From: Physcomitrium patens
Taxonomy: Eukaryota; Streptophyta; Bryopsida; Funariales; Funariaceae
Length of the DNA stretch: 64,000 nucleotides
Reading direction: 5' to 3'
Assembly (NCBI RefSeq): GCF_000002425.4
Contig: NC_037253.1
Location: forward strand, 6,482,178-6,546,177
Shown here: positions 1-64,000 of the stretch, one piece after another
Layout of the letters: the number at the start of each line of letters is the position of its first letter
How positions within the stretch are numbered: position 1 is the first letter of the stretch
The notes under the pieces: model-generated
The model's database searches: none
The model's input: the letters and a program-made list of their open reading frames with translations, nothing else
What the model was told of the DNA's origin: nothing
Position numbers and translations under genes: made by a program

Positions 1-129
1 TGGTGGTTTTAAATCTTATATCATTGATGGAAAAGATAACTAAAGGAATAGAACAAACAGAGCAATTTATATATAAATATTAAAATGTCTTTCCAATCAA
101 CTTACCTAATGGCATGCTATATGATTAAA

Positions 130-460
130 GTGCCTCTTTTTAAATAGAAATATTGCCTAGGATCAAACTTGTAAGTTGGAAAATTTATCACCTTGTACCA
201 AATGAACTTGAAGAGTTATAAAAAACATAAGATGAACTCTTGGAGAAGAGCCTAATTCAAAAAAATATGTCACCATAGGAAGAACCTATATTCTTTGTAT
301 CTAAAAAGATGGTAGACTCAAGCTTTTCATCAATTATTGAGGCACTAGTGAACAAACTATGAAGAATGCATATCTACTTTCACATATAGATGATCTTCTT
401 GACCAACTTCAAGATATAATCATCTTCAACAAATTTGCTTAGTACTTGCTATTGATGCTT
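130..460 (+). pseudogene. Ty3/gypsy reverse transcriptase fragment
   Basis: The plus strand encodes the N-terminal part of a gypsy-type reverse transcriptase. It has a stretch of the form 'NELEEL-K' followed by 'LLEKSLIQ', then 'EPIFFVSKKDGRLKLFINY' and 'NAYLLSHIDDLLDQLQD', which matches the usual run from 'PEELEELKKQLDELL' to the first conserved RT blocks. Stops and frameshifts break it and no catalytic DD motif is reached, because the similarity ends near 460. It lies head-on to a minus-strand gag fragment that begins at 540, so the two are not parts of one intact element. I infer a rearranged or truncated gypsy copy whose remainder may lie beyond the left edge. Confidence 0.7.
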
Positions 461-539
461 TTACTAAGAAGCGTCACTTTTCTACTATATTTTGTTATTG
501 ACTTGATGAATCTCAAGATTATAAATCCACCTTAATTTT

Positions 540-1450
540 TTGGTGCCTAAATTTTGACATTTTAGACAATCTCCAATCTAGTAGCCTTGATCTCAATAAT
601 AAAAACACAATTCCTCTTGTGCCAATATTTTTCATCTTTGTAATATCAATAATCTTTGCAAGGCATTAATCTCTATTGGTATTGGTTGTTATGTCATAGT
701 ATTGGATAGTTGCATAGGACTTTGTGCTATAAGTCATTTTCTATGATTTTTGAAATCTATAGTATTGATCTTCTTTGCAATTTTAATTCCATCTTCAAAT
801 ATTTTAGAATCACTTAAATCCACCTCTCAGTGGAATATAAGTTTCACTCCTTGTATGAATTAATCTATCATCTCTACCTTTAAAATATTATCAACTTAGA
901 GATATAGAAACTTGAATCAGGAGACATAATCTTGCACTAATTAGAATTGTATAAGATTAGCCAATTGATTGTCTGCTATCTTTTTCACATTGATGGGCCA
1001 AAATTGATTCTTAAACTTGGTCTCAAACTCTTTCTAGTCATAAAATCTATCTTAAGTTCCAAAGCTTTTAGCTTGATGTTGCCACCAAATGGTTGCTGCA
1101 TCTCTCAAATAGCTGGCAACATACATAATTTCTTTGGTGGTGTTTATCTTAGATAATTGGAGGTATTGTCAGATATTGAAGAGCCATTGGCATACATCTT
1201 CTTGCCTTGAAGTTCTAAAGTATGTATCATGCTTATTTAATTTTAATCTAATAAATGCCAACTCTCTTATCCTAAAGGCTTGCATTTGTCCTTGCGCAGT
1301 AGCTATCTAGCCTAAAAAGTATTATATTTGAGTTTCTATATAAGATTGCTTTGCCATGTCTTTCATGTTATAATTTCCTTATTAAACTTTGCTACTATAA
1401 TTTCTTCTCATCTTTCAATTGACTTCTTAAAAGTAGCTTGTGGTAGCCTC
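540..1450 (-). pseudogene. Ty3/gypsy gag fragment with zinc knuckle
   Basis: Read on the minus strand, this stretch resembles a retrotransposon gag. Near 1085-1140 it has 'YVASYLRDAATIWWQHQAKSF', near 1000-1040 'FETKFKNQFWPIN', and at its C-terminal end (about 555-605) a CCHC zinc knuckle reading C-F-Y-Y-*-D-Q-G-Y-*-I-G-D-C. The second Cys and the His of the knuckle have both become Tyr (TGT to TAT, CAC to TAC), which are deamination-type changes. Several in-frame stops (TAA, TAG, TGA) make it non-coding. Gag would package the element RNA and form the particle. The matching pol is not next to it in this orientation, and 1450-1600 holds only AT-rich sequence. Confidence 0.65.
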
Positions 1451-2439
1451 AAAATAGTACTTAACATAATTACAACAATTGACTTCTAACTAGACGATGG
1501 CTATCAATATATTACTAAAGAATATACTAATACTTACTCTAATATCAATAAAATACAATTAAATTACCTCTAAGATCTAATATCCTTCTAATTCATAGCA
1601 ATAAATTTTTAAAAAATTAAAAATAGATTAAATCAAAAGTTACTTCAAATTATCAAAAATTGATATTCAAAGAGGACCAATTGTCAATTTGATTAAAATC
1701 AGATCTCAAAGCACAAAATCATGTATCTATAAAAATTCCAAGATTTTATTGTAAATTGATGAATAATATTTGAAAGAAGACTTTATAAAATTGTTTATAG
1801 CATTGATTTCAAGTAATTTGAATTTGTAATAACTTTGTAAGAGCTTTTCAAAATCAGGATTATTTTGGATGATTCTAGATTTTATAAAATAAAATAGGAT
1901 TTATAATTTGAAAAATTTCATGAATCTTATATCAGATCTACAAATGAAATTTTATGGAGTTATAAATATAGTTTTGCTAAATATATTTTTTGAATTTGAG
2001 CTTAATAAAATGATTGGATTAGAGGTTATTGAAGTTCTAGTAGATTAGGATCTTAAAAATTAGATTTTTAGGTCTAATAAGATTATTTAAGTTTTGCAAT
2101 AATTTTCCATTTGAATTGAGGTGATTTTTATTGGTACTAATAATTGACTTAAATCTAAGACTTATTTAAAATTTGAAATCAAGTTAATGGTTCAATTAAG
2201 AGTTATTTTTTTTAGAAGAACAACATTAAGGACAAAGATGAAGGTCGGTTGATACCTAAGTGGATTATAACATATTTCTTCCATTTTGTAAGTTTGATTT
2301 TTTTTAAAATTTATTATGCTTGTTATTAAATAAGAGATTAAGAGGTTTATAAATTTTTAAGAAAGATCAATGATTTAGTCAATAAATATTGAGGTTCTAA
2401 AACTATCCTATAATTGATTTGAATTGATTAGATTTTGCT

Positions 2440-2625
2440 TAGAATTTTTGTACGGATTGATTAAGATTTGATTTAAGATTTAAAATTTGATTAGAATTTG
2501 ATTTAGGATATAGGATTTAATTAGAGTTGATTCAAGATGTAGGCTCTAATTAGGATTTGTTTAGGATTTGGGATTTCTTTAGGATTTGTTTAGGATTTGG
2601 GATTTGTTTAGGATTTCTTTAAGTT
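2440..2625 (+). repeat. degenerate TTTAGGATTTGG tandem repeat inside the LTR
   Basis: This is a run of imperfect 6-18 bp units built from TTTAGGATTTGGGATTTG and TTAAGATTTG. It occupies the same place within the LTR as the clearer array at 40680-40960. The unit resembles the plant telomere repeat TTTAGGG, but it is too degenerate to be called telomeric. Confidence 0.55.
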
Positions 2626-2755
2626 TTTTTTTAGATTTTTTTAAAGATTTTATTTTTTATTTTTTATTTTTTTCTTTTGGATTTATTTTATATTTCTTTA
2701 GTATTTCTTTAAAATTTCATAAGAATTTCTTTAAGATTCTTATAGATTTCTTTAG

Positions 2756-2795
<40 letters not shown>

Positions 2796-2885
2796 TATAG
2801 ATTTGTTTTAGATTTCTTTAGAATTTCTTTATTATTTTTTATGATTTTTTTTAGGAATTCTTTAGAATTTCTTGTATTTTTTTAA
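2620..2885. repeat. T-rich low-complexity tract
   Basis: Long runs of T, including more than 30 consecutive T near 2760, grade into TTTCTTTAG repeats. The apparent Phe/Leu-rich reading frame here is an artefact of composition. Confidence 0.85.
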
Positions 2886-3059
2886 TAATTTATATAAAAA
2901 TTTAATTAGACTTAATTAATATTCAATTATACTTATTAAGCTTTAATTATAATTAATTTATGATTCTATTAGAATTATTAGGACTTATTACAAATTTCTT
3001 TTATCATCTACAACCAAGTGCCAAGTACATTTTTAAGCAAGATTTCACATAATATGATA

Positions 3060-3604
3060 TATTTGGTAAACTTGACGTAAAGAGCTTGAGGTGGAAAATA
3101 TTGGAGTTTTTTATTTTTATTTTTTATTTTGGTTTAATAGAGAATGAGAGCAAAAAATTTAAAACTATAAAAGAAACTTCAAGTAGACATTCTAGTAGAA
3201 TTTCTATTAAAGGACAAGGTATGTATATGGATTCAACCATTGCAAGTATATTTCAAGATTTTGCATTATCTATATAACAATAGCAAAGCAATGATTGCAA
3301 AGAATCATTAGCAACTAAAGCATTATAAGCAGTGATTAATAAAGTTGATCAATTTGATAGAAGTGACATTTCAAAGATTCTAATATACTATGTGAAGAAA
3401 ATGGAATTAAATTGGATTTTTGAGAAGAAGATGATTGAACTATTTGGACTTACCATAGTACTAGGGATTCAAAAATATGTTATATCAAATATAAAGCATT
3501 ATAGAAGTTTATGGGAGATATTTTTACATGTACTAAAAGATGAATATTTCTTGGAATATATTGATTTTATTACTAAGGAATTATTTCTAGAATAGATTGA
3601 GCGG
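3060..3604 (+). pseudogene. element A1 gag, 5' part
   Basis: This is the gag reading frame of the outermost element, A1. It starts after the LTR end (3059) and a possible primer-binding region beginning TTGGTAAACTTG. The peptide includes 'KVDQFDRSDISKILIYYVKKMELNW' over about 3340-3415, in the same order as the better copy at 5110-5200 (A2), followed by a segment with the 'ELFGLTIV' and 'LFLE' signatures. The frame is cut at 3604, where A2 inserted into the codons 'IER/IEQ' (sequence GATTGAGCGG). It resumes at 56412 on the far side of the nest. It would be the structural particle protein. Confidence 0.7.
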
Positions 3605-4832
3605 TGTTGTATTCTAACATAACTATATGATAAAAATATTATTCAAAAATAAAATTTTAATTAATATTTAATCATCTTGATTCAATAATAATTTAAAATA
3701 TTTAAATATGGTTTCATATAAGCCTCTTAGTTTATTTTCTTATCTTAATAGTTAGTAGATTAAAGACTGGTTAATAATTTTACTTTCTAGGCTATAAAAA
3801 TTCTTTTACTGCCTTAAAAAGGCTATAAATTAATAAAACTAAATTAAAAGAAGTAAATAATTAGAATGGTTGATACTATGATTGAATTAAAGATAGGATT
3901 GGACTAAAAACTTCCTAAGATAGATTGGATTGATATCTGAGGGTCAATCATTTGTGGAACAAGATTGAAAACAAAGGGTTTGAAATGACTTTGCAATTGT
4001 TGTTCAAAATTAAGATTTTTATTAGTGACTTAAAATTTATGCAATACAATTAGGGCTAGCACTTTCAATTAGTTCATGGAATTGGTGTCATATCTATATA
4101 TCAAAATTTGATAATGCTTGGTTGATTAAATATGATAAGTTTGTATAAATTTTTTTATTAATTTAATGGTACAATTGAGAGATATTTGGATTGTAATACA
4201 AGAAGATATTAGAAGTTTTCAGTTTAGAATTAGATATGATTTCTATGATATCTAAAGATTTATTAATTGAATCAAGATAAAATTTGGCATAGTACTAGAA
4301 GACTTCAATATCAATCTATACATCAATTTTGAATTAAAGTTAATATTTGGAGAAGGAAAAATTGCTATCGAAACATCTGAAACAACTTTTAAGTTAGTGG
4401 CCTAGTAATATCAATGCGGTTTTTGGATTTTTTCTCACAATTTGTAAGTTGGATTGGACTAAATTTTTTTTAAGCATGTAGAACACTTATAATGGTATTT
4501 TTATATAAAATTTTGTATTAAGTAGATGGTCAAATTAGGTGTTATAGCTTACTAAAATTCACTAATTAGTATTAGGGCTTATAAGAAAAAATTGAAATTG
4601 CCTAATTATGAAAGTAATAAGGCAATTGGAATTTGTGTATATTTGAGATTACTAAGAAAAGTGTTTTTGAATATTTTATATTAGCTTTAAGCACTTTTGA
4701 ATTAAATTTCAAATTATTTTGTATTTAAATGGTTGAAACCTATTAAGCTTCATGGATATTTTTAAAATACAACTTTACCTTCTATAGCCAGGTTCCCTTA
4801 CATTCTTGAATAAGAATTCACGTAATATAATA
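3605..4832 (+). repeat. 5' LTR of A2
   Basis: It spans 1228 bp, starts TGTTGTATTC and ends ATAATATAATA, equivalent to the TATTACGACA end of the solo LTR at 41245-41254. Its first 360 bp match 13265-13625, and its remainder matches 55398-56407, the two halves of the 3' LTR. Relative to the 3' LTR it lacks about 130 bp just after 3965. A spacer TAAG and then TGGCAAACTTGATGAG follow, the likely primer-binding region; I could not assign the tRNA. Confidence 0.75.
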
Positions 4833-4899
4833 TAAGTGGCAAACTTGATGAGAAGGCTTGATGTGGAAGGTATTGAAGTTGCTTATTATTTATTTTTAT

Positions 4900-6730
4900 T
4901 TATGTAGTAGATAACAAGAATAAGAATTTTGAAGGAGCTATAGGAGGAGCTTTAAGTGGATCTTCTAGTGGAGTTTCTTCTAAAGGACAAGATATATACA
5001 TAGATCCACCATTAGAAGTATGTTTCAAGTTTTTGCATTATCTTTGCAGCAACAACAAAGCATTGATTACAAGGAAGCTTTGGCAACCAAATCATTATAA
5101 GCAATAGTCAATAAAGTTAATCAATTTGATAGAAGGAATATTTCAAAGTACTTAGGATGTTATATATAAGAAATGGAATTAAATCAAGTTTTTGAGAAGA
5201 AGAGGATTGAACTATTTGGACTTATCACAATACCAAAGATGAAAGAATATGTTACATTAATTATGAGGTATTATAAGAATTTATAGGAGATATTTTTATA
5301 GAAATTAAAAGACATATTTCTTAAAAGATATTAATTTTTTTACCTAAAAAATATTTTTGAAATAGATTGAGCAGCTTAACAAGACTTTACAAGCGACAAA
5401 GCTATTGAGGGAATTCAAAAGATAATATTCTCAATTATTGAAAGTGAAGAACTTAAAATTAGAGCCAAACAAGATTAATTTTTTTCTTTGAGAAACTCAT
5501 TAAGAATTACAAGAGAAGTTGAAAATTCTTCTTGAAGATAAAAAAGAAGATGAAGGATTGGCAAAAAAATAAAAAGAAGTTGAAGATGTTGTGAAATTAC
5601 TTGTAAAGAGAAAAAGAAGAAAGATTAGGGTTGAAATTCAAGGAGTTAGATAAGTATCCAAAATTCAAGTATCTACTTCACAATCAATAGTATTTATTGT
5701 CCAACCTCTAAAGAATATATCAAAGAAAGAAGACATGGAACTTGAAGAGATTATACATAGAATGCAAGATCTTCAAATCAAATTTGTAAGGCTTGAAGAA
5801 AAGACTTTTATAATAATTTCAAAGGCTATTTCTAAGCAAAGGTATGTGCAAAACGATACTTAGTATAATGATGATTCTCATCCTTAAAAAAGTTGTGGTA
5901 AATTCAATGAAATGGTGCAATAAGGTATTATTTTCTAGAAAGATGGAAAGGTAGCATAGAAGGATACTTTTAATCTTCTTCAAACCAACTTTGATAAAGG
6001 AGACATAAAAGCTTTAATTAAGTATTATTTAATTATACATAGAGTTGTAGTAATGGAAGTTGCAAGTTATGGTATAAAGGTGGATAATAATGAAAAATAA
6101 GAATTTTTTAGAAATATTGTACCAAATCAACTTTGGTCTTCTATTATTTCTACAATACAAAAAAAAAAAAAAAAATGCCACAAGAAGCGTTGTTGAGGAT
6201 TGCTACTATAATTCATAGAGCTATAAGTTGGAAGGATCCTCTAGAAGCTTTGTCAATGCATGTCTATATTACTAAAAACCAACATGATGTTATAATAGAA
6301 GAGAAAAAGAGACAAGATTTTGAGGATACAAGAGAAGAAAGTATTTCCAAGAAACAAATTCAAAGAAACAAGGCTTGTCAGATAGCTTCACAAGAATTAG
6401 TAATAGAAGATGCTTTAACAATATTAAAAAAAAATCAAAAGATATAGAAAATAAAGATAAGTCTTCAATATATAAAATATTCTCTGATATTGAAGAAACA
6501 ATATATTTAAAGGAGGTACTTGAAGAACATGTACTCAATATTAAGGTTGAGTTTATATTGAAGGAAATTTTAATAATTACCAAGAAAGAATTCTATGATA
6601 TAATTATTGAGGATATTAAATAAAATAAGCAACTAATATAAGAAGCTAGATTGAATCATGATATTGATGCATATATATGTGAGGATAAAAAAGATGAATT
6701 TGATAATTTTTGCAAATAATTAATAAGTGA
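4900..6730 (+). pseudogene. A2 gag and gag-pol linker
   Basis: The reading frame with many stops encodes a gag of the same family as A1 and F-. Segments seen include 'QLDRRNISKYLRC', 'EMELNQVFEKKRIELFGL', 'LLREFKRQYSQLLKV' and 'ELQEKLKILLEDKKEDEGL' (about 5110-5580). A second block at 6380-6620, 'SSIYKIFSDIEETIYLKEVL' then 'VEFILKEILIITKKEF', recurs in A1 (57040-57200) and in F- (25517-25699) and so is a conserved part of the polyprotein. A poly-A run of about 17 at 6160 and overlapping frames mark decay. No intact zinc knuckle was identified. Confidence 0.7.
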
Positions 6731-6819
6731 GGGAAGGAGTTATAATCAAAGAGTATATTTTGATGATCAAAGTAATAAAGATAAAGAGATTTTAAGTCAT
6801 TATACTTGTTAGCATTGAC

Positions 6820-7250
6820 CTAAAGCAACTATAGAGGCATTGGTGAAGGTTGGAAATATGAATGAGGTAGTTGTTGCTTTGATTAATCATAGTTTGAAAA
6901 TAAATCTTATATCCAAGAATCTTTATATGAAGCAAAGGTGACCAATTAATATGACATATAGATGGATAATATAGGTAGCTAATAATACATGAAGTGATTT
7001 ATATGGTGCTTGCCTAAATGTAAAAATTTGAATTGATGATGTTAGAGTGGAACAATTTTTTTTTGTTTAAGATGCAACATCTTATCTTCTTATTTTGAGG
7101 CAACTATATATTATTGCAACTTAGATAGAAGCAAAGATATTCAATGATGGTTCAACTTAAGCATAAATTTATAATAAAGATAAGAGAAGAGTAATATAGT
7201 CTCTAACTATGCCTCCAAATCATGACAAATTGAGAGAAATTCCATTATTA
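6820..7250 (+). pseudogene. A2 aspartic protease (retropepsin)
   Basis: The translated segment reads 'EALVKVGNMNEVVVALINHSLKINLISKNLY', then 'DLYGACLNVK', 'VEQFFFV' and 'ILRQLYI'. This parallels the F- copy at 23677-23913 ('LALVDHGSEIIMSRQIY', 'DLYGTCPTIK', 'VEQNFFV') and the A1 copy at 57420-57540. The catalytic triplet of the family is D-H-G-S rather than D-T/S-G; in A2 it has further decayed to N-H-S. It would cleave the polyprotein. The frame is full of stops. Confidence 0.65.
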
Positions 7251-7732
7251 AGAGTTATTGAAGAATTCAAGGATTTCTAGAGAATACCATTATAAAGTAA
7301 GATTATAGAGGTATAGAAGTAAGGTTACTCTTCCAAGATGTAAGTACCTTTAATTCAAGATTTATTGATATTTTTTAAAATAGAAATATTATATATAAAA
7401 AGATTAAATATTTAAAAAATAAAAAATAAAATAAAAATTGTGTGCTATTAAAATAGAATTGTATGGATTAGGAATATTAGAAGATAATGAAAAGATTACT
7501 GATATTTATGAAAAAAATAGATTAAAAGATCTCTTAAAAATGATTGCACCTATTGAATTAAGTAATGATGATAAAATTATACAAATTCATTTGAAATATA
7601 TTCATAATATAATTGAATATTTTTAAGCATCAAAGATCATTGTTGAAACAAAATATAAGATAGTTGATAAAAAAATGAAATCCAATTCTGTACTTTTGTT
7701 AGAAGATTCTAAAGAATAGATGGAAGAAGCAT

Positions 7733-8983
7733 TGTTGTAGTAGAGAGAATTCGCCTTAATAAAGTGTTGGACTTCTAGCTGTCAATAAATACTCAATCAA
7801 GCCTCTAGATAAAGAAAATACCAAGTCTATATATAAAATTGCTCCTATAGGGACAATTATATCAACACATAAGCCTTAAGTACTAAAGATCATAAAAAAT
7901 GTAATAAAAATATCATAAAAAAATTTTATATCTTTAAGATAAATTCTTTCCAAATTTCAATAGCTCATATCTTACAATTAGACCATCCAAAAAAATCCAA
8001 ATTTACATAAAGTATTGATGTATTTTTAACAAATATTACAACAAATTTCAATTGTAAATTCATTATGGATCTTGAAATATCGCCAAAACTCTAATAGTAG
8101 CTTCAAATCCTTGCTTACATACATCCATGTGCAAATTTCTTCATATCTCATAAATTAAATACTAAAATACCATAAAATTTTAATATATAGCTTTTTAATT
8201 CAATAATATATATTTCTAGAAATTTTCAAATAAAAATTCATTCAAAAACTCAAGATATGGCTCCAACCATTACTATCAACAAAATGACTCACTTATTGCC
8301 TCTAAATTACATTTGCTTTTTTCAATGCTCAATAACTTCTTCATACAAACTCTAAATACAAAAATTTGTTTATAAAAGATGTAGATCTTAAAATCACTCT
8401 TATGATTGTATCTTTCGATTTCCAAAATCTATCATAAAACTCATTGTATATTAAAAATAACAAAAGTATATCTTAAAAAGATACCTTAACTTCAAACGGC
8501 TATAATTTCATCATCTTAACTCCAAATCCTCTAAAATTTGCTCACAAATTGTAGTCCAAATTCTAAATCTTATAATTCTTGCTTTTGATTCTTGAATGTT
8601 TCTTTTGAACTTGTTGAAACTCTTATTATGGTCACATATAGCCTATTGAATGTCTTTTGGTCATGGCCTTCAACCAATAGGGATAAAGATCTTAACCTTT
8701 TGCCTTCATCCGACCATGCTTTGATTTCATACCTCCCCATAAGCCTCCTATTAGTTTAGATTTTCATCCTTAGACTTCCACCTTCTCTTAAAGCTCTATA
8801 CTAAATATCTAAATCTTATATAATCTAAATATTATAATAAAAATAAATAAAATTCAAAATAAAGTTTCTTATATCTACTCTCTTTATATTAATTTATTAA
8901 CCATTCTAATATACATCAAAATTTATGAATATAAATTATATTTTAACTAATTTTTACATACTATAAGCATTTATAATATGAAA
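7733..8983 (-). mobile_element. solo F-type LTR in A2 pol
   Basis: This 1251-bp LTR is in the same orientation as the F- LTRs at 17315 and 50990. It begins TGTTGTAGTAGAGAGAATT, against a consensus TGTCGGGGTAGAGAGAATT, and ends TTATAATATGAAA, against CTATAATGTGACA. A2 pol sequence stops just before it (protease side) and resumes just after it (RT side). The flanks are GCAT (7729-7732) and ATAT (8984-8987), compatible with a decayed 4-bp duplication of the form GCGT, though that ancestral form is inferred. No internal coding sequence is present. Confidence 0.7.
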
Positions 8984-10600
8984 ATATTAAGAGAAAAGAG
9001 CTTAAGAGATCTAAGGAATATTGGGCATAAGTTTACTAAAGAGATTTTTGAAGAATTGAAGATTAGTTTTGATGATTACTTATTGCTAGAAGAAATTGTA
9101 TACTTCAAAGAGATGTTGGCAAAAGAAGGTAAATCATTTGTTTTTGAATCTCATGAAATTGGGTGTATAAATCCATATATTGTAATGCCTATGGTTATTT
9201 TTACTATATTAAATATACTTTAGAATTTGAGGCCAATTCTACTACCAAGTATATACTTATTAAGCTTAGAATTATTGAAAGAAAAATTTAAGATAAAGAT
9301 TTTGAAAACTTTTTCTATACCATATTCTAATAGATAATTTATAGTACTTAAGGAAAATGAATCATTATGATTTATTTAAGATATATAGCCAATAAATGCA
9401 ATGACCATCAGAAATATAGGAATTGGATCAATAGTAGATAAGTTTGTGGAATCATTTGCAAGAAGAGCAATCTATTCAATTGGTGATTTGTATTCAAACT
9501 ATGACCAATATCAACTTGTAAAAGAAATTAAAGATATGACAACAATGAAAATACCACTTAGATTGGTTCAAATATATATTCTTCTTCAAGGTATTACTAT
9601 TTGAGATGTGTAAATGATGAACATGATAAAGAAAGTGTTGAGAGATTTTATTCCTAAAAAGATTATATTTTTTTTGGATGATGTTCCTATTAAAGAATGG
9701 AAAAAAAGAAATAAAGACAAGACTTTAAATAAGAGAGGATATTGCAAGTATATTATTGATTATATATAAGATTATAGAAAAATATTGATTTAACTTGAGG
9801 AGATTCATCTTATATTATTGGATATAAAATATATATTTAAAGTATAAGAAATTATAATTTTTGGATGTTTATATGGTTTTTATAAAAGAAAATTAAATCC
9901 AACAAAAGTTGATGCAATTGAGAAAATTGAAGAGGATTGCAGTTCTTTAATAGAGGTGCATGGATTTTTGGATACATATATCTTTTATCATATTTGAATT
10001 CTTCACTATGCTTACATTGCAGATCTATTATATGAATTATTGCATAAGGATTATTGGGTAAGGATTTAAATGGAAAAAAAAACATATTAAAATAATACAA
10101 AGATTAAAGAAATTATTAATATCACCTCTAGTATTAAAAAAAATTAATTATAAATACAATAGACCACTGATTTTTATAATAGATACTAATTCAATTACCA
10201 TTGAATGGGTTGTATGTTAAGATGATGTGAATGGACACAAATTTCTAGTCCAATTTGGAGCTAAGGTTTTAAATACTCACAAACATGCATAATTACAAGT
10301 GAGAAGAGAATTATGGAGGATTATTTTAGCTATGAAAGTTGAAAAGGATTATTTGATAGGAACAGTGGTAGTGATTTAAACAAATTATTTGCCTTTACTT
10401 AGAATGATTACTAATTATACAACACTGAATATTATAATGTTGAAATACATTGTTTATATCAAATCAATAAATCCAAAGTTTTGGCATATTGAAGAGAAAG
10501 ACAATCCGGTAGTAGATATGTTATTTTGAGCAAAATATGATAAAGAAGATAAAATGATTGAGATTATTCATAATGTAGGTACAAAATTTTATTTAGTTTT
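8984..10600 (+). pseudogene. A2 reverse transcriptase and RNase H
   Basis: The RT begins after the solo LTR. 'FESHEIGCINPYIV' (about 9140-9185) precedes 'NRNIGIGSIVDKFVESFARRAIYSIGDLYSNYDQ' (9400-9510), the block that aligns with F- at 22336-22570. The catalytic box is F-L-D-D (9672-9690) in 'FFLDDVPIKE'. RNase H traces follow: 'REL' with 'KVEKDYLIG' (10310-10360), then the counterpart of 'TDYLPLL', with the acidic residues partly lost. Numerous stops and frameshifts occur. The family position is Ty3/gypsy; F-L-D-D is also seen in F-, so it is a family trait. Confidence 0.75.
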
Positions 10601-10639
10601 ATAATTGAATAAAAAAAAATTATTTGATGAAAAAAATTA

Positions 10640-11970
10640 TGAAAGAGAATTATTACATATTTGATATTATTTAAGCACATTAATTAGGCACTTAAAAAAT
10701 TTAAATAGAGTAAAAAAAAGCATATAAGTTTAATATTATAAGGAGTATTTCTTTGTGAAAGGCCAAAATCAAAAATTTGAATTCTACAACATATAGTAGG
10801 TATCAAGAAATATCAATAAAATCTACTTAAGAAATTTCATTATAGTCCATGGGTGGGGCATAGAGGAATTTGGACTACTTTTTCTAAATTAAAGAATTGA
10901 TATTGGTAGAAGAATATGTATTGAGATGTATCTTTGTTTGTCGAATCTTATATAATTTATCAAATGTATTTAAATATAGAACATTGAGTTGGTTTACATC
11001 CAATATATTCTTTGGCTATTTATTTTAAATAGATTGTGGATTTAATTATTATATCAATAGAACTATGGAAAATGAGATATTTAATTTTGGTTTATGAAAA
11101 TTTATCAAATTAAGTGGAAGACAAGGCACTAAGAACAAAGTCTACAAAAAAAATTTATAGGTTTTTGCTTGAAGATATTATTTGTTGCTATAGATGTGTA
11201 AAAAAGATTATTACAGATTATAGAGAATTAGATGTCCATGAAGCTCATGAATTCTTTAAGAGATGCAAAATTAAATTATCATTGACTACTACTTATAATC
11301 CAAAAAAGAATGCAAAGAGTGAATATGAACATCCACCAATTATAAAAGCCTTGGTTAAAGCTTGCAATGGAAGAGTGAAGGAATGGTCTCAACATCTATC
11401 TTTTATATTATGGATTTATCAAATAACACATAGTTTAGTAATAGAATATATGCTAGTGGAATTTATTATAAGTCAAAAATCTATTATGTTGATTGAAGAA
11501 CATGTACCAACTTAGAGTGTATTACCTTTGGAAGATAGATTGATGAGGGAAGAATTGTTGGCTATTAAAATTTGACAACTTGAACAAAGATTAGAAGATG
11601 TGGAATTAGCATTGAGAAGATTACAAAAAGCTAGGCTGGAAAACAAGGCTTGGTTAGATAAACAACATCAATTACTTGTTTATAACAACAATCTGAATAA
11701 CCAGTATAATACTTTGTGTTAGTTTTCAAAAATGTGATTTGAATCATATATAGTGTTAATAGTCCATGATAATGCCACATATTCATTAAAAGAATTGGAT
11801 GGTATAAGATTGAAGATACCTATTGCTGAGAAACAAGTGAAGATTTTCAAAAGACAAGATAGAAAAATCAATGTGAAAGATCAAATTAAAGATTGTAAAG
11901 ATAAATTCCATCCTTCAATCCAAATTATAAGATGGCTTCCATTAAGAGTTAATTATAATTAGTGGTATGA
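10640..11970 (+). pseudogene. A2 integrase
   Basis: The HHCC zinc-binding region is at 10840-10970: 'GHRGIWTTF' is intact, but both Cys of the C-X2-C appear as Tyr. The catalytic core follows, with an open stretch at 11114-11515 reading 'EDKALRTKSTKKIYRFLLED', 'RELDVHEAHEFFKR', 'LSLTTTYNPKKN' and 'HPPIIKALVKACNGR'. The C-terminal part at 11530-11962 contains 'LPLEDRLMREELLAI' and 'DNATYSLKELDGI', typical of the region after the core. Integrase would join the cDNA to the target. The insertion sites of this family show NCGN-compatible 4-bp duplications. The 133-codon open stretch is a remnant rather than a functional gene. Confidence 0.8.
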
Positions 11971-11979
11971 AGTGGAAGT

Positions 11980-13246
11980 AGTAGGAATAAGAACCAAAGA
12001 AGCACAATACAAAAACAAGTGAAACAAGTGCAATCAAGCAATTATATACTACAAAATTAGTCACAATCTATTCACTATATTTTTATTTAGTAAAAAATAA
12101 AAAAATATAGATAAAAATAAATTTTTAGAAAGATAAATATTTTATCTTCCAATGGTATAAGAAACATATAAATTAAAATTATTATAAATAATTTATGAAA
12201 GATTAAAGATATAAGATAAATAATATGAAAAAATTAAGTGAATAATTTTTACCTCAGAAATAACTTGCTTAAGAGATCAAGAGTTTGAACCTCACCAAGG
12301 CTGACAAGTAATACATACGGATTTTTAAGAAGGGCCATAAGGCCTTAGTCTTATCTTCTTAACTACTTTCAAGGTGCTACAATCCATATTAAAGTTATGC
12401 ACCTCCCTACTTACAAGGACTATACTAACTGCTCGTCCTACTATTTTCTACTAATAAAATCAATATTTTTTCATTTTTAACTTCACCATGGTATTTAAAA
12501 GCACCTAATTAGCCGAAAAATTCTAAAATGGCCTTCAAATCTTGCTCCATATCTTCATAATAGCTCCCAAAGTGGTAAAACTTATTTTTACTAAAGTCTT
12601 AGAAATTGATCTAAAAATTTCTAAAATTTTTTAAATAAAATTTAAATAAATTAAATAAATTCTTAATTTTTTTTATAATATTTATAAAAATTTAGAAATA
12701 TATTTTCTTAACTCGATAATTTTTTATAGTAATGAAATCAATTTAAATTTAATAATTCCTACTTTCTATATAACTAGCTAAAAAGACATGAGGTTCTTTT
12801 CCATACTTCTTCTAACTACTAACTAACATTTATAGTTTTTTTTTATAAGTGATACATATAGATATAAGGCCAATGTAAATATTTATCTCAATAAATAATC
12901 CTTGATACTCAATAATAAGTAAAAATACTAACCAACTAAGATAATTACTTTTAAGACTTACTAAGATTTCATTTTTATAACTAATATTTTAATTTTCTAT
13001 TTTTCTATAGATTTCTACACTCTTCACTATATATTATGGTTTTAAGTACTCTAAATACACCTTTTAATCCTAAAACAACTAATGAGTCAATTTAATGAGT
13101 CACAAAGATATTAATATTTTTCAAGAAGATAATTATATTGAAATGGACGGTGAAAAAATTAATGAAAGAATTAATGCAAAAATTGAAGAGATGATGTGAG
13201 GCCAATTATGACACATGATTCATTTGGCAAAAACCAAAAAATGTGC
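11980..13246 (+). other. A2 3' region of unassigned sequence
   Basis: About 1.25 kb between the integrase end and the A2 3' LTR. It is very AT-rich. At 12270-12310 there is a phrase 'GAGTTTGAACCTCACC' that resembles a tRNA/SINE B box, and a short open stretch lies near 13140-13200. I found no second copy in the window and no clear LTR ends, so I cannot tell a SINE, a solo LTR or plain untranslated sequence apart. Confidence 0.3.
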
Positions 13247-13264
13247 AAGTTGAGAAGAAATAGA
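13247..13264 (+). promoter_or_regulatory. polypurine tract of A2
   Basis: GTTGAGAAGAAATAGA lies directly before the 3' LTR start (TGTCGTATTATAACA at 13265). This position and purine bias are those of the plus-strand primer tract used in reverse transcription. Confidence 0.55.
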
Positions 13265-13625
13265 TGTCGTATTATAACACAACTTTATAGTAAAAATATA
13301 ATAAAAAATAAATTTCTAATTAATATTTAATCATCTTGATTTAATAATAATTTAAATTATTTAAAAATTTTATTTATAAAAAGCCTCTTAATTTTTTTTC
13401 TTTTCTTAATAGCTAATAGATTAAAGGTTAATTAATAATTTTACCTTCTAAGTTGTAGAAATTCTTTTATTACATTAAAAAGGCTATAAATTAATAAAAC
13501 TAAATTAGAAGTGGTAAATAATTAGCATGGTTGATACTAAAATTAAATTGAAGGTAAAGTTGGACTAAAAAATTCCTAGAATAGGTTAGATTGATATTTA
13601 GGAGTCAACCATTTGTAAGATAAGA
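13265..13625 (+). repeat. A2 3' LTR, left part
   Basis: It starts TGTCGTATTATAACA and matches 3605-3965 of the 5' LTR along its whole length. It is broken at TAAGA (13621-13625) by insertion of D-1, and the LTR resumes at CAAGATT (55398). Confidence 0.8.
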
Positions 13626-14142
13626 TGTCAACAACATGAACTAGAAGAAGATGCATAAATCTGAAAAATCTGTATAAAAAAAAAGTGACAAAATAGCAAT
13701 AAAGTAGTATGTATATTAAAAAGAAACTGGAATGGCTATTGCCAAAAGACAAGTAAACTACAAACTCTTAAATCTAGAATAGAAGTAAGAAAGGAGTTGA
13801 CAAGAGTGAAGAAGACTTCAGTCTTGCCTCTATATATACTATCTAACTAAGAGCTACGTGACAATATTCTAGAGGACCTCTAATATATGTTGACTTAGCT
13901 TATAAGGCAAGTTTTTTATATGTGTGCTACATAGTTAGCTTGTTCTTCAAGCTACCAATACATGTGGCACATGGCCAACTTGTAGACAATGTTTTTAATC
14001 TAAAAAGTGAGTTATAGCACCTATAAAGTCAAAGCAACATTTATGAAGCTTCTATAGAAGATATTATGGAATTAATCTATTTTTATCTACTTTTATTTAA
14101 TCATATAGGTAATTATTGATTTACATGTATTTACTTGTGACA
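13626..14142 (-). repeat. D-1 3' LTR
   Basis: This 517-bp LTR matches those at 31127-31678, 47994-48545 and 48691-49239. On the minus strand it starts TGTCACAAGTAAATAC and ends TTCATGTTGTTGACA. It keeps a TATATATAG box, and the predicted transcript start CACTCTTGTCAA is perfect here (complement of 13797-13808). Confidence 0.85.
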
Positions 14143-14183
14143 TTACTTCTTTTTCTAGGTAGAAGTTTTACAAGGAGTGGTTA

Positions 14184-17107
14184 TTATATATTGAAAAAAA
14201 CCAAGATGCTACAAATTATATTTGTCACATACTCTAATCTTTGTTCTCTTGGAAGATGGATAACAAGGCCTCTCAATCATTGATAGTGTCCCATACCACT
14301 ACAGGAAGATCACCCAATTATTTGATTATTGTTGAAGCCTTCATAACTTCTTTCAAATAAAATATTTGGAACACTGTCAAGAATAGTTCCTACTTCTATT
14401 AAAATCACCAAACATCGATGTGAGTGGTTTTTTCTTCTTTTAATTTAATTCAATTTGATTCAATTATGACTTAGATTAAAATTCAATATTAACCTAGGTA
14501 AGCATTTAAACCATAAATATTTAATAAATAAAATAAATAAATAAATGGTATAATAATCATAATTAATTCAATCAAATAAAATAAGTCAAGTATATAATTT
14601 TTTTATGAATTCTTCAATATTATAGTCAAATAACTTAATTACCTTCAAAGATTTATTTAATGAAGTTTAAATTCTAAAAATTATAAGTAAAGATAAAAAT
14701 AAAATAAAATAAAATAAAATTAACAACTAAAAGTTGAGTGAAAAGTTTAAAAATAACCAGAATAAAAAAATTAAAGATAAAAAGTAAAATTTATAAACTA
14801 ATATTAAAAGTAAAAGATAAAAATGTAAATATAAGGTTTTTTCTTTTATCTTTTAAAGATAAAGATGGATGAAAAGATAAAACTTTACCATTAATTATTA
14901 GAATGAATGAAAAGTTCTTAAAAATTATTAAATAATATTAATTAAAGATTATAAGGCAAGTAAGAACTAATATAGCAGATTGAGTGCTAAAGAATGTGAT
15001 TAGAGAATGATTATAGAAGAAACAATAACATACCTTGAGATGTCAAATTATAGGCAGCCATCCTTGCCACTCAAAAATTCACCAAAACTTCCTTGAGACT
15101 CCAATACATGTGAAACTTGGTGTAATTAAGGTTAACTCTAGCATGCTTATATATTCTTAAATCTTGCAGCAATCCGATCTAAAATGCTTGAGATATGGTT
15201 TTTCTAAGTAGAGCCACTTGGGTCGCCTTGGTAGTAAATCCCTTCTACTTAAAAATTCACTAAAATTTGGTTAGTATTTCAAAGTTAAAAATTCTAACTT
15301 TTCTTAGTACTGCACTTAGTAAGCTTCTTTTTACAATATGATTCAATAACAAAACATTAGTAGGTATTAAGCTATGTTTTTCCAAAGTTAATTATTCTAA
15401 ACTGCTAAGGCAGCAGACCTATCTTCACTCTAAAAATCATCAAAAAAAATTTATAGCTTGGAAGTTAGTAATTTAAATGTTTAAATAAAGTAGACTTTAA
15501 ATTACACTCCAAATAGTAAGTTACATTAAAGTTGAGTTAGAAGTCACTGAGTTAAAATTTTTTGAAATTGATGCTTGTATACTCTAAAGGGCAATAGACT
15601 CCATGCCACTTGGAAATTTGCCAAAATTTTTTTTGAGCTTCAAATTTCTCATAGATTATGTCATTAAAAATCTAGTAATTAGAAAAAGATGAATATCAAA
15701 TATTTCCCAAAAGCATAAAAATTTAGTAACTGAGAGGAAAAAATACCAAAGTAGTAACAAGGTGGGAGAAAAGTTTCTTCAATTAAAAGTCTAGAAACAA
15801 TTTGGTAGAACTTTGCCTTACAAAACGAGGAAGAGAGAGAGGGAGCTTTGCCACCCAAGCCCTCTTAATTAGGTGAGAGGAGGCCCAAAGGTGGCGGCTA
15901 CATCTCCACCATCCAAATCAAAAAACTCCTAACCAAGGTCAAGGGTCCACAATCACTCTAAACCTAAATCCGATTGTATGGCTAGAAATACCTATAATTC
16001 AAAAACTAACACTTTTTTTGCAAAACTAACACCACCAATATTTCTAAAATATATTTTTACTCTAAGATTGACTACTGACAAGCCCAAATTTAAGTTCTAA
16101 ATCATAAAAACTAATTAATTTGCTAATTTAGTTGTAAGTTCCAACTATAATTTTTATTTTACTCAATCTACTTGGAGATCAGTAAGGGTTCTTGCCATCA
16201 AGCCATCATGATCACCATTCTTCAATTTAAGCTCCCTTAAACATGAACTCTTAGCAAATCCAAGATCCAATTGTAATTTAGCATTGAATTAATATACTTG
16301 TGAACTTTTTCTTTTTTTCCAATTTTCAATTCCAAATAGTGATTAAAATCACTAAGAGAGGAATTCCACTACAACAATTAGCTCACCTCCATCTTCTAGA
16401 AATCATCGTTATTTTAATAATTAGACTTTATATTTTTAATTCATTTAAATTGTGGTATGAAATTTAACTTTAAAAAAAATTAAAAAATCTTAAAAATTAA
16501 ATAGGAAGATAGAAAAATTAGACTTAAGAGATTTTCTAACCATGGTCAAATTAGAAATTAGTCTTGGAGTTGAAAATTAAGATTTTAGATTAATTAAAGA
16601 TATAATTTTTAGGACCTAAAAAAAAAATTCTACTAAAATTCTAATTTTAGTAATAAAAGAAGATTTAAATCAGATAAAAAAAGAAATCATAGACATTCTA
16701 AGCTTACTATTTTAAAGTTTTTAACAATCACTCAATCTCATAATTAAAAATATCTACCTAATTAATATCCTAAAATTATAATTTAAGTCATAATTAACTA
16801 AAAGACTAATTTAGATCTATAAATTAATCATATTAGTATTAAAATTAATAAAAATATGTTAAAAATTATAAAAATAATTATAACTAATCATTAGAGCTAT
16901 TAATTGTACTCACAATCGGGAGTCCCTTCCAAGGTTGTGTTTCCAAATGTGCTGTATCTTGCCATCTATTCAAGGAAGAACATGTCGTTCTTAAGCATCT
17001 TCATTTCAATTGTGTCGTCTTGAAGGTTGTGACAATCACAATGTCTCATTCAACAAATCAGCAAACAAAAACTTTTGATGTGAATCCACTGATTGTTGGT
17101 TCTCCAT
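14184..17107 (-). pseudogene. D-1 conserved 3' ORF, split by an E LTR
   Basis: On the minus strand an ATG at 17107 begins 'MENQQSVDSHQKF'. The frame runs to 16915, is interrupted by the E LTR (14419-16914), and resumes at 14418 with 'CLVILIEVGTI', 'ILFERSYEGFNNNQIIG' and 'FFNI' before a stop at 14184-14186. It matches the D+ and D-2 copies codon for codon without frameshifts. The internal stops are TGA or TAA where the other copies have Arg, Trp or Gln, i.e. single transitions. The function is unknown; see the D+ copy. Confidence 0.65.
14419..16914. mobile_element. solo E-type LTR (2496 bp) in D-1
   Basis: The ends are TGTGAGT (14419) and ACTCACA (16914), a perfect 7-bp terminal inverted repeat. 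The flanks are ATCGA (14414-14418) and ATCGG (16915-16919), a 5-bp duplication with one G-to-A change; the uninterrupted D-2 copy has ATTGG at the same place (near 31950). There is no coding sequence inside. A short stretch near 15830-15900 (CTCTCTCT next to a 'gtggcggctacatctcc' phrase) resembles the reverse complement of 19390-19480, linking it to the other E copies. Confidence 0.75.
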
Positions 17108-17159
17108 TTCTTTAGTATTACAAATACATAGAAACTACAAACAATTGTAGAAGATAGAA

Positions 17160-17314
17160 TAAAAATTCATTGACCTTGTTTCTTTTATAGCAAAGACTTA
17201 TTATTCTTTATCTTGGTTTTGATGGATGTAATCAATGAAAAGCTTCCACTACCTTTGCTGCATTTGCAAGATTCTTTATTAGCTCTCATGTGCATTCATT
17301 GATATCATATCCAC
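17160..17314 (-). pseudogene. D-1 chromodomain remnant
   Basis: The minus strand reads 'GYDINECT*', then 'KNLANAAKVVEAFH' and 'HPSKPR' before a stop, which is the C-terminal end of the pol polyprotein including the second half of its chromodomain. The Trp of the usual 'TWEP' motif is a stop. The rest of the domain lies at 51820 onward, beyond the F- insertion. Confidence 0.7.
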
Positions 17315-17912
17315 TATTGGGGTAGAGAAAATTTTTCTCAAGAAAGTGCTAGGCTTCTGGCTACCACTAAATATTCAATCAAATCTAAGATATTAAAATT
17401 TCAAGTTTGTATATATAATATTTTTTTTTTTAGTGCAATTACATCAATATATAAGCTGTCTTTGAATTACATGTGTTGTCTTCAACACCCTAAAATTCCT
17501 TCATCTCGACTTAGAATTTATCAAATAAAATATAAAAAATACAGCCAAAAAAGTATTAACTCTAATTCCAGTTGCCAATCTTTTGTTGCTTTTTGTAAGC
17601 ATATTTTATACCCCAAAGAATGATAGTAGATATGAAATTGATACCTTAACTTTAAGTGCCTATAATTCCTTCATAAAAAATCCAAATCATACAAAATTTT
17701 CATCCTAACCATATCCAAAAACCTAAACTTACTGATCTTAGCCTCCAAAGCTCAAATGACTTTGAAAGAAAAACACTAATCGCTAATAAGGCCTTGAGTA
17801 GCCTCCTTAAAACTCATTGGATATGACATTCAATCAATAGGGATGAAGATCTTTATTCTTTGCCTTCATTCACCATACCTTACTTTCATCCTTCTCAATA
17901 AGCTTACTAATA
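17315..17912 (-). repeat. F- 3' LTR, running into an assembly gap
   Basis: It aligns with the F- 5' LTR (50990-51600) without interruption: the same 'TCAAGAAAGTGCTAGGCTTCTGGCT' start (split here for length: TCAAGAAAGTGC, TAGGCTTCTGGCT) and the same tail up to 'agcttactaata'. The remaining 220 bases or so would fall in the 208-base gap that follows. Confidence 0.8.
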
Positions 17913-18120
17913 NNNNNNNNNNNNNNNNNNNNNNNNNNNNNNNNNNNNNNNNNNNNNNNNNNNNNNNNNNNNNNNNNNNNNNNNNNNNNNNNNNNNNNNN
18001 NNNNNNNNNNNNNNNNNNNNNNNNNNNNNNNNNNNNNNNNNNNNNNNNNNNNNNNNNNNNNNNNNNNNNNNNNNNNNNNNNNNNNNNNNNNNNNNNNNNN
18101 NNNNNNNNNNNNNNNNNNNN
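17913..18120. other. assembly gap (208 N)
   Basis: The bases are unknown. By alignment with 51590-51815 the gap should hold about 225 bases of LTR end plus the junction to the internal region. Confidence 0.99.
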
Positions 18121-18127
18121 AACCTAT

Positions 18128-18345
18128 CCGCCTAGAAGCAATTCTCTTCCACCGGAGCGATTCATATCCAGTTGTACAATTCTTATTTTAGCTAGGCCTC
18201 TTTGTTTTTCTTGAATGATTGCATTCCTAGTCTTAATTGTATGATGTTTATTTGGACAATTTTTAGATTTTTAATCTTTTTCACCACAATATAAGCATAA
18301 GCCTTGTTGAAACTAACACTTCTTCTCTTTTATTGTAAGAAGTTT
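18128..18345 (-). pseudogene. gag C-terminal fragment with CCHC knuckle
   Basis: The minus strand reads 'GLCLYCGEKD*KSKNC', a CX2CX4HX4C zinc knuckle whose His codon is a stop. It is followed by 'IQEKQRGLAKIRIVQLDM' and a stop at about 18128. Nucleocapsid knuckles bind element RNA. In F- this piece lies downstream of the integrase, where no gag is expected, so it probably belongs to another element or to a recombinant. It differs from the D gag knuckle (CLYYGEAKHIAQYY). Confidence 0.55.
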
Positions 18346-18419
18346 GAATCATATTGCATTAATTTGTATATCCTCAGATCCAAAGTGTAGAAGTAATGTA
18401 TTTTTTGACGTAGTAGAGT

Positions 18420-18650
18420 TCAAATTTCTAGTAAATAGAAGCAGTTTAGGCCATTGAATTGACTTACCTTAACATACATTAATCAATGCATAAATTATAG
18501 GAAGATGATTCTTCTCACTCTTTCCATAGGCTTCAGGATTATAAGAAGTAGTTAACTTCAACTAAACTCCGTATCTTTTGAAAAAGTCTCTTACTTCAAC
18601 AATATCCAATTCTCCTCTATTAGCTTTTTGAGCTCTCAATTATACTCTAA
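18420..18650 (-). pseudogene. F- integrase fragment (core end)
   Basis: The minus strand encodes 'ANRGELDIVEVRDFFKRYGV', 'LKLTTSYNPEAYGKSEKNHLPIIYALINVC', the same block as A2 integrase at 11225-11370. It contains the conserved 'YNPEA.GKSE' region that carries the third acidic residue of the D-D-E core. It is separated from the upstream part of the integrase (20720-21230) by an E-type LTR. Confidence 0.7.
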
Positions 18651-20710
18651 AATTTAAATTTTTGTTATTTTTCCATTTTATGATAATTAAACATATTAGA
18701 TTAGGATTTATATAAGTAAAATTTAGTTTTATAGAATTTTTAGGATTACAACCCTTGATGGTATAAATCATAGTCTAATTCCTTGAATTAGATTAATTAG
18801 GACTAAAGTGATAAGAGTTAGAAAATTAGAATAGCAACTTAGTTAATTTAATAATTTAGAGGTTGTTAGTTATTACTATAAGGGTTGAATAAAAGCCTAT
18901 GAATACATCTATGATCATTCACATGATTTAGGAGTTGCAATTATAATTCTCTAAAATATTTAGGGAAGTTAGCAATGGTAATTTTGGATTTTCCTCCAAA
19001 TTCGACAAATTTAAGCGGCATGGTGGTTCTTCTACTTAATGGGAGTCTTTTTAATGCAATGGTGGCACCGGATTTACCTCATGGAGTGAAGAAAACAAGA
19101 TCAGCAACCTCTCCTTCAAATTACAAGAGAAGCAATGAAATTCTTATTTTGAAGAATTTTACAAAAATTGCCAAGATCCTTGTAAGTAAAAACTTCCATG
19201 AAAATTATAATTGAGTAGGGATTGAGGCATGTGAGTAGTCGATATTAGCTTAAAAAGGTGTTTTGAATACAATAGTGAAGTTAGATTTACAAAAAAAATG
19301 CATTCTTGACCACTTACAAGAGCCATCAGCCTTGGTAACGAGATTGGCTCTTGGATGAATGAAGGCCGTAGATCTAGATTAGGGATCTTAAAAATCAAGG
19401 GTAGAGATGTAGCCACCCTTCTACGAGCCTCCACTCAATTGTATAAGAGAGGCTTGGTTTTCTAAGCCCTCTCTCTCTCCTCTTTTGGGTGAAAGGCAGA
19501 GAGCTATGCCAAAATTTGGCCAAAACCCTAATCTTAATTTTATTTAGATTTTAATTCTCATTGTGAACCTTGTGATTGTGTATGTATGGATTTTGCATTG
19601 TGAAGGATGGTCATTAAGTTTTAAAATATGTTTCATTGAGGTAGATATCTCCTCGGCCTTTCAAATACTCCAAGGGTTTTAAGGGCCTCGGATTTTCTTC
19701 AATCAGTCACTCAATTTATGTTGTTTCAATGTGATATTCTGAATAGTTGTAGCTTTTTTTGTTATCTTTCCAACAAGTTAAGACTTGCTTGATTTGGAAT
19801 AAGAAGGAATTTTTGGTGAATTTCTGAGTTTGATGGAGTCGACTGCCTTTGCAGTTTGAATCAATTGAGTTTGGAAAGGCATTTCTCAGTGCCTAGTGAT
19901 TGGATTTATTTGAAAATTTGGAAGCATCAAGATTTATAAGCTAAGCTCTGGAAGGCTTAAATTTTATTGAATTTAAAGACGATCTGAATTTTTAGTGAAT
20001 TTCTAAGTGAAGAGGATTGGTCACCGCGGCAGTTTGGATCACTCAATTTCAAAGGAGGAATTCTCACGACTGGATCATTAGATTGCAACAAAGATTGTTG
20101 GATCAAAAGCGACTTTAAGTCAGCCTAGCAAAAAGCTAAGAATCATTCAAATTGAAGCCGATTAAAAATTTTGGCGAATTTTGGAGTAGAAGGGGGTCAC
20201 TGCCTTCAATCCTTAGGTGTTGTCAAGGTACCTTTGCTTTTACCTCTCACTTTATTTTTACTATCGTCTTTACAGTGGCTTGTAAGCTCTACATTTCACT
20301 TTTTGGCTGATAAATTTTAAGTTTAACTTTTAACTTTTAATATTCTCACTTTTAACTTTTAACTTTAACTTTTAATTTTAACTTAATCTTTTAATCTTAA
20401 TTTTTAACTTAAATTTATTTTTAAATTAAATTTTAACTTAGCTTTTAATTCAAACTTAAGTTTTTATTCTTATAGTAAATTAATAGTAATAAATTAGTTA
20501 ATTATTTTTATTGTGTTTGCAAAGTAAATTTCATTTAACATGTTAATTTAATGTTGGTAACCATTACTTGAAAGACCTAAAACTAATTTAATTTTTAATA
20601 TAAAGATTTAAATTAGTCTAACAATTACACAATTGGGAGCTTTCAAATTCCACCTCTTGGACTTGTTGTGTGGCATAGGTTTCATCAAGTGGTGAAATTT
20701 GGCCTCACAA
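18650..20710 (+). repeat. E-type LTR sequence in F- integrase
   Basis: This ~2-kb block separates two halves of one integrase (minus strand). It shares ordered segments with 49390-49910: 'aaattc(g/a)acaaatt', 'ggagtgaagaaaacaagatcagc', 'gaggcatgtgagtagtc', 'aaaaaggtgttttgaa'. It contains CT-rich and 'ggtagagatgtagccacc' phrases. The exact ends and the target duplication were not resolved. Short open frames in it are not supported as genes. The 3' part (20220-20580) is mostly repeated 'ttttaactttta'. Confidence 0.6.
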
Positions 20711-20719
20711 GCTTTCATC

Positions 20720-21730
20720 CTATAAATGTTACTATATCTACCAAAAATATCTTTTAGTATAAATCTACATATTGCTTCTATAGTCTTGGTTCTCAAAGCT
20801 CTTCTTTCAATATAATTTGATAGCTCTTCTTTTGCCAAAATCAAATATTTTATATTTTAAAGTCCTAATAGCATAGCTATCAAATCAATTATCCATTGAA
20901 AATATATTGAAGGTAGATAAGTAGGATATAATACATCTCTATACCTAATCTTGGTTTGTAGTTAACACTCTATGCATGAGCTTACAAAATCTTCTACATC
21001 CTTGCATAAACTCTTTCACTAATACCTCTCTTTGATCTTCGTATATATAACCCAAATTCCTTTGTGTCTTGTCCAAAGTATATCACAATATTTTCTTAAA
21101 ATCATAAATTTAGTTTCAAGATCTTGTACTATCTCTCAATGGAATTTTGTCACCTCTTTTTGGCCTCTTCTATAGAAATCCATCTCTAAGCAAATAATCA
21201 TAGAATTAATGTCTAATATCTTTAAATTTTTTATCCATCTATCCTTCTTATTTCTTCATTATACTCAAATAAATTCTAATATCTTTTGATTTGCCTTCAT
21301 ACAAACTTTTATAGAAATTTTGAATCATATCACCAAAATCCATTCCACCATTAGCAAATGAATTCCCATAACTCTTCTCTTTTTTATCTTCACTACTTTC
21401 ATGTGCCATCATCTTCTTTTTAAAGGTATATCTAGCTTTAGATAATATATTTGCCACCAAGTTTTTTTTACCAATAATATGTACTAAAATAAGGTTCAAT
21501 GTTCCTATGTAGACTATCCATCTTAACATGGCAATGTCTAGAGTAGTATAGTTAATTATCAATACAAGTAATGGCAAATAATCTGTTTTCAAAACCATAC
21601 TTACTCCAATAAAATAATTCTTCTCAACCTTTAGAGTAGTGAGTGCTTTCCAAAGCTCTCTTTTAACTTGTGGATAAGTCCTTTGCCTCTTTGTAAGAAT
21701 CATAGCCTTAATCCTTATAGCAAATCTTCA
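20720..21730 (-). pseudogene. F- RNase H and integrase N-terminal part
   Basis: RNase H: the minus strand at 21703-21440 reads 'MILTKRQRTYPQVKRELWKAL', 'VEKNYFIGVSMVLKTDYLPLL' and 'MLRWIVYIGTLN', with the Glu of 'RELW' and the Asp of 'TDYLP' present. Then 'GKKNLVANILSKARY' corresponds to the 'DALSR'-type end. The integrase zinc region and core start follow (21240-20720), including 'EELSNYIERRALRTKTIEAICRFILKDIF' (20830-20745) before the E-type LTR. This copy is less decayed than A2. Confidence 0.75.
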
Positions 21731-21959
21731 CCCTTTTATATCATCTTATCTAATAGCTCATCCAATTACTATAGGTCTTGTATCTACTTTTACAACCACT
21801 GATCTTCTATATTGATAATCCACTTATCTAAAGATAGATGGTAAACTCAACATCTTTTTCAAATTTTTCATAGCTACCTCTTATTTTTCTTCCCAAACAA
21901 ATCTCTTATTCCTCTTCAATAACTTATATAGTAGCTTTGAGATATGGGCAAAATGAAGC

Positions 21960-22935
21960 ATCCAAATGTGATAGAATACACATGCTCTTAAAAACCTTAT
22001 ACCTTTTTAATATTTCTATAAGCCTTTTTTCTAGATATAACATCAATTTTATCAAGGTTTGATTTTCTATTATACTTGCCATACATATATCCTACTATTT
22101 GAAACTTATTAACTCCAAAGCTTGATTTCTCCAAAGATAATATGAAATTAATTGACTTCAATGTCTCTAATATTTGAGCCACATCTTCAATATGCCTCTT
22201 GACAAACTTTCTACAACCTTCAACCTCTATAGTCTCATCTTTGTCTTCTTTTTTGTTTCTTTTTATAAGTATATCATCCAAAAATAGATTGATTTTTTTA
22301 GGTATAAATTCTTTTAATATTTGGTTTATAGTATTTTATATATGAACCGTTGAGTTAGTTGCATTTTGAGGTAAGATACTTATTTTCATTAAATCCAAAT
22401 GAGTCTTCATGGTAGTTAAATCTCTACTCTCTTTAACCAATTGAAATTGGTCATATCTAGAATATAAGTTTCTAATAGAATAGATGGTATGACCTACAAA
22501 TTTTTCAACCAGTTCATCTACTACAAGACCTGAATCCATGTTCCAAATAGTTACTCTGTTTGTAGGTTGCATATCTTAAATAAACCTTAATACCCCTGAC
22601 TTCTTAGATATTATAAACTATCTATTAAAATAGGAAGCAATTGAAGGTTCCAAAATACCCATCTTTATCTTCTCTTTTAATAACTCTAAAAATTTTGGAA
22701 GCAAAGCTCTAGGCACATGTATAGGCTTTAAATTCCATATAAAATATGATATCATAAAGGTTATCATAGGTACTACAATACTAGGATCCACACATCCAAT
22801 TTCATGAGAAATTAAGGAAAATGCCGTATCATGCACAACGAACATTTCTTGAGATATATTTTTTTCTGTCAATATCAAGAAATCACTCCTTCCAATCTTC
22901 AACTTAAGTAATGATTCTTGAGTAAACTAATATCC
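21960..22935 (-). pseudogene. F- reverse transcriptase
   Basis: The minus strand reads 'SLISHEIGCVDPSIVVPM' (22820-22765), 'LLPKFLELLKEKIKMGILEPSIASYFNR' (22705-22620), 'QPTNRVTIWNMDSG' (22572 on), 'VGHTIYSIRNLYSRYDQFQLVKESRDLTTMKT' and 'LFLDDILIK' (catalytic F-L-D-D at about 22270-22285). Palm and fingers appear in the standard order. It synthesises element cDNA. Stops and frameshifts separate the parts. F-L-D-D instead of Y-L-D-D is shared with A2. Confidence 0.8.
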
Positions 22936-23007
22936 AATTCCGTGCCTCTCTCTTAGACTTAGTTCCTTAATTTCTTACTTAATATTCTCTATAGTATCAA
23001 CTAGTAA

Positions 23008-23274
23008 TTATGTAGCTATAGGCTTTACTTTTCTTGCCATAGTTTTATATTTAGTTTGTACTCTAGCCTCATATTTCAATCCATAGCTTATAGCAAGTCT
23101 ACTATTTGCTACTATCTTTTCTAATTCTTCATAAGTTTCTCTTAAATATGTTTCTACTATAGAATTTCTATCTATGATTATAGCTAAATTTTCTAGAACC
23201 TTTATCAAATCATCTTCTAAACTTATTTTTTTTATTATTCCAACTATGGCTTCATTACTTAAAATTAAACCCAA
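23008..23274 (-). pseudogene. F- polyprotein linker between protease and RT
   Basis: An open stretch reads 'IVGIIKKISLEDDLIKVLENLAIIIDRNSIVETYLRETYEELEKIVANSRLAISYGLKYEARVQ', quoted here only to mark its start and end blocks: 'IVGIIKKISLEDDLIKV' and 'LAISYGLKYEARVQ'. It lies between the protease and RT of the minus-strand element and matches the pattern of A2 at 7440-7700. No catalytic motif is visible; I treat it as a spacer of pol. Confidence 0.5.
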
Positions 23275-23439
23275 TATTTTTAAGTTTTTTTTTATTTCTT
23301 CATTCTTCTTTTATTTATAGAATCTAAATCTTTAATCTTTTGAATATTTATAAATCTATTATTAATTAAGTTCAAAAATCCAAAACTCGTATTATCTACA
23401 CTAGGTTTGTAGATGATTTATTTGCACCCATGTATGTCC

Positions 23440-23913
23440 ATTCTATAGGGGTGTTTTTTAGAAATCTATAAAATTACTTCTTGGCTCTAAAGGCATCTAT
23501 CTTAATTATTATTTGTGTCTCACATGGATAGGTTTCACAATAGTTAATTGTACAACTTTACTTCTATTCTAACTATGAATCCTAGTATAATATGAACTAT
23601 CATTTAAGATTCTAATTTCCATTCTAGAAGTTTTAATATAAGGCTGATCAAGTATTATTGAATATATAGTAGAGTTTTACACAAAGAAATTTTGTTCTAC
23701 TTCTACATCTCCAATCTTAATCTTTATAGTTGGACAAGTTCCATATAAATCACCTTGTTGGTCGTTTGCAGCTCTAATTATCCAACCATGATTGATATCA
23801 ACTAGCCACTTGTTCTTCTCATATATTTGCCTTGACATGATGATTTCAGATCCATGATCAACTAAGGCCAAAATTAGATCTTTAGAGTCCTCCAACCTCA
23901 CATATGTCTCCAT
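23440..23913 (-). pseudogene. F- aspartic protease
   Basis: The open stretch 23913-23677 has 'YVRLEDSKDLILALVDHGSE', followed by 'IIMSRQIYEKNKWLVDINHG', 'IRAANDQQGDLYGTCP' and 'IGDVEVEQNFFV'. By position the retropepsin active site is A-L-V-D-H-G-S, with His where Thr or Ser is the rule. The same D-H occurs in A1 (57450-57470, 'ALIDH') and N-H in A2, so it is ancestral to the family. The frame begins right at the solo LTR (23914), which interrupts it. Confidence 0.75.
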
Positions 23914-25161
23914 TGTCGTATTGTAATTACTTATAGTATATAAAAATTAATTAAGATATATAATATGTTCATAAGTCTTAATGTAGATTAGAGTGGTTAG
24001 TAAATAAATTTAAAGAGAATTGATATAAAGAAATTTATTTGGAGATTTATCTATTTTGATTATAGTGTTTATATTATGTAGGATTTAGATATTTAGTATA
24101 TAGCTTAAGAGAAGGTTGAGGCCTAAAGAAGAAAATCTTAACTAATATGAGGTTTATTGGAAGGAATGAAAAGAAGATATGGTTGGATGAAGGCAAAGAA
24201 TGGGAAACTTCATTCCTATTGGTCGAAGGCCATGCCCAATGGGCTTCAAGGAGGCTGCCCTAGGCCTTAGTAGGGATTAGGATTTCTCTTTCGAATTCAT
24301 TCGAGCTTTGGAGGCTAGATTCAGCAAGTTTAAGATTTTGGGTATAATTTAGGTGAAGAATTTGTATGATTTCGAGTTTTTGTGAAGGAGATATAGGTGT
24401 TCAAAGTTAAGGTGTCAAATTTGTACCTACTGTCACTCTTTGAAGCATAACATATGCATATAGAGAGCAATAAAAGATCAGCAATTGGAGTTGGAGAAGA
24501 AACTTTCTTGGCTACACTTTACATATACTGTTTTATGAATTTCAAGTTTAGAAGAAGGAGTTATAGACATTTGAAGATAGCACATGTAATTCAAAGGCAG
24601 TAAGTAAATCATTTTGTTGATAGTAATGGTTGGAGCCATATCTTGAGTTCATGGACGAATTTTTGGCTCAAAAATTCCATAAGTGTGTGTTATTAAGTTC
24701 AAAAGCTATAGATCAATGTTTTATGGTATTTAAGTACTTATTTTGTGAAATATGAAGAAATTAGCACATGGGTGTATGTAAGCTAGGGTTTAAAGCTACT
24801 GTTAGGATTTTGATGATATCTCAAGTTTTGTAATGAATTTATAATTGAATTTTTTTGTAAAAGTTTTTGAAAGTATATCAGTACTTTATGTAAAATTTAG
24901 GATTTTTTGGACAATCCAATCGCAAGATATGAGCTATTGAAGTTTGGAAAACATCTCTTATAAGGATATATAAGGTTTTAAGATTTTTATCATACATTTG
25001 GGTGTTTTTTTGATACTTGGGCTTGTATTTTGATATAATTTCCCAAAAAAAGAAAAAATTATATATATAAACTTGATATTTTATATCTTAGACTTAATTA
25101 AGTATTTAGTGGCAGGTAGAAGTCTAGCGCTTTCTTGAGGCAAACTCTTTCTATCTCGACA
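23914..25161 (+). mobile_element. solo F/A-type LTR in F- protease
   Basis: This 1248-bp LTR starts TGTCGTATTGTAATTAC and ends CTTTCTATCTCGACA. Its body is the reverse complement of the 7733-8983 and 50990-51815 LTRs. The flanks are CCAT (23910-23913) and CCGT (25162-25165), a 4-bp duplication with one G-to-A change. The F- coding sequence continues on both sides. No internal coding region is left, so it is a product of LTR-LTR recombination. Confidence 0.85.
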
Positions 25162-25699
25162 CCGTAATAGGTCTAGTTCAATAAAGAACTGAATAGCTAC
25201 TACTTTCCATTCTATTATTATCATATTTAGAGTAAGTATTTACACATGCCTCTTATACATTTTTCTTTGTTTCTATAAATCTCAAAGATGTGTATTCTAT
25301 TTAATATTCTTTTATAATCCCAACATGTTTAAATAAAGCTTCATTCTTCATATTAGCTTTACTTCTAATTTTTGGTATTATAAATTATACAAATACATGT
25401 CCTATCTCTTCTTCTTCATCCATAGTTATTTATATATTTAATGCCTCTACCATAATAACTTCAGCTGCCACTTGTCTTTTCCTCTTTATCATGTTAATGA
25501 TCGACTCATGAAAATCTTATATGATTATACCAAGAGCCTCTTTTATAGTAAATTTAATTTTTGTATCCAAGAACTTCTCCTCTAAAACACTCTTCATATT
25601 TGTAGATGACTCAATGTTAGATTGAAGCTTGCAAGCAAGATTCTTATCTTTAGATTTTCTTAAGTCAACTTTTTCCTTCTCGTGTTCTTCTTCCACCAC
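25162..25699 (-). pseudogene. F- gag-pol linker fragment
   Basis: The minus strand at 25699-25517 reads 'EKVDLRKSKDKNLACKLQ', 'IESSTNMKSVLEEKFLDTKIKFTIKEALGI'. This is the same block as 6440-6620 in A2 and 57010-57200 in A1, which lies between gag and the protease. It abuts the truncated LTR of D+ at about 25697, so D+ insertion or a deletion removed the sequence between this piece and the gag at 50455. Confidence 0.65.
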
Positions 25700-25926
25700 G
25701 TAGCTCTTAGTTAGATAGTATATATGGAGGCAAGAGTGAAGCCTTCTTCACTCTTATCAATTCTCTTTTAATCCTTAGTCTTATTTCAAGACTTTCTAGT
25801 CTTCTTGTTTTTGGCAATAGCCATTCTAATTAATATTATATCATCTTTTGAGTGACTTTCTACTTCTCTTCAGTGATAGAAGAGTGTATTGAAGATTCTC
25901 TTTCTTCGAGATTCATGTCCTTGAGA
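25697..25926 (+). repeat. D+ 5' LTR, 3' part only
   Basis: It starts at CCACGTAGCTCTTAG and ends GTCCTTGAGA (a decayed GTCCTTGACA). It corresponds to 49010-49239 of the 3' LTR. The TATA box TATATATGG is at 25719-25727. Thirty bases after the first T of that box comes CACTCTTATCAA (25749-25760), the predicted transcript start, with one G-to-A change from the intact copies. Confidence 0.8.
25719..25727 (+). promoter_or_regulatory. TATA box of the D LTR
   Basis: TATATATGG lies 30 bp upstream of CACTCTT. The same pair, with the same 30-bp spacing, is at 49033 and 49063 in the 3' LTR. The box is conserved in every D LTR of the window. Confidence 0.65.
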
Positions 25927-25940
25927 GTTTGACAAGAGTG
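25927..25940 (+). promoter_or_regulatory. putative self-priming primer-binding site of D+
   Basis: GTTTGACAAGAGTG begins at the first base after the LTR. Its reverse complement, CACTCTTGTCAAAC, matches 12 consecutive bases (CACTCTTGTCAA) of the predicted transcript 5' end in the LTR R region. No tRNA-like TGG start is present. This is the arrangement of Tf1-type elements, whose first transcript bases serve as primer. The same 14 bases adjoin the D-2 LTR (47980-47993). Confidence 0.7.
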
Positions 25941-26141
25941 ATAACATATTGTTTCTGTCTTGTTTTAGAAGTGTGTGGATTATCCCACTTCTATTGTTGT
26001 GTTTTGAAGGTTGCAAACTATCCACCTTTAAACAAAAAATCTTATTTTTTAATAGTGATCTTTTTTTTAAAGAGAGTGAATTATCTCTCTTTGTGGGATT
26101 TTTTTTTAGAGGTTGTAGATTATCCTGCTTTAATTTAACTT

Positions 26142-27215
26142 TTGAATTTGTTTGAGTTATCTATAAAAGGAAAGATTATGGATGCTACTCTCAACAAAAG
26201 TGAAAATAGATTTACAACTATGGCAGATCTTCATGAGCTTGTCAACACTCTAAGAGTGGAAATCTTACATATTTCCAATTTGAATCATAGAAGTACTATG
26301 CCTATGCCTATAGAAGAAGTTCAGAGTCTTTGGTAACAAGTTGTGCAATTGAAAGAAGCAAGTAGATCAATGTTACAACCAAATCCAAGGAGTTTTGCTT
26401 CTATAAGTATGACATGGACAAGGATTAGTATGCCCGAGAAGTTTGATGAAATAAGATCAAAATTTTGAGGATTTTTGTGACAAGTCAAGCTTTATCTAAG
26501 GTTACACCTTTTCCAATATTTTGATGGATTTACCCAAGTCGGATTTATAGGTGCACTACTATGAGGAAGTGCTCTCTCTAGGTTTACACCTTTAATGGAA
26601 AAAGATTCACGACTCCTTTACAATTTGAATTCATTCTTAGAAGTGTTTACGGCTACATTTGGAGAAAGTAATCAAGAACGAGTAACAAAGACCAAGCTTT
26701 TATCCTTACAACAAGGATCACAATCAACCCCTACATATGCTACAAAATTCCGAAATCTTGCTTGCGACATGGACTGGAACGACAAAGCACTTATCAATCA
26801 ATTTTGATATGGATTGAAGGATAGCATCAAAGATTTATTATTGATAATGCTGAAAGTAGAATCTTTGAAGTAATTTATTACTCAAGCCATTCCATGCGAC
26901 AATTATTTATTTGAAAGGCGTCAAGAACAAAGATTTGATTGGAGAGGAATAAGTCAAGTAATGACGGCAGCTCTCAAGTATTCTGAAACGTATTTGTCAA
27001 AGCTGGAACCAATGCAAATTGATATGATACGTTTTAAACCTCTCATGAAGCAGGAAAAGACTTGACGTCACCAAAAAGAGTTGTGTTTATATTATAGAGA
27101 AGCTAAGTACATTGCTCAATATTATCCAAAGAAGCAACACAATTACAAAATGAGGAGCACAATTACCGAAGAAGATAATGTGTCAGAAAATGAGTTTCTC
27201 CAGCTACAATAGGGA
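26142..27215 (+). pseudogene. D+ gag
   Basis: The frame starts ATG at 26142 with 'MNLFELSIKGKIMDATL', then 'ENRFTTMADLHELVNTLRVE' and 'ISMPEKFDEIRSKF' up to the stop near 26466. The capsid-like part at 26595-26807 has 'YNLNSFLEVFTATFGESNQE' and 'TPTYATKFRNLACDMDWNDK'. A zinc knuckle follows at 27085-27135 ('LYYREAKYIAQYYPKK'), its Cys and His residues mostly changed to Tyr. The order and start agree with D-2 gag, whose ATG (47779) has the same 'MN.FELS' beginning. Internal stops occur at 26335, 26467 and 26805. Confidence 0.8.
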
Positions 27216-27840
27216 CCGTGCAGTTGGAATCATGTACAACAACTAGTAAAGGTCCTATCCTCCTCTGAGACCCCTCACCTTATTTTATAATAGAAGTGTA
27301 TTTAGGACGTAATAATCACAAAGTCTTTGCCATGTTAGATTCAAGAGCCTCAGCTAATTTTATAGATGAAGATTTTGCCAAAAATCAAAAAATACCTTTA
27401 GTGAAGAAAGTTAAATCTGTACATGTAGAAGTCATAGATGGTCATTCATTGTCTTTTAAAAATGTTACCCATGAAACTATTCTTTTAGATATAGCAATCA
27501 AAGATCATAACAACATAGTACTATTTAATGTAATAAAATCTCTTTCTAATCTGATTATTTTAGGATTATCATGGCTACAAAAATATAACCTTCAAATAGA
27601 TTAGATTTCTCGTAACCTTAACTTTTTTGATAGTATAATTTAAGATTACATTAGCAAAGTAGAATTACGTAAGTCAAGTATGTCCAAACTTTTCCTAATA
27701 GGTGCAAAACCTTTCATGCATGCTCCAAAGGAAGGATCATCTTTTGTTATATATGCTACACCCATTTCTAATGGTGAAACAATATCGAGTGGTATTCCTA
27801 AGTAATATTAAGAATTCTAAGACGTTTTTTAAAAGAAAAA
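27216..27840 (+). pseudogene. D+ aspartic protease
   Basis: The open stretch 27296-27604 has 'HKVFAMLDSRASANFIDEDF', with a retropepsin triplet D-S-R (D-S-G with G to R), then 'NLIILGLSWLQKYN', the C-terminal 'LG..WL' signature. It lies between the zinc knuckle and RT, as in other Ty3/gypsy elements. The stop at 27602 is a TGG-to-TAG change in 'QIDW'. The stretch to 27840 aligns with the D-2 protease-RT linker. Confidence 0.75.
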
Positions 27841-28606
27841 TGTAGATATTCTTCCCGAGCATCGATCTTATGATTGTTCAATTGATCTGCAAGAAAGAGC
27901 TCAACCACCATTCGGACCAATCTATAGCTTATCGTAGAATGAGTTGGCTACATTAAAAGATTACATTGATGAGAATTTTGTAAAGAACTTCATACGCCAT
28001 TCTAAATCTCTTACCGGGGCTCCTATCTTATTTGTGAAGAAGAAAGATAGATCTCTACAAATGTGTGTAGATTATCGAGGACTCAATAAGATCACCATCA
28101 AAAATAGGTATCCTTTGCCTTTGATTTCAAGACTGCTTGACCAACTCAATCAAGCAAAGATCTATATCAAAATAGATCTACGAGGAGCATATAATTTAGT
28201 TCATATCAAAGAAAGAGATAAATAGAAGATTGTTTTTTGAACTAAGTATGGACATTTTGAATATAATGTCATACCTTTTGGACTCATGAATGTATCGATC
28301 ACTTTTCAACATCTTATGAATGATGTTTTTCGTAAGTTTTTAGATGATTTTGTTGTTTGCTATTTAGACGACATTCTAATCTACTCTAAGAACACAGAAA
28401 AACATGAGCTTCATGTTCATCACGTCTTATAGAAACTTAGAGATGCAAGATTATATGCCAAGTTGGAAAAGTATATATTCTATACTACTTAAGTTGACTT
28501 TTTAGGATACATCATTTCTAACGAAGGCCTTATGATGGATCTCAAGAAGGTTCAAACTATCATAGATTAAAAGATTCCAAGAACAGTACAAGATGTGTAA
28601 TGCTTT
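27841..28606 (+). pseudogene. D+ reverse transcriptase
   Basis: 'VDILPEHRSYDCSIDLQE' (27843 on) leads into '[20 protein letters not shown]' and '[20 protein letters not shown]' (28030-28165), '[14 protein letters not shown]', 'TKYGHFEYNVIPFGLMN' and the catalytic Y-L-D-D at 28360-28375. 'VDFLGYIISNEGLMMD' follows. The 'YGHFEY.VMPFGL.NAPATFQ' style is that of the Tf1/sushi and Tcn1-like chromoviruses. Stops (TAG, TGA) sit at Gln, Trp and Arg codons. One main frame can be followed through the stops. Confidence 0.85.
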
Positions 28607-29200
28607 TTGGACTTAGTTAATTACTATGAAATCTTCATTAAGAATTTTTTTCAAGTTATAGCTCCACTTACACGTTTGACTTATAAAGGCAAACTTGAGT
28701 GGAATAAAGAAGCAAAAGAATCATTTGTTGTTTTAAAGAAGGAATTTATTTTTGCACCAATCTTATATTGCATTGACTTTTCCAAGGCATTTTTTATGGA
28801 AACAAACACATCAGATTTTGCTATAGGTGTCGTGTTGTCACAAATGGGAACAAATGACAAATTCCACCCAATAGGTTTCCATTTGAGGAAATTTTCAGTA
28901 ACCAAGATTAATTATAAGATCCATGACAAAGAGCTCCTTGCAATCGTAGATTCATTTCAAAAATAACGTCATTATCTAGAATGTACCTCAAGTCCAATTA
29001 CCATATATACAGATCATAAGAACCTCAAGTACTTCATGTTAGCATGTATCTTGAATCGTCATCAAGCCCGTTAGAGCATGTCTTTATCTAGATTCAATTT
29101 CAAGTTTACTTATCGACTCGAAAAATAACAAGGTCTATAAGATGCTCTTTTTAGATGTTCTTATCTTTTACCAAAAGAATGAGATGCATCTTTTGATCAA
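28607..29200 (+). pseudogene. D+ RNase H
   Basis: 'MDLVNYYEIFIKNFFQVIAP' (connection domain) runs into 'FFMETNTSDFAIGVVLSQMG', with the first Asp (canonical D.S...G) in 'TNTSDFAIG', 'KINYKIHDKELLAIVDSFQK' with the conserved Glu, then 'IYTDHKNLKYFM' and the 'LS' end near 29160. The open stretch 28607-28966 is the longest in the D+ pol. The domain degrades RNA in the RNA-DNA hybrid and, in a self-primed element, would also release the primer. Confidence 0.8.
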
Positions 29201-29215
29201 CAAAGATCAATTCTC

Positions 29216-30277
29216 TTGAAGCCCGAGCATTTTCATCTTCGAGCTATAAAATCAACATTGATTGTTGATTTAACATTTGTGAAGCAAATTCAATCAAGCA
29301 TGTCCTCTGATTCTCTTATTCAGGATAGCAGGAATACTTCTTTTAAGCTTCATGATACTTCTAAGTTTAAATTCAAAAATAATCTATTATATTTTGAAGG
29401 ACACCTATATGTTCCAGAAGGTCAAGCTCGATTACGTGTTCTTCAAGCTCGTCATGACTTTCCAGCAATAAGATATTTTGGATATAAGAAAACTTTGGAA
29501 CTAATATCTAGGAATTTTTGGTGGCCGCAAATGTAGAAGGCAATCAAAGATTTTGTACAATCTTGTGATGTTTGCTCAAGATCAAAAATTCCTCGTCATT
29601 GATCTTATGGACTTCTTCAGCCGTTACCCATTCCAGAACAACCATGGTCTTCTGTTTCTATGGATTTCATCACGGATCTTCTAATCTTAGGTTCTTATGG
29701 CTCTATATTCGTGATAGTAGATCGTTTTATCAAGATGACATATTTTGTACTATGTACAAAATCTATCACAGGTGAAAAAATACCTAAGCTTTTCAATGAC
29801 AATATCTATTGCCATTAAAGATTGCCAAAGGATATTATATTAGATAAAGGGACGTAATTTATATTGAGATTCTAGAGAATCCTATTCAAGATTCTAAAGG
29901 TAGATATAAAGCTTTCTTCAGCTTTTCATCTTCAAATTGATGGACAAATAGAACAAGTAAATGAAGTTTTGGAGTAGTATTTGAGATGTACCATCAACTA
30001 TCATCAAAATGATTGGACAATTCTTTTATGATTGGCAGAGTTTGCATATAATAATTCAATATATTCTTCTACTCAACAAACATCTTTCTATGCCAATTAT
30101 GGTAATCATCTATGACTTGATACTTTTAACTTTTCAAAAGTTGATAATCTTATGGCGAAAGATTTAGCAAATTGCTTGTCATAGCTACATACAATAATGA
30201 AGATAAAATTAAAGGAAGCTCAGGAATGACAAAAGATTAATACAGATGCCTATCACAAGGAACAACCATAATATAAT
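29216..30277 (+). pseudogene. D+ integrase (zinc region and core)
   Basis: 'LRVLQARHDFPAIRYFGYKK' (HHCC region; second His lost), 'FWWPQM' and 'SCDVCSRSK' (C-X2-C intact at about 29565-29580). The core follows: '[10 protein letters not shown]' (29658 on, first Asp) and '[17 protein letters not shown]' with a decayed D-D-E order. 'DGQIEQVNEVLE' (29940-29975) marks the Glu region. The frame runs on to 30277 with stops at Arg, Gln and Trp codons. Confidence 0.8.
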
Positions 30278-30708
30278 ATGGATGATAAGATATTGTTACT
30301 TTGTCGTAATATCAAGACTACTCGTCCTTGTGATAAATTAGATTATCGTAGGCTAGGACCTTTTTTTATTTGTGAAAAAATCAATCCTATTGACTATCGA
30401 ATACATCTACTGGAATCTATGGAGATCCACCTTATATTTCATGTATCTATTCTGGAGCCATATAAGATAGTAAATAACTTGGAAAGAAGACAAATGCCAC
30501 CTCCTTCTATAGAAATGGATCATAACTAAGAGTTTGAAGTGGAAGAAGTCTTAGACTCAAGGTGGTGCCGAAACAAGTTGGAATATCATATTCATTGGCA
30601 CGGATATGATATTAGTGAATGCACATGGGAGCCATCAAAAAATCTTACAAATACAGCAAAGAAAGTTGAAGTCTTTTATCAACGACATCCATCAAAACCA
30701 AGATGAAG
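30278..30708 (+). pseudogene. D+ integrase C-terminus with chromodomain
   Basis: 'MDDKILLLCRNIKTTRPCDK' (the GPY/F-type module 'LDYRRLGPFFI') is followed by 'DYRIHLLESMEIHLIFHVSI' and, after a stop, by a chromodomain at 30530-30690: 'EVEEVLDSRW', 'EYHIHWHGYDISECTWEPS' and 'LTNTAKKVEVFYQRH'. The aromatic cage and 'TWEP' motif are intact here. Chromodomains direct integration to modified chromatin. Pol ends at 'PSKPR' and a stop at about 30705. Confidence 0.85.
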
Positions 30709-31126
30709 AATAGTAAACCTTTGATATAAAAGAAACAAGACCAAAAAAAAATAACATTCTACTTTCTATCTTTGATTATAGCTTCTGTGTATTTGTGATG
30801 AGATGAAGCACCAACAACTAGCAGATTCAATTCAAGAGCTTTCATTTGCAAACTTATCGAACGAGATATTATAATTGTCACAACCTTCAAGATGATGGAA
30901 TTAAGATGAAAATCCTCAAGAACGACATATCCTTCCTCGAATAGATGGCAAGATACAACATGTTTGGTATTTCGACCTTAGAAGATACTCCCAATGTTTA
31001 GTGATTTTATTAGAAGTAGGAACAACTCCTAACAGTGTTTTAAATGTTTTATTTGAAAGAAGTTATGAGGGCCTCAACAATGACCAAATAATAGGGTGGT
31101 CTTTTCGCCCTAATATGACATACTAT

Positions 31127-31678
31127 TATTAAGGACATGAACTCCAAAGAAAAATAATTTCAATACACTCTTGTATCACTCAAAAATACTTAGAAATCAC
31201 TCAAAGGTGATAATATATTGAACTAGAATGGCTATTGCCAAAGACTAGAAAACATGACAACTCTTGAAACTAGACTGGAAATAGGAAAGGAGTTGAGAAG
31301 AGAGAAGAAGGCTTCCTTCTTGTCTTTATATATACTATCTAACTAGGGGCTACGTGGCGATGTTCTATAGGACCTCCAATATGTGTTGACTTTGTAGGAC
31401 ACTTGCCTTGACTTATAAGGCAAATTTTTCTACGTATGGGCCACATAGTTAGCTTGGTCTTCAAGCTAACAACATATGTAGTACATGGCCAACTTGTTGA
31501 TGACGTTTCTAATCCAAAAAGTTAATTAAAGACACCTATGAAGTCAAAGCAGCATCTATGAAGCTTCTAGGAAGCTTTCATATCAAATACTATAGAATTA
31601 ATTTATTTTTATCTATTTTTACTTACTTCTACTTATTTATATATGTAATTATTAGCTTATATGAATATATCCATGACA
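31127..31678 (-). repeat. D-2 3' LTR
   Basis: This is a 552-bp LTR, the same length as its partner at 47994-48545. On the minus strand it starts TGTCATGGATATATTC and ends GTCCTTAATA (decayed GTCCTTGACA). The polypurine tract AGAAAGAGGATAA precedes it (31679-31691). Confidence 0.9.
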
Positions 31679-31691
31679 TTATCCTCTTTCT
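31679..31691 (-). promoter_or_regulatory. polypurine tract of D-2
   Basis: Minus-strand AGAAAGAGGATAA lies directly before the 3' LTR start TGTCATGG. D+ has GAAGGGAGGACAA in the same place (48678-48690). Confidence 0.6.
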
Positions 31692-31718
31692 AGGGACGAG
31701 TTCTACGAGGAGCGGTCA

Positions 31719-32143
31719 TCATATGTTGACGAAATCTATGATGTGACAAATTGTATTCGCTACATAATCTGATCTTTGTTCTCTTTGAAGATGATTGATA
31801 GGGCCTCTCAACCATCGGTAGTGTTCGATACTAGGGCGGGAAGACCACCTAGTTATTTGGTCATTGTTGAAGCCTTCATAACTTCCTTCGAATAAAACAT
31901 TTGAAACACCATCAGGAGTTGTTCCTACCTCTAGTAAAATCACCAAACATTGGGAGTCCCTTCCAAGGTTGTGATATCAAACGTGTTGTATCTTGCCATC
32001 TATTCAAAAAAAAAAATATGTCGTTGTTGAAGATCTTCATCTTGATTACGTCGTCTTGAAGGTTGTGACAATCGTAATTTCTCATCCGACAGCTCAGCAA
32101 ATGAAGGCTCTTGAGTCAAATGTGCTGGTTGTTGGTTCTCCAT
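31719..32143 (-). pseudogene. D-2 conserved 3' ORF
   Basis: The ATG at 32143 opens 'MENQQPAHLTQEPSFAELSD', 'KLRLSQPSRRRNQDEDLQQRH'. A T-run of 11 near 32010 adds 2 bases relative to D+ and D-1 and shifts the frame. The rest, 31946-31719, reads 'LVILLEVGTTPDGVSNVLFE', 'YEGFNNDQITRW', 'EHYRWLRGPINHLQRE' and 'CHIIDFVNI', stop. Of all copies this keeps the most residues. It starts about 100 bp after the pol stop. Function unknown; the middle and C-terminal parts are the most conserved between copies. Confidence 0.65.
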
Positions 32144-32239
32144 CTCTTTAGCGTTACAACTACAAAGAAGCTACATACAAGGATAGAAAGTAGAATGTTA
32201 TCTTGTTTGGATCTTGTTTCTTTTATAAAGAAGATTTTT

Positions 32240-32814
32240 ATCCTCGTTTTGATAGACATCATCGATGAAAAGCCTCTATCGCCTTTGCTGCATTTATAAG
32301 TTTCTTTATTGGCTTCTATGTACGTTCACTAATATCATATCCGTGCCAATGGATAAGATATTCTAATTTATTTCGACGCTGCCTTGAATCTAAGACTTCT
32401 TTTACTTCAAACTCTTTATTATTGTCCACTTCTATAGGAGGAAGTAGAGCTTGTCTTCTTCTTGGTATGTCCACTGTCTTGTATGGTTCAAGAAGAGACA
32501 CATGGAATACTAGATGGATTTTTATTGACTCCGATAGATGTAAACGATATGCAACTGGATTGATTTGTGCAGAAATAGAAAATAGTTCAAGCCTTCATTG
32601 TTGCATGTAACTTTGACAATCAATTTGCCATATCTTCTACTGCAAGATTATCAACTTTTGAGAAATCAAACATGTCAAGTCGTGGATGATAACCATAATT
32701 GGCAAAAAAAGGTGTTTGTTACATAAAAGAATGCACTGTATTATTATAAGTAAATTGTGCCAATGGCAGAAGAGTTATCTAATCATCTTATTAATATTTG
32801 ATGGTACATCTTAA
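32240..32814 (-). pseudogene. D-2 integrase C-terminus and chromodomain
   Basis: Minus strand: 'SLLEPYKTVDIPRRRQALLP' (32501 on), 'EFEVKEVLDSRQRRNKLEYL', 'IHWHGYDISERT' and then a stop at the Trp of 'TWEP', with 'NAAKAIEAFHR' after it. This is the GPY/F-linker and chromodomain as in D+. Upstream it is cut at 32815-32819 by element C, and the rest of the integrase lies at 43959-44780. Confidence 0.8.
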
Positions 32815-32819
32815 ATATT

Positions 32820-34965
32820 TTTTGAATAGATATTAGTTCATTTTTGTAAGATATTGATAAAATAAACTAGTAGTCTATAGAATAGTCAGTTTAGGAGGAC
32901 TGATGATTGATTTAGTTATTAAAAGCGATTATTATAGGATTATGGTGTCATATTGAGAGGTCTTACTGTAGGAAACACTGGATTATTTTTGCAACTAAAT
33001 GACCAAGGAAGAGTCTAACGTCGTTTAACACATCCAAATCCTAAAATCAGACCCTAAAAACCCTAAAAATCCACTATATATTCTTTCCTCCCACTACCTT
33101 CAAAATCCCGAATTTATTATTCCCCTTAACTCCTAAACTAGAGTATATATGAGAGTCAGTTTTGGATATGTTAGAGGCGACAAGATAAGAAATCAAACCC
33201 AAAAAGAAATTTTGAAAAAGGTCAAGTACTCTAAGAGAACCAAGCTTTCAAAGTTACTCCCCCCCCTGCAGCTATAAATTCTGTACCCCTTCTCACTCAT
33301 TTCTTCGTATCTCCTAGCTCACAGGTTGTATGGACTTGAGATTTGGATACAGTATTCTTAACTTTATTAGAAACAAAACCCAACAAATTTCGCCTAAAAA
33401 GTCCAAGTGGTCACTAAGAACCAAGGCCCCGAAATTCACTAATCCTCACTGCCCTAGTCTTAGACACCCGCAACTTTGACGACCCATATCTCCCTTGATA
33501 CTTGATCAAATCACATGAGATTTGTCTCTAATTGTTTCTCACTTTGTCTATTACAAACCCACAAAAAATCGCATTCAAAATCCTCTCCTAACTCATTCTA
33601 CACACAAAAATGTTCTACTGAAATCCTCCTTCTTCCCCCTCTGCTCTTCTTCCTCTTCTTTATATCTTGAGTTTTTTCCACTTTTCGTGATTTCTGCCAA
33701 GTCTTCCTTCCTTTTTGGTCAAAAGGAATCTTATCCCATATCTTTCCACCTCTTCATCCTTATCCCTTTGACTAACTTGGAAAAACTCAACTTTTAAAGT
33801 AGATTTTCATTCTACTTTCTTACTATCTACTTTCTACTATACTTCTCTTCTAATTTCAGCCCACAACCATTAGGTTCAGACCTAATGTAGAAGAAAAATA
33901 TAAGTAAATTAGATCTAAACTTCATAGAAGAAAATCTAATAAGAATAAAACAGTTTAGACTAGATTAAGGATAAAAGATAGGAAACTACAACTTATTCTG
34001 CCAAGTTAGAGAAGCTTATGTGGTATAAGTTGTTGGCTATTTTGAAGTTGATGTGGGTCCAAACCCACTTGACTTCACTGTAGAAAGCCGTGGCTTCATG
34101 ACTTCGTACGGCTAGTGGGAGTTTAAGCAAGAAATTAATAGTTTGACCTACCTATCATCCCTGAGCTTGTAACAAGATGCAGTAAAAATACAAGATATTG
34201 TGATTATAACCACAATCCTTTTCTTTCTTCTTTCTTTCTTCTTCTAATCTTGATTCTTTTATTTCAACACATTATTTTATATTTTTCACACCATATATAT
34301 TTTTACAACACGACAACAATTAGAATCTGGAAATCAGTAGCAATTATGTAGAAATTTTAGAAGTTTGTCAGGGTGCCAGACTGTGATAGTCATGAGCCGG
34401 GGTTAAGCTTGGTGCTTCCTCTTTATTTATTTTTTTTGTTTTCTTTGTTGTTGAAGAGTAATGGATAGTTTCTGAATACTGAGAAGTAAGTCTGCGGAAT
34501 AAATTAGAGATTGATTTATGAGTTATTGATTATGTAATTGGAGTACTAAGTGATTTAATTATATGAGAAGTTATTGGAAGATTGATTATGGATGGAAGAT
34601 TATGATTATTGTTTATTGAGAGTTGTGTGTGTGTTTCGACAAAGGAAGTCTCTGATTACAGGAATTCTATGAATTCAGATTGGTTGGAGTAAAGTCTGTT
34701 ATTCCTGGTGTTGGATGGAATTTATTGAATTTTGAGCGGTCTTTTGAAAGTGCAGGGTTGCACATTATGGTTATCAGTTGATGAAGGAATATTGTTACTG
34801 GGAAGAAGCATTGTAGTGTTTCTTAGTGTTTTAGTGGTTCGGAATATAGTTAATTGTGTGACCTTAACAAGTGAAACTCATGCGCTTAGTCTTTCCATGT
34901 GTTTGAATTCCCCTATATAGGTTTATTCTGGAAGGAATTATAGAATAAGTAAAATGACAATCACA
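32820..34965 (+). repeat. C 5' LTR, split by a solo LTR
   Basis: It aligns with 43183-43953: left part 32820-32945 and right part 34320-34965, with the solo LTR 32946-34315 in between. It ends CAATCACA. Nucleotide identity to the 3' LTR is visibly high, with differences mostly transitions. Confidence 0.9.
32946..34315. mobile_element. solo LTR in the C 5' LTR
   Basis: This 1370-bp LTR starts TGTCATATTGAGAGG and ends TACAACACGACA. The flanks are ATGG (32942-32945) and ACAA (34316-34319). The unoccupied partner LTR has ACGG at 43305-43308, so the 4-bp duplication is proven, with C-to-T on the left and G-to-A twice on the right. It contains CCCATATCTCCCTTG-type phrases, a TATATATTC box and poly-C. 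No coding region. Confidence 0.9.
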
Positions 34966-34968
34966 TTT

Positions 34969-34987
34969 TAGCACCGCTGCCAGGGAA
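34969..34987 (+). promoter_or_regulatory. C primer-binding site, tRNA-Asp type
   Basis: TAGCACCGCTGCCAGGGAA lies 3 bases after the LTR. It differs at a few positions from TGGCGCCGTTGCCGGGGAT, the complement of the 3' end of plant tRNA-Asp(GUC), the well-known primer site of the Athila/Tat-type gypsy elements. Most of the differences are transitions. Confidence 0.8.
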
Positions 34988-35299
34988 TAACAATAGCATT
35001 GAGTGTTAGGAATTAATTGCCAGATGAATAGCTGGGAAATAAGAAGTAAATTCAACAGTATATAATGAAAGATTATGGTTATTAAGAATGAAAATATTAT
35101 AGTAAAAAAAATACGCTAATCGAAAGAAAGACAAGAGAGAACGTAAGCAAGAGAATAGTTACAAAACGAGCAAGAATGCAAGTTAAAAAGGAAGTATCAA
35201 CAAAGTTGGATTAAGCCATGGTTGCATGCCTGTCGGCATATCTGAGCATATCTAGAAGTTGACCTATCTCTAATATTTCAGACATATATACCATTAAAA

Positions 35300-37230
35300 A
35301 AATTACCAAAAGCACATGCAAGAAATTTTGTCAAGAGCCCAGCGTATCTCTTGAGCTCATTAATTGCAAGAGGAGGAAACACAAAAGAATTGGGTACTTC
35401 GTTGGAAACCTTTTCAATAGCGGAAACTACTGATTTTGTAAAAATTGGTTCCGTAGAATGGCATAAATTGCTTGCTAATAAGAGCTAATTTAGTGTATTT
35501 CAAAATCCATTATTTTTACCTCCAATTCAACCAATAAACTTATTTAGGGATAATAATAGTAAATTAAGGAAGTTAGAAAGTCTAGAAAAGATAATTGAAG
35601 AAAGCAATGGTAATTTTAATCAGAGATTAAGTGGCACATTGTCCTCTTCAATGGTGACGGGTAGTCCAGCAGTTCCAATAGCAGTACAAATGGGTGATGT
35701 GAGTGATCGCACAACGAGTGTGGCTTCATTACTTACTTTTAGGGGTTTTCCAAGTATGGACCCCAATCAACATTTGTCTGAGTTTTTGACAGTATGTATA
35801 GCCAATAATGGAAGAATCGAAGATATTTGGTTACGATGGTTGTCAGCAATCTTAAAGGACATGGCGTTTGAATGGTACAACTGTCAACTAGTGGGTCAAT
35901 TTCTGAATTGGAAAGCATTAAAGAATACATTTTTAATCCATTTTTGGCCAATAGGTTTTGAGGATCGTTTTCAAGAGACGTTAATGAACAGCAAAATGAT
36001 TCTAGAGGAGGCGGTGGAATCGTATTATGGCCGGGTGGCTGATATATTCAGTAAGTGGCCGAATCACCATATGCTAGAGGCATTTATCATATCCATATTA
36101 ATTAATGGTTTGCAATTACTAGAGTTAAAAATGTTTGTCAAGGAAACTCAACCCGTTACAGTGTTTGTTTCCCTTAATAGAGCCAAGGTTTGGAAAGAAT
36201 GCTATTATGATCAATTTTTAACTACAGGAGCTACGATGATTCTAGTTCAAGGCAATTATCAAAATCTCACTTGGAACGAATTAGTGGATGCTTATCTATG
36301 GATGTTAGATACAAGGGCCAATTCCAATGCCAATATTAAAGAACCAATTAATGTCATCCCATTGTAAGTTATGCTACCAAACATGACAACAACATATGCT
36401 CTCTATTTTTTATGTCAACAACAAGCATTAACTATGGCAGAGTTATCAATAATATCAACCCCAAAAGATTCCAATGAAGCCTTATTATTGAACTTGACGA
36501 AGAAAATAGAAAAAATGGTCATTAATATGGCCAAGGATAAGGAGAAGAGGCAAAAGCCTACCAATACTAGGACCAATGTTTAGTACAATAATTGTAAGGG
36601 CCACGGTCATTTGATAACAGAATGCCCTTCACCCTCACAAATGATGGGTCAATGTATATTTTATGGAGGAAAGTATTTTACACCTAATTGTTGGAATTTA
36701 CAAAAGCAACAATAATTCAGTAATCAGACCATGATCCCACCAACTCACTAGGACGTCAATCAAGTTCAATCGAAAAATATGTTTGGATGGAATGGAAATC
36801 GATCTAATCGACAAAATTGAGTATTCAATAACTTTCAAAGTTCTAATTTTAATCAAGGGTCTGCATCAAACCCCCAGAACTACAAGAAAGAGTAATAGAG
36901 GTATCAGCAATATGCTCCACCGATGTCATCAAATCAAGTTCTTTCTATTCCAACGTGACAACCAGGATCATTTTCTAACCCTACATAGAACAAGCCTAGT
37001 AAGTATATATCAATGGAGACACCCAATATGCTTGATGGAGGTACAAGAAGACCACTTTGTTGATTTCGTTGCAGATAGATTGGCCATTATGTAAGTGAAT
37101 GTTCCAATCCCAGAGCCAGTGATGATTAAGCACAAGTTTGTGGAAATTACAAGCAGTCGGGGCATACTTATCAACAATGTAATGCTCCATTCAATTTCAA
37201 TAATCGGGATCAGCAGATCTAAAACCAAAG
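35300..37230 (+). pseudogene. C gag with CCHC zinc knuckles
   Basis: A frame running from about 35350 with one stop leads into the open stretch 35639-36367 (242 codons), a retrotransposon gag: 'SVASLLTFRGFPSMDPNQHL', 'WLSAILKDMAFEWYNCQLVG', 'FLNWKALKNTFLIHFWPIGF' and 'AVESYYGRVADIFSKWPNHH'. Then a Gln/Asn-rich part and zinc knuckles: 'NCKGHGHLITECPSPS' (36585-36640), a second at about 37045-37110, and 'CGNYKQSGHTYQQCN' (37135-37180). Frameshifts separate them. The 242-codon block is the best-preserved gag in the window. Confidence 0.85.
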
Positions 37231-37234
37231 AAAA

Positions 37235-38529
37235 ATGGAGGAGATAAATCAAGATCCTCAAGATTCACCGATAAATTGGATGGAATATGTCCAAGCCGTT
37301 CTTATCAGGAGTCAACAAAAAGGGAAAGGACCAATTCAACATTTGGGTGATCCTGAAGCAAAGGGTCAATGTGACCCAATTATGAGGACATCCAATCCAG
37401 ATCCTGTTACGGGCCTCTTATCTGATATGAGACTTGACTCGGTTGGGCAATCCAATGAGGTCTCGATTACGGAGGCTTCAGTTCCGTTTCAAGTTGTTCC
37501 ATTCTCTACACAGTTTCGAGAAACATCCTTTCCTTTGAAAGATCCTTTAGGAGGCGTGAATTCTAAAGAAGCTTCGTCTACTATTCCAATTTCGAGTCCA
37601 AGGCGGAAGAATATCTTACCTCAAGGAGTTAAACTCCAACCAATGAAAAGAAAGAGGACATTTGGCATTACCCTAAATATGGAACCTTATGACATATTAA
37701 AGGATCTGGATGCTATTTGGCCTTCTATTTTTATGAAGCAATTTCTAGCGGTCGCACTAGAGTGCCATTCTACATTGAATTCATTGTTAATATAGCTTAG
37801 GCAACGCAATAAGGAAGTTTGTGAAGTCAGTTTGAACCCTGATCCAGGTGCACCAATCATCAATGTTTCGATTGACGGTGTCATAATCTCTAGTATTCAA
37901 GTGGATGGTGGTTCCAACATCAATTTAATGAACGCTAATATAATGGATGATTTAAATTTGGATTACTTAGTACCGATAATATTGATATTACAGATAGCAG
38001 ATCATAGTCGGATTAAATCAATGGGTATTTTACAGAGTGTTCAAACTATAATTACTGATATTACATATGTAATTGTTTATATTATCTTTCGGCTATAATG
38101 TTTGACTTTATCGTATGTAATTTTATTGGAACGACCCTGGCTTTATCAAGCGAAGGCCAAGAATGATTGGGGTTGAGGTACTTTGATAATTGGCAAGGGC
38201 GACGATAAAATGGTATTACAAATGTACCCAGTAAGCTATCATGGGGAGTCTCAATTGCTAGCATCTGAATTAACGTCGGACGATAAGCTTAGTTCTAATG
38301 ATGATGTAGTCGCACCGATTACGGAGGCGTCCGTAGAGGCACCGCAATACTCTAGAGTGGTGTACCAATGTGGAGGTCCGGGAGAGTACTTGATATACCC
38401 GACGGATTTAGAAAGCTTTGATTATGTTAGTATTGATTAAATGACCAAGTATGATGTACACCATGTGAGTGCTCTAGACACAGGATTTAGCACTTTGTAC
38501 ATGTCGAACGTACCGACTGATTTTCAACC
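37235..38529 (+). pseudogene. C aspartic protease region
   Basis: The frame 37235-37795 is a linker, 'MEEINQDPQDSPINWMEYVQ' onwards. The protease core is at 37832-38098: 'APIINVSIDGVIISSIQVDG', 'GSNINLMNANIMDDL' with D-G-G at the active-site position (again not D-T/S-G), then 'LERPWLYQAKA'. The frame continues toward an assembly gap at 38530. 38183-38440 is a further open stretch ('VVYQCGGPGEYLIYPTDLES'). The annotation as protease rests on position and the 'VDGGS' box. Confidence 0.65.
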
Positions 38530-39346
38530 NNNNNNNNNNNNNNNNNNNNNNNNNNNNNNNNNNNNNNNNNNNNNNNNNNNNNNNNNNNNNNNNNNNNNNN
38601 NNNNNNNNNNNNNNNNNNNNNNNNNNNNNNNNNNNNNNNNNNNNNNNNNNNNNNNNNNNNNNNNNNNNNNNNNNNNNNNNNNNNNNNNNNNNNNNNNNNN
38701 NNNNNNNNNNNNNNNNNNNNNNNNNNNNNNNNNNNNNNNNNNNNNNNNNNNNNNNNNNNNNNNNNNNNNNNNNNNNNNNNNNNNNNNNNNNNNNNNNNNN
38801 NNNNNNNNNNNNNNNNNNNNNNNNNNNNNNNNNNNNNNNNNNNNNNNNNNNNNNNNNNNNNNNNNNNNNNNNNNNNNNNNNNNNNNNNNNNNNNNNNNNN
38901 NNNNNNNNNNNNNNNNNNNNNNNNNNNNNNNNNNNNNNNNNNNNNNNNNNNNNNNNNNNNNNNNNNNNNNNNNNNNNNNNNNNNNNNNNNNNNNNNNNNN
39001 NNNNNNNNNNNNNNNNNNNNNNNNNNNNNNNNNNNNNNNNNNNNNNNNNNNNNNNNNNNNNNNNNNNNNNNNNNNNNNNNNNNNNNNNNNNNNNNNNNNN
39101 NNNNNNNNNNNNNNNNNNNNNNNNNNNNNNNNNNNNNNNNNNNNNNNNNNNNNNNNNNNNNNNNNNNNNNNNNNNNNNNNNNNNNNNNNNNNNNNNNNNN
39201 NNNNNNNNNNNNNNNNNNNNNNNNNNNNNNNNNNNNNNNNNNNNNNNNNNNNNNNNNNNNNNNNNNNNNNNNNNNNNNNNNNNNNNNNNNNNNNNNNNNN
39301 NNNNNNNNNNNNNNNNNNNNNNNNNNNNNNNNNNNNNNNNNNNNNN
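38530..39346. other. assembly gap (817 N)
   Basis: The bases are unknown. It lies between protease and RT of element C and so probably holds the pol linker and start of RT. Confidence 0.99.
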
Positions 39347-39540
39347 TGAGGAGGATTGGACAGCTTCTTGCAGTTGGTTTTATTTACCCAGTACCGAATA
39401 GTAAGTGGGTTTCTCTAATTGTCATGGTGCCAAAAAAAAAATGGAAAAATCCACATTTTTCAAGATTTTTGAAAACTTAATGTGGCTACCAAGAAAGATT
39501 ACTTTCCATTACCTTTCATGGACATAGGATAGACCTAATT
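39347..39540 (+). pseudogene. C reverse transcriptase N-terminal fragment
   Basis: The plus strand reads 'LKRIGQLLAVGFIYPVPNSK', 'WVSLIVMVPKKKWKNPHF' and a frameshifted 'LNAATKKDYFPLPF' block, the fingers region of a gypsy RT. No catalytic Y-L-D-D is reached; the sequence departs from RT near 39530. A deletion must have removed the rest of pol. Confidence 0.7.
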
Positions 39541-39660
39541 ATGATATAAGTGTGTTAGGATGTAGAGGCGGCTGAAAAGATAGTTAGTAGTTATTAATAT
39601 ATCAGATGGGAATGAGGTGAGAAATGGACAATATGTATAACATATTGTCATGATCACCAG

Positions 39661-41254
39661 TGTCATATTGTAACATGACTATATTGAGAAAGCTGATAAT
39701 ATGGATCTTATTATAGAAGAGTCAAGTTAAAAGAAAAGGTAGAAAAATATGGATAAAAGATAGGAAGGTAGTAAAACTTTTAGTAGTAATGGTACCTTTT
39801 TAGAAAAAAATACTTCTACTTACTTTGTAGGGCCAAAAATAAATCAAAATAAGGTAGATTAGAAAAATAAATGATAAAGACATCTTTAGGAGGAAGTTAA
39901 GAGTTAATTCTAGTAAAAATTACTTAAAAAAAACTAGATGTTGATACTTGGAGAGGACCGGTTATAAAGCAAGGTCGAAATCAGACCCTGAGGTACAAAA
40001 CCGAGTCTTGACAACGATTTTGAGATTCTTTGGCACATTGGAGAAAGATATTTGATGGAAGATTAGATAGGATTTCTATGGGCATTAATTTTGGGTGATT
40101 TGGAGTTGATATGACTTTGTAAGAGCTTTGCAAAGTTAAGGTTTGTTTCGGATGACTTAGATTTTATGAAATAAAATAGGGTTTATGTTTTGAGTGATTT
40201 CAAGAATTTTGTAATAGATCTATAGATGAAATTTTGTGGATTTATGGTTATAGTTTTGTTTAATATGTATTGTGAATTTGAACTCGATCTAACGGTTGAA
40301 TTGACGAATATTGAGGTTTTAGTGGGTTAAGGTCTTAGAAAGTAGAATTTTAGGTGCAGTGGAGGTTTTTAAGATTTCTTACAATCTACTAGTTGGATTG
40401 GAGTGAAACTTTCATGAAAGGATATTAGACTTATTTGAGATCAATCAAATGGTACAAAGGAGAGATATTGGCTCTGAAAGATTGGCAACAAGATTGGAGA
40501 AGGAGACCGACCAATACCCGAGCATATTTTTGAAGTTATCATCAACTTGGTAACTCCGATCCTTTTCAATTTTTTTGTACTTGTTTTTAACTTATTTTTT
40601 TAAAAGTGTACAAAATTTGAAATAAGATCAATGGTTTGTACATTAGTTATAGAGGTTTAAATTTGTTGTAGGAATTACTAAGGTTTGGTTTAAGATTTAG
40701 GATTTGGATTAGAGTTTGATTTACGGTTTAAGATTTGTTTAGGGATTGATTTAGGATTTAAGATTTAGTTAGGATTTGATTTAGGATTTAGAATTTAATT
40801 AGGTTTTGGTTTAGGGTTTAGGATTTGGATTAGGGTTTGGTTTAGGGTTTGGTTAGGATTTGGTTTAGGATTTAGTTGGGGTTTAGTTTAAGATTTATTT
40901 AGGGTTTGATTTATGATTTAGGATTTTATTAGGATTTAAGATTTAATTAGTTTTGGCCTATAGTCTGAATGAAGTTCAATAGGATTTTAACTAGAATTAA
41001 ATTAAGATTGAATTGAGATGTATTTGAATGATATTTGTGATCCTTCTAATATTTTTTTAAGAATTCTTATTATTTGTTTGAAATTTCTTTGAGGTTTTTT
41101 TGAATTTGATTAAGCTTGCTTAGCATTATTATGGTCTAATTAGAGCATTGTTAGTATTCTATTAGAATTAGGATTTTTTTATTACAATTTCCATTCTTCC
41201 TTCCACAGCCACGTGCCCGGAGCATTCTCAAGCAAGACTTCATGTATTACGACA
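39661..41254 (+). mobile_element. solo A-type LTR in element C
   Basis: This 1594-bp LTR starts TGTCATATTGTAACATG and ends GTATTACGACA. The flanks are CCAG (39657-39660) and CCGG (41255-41258), a 4-bp duplication with one G-to-A change. It matches the A1 5' LTR (1600-3059) along its length and so gives the intact structure of that LTR. No coding region. Confidence 0.85.
40680..40965 (+). repeat. degenerate TTTAGGATTTGG / TTTAGGGTTTGG tandem repeat
   Basis: About 285 bp of 6-18 bp units alternate TTTAGGATTTGG, TTTAGGGTTTGG and TTTAAGATTTG. Short perfect TTTAGGGTTTAGG stretches occur. It lies in the U3-like half of the solo LTR and corresponds to 2440-2625 in A1. Confidence 0.75.
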
Positions 41255-41459
41255 CCGGTAGTAAGAGAATAGAAATGGGGCACCAGTTAGAGGTTATTCT
41301 GTGTTATCATTCTTGGTTGTTTTTTGAGATTGCTATTTCTTATGTTTTTTATGTTTTTGAGCATAGTAGTTTCAGTTAAGAGTTTGAAAGAGGGAGCATC
41401 ATAGTAATTGAAAGTACAAAGCAAGCTATAGACAAAGAAGACAGTGGCCAAAATATGAA

Positions 41460-42170
41460 AGCTAGACGTGCATCAAAACCACCTTCTGTGATAATCGTTA
41501 CCAATATGGAACCGATGAAGTTGAATACTTGCTGGACACCAAAAAAAATAAAAGACTTTTGGAATGCATAGTTGTTTCAGTTTTTGCACCTGTCATATCA
41601 CTTACCATCAATTAATGTGTCATTAATGGAGAAATATATCACGAACTATGACACGGAAGATCGATCAAGTGTAATACAAGGACAAATTATTGGGATTGAT
41701 GGAACAATCTTGGAAAAGATGTTGTGTCTTTTCATTGGAGAAATTGCAATAGGAGCTGATGACTCAAGCGACTTCACTCCAAGAAGATATTTCAAGGGAG
41801 GTATGTTGATCTTTGACAGGAGTCAAGGTTGGCAGACGGCTAAGGCAATTTCACCAAAACTCGTGGAATGATTTCATTTTGTGGTGAGGCGGTTAGGATT
41901 GTACCGACACCCCGCACATATATCCAAACAGTTATTGTATGCCATGGTGGGGGCACTGGAAGGAATGGTGTTCAATTGGGCAGCGTACGTAGCCACTCAT
42001 ATTCATAAAGAGATAGGAGTCAAGTGGAAATTGAAGAAATTCACTTATTTACTTTGTTCCAATTATGTGTATGCTGTGATTGTGCACACATTGTGTCAAA
42101 CAGCACCAATAGAAGAAAATCATGTACTACTATCAGTGCCTCCGTAGAGAGAATGAAATTCATTAGCATA
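41460..42170 (+). pseudogene. C 3' ORF, N-terminal globular part (unknown)
   Basis: Beginning about 41460, after the solo LTR, a frame with few stops runs through 41572-41871 and, after one stop, 41881-42147. It reads 'FLHLSYHLPSINVSLMEKYI', 'RSSVIQGQIIGIDGTILEKM', 'RYFKGGMLIFDR' and 'LVEWF'-like, then 'HISKQLLYAMVGALEGMVFN', 'VKWKLKKFTYLLCSNYVYAV'. The stop between the halves is TGA for Trp. The make-up resembles the 'putative plant transposon protein' type of domain found in retroelements, but this is an impression rather than a confirmed match. It lies downstream of pol, where Athila/Tat relatives carry an env-like or extra ORF. Confidence 0.55.
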
Positions 42171-42222
42171 AAATATCAATATAGCAGATGAAATATACAA
42201 AATTAGGGAATCAAGTCATATA

Positions 42223-43073
42223 GTGGCACAAGGGATCGTTCCAGTTATTGAATCAGAATGGGTTTCAATTTGTTTAGCGATGGAAGAGGAGAATGAAACC
42301 CCAATTTTGATGGATATTAATCAGTTGGCATTTCCACAAGGTCGATTGTCTAAACAAATACCTCTTAAGAATGCTTTATTAAAGCACATTTTACAAATAT
42401 ATTGTATGGTGCGAGCATTGGATGTAGAGGGCAATAGCAAACGGGATTTAGAGGACAATAAGAAGGTGATATCAGAGCAAAAATGAAGAATTGAAGAGAA
42501 AGAACGAACGATAAACAAAATTGGAGAATCCAAGTTAATATTGGAGTAGAAATGGGTTCACCAATATGAGTCCTGGATGAAAGAAAAAGAACACATCTTA
42601 TGGATTGCGGAAGGACAACGGGACGAATTGATCCAGAATTGCAAGACATGGGATTTGAAATGGAAGAAATTCAAATCCAAGTTGCAGGCAGAAGGAGACA
42701 AGGCAGAGTTATTGATGAAAGAGAAAGAAGCATTGAGTGACCAATCCAGATGCGAAACGGAGAAGTTGAGGTTCGAAATCAAAGTTTTACAAGCTGAGGT
42801 GATAAAATTGACAAAAGAGTTAACAGTGAGAAGTCAGTCACAAGTATCAATTGAAGATGTTCCACAATGGATGAGTCAGCAGCAGCATCAATTGGAACAT
42901 CATGATGCCCGGATCTTAAAATTGGAGGCTCAAGTACGTAAATTAGATGAGTGTAATGAAGATCTATCAAACTAGTTAAGGATGGAATTGATGGACGGAT
43001 TGGAGGAGGAAGAAGTTTTGAATTTAGAACTAGATTTGATGGAACCTACATTAGAAAATGCAGCAAATGATTA
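42223..43073 (+). pseudogene. C 3' ORF, C-terminal coiled-coil part
   Basis: 42223-42486 ('MAQGIVPVIESEWVSICLAM'), then a stop, then 42577-42975, an alpha-helical, Lys/Glu-rich block: 'ELIQNCKTWDLKWKKFKSKL', 'LLMKEKEALSDQSRCETEKL', 'EIKVLQAEVIKLTKELTV', 'RILKLEAQVRKLDECNEDL'. Heptad-like spacing of Leu/Ile suggests a coiled coil of about 130 residues. It continues with acidic residues to about 43073 and ends about 110 bp before the 3' LTR. Function unknown. Together with 41460-42170 it could be one protein of about 530 codons. Confidence 0.55.
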
Positions 43074-43182
43074 ATTGTGTGGGCCAAAGGAATTAGTAAT
43101 TTTATAGAGTTTTCTTAAGTAGTTTTTAGATAAGAATTAATTGTGTATTTTTAAAGATGCTGCACGGATAGGAGTGAGGCTA

Positions 43183-43953
43183 TGTAGAATAGATATTAGT
43201 TCGTTGTTATAAGATATTAGTAAAATAAACTAATAGTCTATAGAATAGTTAGTTTAGGAGGACGGATGATTGATTCAATTATTAAAAGCGGTTATTATAG
43301 GATTACGGTTAGAATCTGGAAATCAATAGCAATTATGTAGGAATTGTAGAAGTTTGTCAAGGTGCCAAACTGTGATAGTCATAAGCCGAGGTTAAGCTTG
43401 GTGCTTCCTCTTTGTTTTTATTTGTTTTCTTTGTTGTTGAAGAGTAATGGATAATTTTTGAATACTGAGAAGTGAGTCTGTGGAATAAATTAGAAATTGA
43501 TTTATGAGTTATTGATTATGTAATTGAAGTACTAAGTGATTTAATTATATGAGAAGTTATTAAAAGATTGATTATGGATAGAAGATTATGATTATTGTTT
43601 ATTGAGAGTTTTGTGTATGTGTTTCGACAAAAGAAGTCTTTGATTACAGGAATTCTATGAATTCAGATTGGTTGGAGTGAAGTCCGTTATTCCTAGTATT
43701 GGATGGAATTTATTGAGTTTTGAACGGTCTTTTGAAAGTGCAGGATTACACATTGTGGTTATCAGTTGATGAAGGAGTATTGTTACTGGGGAGAAGTATT
43801 GTAGTATTTCTTAGTGTTTTAGTGGTTTGGAATACAGTTAATTGTGTGATCCTAACAAGTGAAACTCATGCGCTTAGTCTTTTCCTGTGTTTGAATTCCT
43901 CTATATAGGTTTATTTTGGAAGAAATTATAGAATAAGTAAAATGACAATCATA
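43183..43953 (+). repeat. C 3' LTR
   Basis: This 771-bp LTR starts TGTAGAATAGATATT and ends ACAATCATA. It is the uninterrupted partner of 32820-34965 and holds the empty target site ACGG at 43305-43308. Confidence 0.9.
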
Positions 43954-43958
43954 GTATT

Positions 43959-44780
43959 ACTCCAAGACTTAATTTATATGCTTTGTCTATCCATCATTTT
44001 GAGGATGAAAAGCCGAAGATAGTTTTATATCCACTTATAAAATCTTAAAAAGGATTCTTCAAAATCTTGATACAAACTAAGTTCTCCTATCCGATATAAT
44101 ATCCTTTGGTAATCCATGATAGCGATAGATATTGTCAATAAAAAGCTTAGCTGTTTCTTCACCCGTGATGGATTTTGTACATGGCACAAAATATGCCATC
44201 TTGGTCAAGCGATCTACTATCTTAAATATAGAGTCATAAGAACCTGAGCTTGGAAGATCTGTGATGAAGTCCATAGAAACAGAAGACCATGGTTGTTCCA
44301 GAATGAGTAATGGCTAAAGAAGTCCAAAAGGTCGATGACGAGGAGTTTTTGATCTTGAGCAAATATCACATGATTGTACAAAATCTTTGACTGCCTTCCA
44401 CATTTGAGGCCACCAAAAATTCCTAGATATCAGCTCCAAAGTCTTATTGTATCTAAAATGTCCTACTGCTAGAAAGTCGTGACAAGCTTGAAGAACACGT
44501 AAATGTGCTTCTCCTTCTAGAACATATAGGCATCCTTCGAAATAGAGTAGGTTGTTCTTGAACTCAAATTTAGAGGGATCATGAGATTTAGAAGAATTAT
44601 TCTTGATATCCTGAACAAGAAGATCTGAAGACATACTTAACTGGACTTGCTTGAGAAAAGTTAAATCAATAGTTAATATTGATTTTATTGCATGAAGTGA
44701 AATTGCTCTGGCTTTAAGAGAACCGTTCTTTGTTACTCAAAAGTTACATCTCCTTCTTTTGGTACAAGATAAGAATGTCT
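43959..44780 (-). pseudogene. D-2 integrase
   Basis: Minus strand, 44634 down: 'HLRVLQACHDFLAVGHFRYN' (H and H of HHCC), 'FWWPQMWKAVKDFVQSCDIC' (C-X2-C), 'RHRPFGLL', then 44274-44077: 'MDFITDLPSSGSYDSIFKIV' (first catalytic Asp in 'MDFI'), 'YHGLPKDIISDR' (second Asp). The Glu region is beyond the C insertion. One frame with few stops. It ends at 43954-43958, where C is inserted. Confidence 0.85.
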
Positions 44781-44799
44781 AGACAAGGCATCAGACAAA

Positions 44800-45340
44800 C
44801 CTTGTTATTTTCTTGGTCGATAAGTGATGATGAACTCAAATCTTGATAAAGACATGTTTCAACGAGCTTGACGATGATTTAATACACATGTTGACTTGAA
44901 ATACTCAAGGTTTTTGTGATCCGTGTACATGATGATTGGACTTGAGGTGCCTTCTAGATAATGATGCCATTCTTGAAATGAATCCATAATTACAAAAAGT
45001 TCTTTATCGTGGATTTCATAGTTAATCTCGGTTGCTGAAAATTTCTTGGAATAGAAAGCTATTAGATGGAGCTTGTCATCTACTCCCATTTGTGACAAAA
45101 CGGCATCCAAGGCAAAGTCTTATGCATTTGTTTCCATAAAAAATATCTTGGAGAAGTCGACGCGATACAAGATTGGTGTAGAAGTAAATTTCTTCTTTAA
45201 AGCATCAAACGCTACTTCAGCTTCTTTACTCCTCTCAAATTTGTCTTTACAAGTCAAACGTGTAAGTGGAGCTGTAATTTGAAAAAAGTTCTTGATGAAG
45301 ATTCGATAGTAATTTGTAAAGCCGAAAAAACATTGCACAT
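44800..45340 (-). pseudogene. D-2 RNase H
   Basis: Minus strand from 45338: 'MQCFFGFTNYYRIFIKNFFQ' (connection), '[19 protein letters not shown]' (first Asp), '[20 protein letters not shown]' (Glu), '[13 protein letters not shown]' (Asp), 'LSDALSR' at about 44795. All four acidic positions can be seen. Stops are TAG/TAA at Gln/Ser-type codons. Confidence 0.85.
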
Positions 45341-45344
45341 CTCG

Positions 45345-46120
45345 TACTGTTCTTGGAATCTTCCAATCTATGATAGTCTAGATCTTCTTGGGATCTATCA
45401 TCAGGCCTTCGTTGGAAATGATATATCCTAAAAAGTCAACTTGAGTAGTGTGGAATATACACTTTTTCAACTTGGCATATAATCCTGCATCTCTTAATTT
45501 TTGTAACACATGACGAACATGGAGTTCATGTTCTTCTGTGTTATTAGAGTAGATTAGAATATCGTCTAAATAACAAATGATAAAATTATCTAAAAATTCA
45601 CAAAAAACATCATTCATAAGGTGTTGAAAAGCAGCTCGTGCGTTTGTGAGTCCAAAAGGCATGATATTATATTCAAAATGTCCATACCTACTTCAAAAAG
45701 TAGTCTTTCATTCATCTCTTTATTTGATGCAGACCAAGTTGTATGCTCCTTGTAGATCTATTTTTGTGTAGATCTTTGCTTGATTGAGTTGATCAAGAAG
45801 TCCTGAAATCAAAGATAAAGGCTACCTATTTTTTATGGTGATCTTGTTAAGGCCTCGATAGTCTACGCACATCTGTAAAGACCCATCTTTTTTCTTCACA
45901 AATAAGCTCGGTGCTCTTGTTGGAGATTTTGAATAGCATATGAAGTTTTTAGCCATATTCTTGTGAATATACTCCTTTAGTGCAGCCAACTCGTTTTGTG
46001 ATAAGTTATAGATTGGTCCAAATGGCAGTTGAGCTCCTTCTTCAAGATCAATTGAACAATCATAAGGTCGATGTTCTGGAAGAATATCTGCATTCTTCTT
46101 CTAAAAAACATCTTGGAATT
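45345..46120 (-). pseudogene. D-2 reverse transcriptase
   Basis: Minus strand from 46120: '[16 protein letters not shown]' and '[20 protein letters not shown]', '[20 protein letters not shown]', then 45662 down: 'MPFGLTNARAAFQHLMNDVF', 'NFIICYLDDILIYSNNTEEH' with catalytic Y-L-D-D, 'GLYAKLKKCIFHTTQVDFLG'. It is in frame with RNase H and protease apart from stops. It has the highest similarity to D+ of all segments. Confidence 0.88.
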
Positions 46121-46124
46121 CTTG

Positions 46125-46712
46125 ATATTGACTAGAAATACCACTTGACATCTTTTCACTATCTGAAATGGGCATGGCATATATAGCAAAAGATGACCCC
46201 TCTTTGGTTGCATGCATGAAAGCTCTTGCCTCTACTAGTAAGGGCTTAGATGCACTAGACTTATGTATTTTCTCTTAATTAATAGAATTTCGAAATAAAC
46301 TACTAGGAAAGTTAAGGTTACGGGAAATCCAATCTATCTGAGGGTTGTACTTTTCTAACCGAGATAGTCCTAAAATGACTGGATTCAAAAGAGATCATAT
46401 CACATTATATATTACTATACTATTATGATCTTTAATTACTACATCTAAAAGAACAGTCTCATGGATAACATCACCAGAAGACAAGGAACGACCATCTATG
46501 ACTTCTACATGTACAGGTTTGATTTTCTTCACTAACGATATTTCTTGTTTTTTGACAAAGTCTTCGTCTATGAAATAAGCTGAGGCTTTTGAATCTAATA
46601 ATACAAAGATTTTTAGGTCCTAAACACACATCTATTGTAAAATAAGGTGAGGGATCTGAGGAGAGAATAGGACCTTGACTAGGTGTTGCACATGGTTCCA
46701 GCCGCACAGTCC
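46125..46712 (-). pseudogene. D-2 aspartic protease
   Basis: Minus strand, 46600-46540: 'IFVLLDSKASAYFIDEDFVK' (D-S-K, from D-S-G), 'DHNSIVIYNVI', 'PVILGLSRLEKYNP'. Then a linker to RT with 'SSGISSQYQEFQDVF'. Position and the 'ILGL' end support retropepsin. Confidence 0.75.
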
Positions 46713-47779
46713 CTATTGTAGCTGGAAGAACTCATTTTTTGACACATTGTCTTCTTTTGCAATCGTACTCCTCATTTTGTGATTGCGTTGCTTCCTTGGA
46801 TAATATTGAGCAATGTGTTTAGCTTCTCCGTAATATAGACATAAGCCCTCTTCACGTCGTTGAGTCTTTTCTTGCTCCGTGAGGTGTTTAAAACATACCG
46901 TATCAATTTGCATTGGCTCTGGCCTTGATGGAAAGGTTTCCAAAAACTTAGAAGATGTTGCCATGACTTGACTTGTTCCTCTCTAGCCATATCTTTGTTC
47001 TTGACATCTTTCAAATAAACGATTATCACATGCAATAGCTTGAGTAATGGATTGTTCTAAAGAATCTATTTTTGGTATTATCAATAACAAATCTTTGACA
47101 TTATCCTTTAATCCATAGTAAAATTGATAAGTGCTTTATCATTCCAATCAACATCATAAGCTTGACTTTGGAATTCAGCGGCATATATGGTGGCTGAACG
47201 TAATCCTTGTCGTAGTGATACAAGCTTGGTCTCTACTACCCTTTCTCGATTACTTTCTTTAAATGTAGTCGTAAATATTTCTAAGAATGAATTCAAATCA
47301 TAGAGTATTCGTGAATCTTTTTCTATCAAAGATGCGAACCAAAAGAGAGCACTTCTAGATAGAAGTGCGCCTATGAATCCAACTTGAGTAAATCCATCAA
47401 GGTATTGGAAAGGATGCAACCTTAAGTAGAGTTTAACTTGTTGTAAAAATCCTCAAAATCTTGATCTTATTTCGTCAAAATTTTCAGGCATACTAATCCT
47501 TGCCTCCTTCGAGCTTGTAGAAATAAAACTCCCAGAATTTGGTTGTGAAGCTAATCGACTTGTTTCCTTCAAGTGCACAACTTCTTGGCATAGACTCTGA
47601 ACTTCTTCCATAGTAGTAGGAATAGTGCTTCCATGGTTGGTATTGGTGATGTATGAAATTTCGGTCCTAAGAGTGTTGACAAGCTCATGAAGATCTACAA
47701 TAGTTGTAAATCTATTTTCACTTCTACCAAGTGTAGCATCCATGATTTTTTCTTCCATAGACAACTCAAATGAATTCAA
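46713..47779 (-). pseudogene. D-2 gag
   Basis: ATG at 47779: 'MNSFELSMEEKIMDATLGRS', 'TTIVDLHELVNTLRTEI', 'RISMPENFDEIRSRF', stop at 47453; then 47419: 'MHPFQYLDGFTQVGFIGALL', 'FTTTFKESNRERVVETKLVS' and 'LRSATIYAAEFQSQAYDVDW'; then 46964: 'EEGLCLYYGEAKHIAQYYPR', a CCHC knuckle with two Cys to Tyr changes (TGT to TAT). Start and order match D+. Gag is about 350 codons. Confidence 0.83.
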
Positions 47780-47979
47780 AAGTTAAATTAGAGGAAGGTA
47801 ATCTGTAACCTCTAAAAACAAATTATACAAAGAGGGGTAATCTACTCTCTTTAAGAAAAAGATTAATGTTAGAAAATAAGATTTTCTTTTAAAGGTGGAT
47901 AGTCCGCAACCTTTAAAATATAATAATAGAAGTAGAATAATTCACTCACTTCTAGAACAAGACAGAAACAATATTTTAG

Positions 47980-47993
47980 CACTCTTGTCAAAC
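47980..47993 (-). promoter_or_regulatory. putative self-priming primer-binding site of D-2
   Basis: The minus strand reads GTTTGACAAGAGTG directly after the 5' LTR end (47994). It is identical to the D+ site (25927-25940). Its complement is the predicted transcript start of the LTR, CACTCTTGTCAA, which in this copy is decayed (TACTCTTATCAA at 48160-48171) but intact in D-1 and in the D+ 3' LTR. Confidence 0.7.
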
Positions 47994-48545
47994 TATCAAG
48001 GATATGAACTCCAAAGAAAGATAATCTCAATACACTCTTATGTCACTCAAAAATACTTAGAAACCACTCAAAGATGATAATATATTGAATTAGAATGGCT
48101 ATTGCCAAAGACTAGAAAATATGACGACTCTTAAAACTAAATTGGAAATAAGAAAGGAGTTGATAAGAGTAAAGAAGGCTTCACTCTTGTCTCTATATAT
48201 ATTATCTAACTAGGGACTACATGGCGATGTTCTATAGGACCTCCAATATGTGTTGACTTTGTAGGAGACTTGCCTTGACTTACAAGGCAAGTTTTTCTAT
48301 GTATGGGCCACATAATTAGCTTGGTCTTCAAGCTAACAACATATGTGGCACATGGCCAACTTATTGACCACATTTCTAATCCAAAAAGTCAATTAAAGAC
48401 ACCTATGAAGTCAAAGCAACGTCTATGAAGCTTCTAGGAAGCTTTCATATCAAATACTATAGAATTAACTTACTTTTATCTACTTTTACTTACTTCTACT
48501 TATTTATATATGTAATTACTAGTTTATATGAGTATGTCCATAACA
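47994..48545 (-). repeat. D-2 5' LTR
   Basis: 552 bp. Minus strand: start TGTTATGGACATACTC (decayed TGTCATGG), TATATATAG box, end GTTCATATCCTTGATA (decayed CTTGACA). The mirror partner is 31127-31678. Confidence 0.9.
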
Positions 48546-48690
48546 ACTATAGATGGTTGAGAGGACATATCAATCATCTTCATAGAGAGTAAAGATCAGA
48601 GTATGTATCAAATATAATTTGCTGCATCTTGGACTTCCTCAACATATGAAGACTACTCTTCATGGAACTCGTCTCTAGAAGGGAGGACAA

Positions 48691-49239
48691 TATCACGGAT
48701 ATATGTATTTATCTCAATAGTTACTTATATGATTAATTAGAAGTAGGTAAATATAGAATAATTTCAGAAAGTCTTCTAGAAAAGCTTCCTAGAAGCTTCA
48801 TAAAGACGGTTTTGACTTTAGATGTATTTGTAGGTTAGAAACTTGGCCAAAAAGCTAATCATGTATTGGTAGCTTGTGGAATAAGTTATCTCCGTATAGT
48901 AGCTTATGGAATAAGTCAGCTATGTGGCGCATACAAAGATAACTTGCCTTACAAGATAAGACATGTGGTTAGCAAAGTCAACACATGTTGGAGGTCCTAT
49001 AGGACATCGCCACGTAGCTCTTAGTTAGATAGTATATATGGAGGCAAGAGTGAAGCCTTCTTCACTCTTGTCAATGCTCTTTTAGTCCTTAGTCTTGTTT
49101 CAAGACTTTTTAGTCTTCTTGTTTTTGGCAATAGCTATTCTAGTTCAATATAGCACCATCTTTGAATGATTTTTTAGTCTTTTCAAGTGACACAAGCCTA
49201 TCTTGATCTTTGAATTCTTCTTGATTCATGTCCTTGACA
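48691..49239 (+). repeat. D+ 3' LTR
   Basis: 549 bp. Start TATCACGGATATATG (decayed TGTCACGG), TATATATGG at 49033, predicted transcript start CACTCTTGTCAA at 49063-49074 (perfect complement of the primer-binding site), end TTCATGTCCTTGACA. GAA/TTC clusters lie at 48783-48813. The polypurine tract GAAGGGAGGACAA (48678-48690) precedes it. Confidence 0.9.
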
Positions 49240-49259
49240 GTTGCTAGTAGCAGAGATAC

Positions 49260-50440
49260 AATATAGGATAGAATTTAGTAAGAAAAATACCATAAAGACT
49301 ATATTTTTCTAATTAGCTAATAGTAGGGGAATTATAAAAGAAGTAGTCTTGGTATCAAAAAGAAAAAAGAAAATCTAGTGAGGTTTAATTATGATGGTTT
49401 TGAAGATTTTTTCTAAATTCAACAAATTCAAGTGGCAAAGTGGTTCTTTTAATTATGAAAGCCTTTCAAATGCAATAGAGGCATCAGATGCACCATATGG
49501 AGTGAAGAAAACAAGATCAGCATCCTTTCTTTCAAAGTACAAGTAGAACGATGAAATTCTCATTTTTTGAAGAATTTTACAAAAATTATCAAAATCCTTA
49601 TAAGTAAAAAATATCTTTATAAAAGTTACAAATGAACATAAATTGAGGCATGTGAGTAGTCAATTTTAGCATAAAAAGGTGTTTTGAACACAATAATGAA
49701 GTTATTCAACATTGGAGGAGCATTTCTCGTGGTTCAAATATTAGGTTAAGTTGAAAGTTGTTGGAGCAGGAGTACCTTCAAGTTAATTTTGAAAATTTTA
49801 AGAAAACATTCAATTTGAAATTCATCATGATTTTTGGCACTTTTTGGAGTAGAAGGAGGTTGCTGCCTCAATTCTTGAGCGTTATTAAGATACCTTCGAT
49901 TTTTTCCTTCTTTAGTTCTATTTTAATTTTAATTTTTTCAAAAACTAGTAATTTTTATATATCAACTTTTAACTCTTAACTTATTTTAACTTTAGTTTAA
50001 TCTTTATTTTAACTTATAACTTTTACTTTAATTTTTTAATTTTAATTTTTTACTCTTATTTTTAATTTTTACTTAAGATTTTATCTTTACTATGGATTAA
50101 GGATAATAACTTAATTAATTAATTTTATCATCAATTATTAAAGAAGTAATAATATATATATTAAATAATAAAATAATAAAAAATAATACAAATAATCTAA
50201 AAAATAAAAAAAATTAATAATAAAGATAAAATTAAATTATCTAATTAAAAATAAAAGAAAGAATTATTTTGCATGAAGTTTAAAGAGTGAATTATCATTG
50301 TGAATGTGAATAATGTTAGTAATTTGATTAATAATTTGGTATTTTCAGAAGAATAAGTAATAATTGGATTAGAATTTAAATGATAGCTTACTTTTAAATT
50401 CATGTAATCAATTCTCTTATTGTGAGTTAGAATAAACTTC
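49260..50440 (+). repeat. E-type LTR sequence beside D+
   Basis: Between the D+ 3' LTR and the F- gag. Ordered segments match 18970-20230 ('ggagtgaagaaaacaagatcagc', 'gaggcatgtgagtagtc', 'tttggagtagaaggaggttgctgcc', split for length) with internal deletions. The 3' part is 'ttttaacttt' and 'aataataaa' low complexity. Ends unresolved. No gene seen. Confidence 0.55.
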
Positions 50441-50454
50441 TTAATAGTAGAGGT

Positions 50455-50985
50455 TTATTTTAGCTCATAAAACTTTGTCTCAAATTTCCTAATTAATTCA
50501 TTTAGAGCCATTTGATTCTCTAGCCTTTGCTTAATCGACTCCAAAAAAGTAAATTTTGTCATTCTTTCTAAGTCTTCTTCAAAAAATTCATCTTTCAAGA
50601 GTTCTTCAAATTTCTTCCATAGTATAGTCTCAATATGTAACTCTTGCATCTTCTCTCTAATTTCTGGTACCACTGCCAAATTAAAGGTGGTAATCATCTT
50701 CATTTTTGAAACTTAATGTACATCTATTTTACATGTATAAATCTTAAGAAACTTAGTAATGTTCCACTCATCAAACCTTTCAATCTTATCCACCACTACT
50801 TGTAAAGCTTTGATAGTATTCCTATCCTTTCTATGCACTTGTTGCCTTTCTTCTATAAATTGAGTAAATGCCATGAATAAATCATGGGCATCCATCTTAC
50901 TTGGTAATGCAAACCCTAGAATTTGATCTTTCATCTTAACTTGTTGAAAAATTTAGTGCCTTAAGGCTCTCTTAGTGGAAGCACT
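50455..50985 (-). pseudogene. F- gag, 5' part
   Basis: Minus strand from 50934: 'MKDQILGFALPSKMDAHDLF', 'EERQQVHRKDRNTIKALQVV', 'IERFDEWNITKFLKIYTC', then after one stop 50703-50455: 'FNLAVVPEIREKMQELHIET', 'WKKFEELLKDEFFEEDLERM', 'ALNELIRKFETKFYELK'. This is the gag family of A1/A2 ('QFD..DISK.L..Y'), and the least decayed copy. It starts about 45 bp after the F- 5' LTR end. Confidence 0.75.
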
Positions 50986-50989
50986 AATA

Positions 50990-51815
50990 TGTCGGAGTAG
51001 TACAAATTTGCCTCAAGAAAGCACTAGGCTTCTGGCTGCCACTAAATGCTCAATGAAGTCTAAGATATTAAAGTTTCAAGTTTGTATATACAATATTTTT
51101 TTTTTTAGTGCAATTATATCAATACATAAGCTGTCTTTGAATTATATGTGTTTTCTTCAATACCTTATAACTCCTTCATCTAGACTTAGAATTCATCAAA
51201 CAAAATATAAAAAATATAGCCAAAAAATTGCTCTCTAACCACAGTTACTAATCTTTTGTTGCTTTTCGTAAGTATATGTTATGCCCCAAAGAGTGATAGT
51301 AGATATGAAATTAACACCTTAACTTTGAGTGCCTATAACTCTTTTATAAAAACTTCAAATCACACAAAATGTGTACCCTAACCATATCCAAAAACCTAAA
51401 TTTACTAATCCTAGCCTCCAAAGCTCAAATGACTTTGAAAGAAAAATCCTAATCCCTAATAAGGCCTTAAGCAACCTCCTTGAAGCTCATTGGGCATGAC
51501 ATTCAACCAATAGGGATGAAGTTCTTTATTCCTTACATTCATTCAATCATACCTTGTTTTCATCCTTTTTAATAAGCTTACTAATAATTTAAAATTCTAT
51601 CTTTAGATTCCAATATTTTCTTAAGTTTTATACTAAATATTTAAATTTTATATAATATAAATACTATAATCAAAATAAATAAACCTCCAAATAAATTTTC
51701 TTAGATCATCTCTCTTTAAATTTACTTACTAACCATTCTAATCCACATCAAGATTTGTAAATATAATATATGTTTTAATTAATTTTTACATACTATAAGC
51801 AACTATAATGTGACA
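50990..51815 (-). repeat. F- 5' LTR
   Basis: 826 bp. Minus strand: start TGTCACATTATAGTTGC, end TACTACTCCGACA. It matches 17315-17912 (partner), 7733-8983 and the reverse of 23914-25161. The next bases are TTGC, the right copy of the target duplication. Confidence 0.85.
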
Positions 51816-51819
51816 TTGC

Positions 51820-52800
51820 ATCAATGGATAAGATATTCCAATTTATTTTGGCTACACCTTGAGTCTGGAACTTCTTCCACTTCAAACTCTTCATTATTGT
51901 CTACTTCAATAAGAGGAGGTGAGGCTTATCTTCTTCTTGGTATATTCATGATCTTATAAAATTTAAAAAGAGCCATATAGAAGAAAAGATGGATCTTCAT
52001 TGACTCCAATAGATATAATTGGTAAGTAATTAGATTGATTTGTCCACAAATAGGAAAAAGTCCAAGCCTGTTGTAGTATAACTTATCACGTGGATGAGTA
52101 GTCTTGACATTATGACAAAGTAACCATACCTTGTTATCTATATTGAATTATGGTTGTTCTTTTTGATAAGCATCTGCATTGATTTTTTGTCATTCTTGAG
52201 CTTCCTTTAACTACACCTTCATTGTTGCATGTAGCTCAGACAAACAATTTGTCAAATCTTATCTCAAAGGATTATCAACTTTTGAAAAGTCAAAAGTATC
52301 AAGTCATTGATGGTAACCATAAATGATAAAGAAAGGTATTTTTTACATAAAAAAATATATCATATTATTTTAAACAAATCGTGTCAATCGCAAGAGGGGT
52401 CTTCAAATTTTCTTGTTGATAATTGATAGTACACCTTAAATATTGCTCCAAAGCTTGATTTTTGTGCTTTATCTATTCATCAATTTGAGGATGAAAGGCC
52501 AAAAAAAGTTTTATGCTCAGCTTTAGAATCTTAAAAAGAATTTTCTAAAATCTTGATACAAATTAAATCCTCCTATCTAATATAATATCTTTTAGTAATT
52601 CATAATATCGATAGATATTGCCAAGAAAAAGTTTGAAAGTTTCTTCACCTATGATAGATTTTATGCATAGTATAAAATGTGCCATTTTGGTAAAATGATA
52701 TACTATCACATATATAAAATCACATAAATCTAAGATTGGAAGATTTGTAATAAAATCCATAGAAATAAAAGACCATCGTTTTTCTTGAATAGGCCAATGT
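51820..52800 (-). pseudogene. D-1 integrase and start of chromodomain
   Basis: Minus strand, 52760-52563: 'MDFITNLPILDLCDFIYVIV', 'FTKMAHFILCIKSIIGEETF', 'IYRYYELLKDIILDRR' (core with both Asp), then 52300-51900 the C-terminal part and 'EPYKI..PRRRQASPPLIEV'-like and chromodomain start. It ends at the F- insertion (51816-51819). This segment contains the intact empty site for C (near 52435). Confidence 0.78.
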
Positions 52801-53420
52801 CAAGGACCGCTTTTGAAAACTTCTAATCTATAATAGTTTAAACTTTCTTAGGATCCATCATTTGAAATGAGATAACTTAAGAAAACCATCTAAAAACTCT
52901 CAAAAAACATCATTCATAAGATATTGGAAAGTTGTTGGTGCATTTATAAGTCCAAAAGGCATGATATTATATTTAAAATATCTATACATGGTTTAAAATG
53001 GAGTCTTCTATTCATCTCCTTTTTTAATGCATACCACATTGTATGCTCCTTATAGATCTATTTCTATATAGATCTTAGCTTGATTCAATTAATCAAGAAA
53101 TCCAAATATTAAAGATAGCAGATACTTGTTCTTGATGGTGATCTTTTTGAATCCTCGATAATCAATACACATCCACAATGATCTATCTTTTTTCTTCACA
53201 AATAGAATTGAGGCTCCTATTAAACATTTGGAATGGCATATGAAGTTCTTAGCTAGATTTTCTTCAATATACTCCTTGAGTTCAGCTAATTCATTTTGTG
53301 ATAAATTATAGATTGATCCAAATGGCAGTTGTAGTTCTTCTTGAATATCAATTGAGCAATCATAGGGATGATATTTTAGAAGAATATTCACATTCTTTTT
53401 CTCAAATATATCTTAAAATT
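52801..53420 (-). pseudogene. D-1 reverse transcriptase, with internal deletion
   Basis: Minus strand, 53391: 'MNILLKYHPYDCSIDIQEEL', '[20 protein letters not shown]', '[20 protein letters not shown]', then 52975-52880 'MPFGLINAPTTFQYLMNDVF'. The junction at about 52800-52905 jumps to integrase: relative to D-2 about 1 kb (the YLDD end of RT, all RNase H and the integrase zinc region) is gone. This copy could not be autonomous even before the stops. Confidence 0.75.
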
Positions 53421-53429
53421 CCTAATATT

Positions 53430-55030
53430 GGCTTGAAATACCTTTTGAAGTCTTGGCACCATTAAAAATGGATGTGGCATAAATAACACAAGGTAATCTT
53501 TCTTTTGCAACATGCAAGAAAGTTCTTCACCTATAGATATAGATTTAATTATATTATATTTGTAATTTTTTACTTGATTAATTATATTCTTAGTTATACT
53601 TTTAGAAAAATTAAGAATATGAAAAATCTAATTTATTCAAAGATTGTATTTTTTTTAACCACAATAAACCTAAAATAATTTGATTAGAAGAAGATCTAAT
53701 AATATTAAATACCACAAAGCTATTATAACCATTAGTTATTACTTCTATAGGAAGGATTTTGTGGGTAACATCTCCAAAAGACAACAGACGATCATCTATG
53801 ATTTCTACATGAACAAGTGTAGTTTTCCTTATTAAAAATATATTAAATTTTTTAGCATATTTTTCATCTAAAAAACATGCTGAGGCTCTTGAATCTAAGA
53901 AGATAAAGGCTTTGTAATGTTTAGGTTCTAAAATAATATTTAATATAAAACAAAGAAAGAGTTTTAAAGAAAAAATAGGACCTTAATTAGATATTGTACA
54001 AGGTTCCAACTACACAATTTTTATTATTGCTAGATAAATTTGTTTTTTGATATATTATCTTCTTTGACATTTGTACACTTCATTTTATAATTTCATTACT
54101 TTTTTAGATAATGTTGAGCAATGTGCTTAGGTTCTTCAAAATATAAGTACAAATCTTTGTGACGATGATGAGTCTTTTTTTGCTCTGTAAGAAATTTGAA
54201 ACATACAATATCAATTTTCATATCTTCTACTTTCAAATATATATGTTGAGAAGATATTGATTTTGCCATTAAATTATAGTGACATTGAAGACCACTTATC
54301 TGACTCTCAGATCAAAATTTGAAAAGTTGATTGTCACACTTCATAGCAAAGTTAATCGCTTGACCTAATGTTTGAGGATCAGATAAGTTGAGCATTAATT
54401 TCTTTACATCATAATATAATCCATAGAAAAATTGGCTAATAAGTGCAACATCATCCCACTTGATATCAGTTACAAATTATCAAAATTATGAAGCATATAA
54501 TATTACGAATCGATTGCCTTCTTGTAAAATTTGAATCTTATTAATTGCAATATAAGTTGTATCATGTTCTCTATATATGGATCAAAATTCTTCAAAAAAA
54601 GCCTCCAAATTATGCAATATTGGATCTCATTGTTCAAAAAAAATAAAAATCACAATAATAGTGAACTTGAAAGAAGTGTATGAATGAATCTAACTTGAGA
54701 TCCTAGAATTAGATAGCTTTGGAATTGAAGCTCAATCACAAGTTTTACTTGATTGATAAATCTTCAAAACTTTGATCTTGTACCATCAAACTTCTCAGGC
54801 TTGGCAACTCTTGATTCTCTGGTACCAAAAAGATATTCTACTGTAAGAGAAGGAATATGATTGGATGCAAATATTCAAGTAGTTCCAATCATATCTATAT
54901 CTTCACTTCTTGCCATTTTTGTTGCTTCTTGTGATAGTAAACTATGTTGATGCATTGTAAGTATTAATTTTTTTAATTGATCTTGTATTTACACCATTGC
55001 ACTCTTCATTTCAATAAGCTTTGCCATAAT
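53430..55030 (-). pseudogene. D-1 gag and protease
   Basis: The protease region (54000-53560) has the 'ALLDSRASACFLDEKYAKKF'-type active site and a degraded end. Gag (55030-54010) begins near ATG 55027 ('MAKLIEMKSAMV') and carries the knuckle at about 54165-54110 and the 'F..FTTTF' capsid block. It is diverged from D+ and D-2 and heavily stopped. Confidence 0.65.
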
Positions 55031-55195
55031 AATACTTAAAAAATAAATATCTAATATTACTCAAGATAAACAGAAGAAGGGACTTGAAAATAAAGAAGAT
55101 ACTAAGAATAATATTAGTTTAGAAGAGGATATTTTACAACTTCTAATATGCTTATCTTTTATCAAAAAAAAGAGGTAATCTACTCTTAATCAAGA

Positions 55196-55397
55196 AAAGA
55201 CAAGCTACCAATATGTATGGCACATGGCCAACTTTTTAACCATGTTTCTAATCTAAAAAGTCAATTATAGACACTTATAAAGTCAAAGCAACATCTATAA
55301 AGCTTCTATAAAGCTTTTATAGAGGATATTATAGAATTAATCTACTTTTATTTAATCATACAAATATTTATTGGTTTACATAGGTATGTCCATGACA
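55196..55397 (-). repeat. D-1 5' LTR, truncated
   Basis: Only the upstream 200 bp of the LTR remain (minus strand start TGTCATGGACATACC). A deletion joins it directly to the internal leader at 55195, removing the TATA box and the primer-binding site. Confidence 0.75.
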
Positions 55398-56407
55398 CAA
55401 GATTAAAATCAAATCTCTAGCCACTAAAATAACCACGTAAGACAAAATAAGGAGGTATTTGAAGATTGGCAATAAAGATTGATGGGCTAGCTTTAAGTTA
55501 ATTTCAAAGATGTAATTCTTTTTTTCAAAGGATTTGGAATGACTTTGCAATTATTATTCAAAATTAAGATTTTTATTAATGACTTAAGATTTATACAATA
55601 TGATTAGGACTAGCACTTTCAATTAGTTTGTGCAATTGGTGTCATATTTATAGGTTAAAATTTGATATTTCTTAGTTGATTAGATTTACTAAGTATGTAT
55701 AAAATTTTATATTAATTTAATAGTACAATTGAGAGATATCTGGATTTTAATACAAGAGGGTATTAGTAATTGGCAGCTTGGAGTTAAATAAGTTTTCTAT
55801 GATAACTAAATATCTATTAATTAAATTAAGGTAAAATTTGGCTTGATAATAGAAGACTTCAAGGTTAAGCTACACACCAATTTTTATTTGAAGTTAATAG
55901 TTGAAGAAGGAGAAATCACTACTAAAACATTTGCATCAACTTTTAAATTGGTGATCAAGTAACATCAATGTGGTTCTTGGGCTTTTTCTCACAATTTGTA
56001 AGTTGGATTGAGCTAAATTTTTTTAAGCATGTAGAATACTTATAGTGGAATTTGTATGCAAAATTTTGTATCAAGTAGATGGTCAAAATAGAAGTTACAG
56101 CATGCTGAAATTCACTAAAATTCACTGAAATTTCAGCAACTAAGATTAGGGCTTACAAGGAGAAATTGAAATTGCCTAATTATGAAAGTAATAAGACAAT
56201 TGGAATTTATGTATAGTTGAAATTACTAAGAAGAGTGTTTTTGAATACTTTATATTGGATTTTAGCACTTTTTAATTGAAATTCGAATTACTTTGTATTT
56301 AGATGGTTAAAACCTATTAAGCTTCCTAGACATTTGCAAAATACAACTTTACCTTCTACAACCAAGTGCCCTATATATTCTTAAGTAAGAATTCTTGAAA
56401 TATAATA
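55398..56407 (+). repeat. A2 3' LTR, right part
   Basis: It starts with the target copy CAAGA and matches 3960-4832, then ends TATAATA at 56407. It has about 130 bp near 55420-55540 that the 5' LTR lacks. Confidence 0.8.
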
Positions 56408-56411
56408 ATAG

Positions 56412-57550
56412 AATAATAAGAATTTTTAAGAAAAAAAAATTATTAAGGAAATTTGAAAGATAGTATTTACAATTATTGAAGGTGGAAAAGTCAATATTGG
56501 AGCCAAAGAAGGTTAAATTGTTTCTTCAAGCTTCTAATAGAAAATTGCAAGAAAAATTAGAATTGCTTCTTGAAGTCAATGAAGAAGTTGAAGGATTGAT
56601 GAGGAAGTAGAAAAATATTGAAGATGCTATGGATTTGCTTACAAAATTGAAAAAACTGAAAGATAGGATTAATATTCCAAGAATAATATAAGCACCTAAA
56701 ACTCAAGTGCATACAATACAATCAATAGTACCTATTATTCAATCTCCAATATCTACATCAAAGAAAGAAGATATGAAAGTTGAAGAAATTATATATGGGA
56801 TGTAAAATCTTTAAATTAAGAGCTAACATAAAGTATTGATGGAAAAAAAAAAAAAAACAAAACAAAATAAAACAAAAAAAAACAAAAAAAAAAACAAAGA
56901 AATTTTGATAATAGAAGAGAAGGAAAATCTTCTAAGATGCAAATTTGAGGAGACAAGGCTTGTGAAGCAACTTTACAAGAATTATGTAAAAAAGATACTT
57001 CAACAATATTGGAAGAAAAAACAAAAGAGATAAAGAATAAAAATAAATCAATAGCTTATAAAATTCTTTCTACTATTGAAGCAATAATAGATTTAAAGAA
57101 AGTATTGAAAGAACGTGTACTAATTGCTAAGGTGGACTTTACATTGAAAGATATTTTAGAAATTATAAAGAAAGAGTTTTTTGATTTTATTATTGATAAT
57201 ATTAAAAAGAAGAGACAAATAATGGGTGAAGCTGAAATAAGTCATGCTATTGATGCAAGGATATATAAGAACAAAGAAGAGATTGATAATTGTTACAAGT
57301 AATCAAAAAGTGAAAGAAATGGTTATAATCAAGAAGTTTATTTTGAAAATTATAGACAGAAGATAATAGAAGTTTCAACCATTATATTCAAAAGTATTAT
57401 ATATAGATAAATACAAAAGTATTGATAAAGGTAGAAGATAAAGAAGAATCAGTTGCTGCTTTAATTGATCACAATTTCAAAATAAATCTTATATCTAAGG
57501 ATCTTTATAAGAAGTAGATAGAATCAATTGATATATAGTATAGATAGACT
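56412..57550 (+). pseudogene. A1 gag (continued), linker and protease
   Basis: Directly after ATAG (56408-56411) the A1 gag resumes: 'LLRKFER', 'YLQLLKVEKSILEPKKVKLF', 'LQEKLELLLEVNEEVEGLM' (56440-56610). Poly-A-rich sequence follows at 56840-56900. The linker 57010-57302 reads 'SIAYKILSTIEAIIDLKKVL', 'VDFTLKDILEIIKKEFFDFI'. The protease at 57420-57540 reads 'ESVAALIDHNFKINLISKDL' (D-H active site). It ends at about 57550, where a D element begins. Confidence 0.7.
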
Positions 57551-57558
57551 ATATACCT

Positions 57559-58215
57559 TATTATAGTACATTCTTCTATGCAATAAATACCTTTCTTTCC
57601 TACTTATGATTATCTTCTATAACTCAATGGTTTTGACTTCTCAAAATTTAATAAACTTATGGCAAAAAATTTAGCAAATTATTTATTTGAGCTATATACA
57701 ATAATGAAGGTATAATTAAAAAAACTGAAAAATAAAAAAAGACCAATACAAATGCATATCATAATGAGAAACTTTAATTTCATGTTGGAAAAAAAGTATA
57801 ATTATTTTGTCACAATATTAAGACTAGTTGCCTTTGTGACAAGTTGGATTATTGTAGGCTTTGACTATTTCTTATTTGTAAACAAATCAAACTTATTGTC
57901 TATTGATTACATCTATCAAAGTCTATAAAGATCCATCCCATATTTTATGTATCTCTTCTTAAGCCATATAAGATAATGAATATCTTAGAAAGAAGACAAA
58001 TATCATTTCTATTTGTAAAAATGAATAATAATCAAGAATTTGAAATAGAAGAATTCTTAGATTTAAGGTAGCACCAAAATAGGTTGAAATATCTTATTCA
58101 TTGGTATAGATATAATATTAGTAAATACATTTGGAAATAAGCTAAGAATCTTACAATTACAACAAAGAAGATTGATACTTTTTATCAATAATATTCATCA
58201 AAATTAAGATGAAGA
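57559..58215 (+). pseudogene. D+2 integrase C-terminus and chromodomain
   Basis: 'GFDFSKFNKLMAKNLANYLF', 'PYKIMNILERRQ', 'EFEIEEFLDLR', 'NRLKYLIHWYRYNISKYIWK' and 'FYQ' before 'SSKLR' correspond one to one with D+ 30120-30705. The chromodomain Trp cage residues remain in part. Confidence 0.7.
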
Positions 58216-58289
58216 ATAATAAATCTTTGTCATAAAAAAGATGCAGTTTAAAAAAGATTGTATTTTACCTTCTATCTTTGTTTGTAGTA

Positions 58290-58718
58290 CTAAAGAGATA
58301 GAGAAACAATAACTAGTTGATTCAATATAAGAGCTATTATTTGTTAACTTACCAAATAAAAAAAATTTAATCGTCATAATCTTCAATACAACATAATAAA
58401 GATGAAGACCTTCAATAACAACAAGTTCTTCTTTGAATAGATGATAAGATACAATGCGTTTGATATCATAATTTTAACAAAGATTTTTAATGTTTGGTTA
58501 TTTCATCGAAGGTAGGAATAATTCTTAATGGTCTTACAAATATTTTGTTTGAAAAAAGTAATGAAGGCCTCAACAATGGCGAATTAACAAGATAGTCTTC
58601 TTGCCTTAGAATGAAGCATTAATGATGGCTAAAAGGACCTATCAATTACCTTCAAAAGAAACAAAGATCAAAATATATGGCACATATAATTTGCTACATC
58701 CTTGACTTTTTTAATATA
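58290..58718 (+). pseudogene. D+2 conserved 3' ORF
   Basis: A degraded copy: '...IQCV*YHNFNKDF', 'CLVISSKVGIILNGLTNILF', 'EKSNEGLNNGELTR', '*WLKGPINYLQKKQRSKYMA', 'ICYILDFFNI'. Reading frame and end agree with the other copies. The Tc1-like element inserted in the last codons: the target TA lies in the 'AAC ATA TGA' end. Confidence 0.6.
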
Positions 58719-58946
58719 TAATGACTTAAAATACTATTTCAATATTAACATATTTTGGAAAGAATGGTATATAATAGATGAATTATAGTAAATAATAATA
58801 TGTGGTTTGTATAGTAAATGAAGTACTCTTTTACAGCTACCAAATGAGCCTAGATTAAAAAGAATCTATTAGATAATTATAGAGCTATAATCAATCTAAT
58901 TTGAAATAGTATTAAAATATTTTTTTGAATGTGGTATCTAATTTTA
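58719..58946 (+). repeat. left terminal inverted repeat of the Tc1-like element
   Basis: It aligns with the reverse complement of 60369-60596 across its whole length, with scattered mostly transitional differences (for example GTGGTATCTAATTTT against GTGGTGTCTAATTTT at the inner end). Confidence 0.88.
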
Positions 58947-58948
58947 TA

Positions 58949-59914
58949 TCAGTACTTTGTAGGACCTCTTTTGACCTTTAAAACTGCTTCCAATCTCTAA
59001 CACATACTTTCTATTAACTTTTGGCACAAAATTACTTCAATATTATTTCATTCCACAACTACTCTTTTCCATAATTATCAAAACCCCTTTGGTTTTTTCT
59101 TCTAGGTATTGAGCTAGTATTTGAAGTGCTTTCAAAGATGTTCAATGGTATTAAAATCAAAAAATTGAGTATGCCAATCCATTACTTTAATCTCATGATG
59201 ATCAAATTACTTCTATACTAATTTTGAATTATGCTTGTAGTCATTATCTTACTAAAAAAATTCCTCTTCTTTAGAAATCTCACATTCTTCAATATTAGAG
59301 AGTAGATTTTTTTTAAGTATTTCCACAAATTCCTTAGCATCCATCTTCTTCTCAACCTTTGCCATCCTCTCAATTCCATCCCATCCCATATAATTCCATA
59401 CCATTATGTTTCTACCTCCATGATTAACTATTTCTTGAATCTTCTTATCAAGCAACGATTGATCTTTTTATTTCCACACCTACTTTCTTCCATCTTATCC
59501 AAATCTATTGATTTTTGTCTCATCTGACCAAATAACCCTCTTCCAATCCTCCATAGTCCATTCTTTGTACTTCAAAGTAGAATCCAATCGTTATTTCTAA
59601 TGGTGGATAGATAATAGTGGCTTTTTTTTTCTTCACTATAGCTTTTATATTCTATTTTTTGAAAATATTTCAAATAGTTTGGATTAACACAAGATTACTA
59701 ATAATATTGTTAATATTTTTAGTAGCTTCAACAACATTTTTAGCCTTCTCAGTGGTGATTTAGCAAAAGATTGTCTTTTTATTTACTACAATGTAAACTT
59801 GGCTATAATAGCTTTACTACAGCCAAATTTAGAAGTAATTTGACCATAAGATTTTTGAGAATGGAAAAGAGCAAAGGTGATCTTATCTTAGAGAGATTGA
59901 AAAATGGGTCTCAT
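58949..59914 (-). pseudogene. Tc1-like DD34E transposase
   Basis: On the minus strand the ATG at 59914 opens 'MRPIFQSL*DKITFALFHSQ', 'SYGQITSKFGCSKAIIAKFT', a helix-turn-helix of the Tc1 type. The catalytic domain has 'WKRVIWSDETKINRFG' (first Asp), 'GGRNIMVWNYMGWDGIERMA' (59410-59350), 'DNDYKHNSKL' (second Asp) and 'DFNTIEHL' (Glu), with exactly 34 residues between second Asp and Glu. The C-terminal 'CQKLIESM' and 'RGPTKY' are typical. It is about 321 codons with one frameshift and about ten stops. Stops are CAA/CAG to TAA/TAG and CGA/TGG to TGA. It cut and pasted the element at TA sites. Confidence 0.9.
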
Positions 59915-60054
59915 AATTATTTAAAGAATTGTTAAGGACACAAGAATCTGACAAAAAAATATGTCAAGGTTAAAGACAAAGAATGAGATTGATAGCAAAA
60001 GTGGTTTCAAAGATTCTCATTTATACTAAATTGAAAGTTACAAAAATCTATAGT

Positions 60055-60205
60055 ACTTTCTATAGAAGTTTTTTAGAAGTCTTAAGAAGCTTCTAGACGT
60101 TTAAAGAGGCTTCTAAAAGCCTATGGAACTTTCTAAAAGATTGTGGAAGATTCTACAAATATCTAGAAGGTTTTAAAAATTTATAGAAGATTCTAGAAGG
60201 TCCTA
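60055..60205. promoter_or_regulatory. GAA/TTC array upstream of the transposase
   Basis: About 150 bp of repeated nGAAn and nTTCn units, 140-290 bp before the transposase ATG. It includes a perfect three-unit heat-shock-element-like sequence GAAGATTCTAGAA at 60186-60198 and GAAGCTTCTAGAC near 60085. It could be a promoter element or transposase-binding repeats. Confidence 0.4.
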
Positions 60206-60368
60206 GAATGTAATAATTTGGAATATATCCATGCCAAGAATTGTGATTAAGAATGATTCTTTTATAGGTGCTAATAAGTATTAATGATGCCATTAGATTA
60301 GTAATAATATTTTCATAATAAATCTGATGATAATAGAATGTTGTAATATTGAATAATTGATAGAATCC

Positions 60369-60596
60369 AAAAATTAGACACCACACTCAAAAAATTATAT
60401 CAATACTTCTCCAAATTAGATTAGTCATAGCTCCACAATTACCTAATAGATTCTTTTCAATCTAGGCTCATTTAGTAGCTATAAAGGAATACTTTATTTG
60501 CTATACAAACCATGTGTAATTATTCACTATAATTCATATGTAATACACCATTCTTTTCAAAATATGTCAACATTGAAATAATTTTTTGAGTCATAG
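60369..60596 (-). repeat. right terminal inverted repeat of the Tc1-like element
   Basis: It ends TTTTTTGAGTCATAG followed by TA. Within this repeat an outer ATAATTTTTTGAGT (60578-60591) and an inner ACTCAAAAAATTAT (60385-60398) are perfect 14-bp reverse complements of each other. Confidence 0.88.
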
Positions 60597-60642
60597 TATG
60601 ATGATCGCTCTTTGTAGAACTTATTCCTAAAAAGATGGATAA

Positions 60643-61173
60643 TGTCAAAAGACATACATATATACTTAGATAAAAAGTACTAGGTAGAAGATAAATGTAA
60701 GTAGATTTGATATTATCTTCTAGCATAGCTTCTTAGAAGCTTTATGGATGTATATTTGATTTTATACATGTTTATTACTAATTGGTAGGTTAGAAATTTA
60801 GCAACAAATTAACCAAGTGTCACACATGTAGATGGCTTGTGATACAAGTCAATGATATGAAAAGCATATATAAAACTTATTTTATAAGTTAAAATAGGTG
60901 TCTTACAAATTAAACACATGTTGGAGATCATATAGGACATCGCCACATAGCTCCTAATTGATAGTATATATGGAGCTAAAAATGAAATCTTTTTCACTCT
61001 TGTGAATGTCTTTCTAGTCCTTGATCTTATTTGAAGGTTTTTTAATTTTTTTTACCTTTAATAAGAACAATTCTAATTTCAATATTATATTAATTTTGAG
61101 TAAATATCTATTCTTCTTAAGTTATACAAGAATGTATTGAATTTTTGGTTCTTCAAGATTCATATCCTTGACA
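60643..61173 (+). repeat. D+2 LTR (3')
   Basis: 531 bp. Start TGTCAAAAGACATAC, TATATGG box at about 60967, CACTCTTGTGAA at about 60995 (transcript-start equivalent with one change), end CATATCCTTGACA. It aligns with 48691-49239. Confidence 0.85.
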
Positions 61174-61229
61174 GAGAAATAAAGAGTTGCACCTAGGCAT
61201 CAAGAAAAACTATTCCCACTCTAAAATTG

Positions 61230-62130
61230 TTCTCATTGATCATTGTGGCTCATTTCACAAACTCCACCAAAAGCCACCACCTCTCCATTGACCGACCCAA
61301 ATGACTAACCCCAAGACCATTGACCCCATTGTCATAATGGTGGATGGATCCAAATTTGCACAAATCTTTGAGATCCAGCCCACAGAAACCAATTGACTTA
61401 AACCGTCAAACCGTCACCTCTAGGGCGACACATGTTGACATTGCTGCTCGACCAACCACTGGACAAGGAAGTGTCCGATCTACAAAACGGAAGAACGCCT
61501 GAAGCGCCTCACAGTCCACCTCCAAGATCTCTGCTCCCCAGCCTCCTCTGATCGATCACACAGCCTCCGAGTGGACTTCGACACTAAAGACTCTGATTCA
61601 GCATCCGAATCCAATACCTTGACCTCATTGTAAAACACAAATTCTTTCGGTCAAGCCCTCACTGTCTAGACAGCAGTTCACGACCAATCTTGGTGCCTCA
61701 ATTTCAGCGCCATCTCGCACGTTACTGATTCCTTGCATCTTCTAGACTCATTAGAACTCGAACCTCTTACTAGAACGGTACGCTTGGCAGGGGGGCAACA
61801 TCACCGTGTATATGACAAGGGCCGTGCCACAATTTCTACCCACGGCCCGAATAAGTTCATCGACAACGTTTGGTATGTGCCTTCTCTTGTCGACAATCTT
61901 CTCTCAATCAGTAAAATCTGAGACTCCAGATTTCTCCATGTATTTGCATCCAAATGTTGCCAAATTATTAACTGTGAGACAGGAGAGATATTCGCACAGG
62001 CTGCACGCCATCATGCATCTGATCTTTACCGCCTCACACCCGCAACAGCTGAACTCATCTACTCACTCTCAGGCTCTCATAAAAAAGAGTCCATCTACAC
62101 CAACACACTTATGTCAACCAAATCCTACAA
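61230..62130 (+). pseudogene. Ty1/copia gag end, protease and GAG-pre-integrase
   Basis: A CCHC knuckle at 61433-61474 reads C-*-H-C-C-S-T-N-H-W-T-R-K-C. The protease reads 'WCLNFSAISHVTDS' (61690-61735), where the catalytic D-S-G is N-F-S; the open stretch to 61921 has 'TVRLAGGQHHRVYDKGRATI' and 'NVWYVPSLVDNLLSISKI', a standard copia protease end. After a stop, 'CCQIINCETGEIFAQAARHH' and 'SDLYRLTPATAEL' are the GAG-pre-integrase part. Base composition is clearly less AT-rich than the nest, so this copy is younger or less methylated. The left end abuts the D LTR; integrase is not found. Confidence 0.85.
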
Positions 62131-62139
62131 GAATTCAAC

Positions 62140-62690
62140 ATGGAAACTTGTAATCCATCTCACATTCCACTCAATGAGAGACTAAAACTTACAAAGGACA
62201 TGGGAACAGAAAATACGGACGCAACACAATATAGAAGCATGGTTGGCAAACTAATATTTTTGACAAATATTAGACCTGAAATTGTCTTTGCAGTTCATTG
62301 TGTAGCAAAATTTATGCAAACACCTCAACAAACCATCTACAGGCTGTAAAATATTACAATATATTTGAAAGACATCAAACTATAGACTATTCTATCCTAC
62401 AACCAACTCATAAGAACTTCTTGGATATTCAGATGCCGATTGGGGAAATGATATTGACGACAGAAGATCCATTAGCGGCTGTATCTTTAACCTAGGAGAA
62501 GGACCAATCACATGGAAATGCAAAGGACAAAACTCAATATCTACATCATCAACGGAATCTGAGTACAGATATTTAATGGAATATACAAAAGAGGCAATCT
62601 GACTAAGGCAACTATTCACAGAACCAGGTGTAATTAGCAACCTTCCCACTCCTCTTCATGTTGATAACCGAAGCAGAGTGCATGACCATG
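62140..62690 (+). pseudogene. Ty1/copia RT end and RNase H
   Basis: 'ATQYRSMVGKLIFLTNIRPE', 'IVFAVHCVAKFMQTPQQTIY' (62218-62340), then in other frames 'TIDYSILQPTHKNFLDI', 'DADWG'-like, 'RRSISGY', 'ITWKCKGQNSIS' and 'SSTESEYRYLMEYTKEAI'. This is the copia RT tail and RNase H with the conserved 'STEAEY' Glu. Integrase and the RT core are deleted between 62130 and 62140. Confidence 0.85.
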
Positions 62691-62699
62691 AGTCGCATT

Positions 62700-63180
62700 C
62701 CAATTGGAATGCAATTGATGACACAATTGCCAAGTGCCTTGGCCGAGTGCCTCCAAATAAAAAGGCCAGACACAGAAGTCAAAGATACTTTGCAACTCGA
62801 CGTGTGGTCTAACCCTATGTTACAGGCTGGAACTCGATCTAAAAGAAGTATACTGGTAGGGACTCGACAAACATACCGTCTTGGCTGTAAAGTTCGTCTT
62901 GATGCTTTCAATTGTTGCTGTGCCACTTCCTCAACAAGCTAGGAAAGAGTTTGGCAAGCATCTTCTGTATTATCGAGTCCGTCTGTTCAAGCTAGAAAAA
63001 GCACAAGCAGAAGAAGGTAAGCGAAGAAGTTCTTGAGATCTAAAACCCTTGACGAAATACCTGCAAGACAGTGAGTACATGTCTTTTGAAGCAGATGTAG
63101 ATCATTGTTCCTGCCGAAATCTTCATTTCTACGATTCAGTATTAGTAGTCGAATGGTTTGCGGAATAGGGTGAGCCTCCA
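62700..63180. other. unassigned, GC-richer sequence; possible exon
   Basis: No repeat match in the window. A plus-strand open stretch of about 50 codons (62855-63013) reads 'KHTVLAVKFVLMLSIVAVPL', 'EFGKHLLYYRVRLFKLEKAQ' and stops at a donor-like GAAG/GTAAGC. It might be an exon of a host gene or a captured gene piece. A palindromic CATTCCAATTGGAATG is at about 62697-62712. Confidence 0.25.
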
Positions 63181-63506
63181 TGGAATTTCACATAGCTATG
63201 GAAATTAATAGCTAATGTTTACCTGGTTGAGATTCCATATGTCAAGCACCAAATCCTTTACAACTCTACGTGAAATGTGTTTTCTTGCTGGTGGTTTTGC
63301 AATTTTGAATTCCGTTACTCGTAGTTGCGCTCGGTCAGTCGCGTTGCATCTTTCCACTTGAGAGGCTTTTCGGCGCTTTGATCCCATCCAATAAATAGTC
63401 GCAACATTGCAATGTTTTCTTTCATGGCATATGTTTCCAAACCAACCATAAGACCTTAAACTCTATTGTTGCATTGTCGTGTTCTACTGTTGCAGAGTTT
63501 GCAGCT
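63181..63506 (+). promoter_or_regulatory. upstream region of the terminal gene
   Basis: 326 bp without repeats. A CCAAT at about 63388 is followed by AATAAATAG (63391-63399), a possible weak TATA element about 110 bp before the ATG. The intervening sequence could be the 5' leader. Promoter assignment is tentative. Confidence 0.35.
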
Positions 63507-64000
63507 ATGGCGACGGCGGTGTCGTGGGCAATGAGCGTCCTGACGTCAGTTAGAATTGAGGGCCTGCCGAAACCTATTTTTTCGAGGGATAATGAGGGGT
63601 TTCGTAGCACTAGTATGCAATGCTTCGCTTTGAGAAGTTGGAATCGTCATGCTTGTCAAGAGGTCCAAATCTCTGGGTTGAAGCTTGGGGTTGTGAGCGG
63701 GGGCAGAATTAGGGTCAGGGATAAGTTTTGTGTGGGGATGGCTTTGAGTGGTGAAGGAGTTGGTGGGGTGGAGAATCTTGGGACGGACGCTGCAGTTTGG
63801 TTAAGGGAGAATCTGCCTTTGCATCTGGAAAAAGACGGCGTTGATGTTGATTTAAGTAAGAGAATTGCAGAGGCATGCGCGGACGCCTGTGTGAGAATTT
63901 TGGCTACGGGTCGGTCTTTTGATCCAATGATGATAATGGATGCGATGGAGGAGGAAGTTGAGCGACGTGATTTGCGTGGTGACGATATTCTCCCATTTGA
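63507..64000 (+). CDS. N-terminal part of a plant gene, probable plastid protein; runs off the window
   Basis: The ATG at 63507 opens a frame with no stop for 164 codons to the window edge. It begins 'MATAVSWAMSVLTSVRIEGL', and the first 70 or so residues are rich in Ser, Arg, Val and Gly with few acidic residues, as in a chloroplast transit peptide. Then follows an acidic, helical part: 'NLGTDAAVWLRENLPLHLEK', 'VDLSKRIAEACADACVRILA', 'FDPMMIMDAMEEEVERRDLR'. The first ATG with a stop-free frame was chosen; upstream GCAGCTATGGCG is a good plant start context. GC content is markedly higher than in the nest. I do not recognise the family. It is the only host gene seen. Confidence 0.75.
   Translation, partial: MATAVSWAMSVLTSVRIEGLPKPIFSRDNEGFRSTSMQCFALRSWNRHACQEVQISGLKLGVVSGGRIRVRDKFCVGMALSGEGVGGVENLGTDAAVWLRENLPLHLEKDGVDVDLSKRIAEACADACVRILATGRSFDPMMIMDAMEEEVERRDLRGDDILPF

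Follow-up and report, generated by a model that had tools for sequence, protein, structure and literature searches.

A Decayed Chromodomain Retrotransposon of the Moss Physcomitrium patens Very Probably Primed Its Own Reverse Transcription

The stretch of Physcomitrium patens DNA analysed here (64 kb, hereafter the window) carries copies of an LTR retrotransposon, D, that very probably primed its own reverse transcription in the manner of Tf1; this is the best explanation of the data, the identity of D as a moss chromovirus included. The self-priming reading put forward in the initial annotation was upheld, as the pairing between the start of R and the primer binding site (PBS) is kept by position and covaries across families, and no TGG lies near the LTR end.

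The window contains two D copies, with copy 2 inserted inside copy 1; beyond copy 2 follow the remaining internal region of copy 1 and its 3' LTR. The features are as follows.

13797–13808, minus strand: R start in a further D LTR (~13725–14150), exact
25696–25926, plus strand: copy 1 5' LTR, U3 truncated; 84.5% to the 3' LTR over 239 columns (BLAST, alignment)
25719–25725, plus strand: copy 1 TATA box, from the sequence; predicted +1 is the A at 25750, 31 nt later
25729–25741, plus strand: U3 arm GGCAAGAGTGAAG of the copy 1 5' LTR, complementary to the R start region (hairpin)
25749–25760, plus strand: R start and putative self-primer CACTCTTATCAA of the copy 1 5' LTR, one change
25927–31126, plus strand: copy 1 internal region, as far as the nested insertion
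25929–25940, plus strand: copy 1 putative self-PBS TTGACAAGAGTG, 2 nt past the LTR
31127–31678, minus strand: copy 2 3' LTR, 91.7% to the copy 2 5' LTR; target site duplication (TSD) ATAGT adjoining
31293–31304, minus strand: R start CTCTCTTCTCAA of the copy 2 3' LTR, two changes; placed by its offset from the 5' LTR
32316–32594, minus strand: copy 2 integrase SH3_Tf2-1 and chromodomain piece, profile match
34320–43951, plus strand: E, a different LTR element lying inside copy 2; LTRs 92.6% alike; gag
45378–45692, minus strand: copy 2 reverse transcriptase piece (RVT_1), profile match
47980–47991, minus strand: copy 2 putative self-PBS, from the sequence
47994–48545, minus strand: copy 2 5' LTR (TG...TA), TSD ATAGT at 48546–48550
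48160–48171, minus strand: R start TACTCTTATCAA of the copy 2 5' LTR, two changes
48691–49239, plus strand: copy 1 3' LTR
49043–49055, plus strand: U3 arm of the hairpin in the copy 1 3' LTR
49063–49074, plus strand: R start CACTCTTGTCAA of the copy 1 3' LTR, exact
60995–61006, plus strand: R start in a further D LTR (~60643–61173), one change

D bears the hallmarks of an LTR retrotransposon: copy 2 is flanked on both sides by the 5-bp TSD ATAGT, its CA end being mutated, and a purine-rich tract (PPT) precedes the D 3' LTRs. The nested element E carries the site TTAGCACCGCTGCCAGGGA after its 5' LTR, which by its likeness we take to be tRNA-type. Degenerate TTTAGGATTTRG-like repeats with a spacing of ~30 bp occur at window positions 2457–2554 and 40675–40950. 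Rfam and ARAGORN scans of the whole window returned no match.

The initial annotation had placed the pairing site in a 14-mer directly after the LTR. This 14-mer, GTTTGACAAGAGTG, is indeed present at 25927–25940 (plus strand) and 47980–47993 (minus strand), and with up to 2 mismatches it has four matches in the window against 0.40 expected; the start of the pairing was in turn revised. Because the D LTRs end at 25926 (copy 1) and 47994 (copy 2) and are followed by a 2-nt spacer, GT, the paired stretch is TTGACAAGAGTG (25929–25940 and 47980–47991), 2 nt later. The LTR end reads CCTTGACA, exactly or with one change, in most copies inspected, the two copies of the window having GA and TA instead. 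In D LTRs, the complement of the paired stretch, CACTCTTGTCAA, starts ~30 nt past the TATA box. The 12-base complement reported earlier was recovered exactly at 49063 and 13797 and with one change at 25749, and the LTR at 60995 adds a fourth, near-exact site with one change. The other two of the six window D LTRs (48160 and 31293), both belonging to copy 2, have two changes. With R starts exact in just two of six LTRs, the window D copies are therefore decayed. Neither has a perfect R:PBS pair within its own 5' LTR, and the anchored shuffle test on both window 5' LTRs gave no complementary run of at least 6. The copy 1 PBS and the 3' LTR of the same copy share a 13-nt complementary run that was reached by 0/2000 shuffles, and a chance origin of the D pairing was ruled out on this basis. 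In the accessible part of its text, PMC6317226 defines a self-priming PBS as complementary to the element's own LTR over at least 10 nt and 0–5 nt from the LTR end; the corresponding values for D are 12 nt, perfect with the copy 1 3' LTR, and a 2-nt spacer. In both window copies, TGG is absent up to 40 nt from the LTR end, so that by this criterion the 14-mer is not a tRNA-type site, in agreement with the earlier claim that it is not a tRNA complement.

Profile searches, run on each piece separately, placed D pieces above the Pfam cut-offs for gag, RVT_1, RNase H, H2C2, SH3_Tf2-1, and Chromo, with one further piece matching a protease model above its cut-off. The piece at 32316–32594 matched SH3_Tf2-1 at 1.2e-10 and Chromo (PF00385) at 6.9e-06 (26.3 bits, cut-off 25.1). 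The view that the reverse transcriptase and integrase of D are Tf1/sushi-like, with a chromodomain, is supported by RVT_1, SH3_Tf2-1, and Chromo, the rve match remaining below its cut-off. A protein search with the reverse transcriptase piece gave 1025 matches, the names of the best 120 of 1025 being uninformative, and comparison with the PDB returned Ty3 and more distant reverse transcriptases. Among viral contigs, 132 stretches fit a pattern and 0/132 encoded a relative. Judged from its sequence, D is a decayed chromovirus of the moss and probably a member of the Tcn1 clade, akin to Tf1/sushi.

Searching the genome (470.4 Mb, 101 contigs) for the 14-mer yielded 228 + 244 = 472 occurrences, compared with 0 + 1 for the reversed control. 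We sampled 68 of the 472 copies anchored on the 14-mer, taking those listed first on contigs C1 (28), C2 (20), and C3 (20); L013 and L014 are the window's own copies. The co-conservation of R start and PBS across genomic D copies that the initial annotation had made decisive was found: a partner with up to 3 mismatches lay 169–186 bp upstream in 57/68 copies (exact in 26), whereas control windows of equal width reached this level in 17/476 cases. The partner, at this threshold, was missing in 11/68 anchored copies. Mean column identity among the 57 copies was 0.927 in the 12-mer versus 0.861 in the U5 background, with 5/125 U5 windows conserved as well as the R start. In the 26 perfect copies, the primer:PBS helix had a mean predicted pairing of 0.92 when 60 nt after the PBS were included and of 0.66 with 250 nt, where 8/26 fell below 0.1; one copy, L021, showed 0.06 already at 60 nt.

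A scan of a genome collection disclosed ten retrotransposon loci (L001–L010), all in records of bacterial metagenome-assembled genomes (MAGs) and therefore taken as eukaryotic contamination. L001 comes from a cyanobacterial MAG and seven further loci from a MAG named Trichormus; since Trichormus includes the cyanobiont T. azollae, these seven are probably DNA of the fern Azolla. Six of the ten loci reach the LTR. The R:PBS count omitted L002 and L007, which begin downstream of the expected LTR, L009, which is almost without an upstream part, and L008, whose matches fall within a masked run alone. Five of the six loci reaching the LTR possess an exact R:PBS pair of 11–12 nt, in letters other than those of D, with the R starts CAGTCTCGACAA (L001), AAGGCGAACAA (L003 and L010), AAGGTGAACAA (L004), and ACTCTTGATCAA (L005). 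In these five, the R start lies ~32–34 nt after the TATA box and 119–164 nt before the PBS, which itself begins two bases past GACA (AACA in L010), the inferred LTR end. The sixth locus, L006, pairs over 7 nt only. Shuffles did as well in 0–1 of 2000 cases for L001, L003, L004, and L005. Over D, the RLG1-like family described below, L003, L004, and L005, canonical PBS:primer pairs numbered 55/55, while the cross-family control averaged 6.9/11 (largest 11). L003, L004, and L010 are close, and the families are therefore not all independent. The Trichormus contigs with L003, L004, L005, and L010 (and the decayed L006) are probably self-primed D-like elements of Azolla; the accessible text of Neumann 2019 (PMC6317226) reports Tcn1 solely from moss and club-moss.

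The P. patens family closest to L001, at 88–89% protein identity, is represented by 57 copies (L079–L135); scoring covered 57 of the 58,386 first-look candidates. This RLG1-like sister family, dominant in the genome, is probably RLG1 of Physcomitrium patens, which the available text of PMC7466625 describes as a chromodomain gypsy element and the commonest family of this moss. Its R:PBS pair is CAGTCTCGACAA/TTGTCGAGACT, with the R start exact in 53/57 copies, changed at one base in 2, and not read in 2. Beside the self-PBS, 23 nt after the 5' LTR end, 49/57 copies carry the exact site TGGTATCAGAGC, which we take to be a tRNA-iMet-type site. The same site was found in 0/68 D copies (up to 2 mismatches, within 120 nt) and not in L001 or L003–L006. 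A 12-bp tRNA screen could label the RLG1-like family as tRNA-primed.

The RLG1-like copies also bear on the length of the primer. PBS bases 1–11 show 4 variant bases out of 627 across the 57 copies, and base 12 reads A in 27, G in 28, C in 2, and T in none. The base preceding the R start is C in 55/55 copies read. Across 30 RLG1-like loci, no other of the 4730 columns varies as much as base 12, whose neighbours on both sides are almost uniform. Among 100 listed of 628 D sites, base 12 is G68 A23 C8 T1 and base 13 is C87 T11 A1 G1; transversions number 9 versus 2 of 100 (p = 0.058), a weak excess. In L003, L004, and L010, complementarity stops at 11 because base 12, a C, faces the C before the R start. 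This variation fits what would be expected of the footprint of an 11-nt primer that starts with the A. An ancient A/G polymorphism between subfamilies, unrelated to the primer end, would account for it differently, a possibility to which we give appreciable but less than even credence and which competes with the footprint, not with self-priming. On the RLG1-like tree the base-12 states require 6 changes, compared with 11.4 on average after shuffling (20/27 inner branches open), so that the state is clustered and therefore partly inherited, and four other columns come near it in variability (two with 14 and two with 12 non-major of 30 loci). A subfamily polymorphism is harder to reconcile with three states at a single site, with sister copies L093 and L095 (support 99*) that differ there, and with the variation of D at the same site, while an 11-nt primer is the simplest reason for base 12 to be exempt between near-uniform neighbours.

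A second element of secondary structure adjoins the primer. An arm between the TATA box and +1 is complementary to bases +1 to +9 of the primer and to the 3–4 bases ahead of them, closing a 4-nt loop; of the six families whose R:PBS pair is intact, five have this U3/R hairpin, namely D, RLG1-like/L001, L003, L010, and L004. Hairpin cells within the primer are canonical in 35/36 cases over D, RLG1-like, L003, and L004 (cross-family control: mean 4.9/9, largest 9), and beyond the primer one pair has changed in a compensatory manner between L003 and L010 (GGT/ACC vs GAT/ATC). No U3 arm was seen in L005, and the pairing of L006 is broken. In D, the hairpin is predicted at −18.2 kcal/mol versus −14.4 kcal/mol for primer:PBS; in L004 it is the weaker of the two, at −12.1 versus −14.1 kcal/mol. 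As the arm is located in U3, the hairpin would be missing at the mRNA 5' end and present only towards the other end, with the potential to mask the second primer copy there. Another duplex, between the U5 end and R and resembling that of Tf1, was seen in L003, L004, and L005 (5, 0, and 22 of 500 shuffles as good); the corresponding values, 81 for D, from one decayed copy, 411 for L001, and 196 for L010, were not significant.

Transcription of D would start at the A ~31 nt past the TATA box, and the 11 nt at the 5' end of the mRNA (ACUCUUGUCAA) would fold onto the PBS, 2 nt beyond U5, a pairing supported by sequence and covariation. RNase H would presumably cut after nucleotide 11, as in Tf1, freeing an 11-mer that primes minus-strand DNA. 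When plus-strand synthesis copies this primer, PBS bases 1–11 would be rewritten in every daughter copy, with base 12 left unconstrained, as the pattern of variation suggests, and base 12 itself may arise by non-templated or cap-copied addition. The U3/R hairpin, confined to the 3' LTR part of the mRNA, may hide the second primer copy. We tentatively propose, with confidence well short of even, that self-primed plant chromoviruses combine two features not described before: a U3/R hairpin with a 4-nt loop, present at the mRNA 3' end only, that masks the second primer copy so that the capped 5' copy alone primes, and a one-base scar at base 12, formed as reverse transcriptase leaves the capped end of the primer, from which genome sequence by itself would reveal both transcription start and primer length. 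We found no account of either in the openly accessible main-text literature, and both may be in print.

It is very improbable that the D PBS binds a tRNA, whole or half, and that its match to the LTR is incidental. Such a primer would be in keeping with the presumed tRNA-iMet-type site of the RLG1-like sister family and with the usual tRNA priming of other plant chromoviruses as given in the accessible text of PMC6317226. Each family is nevertheless complementary to its own LTR and not to one tRNA, and a tRNA primer at +23 would be expected to leave 23 extra bases past the LTR. A tRNA primer for D was rejected, there being neither a TGG by the PBS nor an iMet-type site. Equally improbable is the notion that the R start is conserved solely because it forms a promoter or initiator dyad together with the U3 arm, the PBS being a non-priming duplicate. 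Arm and R start do form a dyad in five families, and in D the arm columns and the R start show about equal conservation; yet L005 has the R:PBS pair without a visible U3 arm, in every family two bases separate the PBS from an LTR end that is partly inferred, and a promoter role leaves the 11-nt limit unexplained.

The probable self-priming of D by the 5' end of its mRNA resembles what the accessible portions of PMC10085805 and PMC4600332 describe for Tf1/Tf2, Tj1, Tosmo, and sushi-type elements of fission yeasts and vertebrates, whose mRNA 5' end is complementary to an LTR-adjacent PBS; in D, the predicted mRNA 5' end is likewise complementary to the PBS by the LTR. The additional "pretzel" duplex of Tf1 (PMC10085805, in the part available) has a counterpart in L003, L004, and L005, with the D value given above coming from a single decayed copy. 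According to the accessible text of Neumann 2019 (PMC6317226), the Tcn1 elements of moss and club-moss adjoin Tf1/sushi and most are predicted to be self-primed; self-priming having thus been predicted already for most plant Tcn1 chromoviruses, D is not a first. D shares with them the chromodomain, predicted self-priming, a non-seed plant host, and Tf1/sushi kinship, whereas the 12-mer, the base-12 footprint, and the U3/R hairpin appear on the D side only in a comparison with that part of the description. For SM-Tcn1 of Selaginella, likewise of the Tcn1 clade (for which D is a candidate) and from a non-seed plant, the available text of Novikova 2010 (PMC2864245) reports that neither a tRNA nor a self-priming PBS was found; D differs in having a putative one of the latter kind. 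D is also like RLG1, as far as PMC7466625 is accessible, in being a chromodomain element of Physcomitrium patens. It differs from the RLG1-like family in its primer sequence, its seemingly greater age (LTR pairs at 84.5% and 91.7%), and the lack of a tRNA-iMet-type site.

Earlier plant evidence for self-priming, in the accessible text of PMC6317226, was a complementarity screen; the covariation described here provides independent support for self-priming in chromoviruses of moss and probably of fern. The base-12 approach offers a means of reading primer length and +1 off genomic copies. Should the 3' primer copy be masked by the hairpin, this would explain how a self-primer present in two R regions avoids the wrong PBS partner. 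With a self-PBS and a presumed tRNA-iMet-type site side by side, the RLG1-like family makes primer choice directly testable in a model moss.
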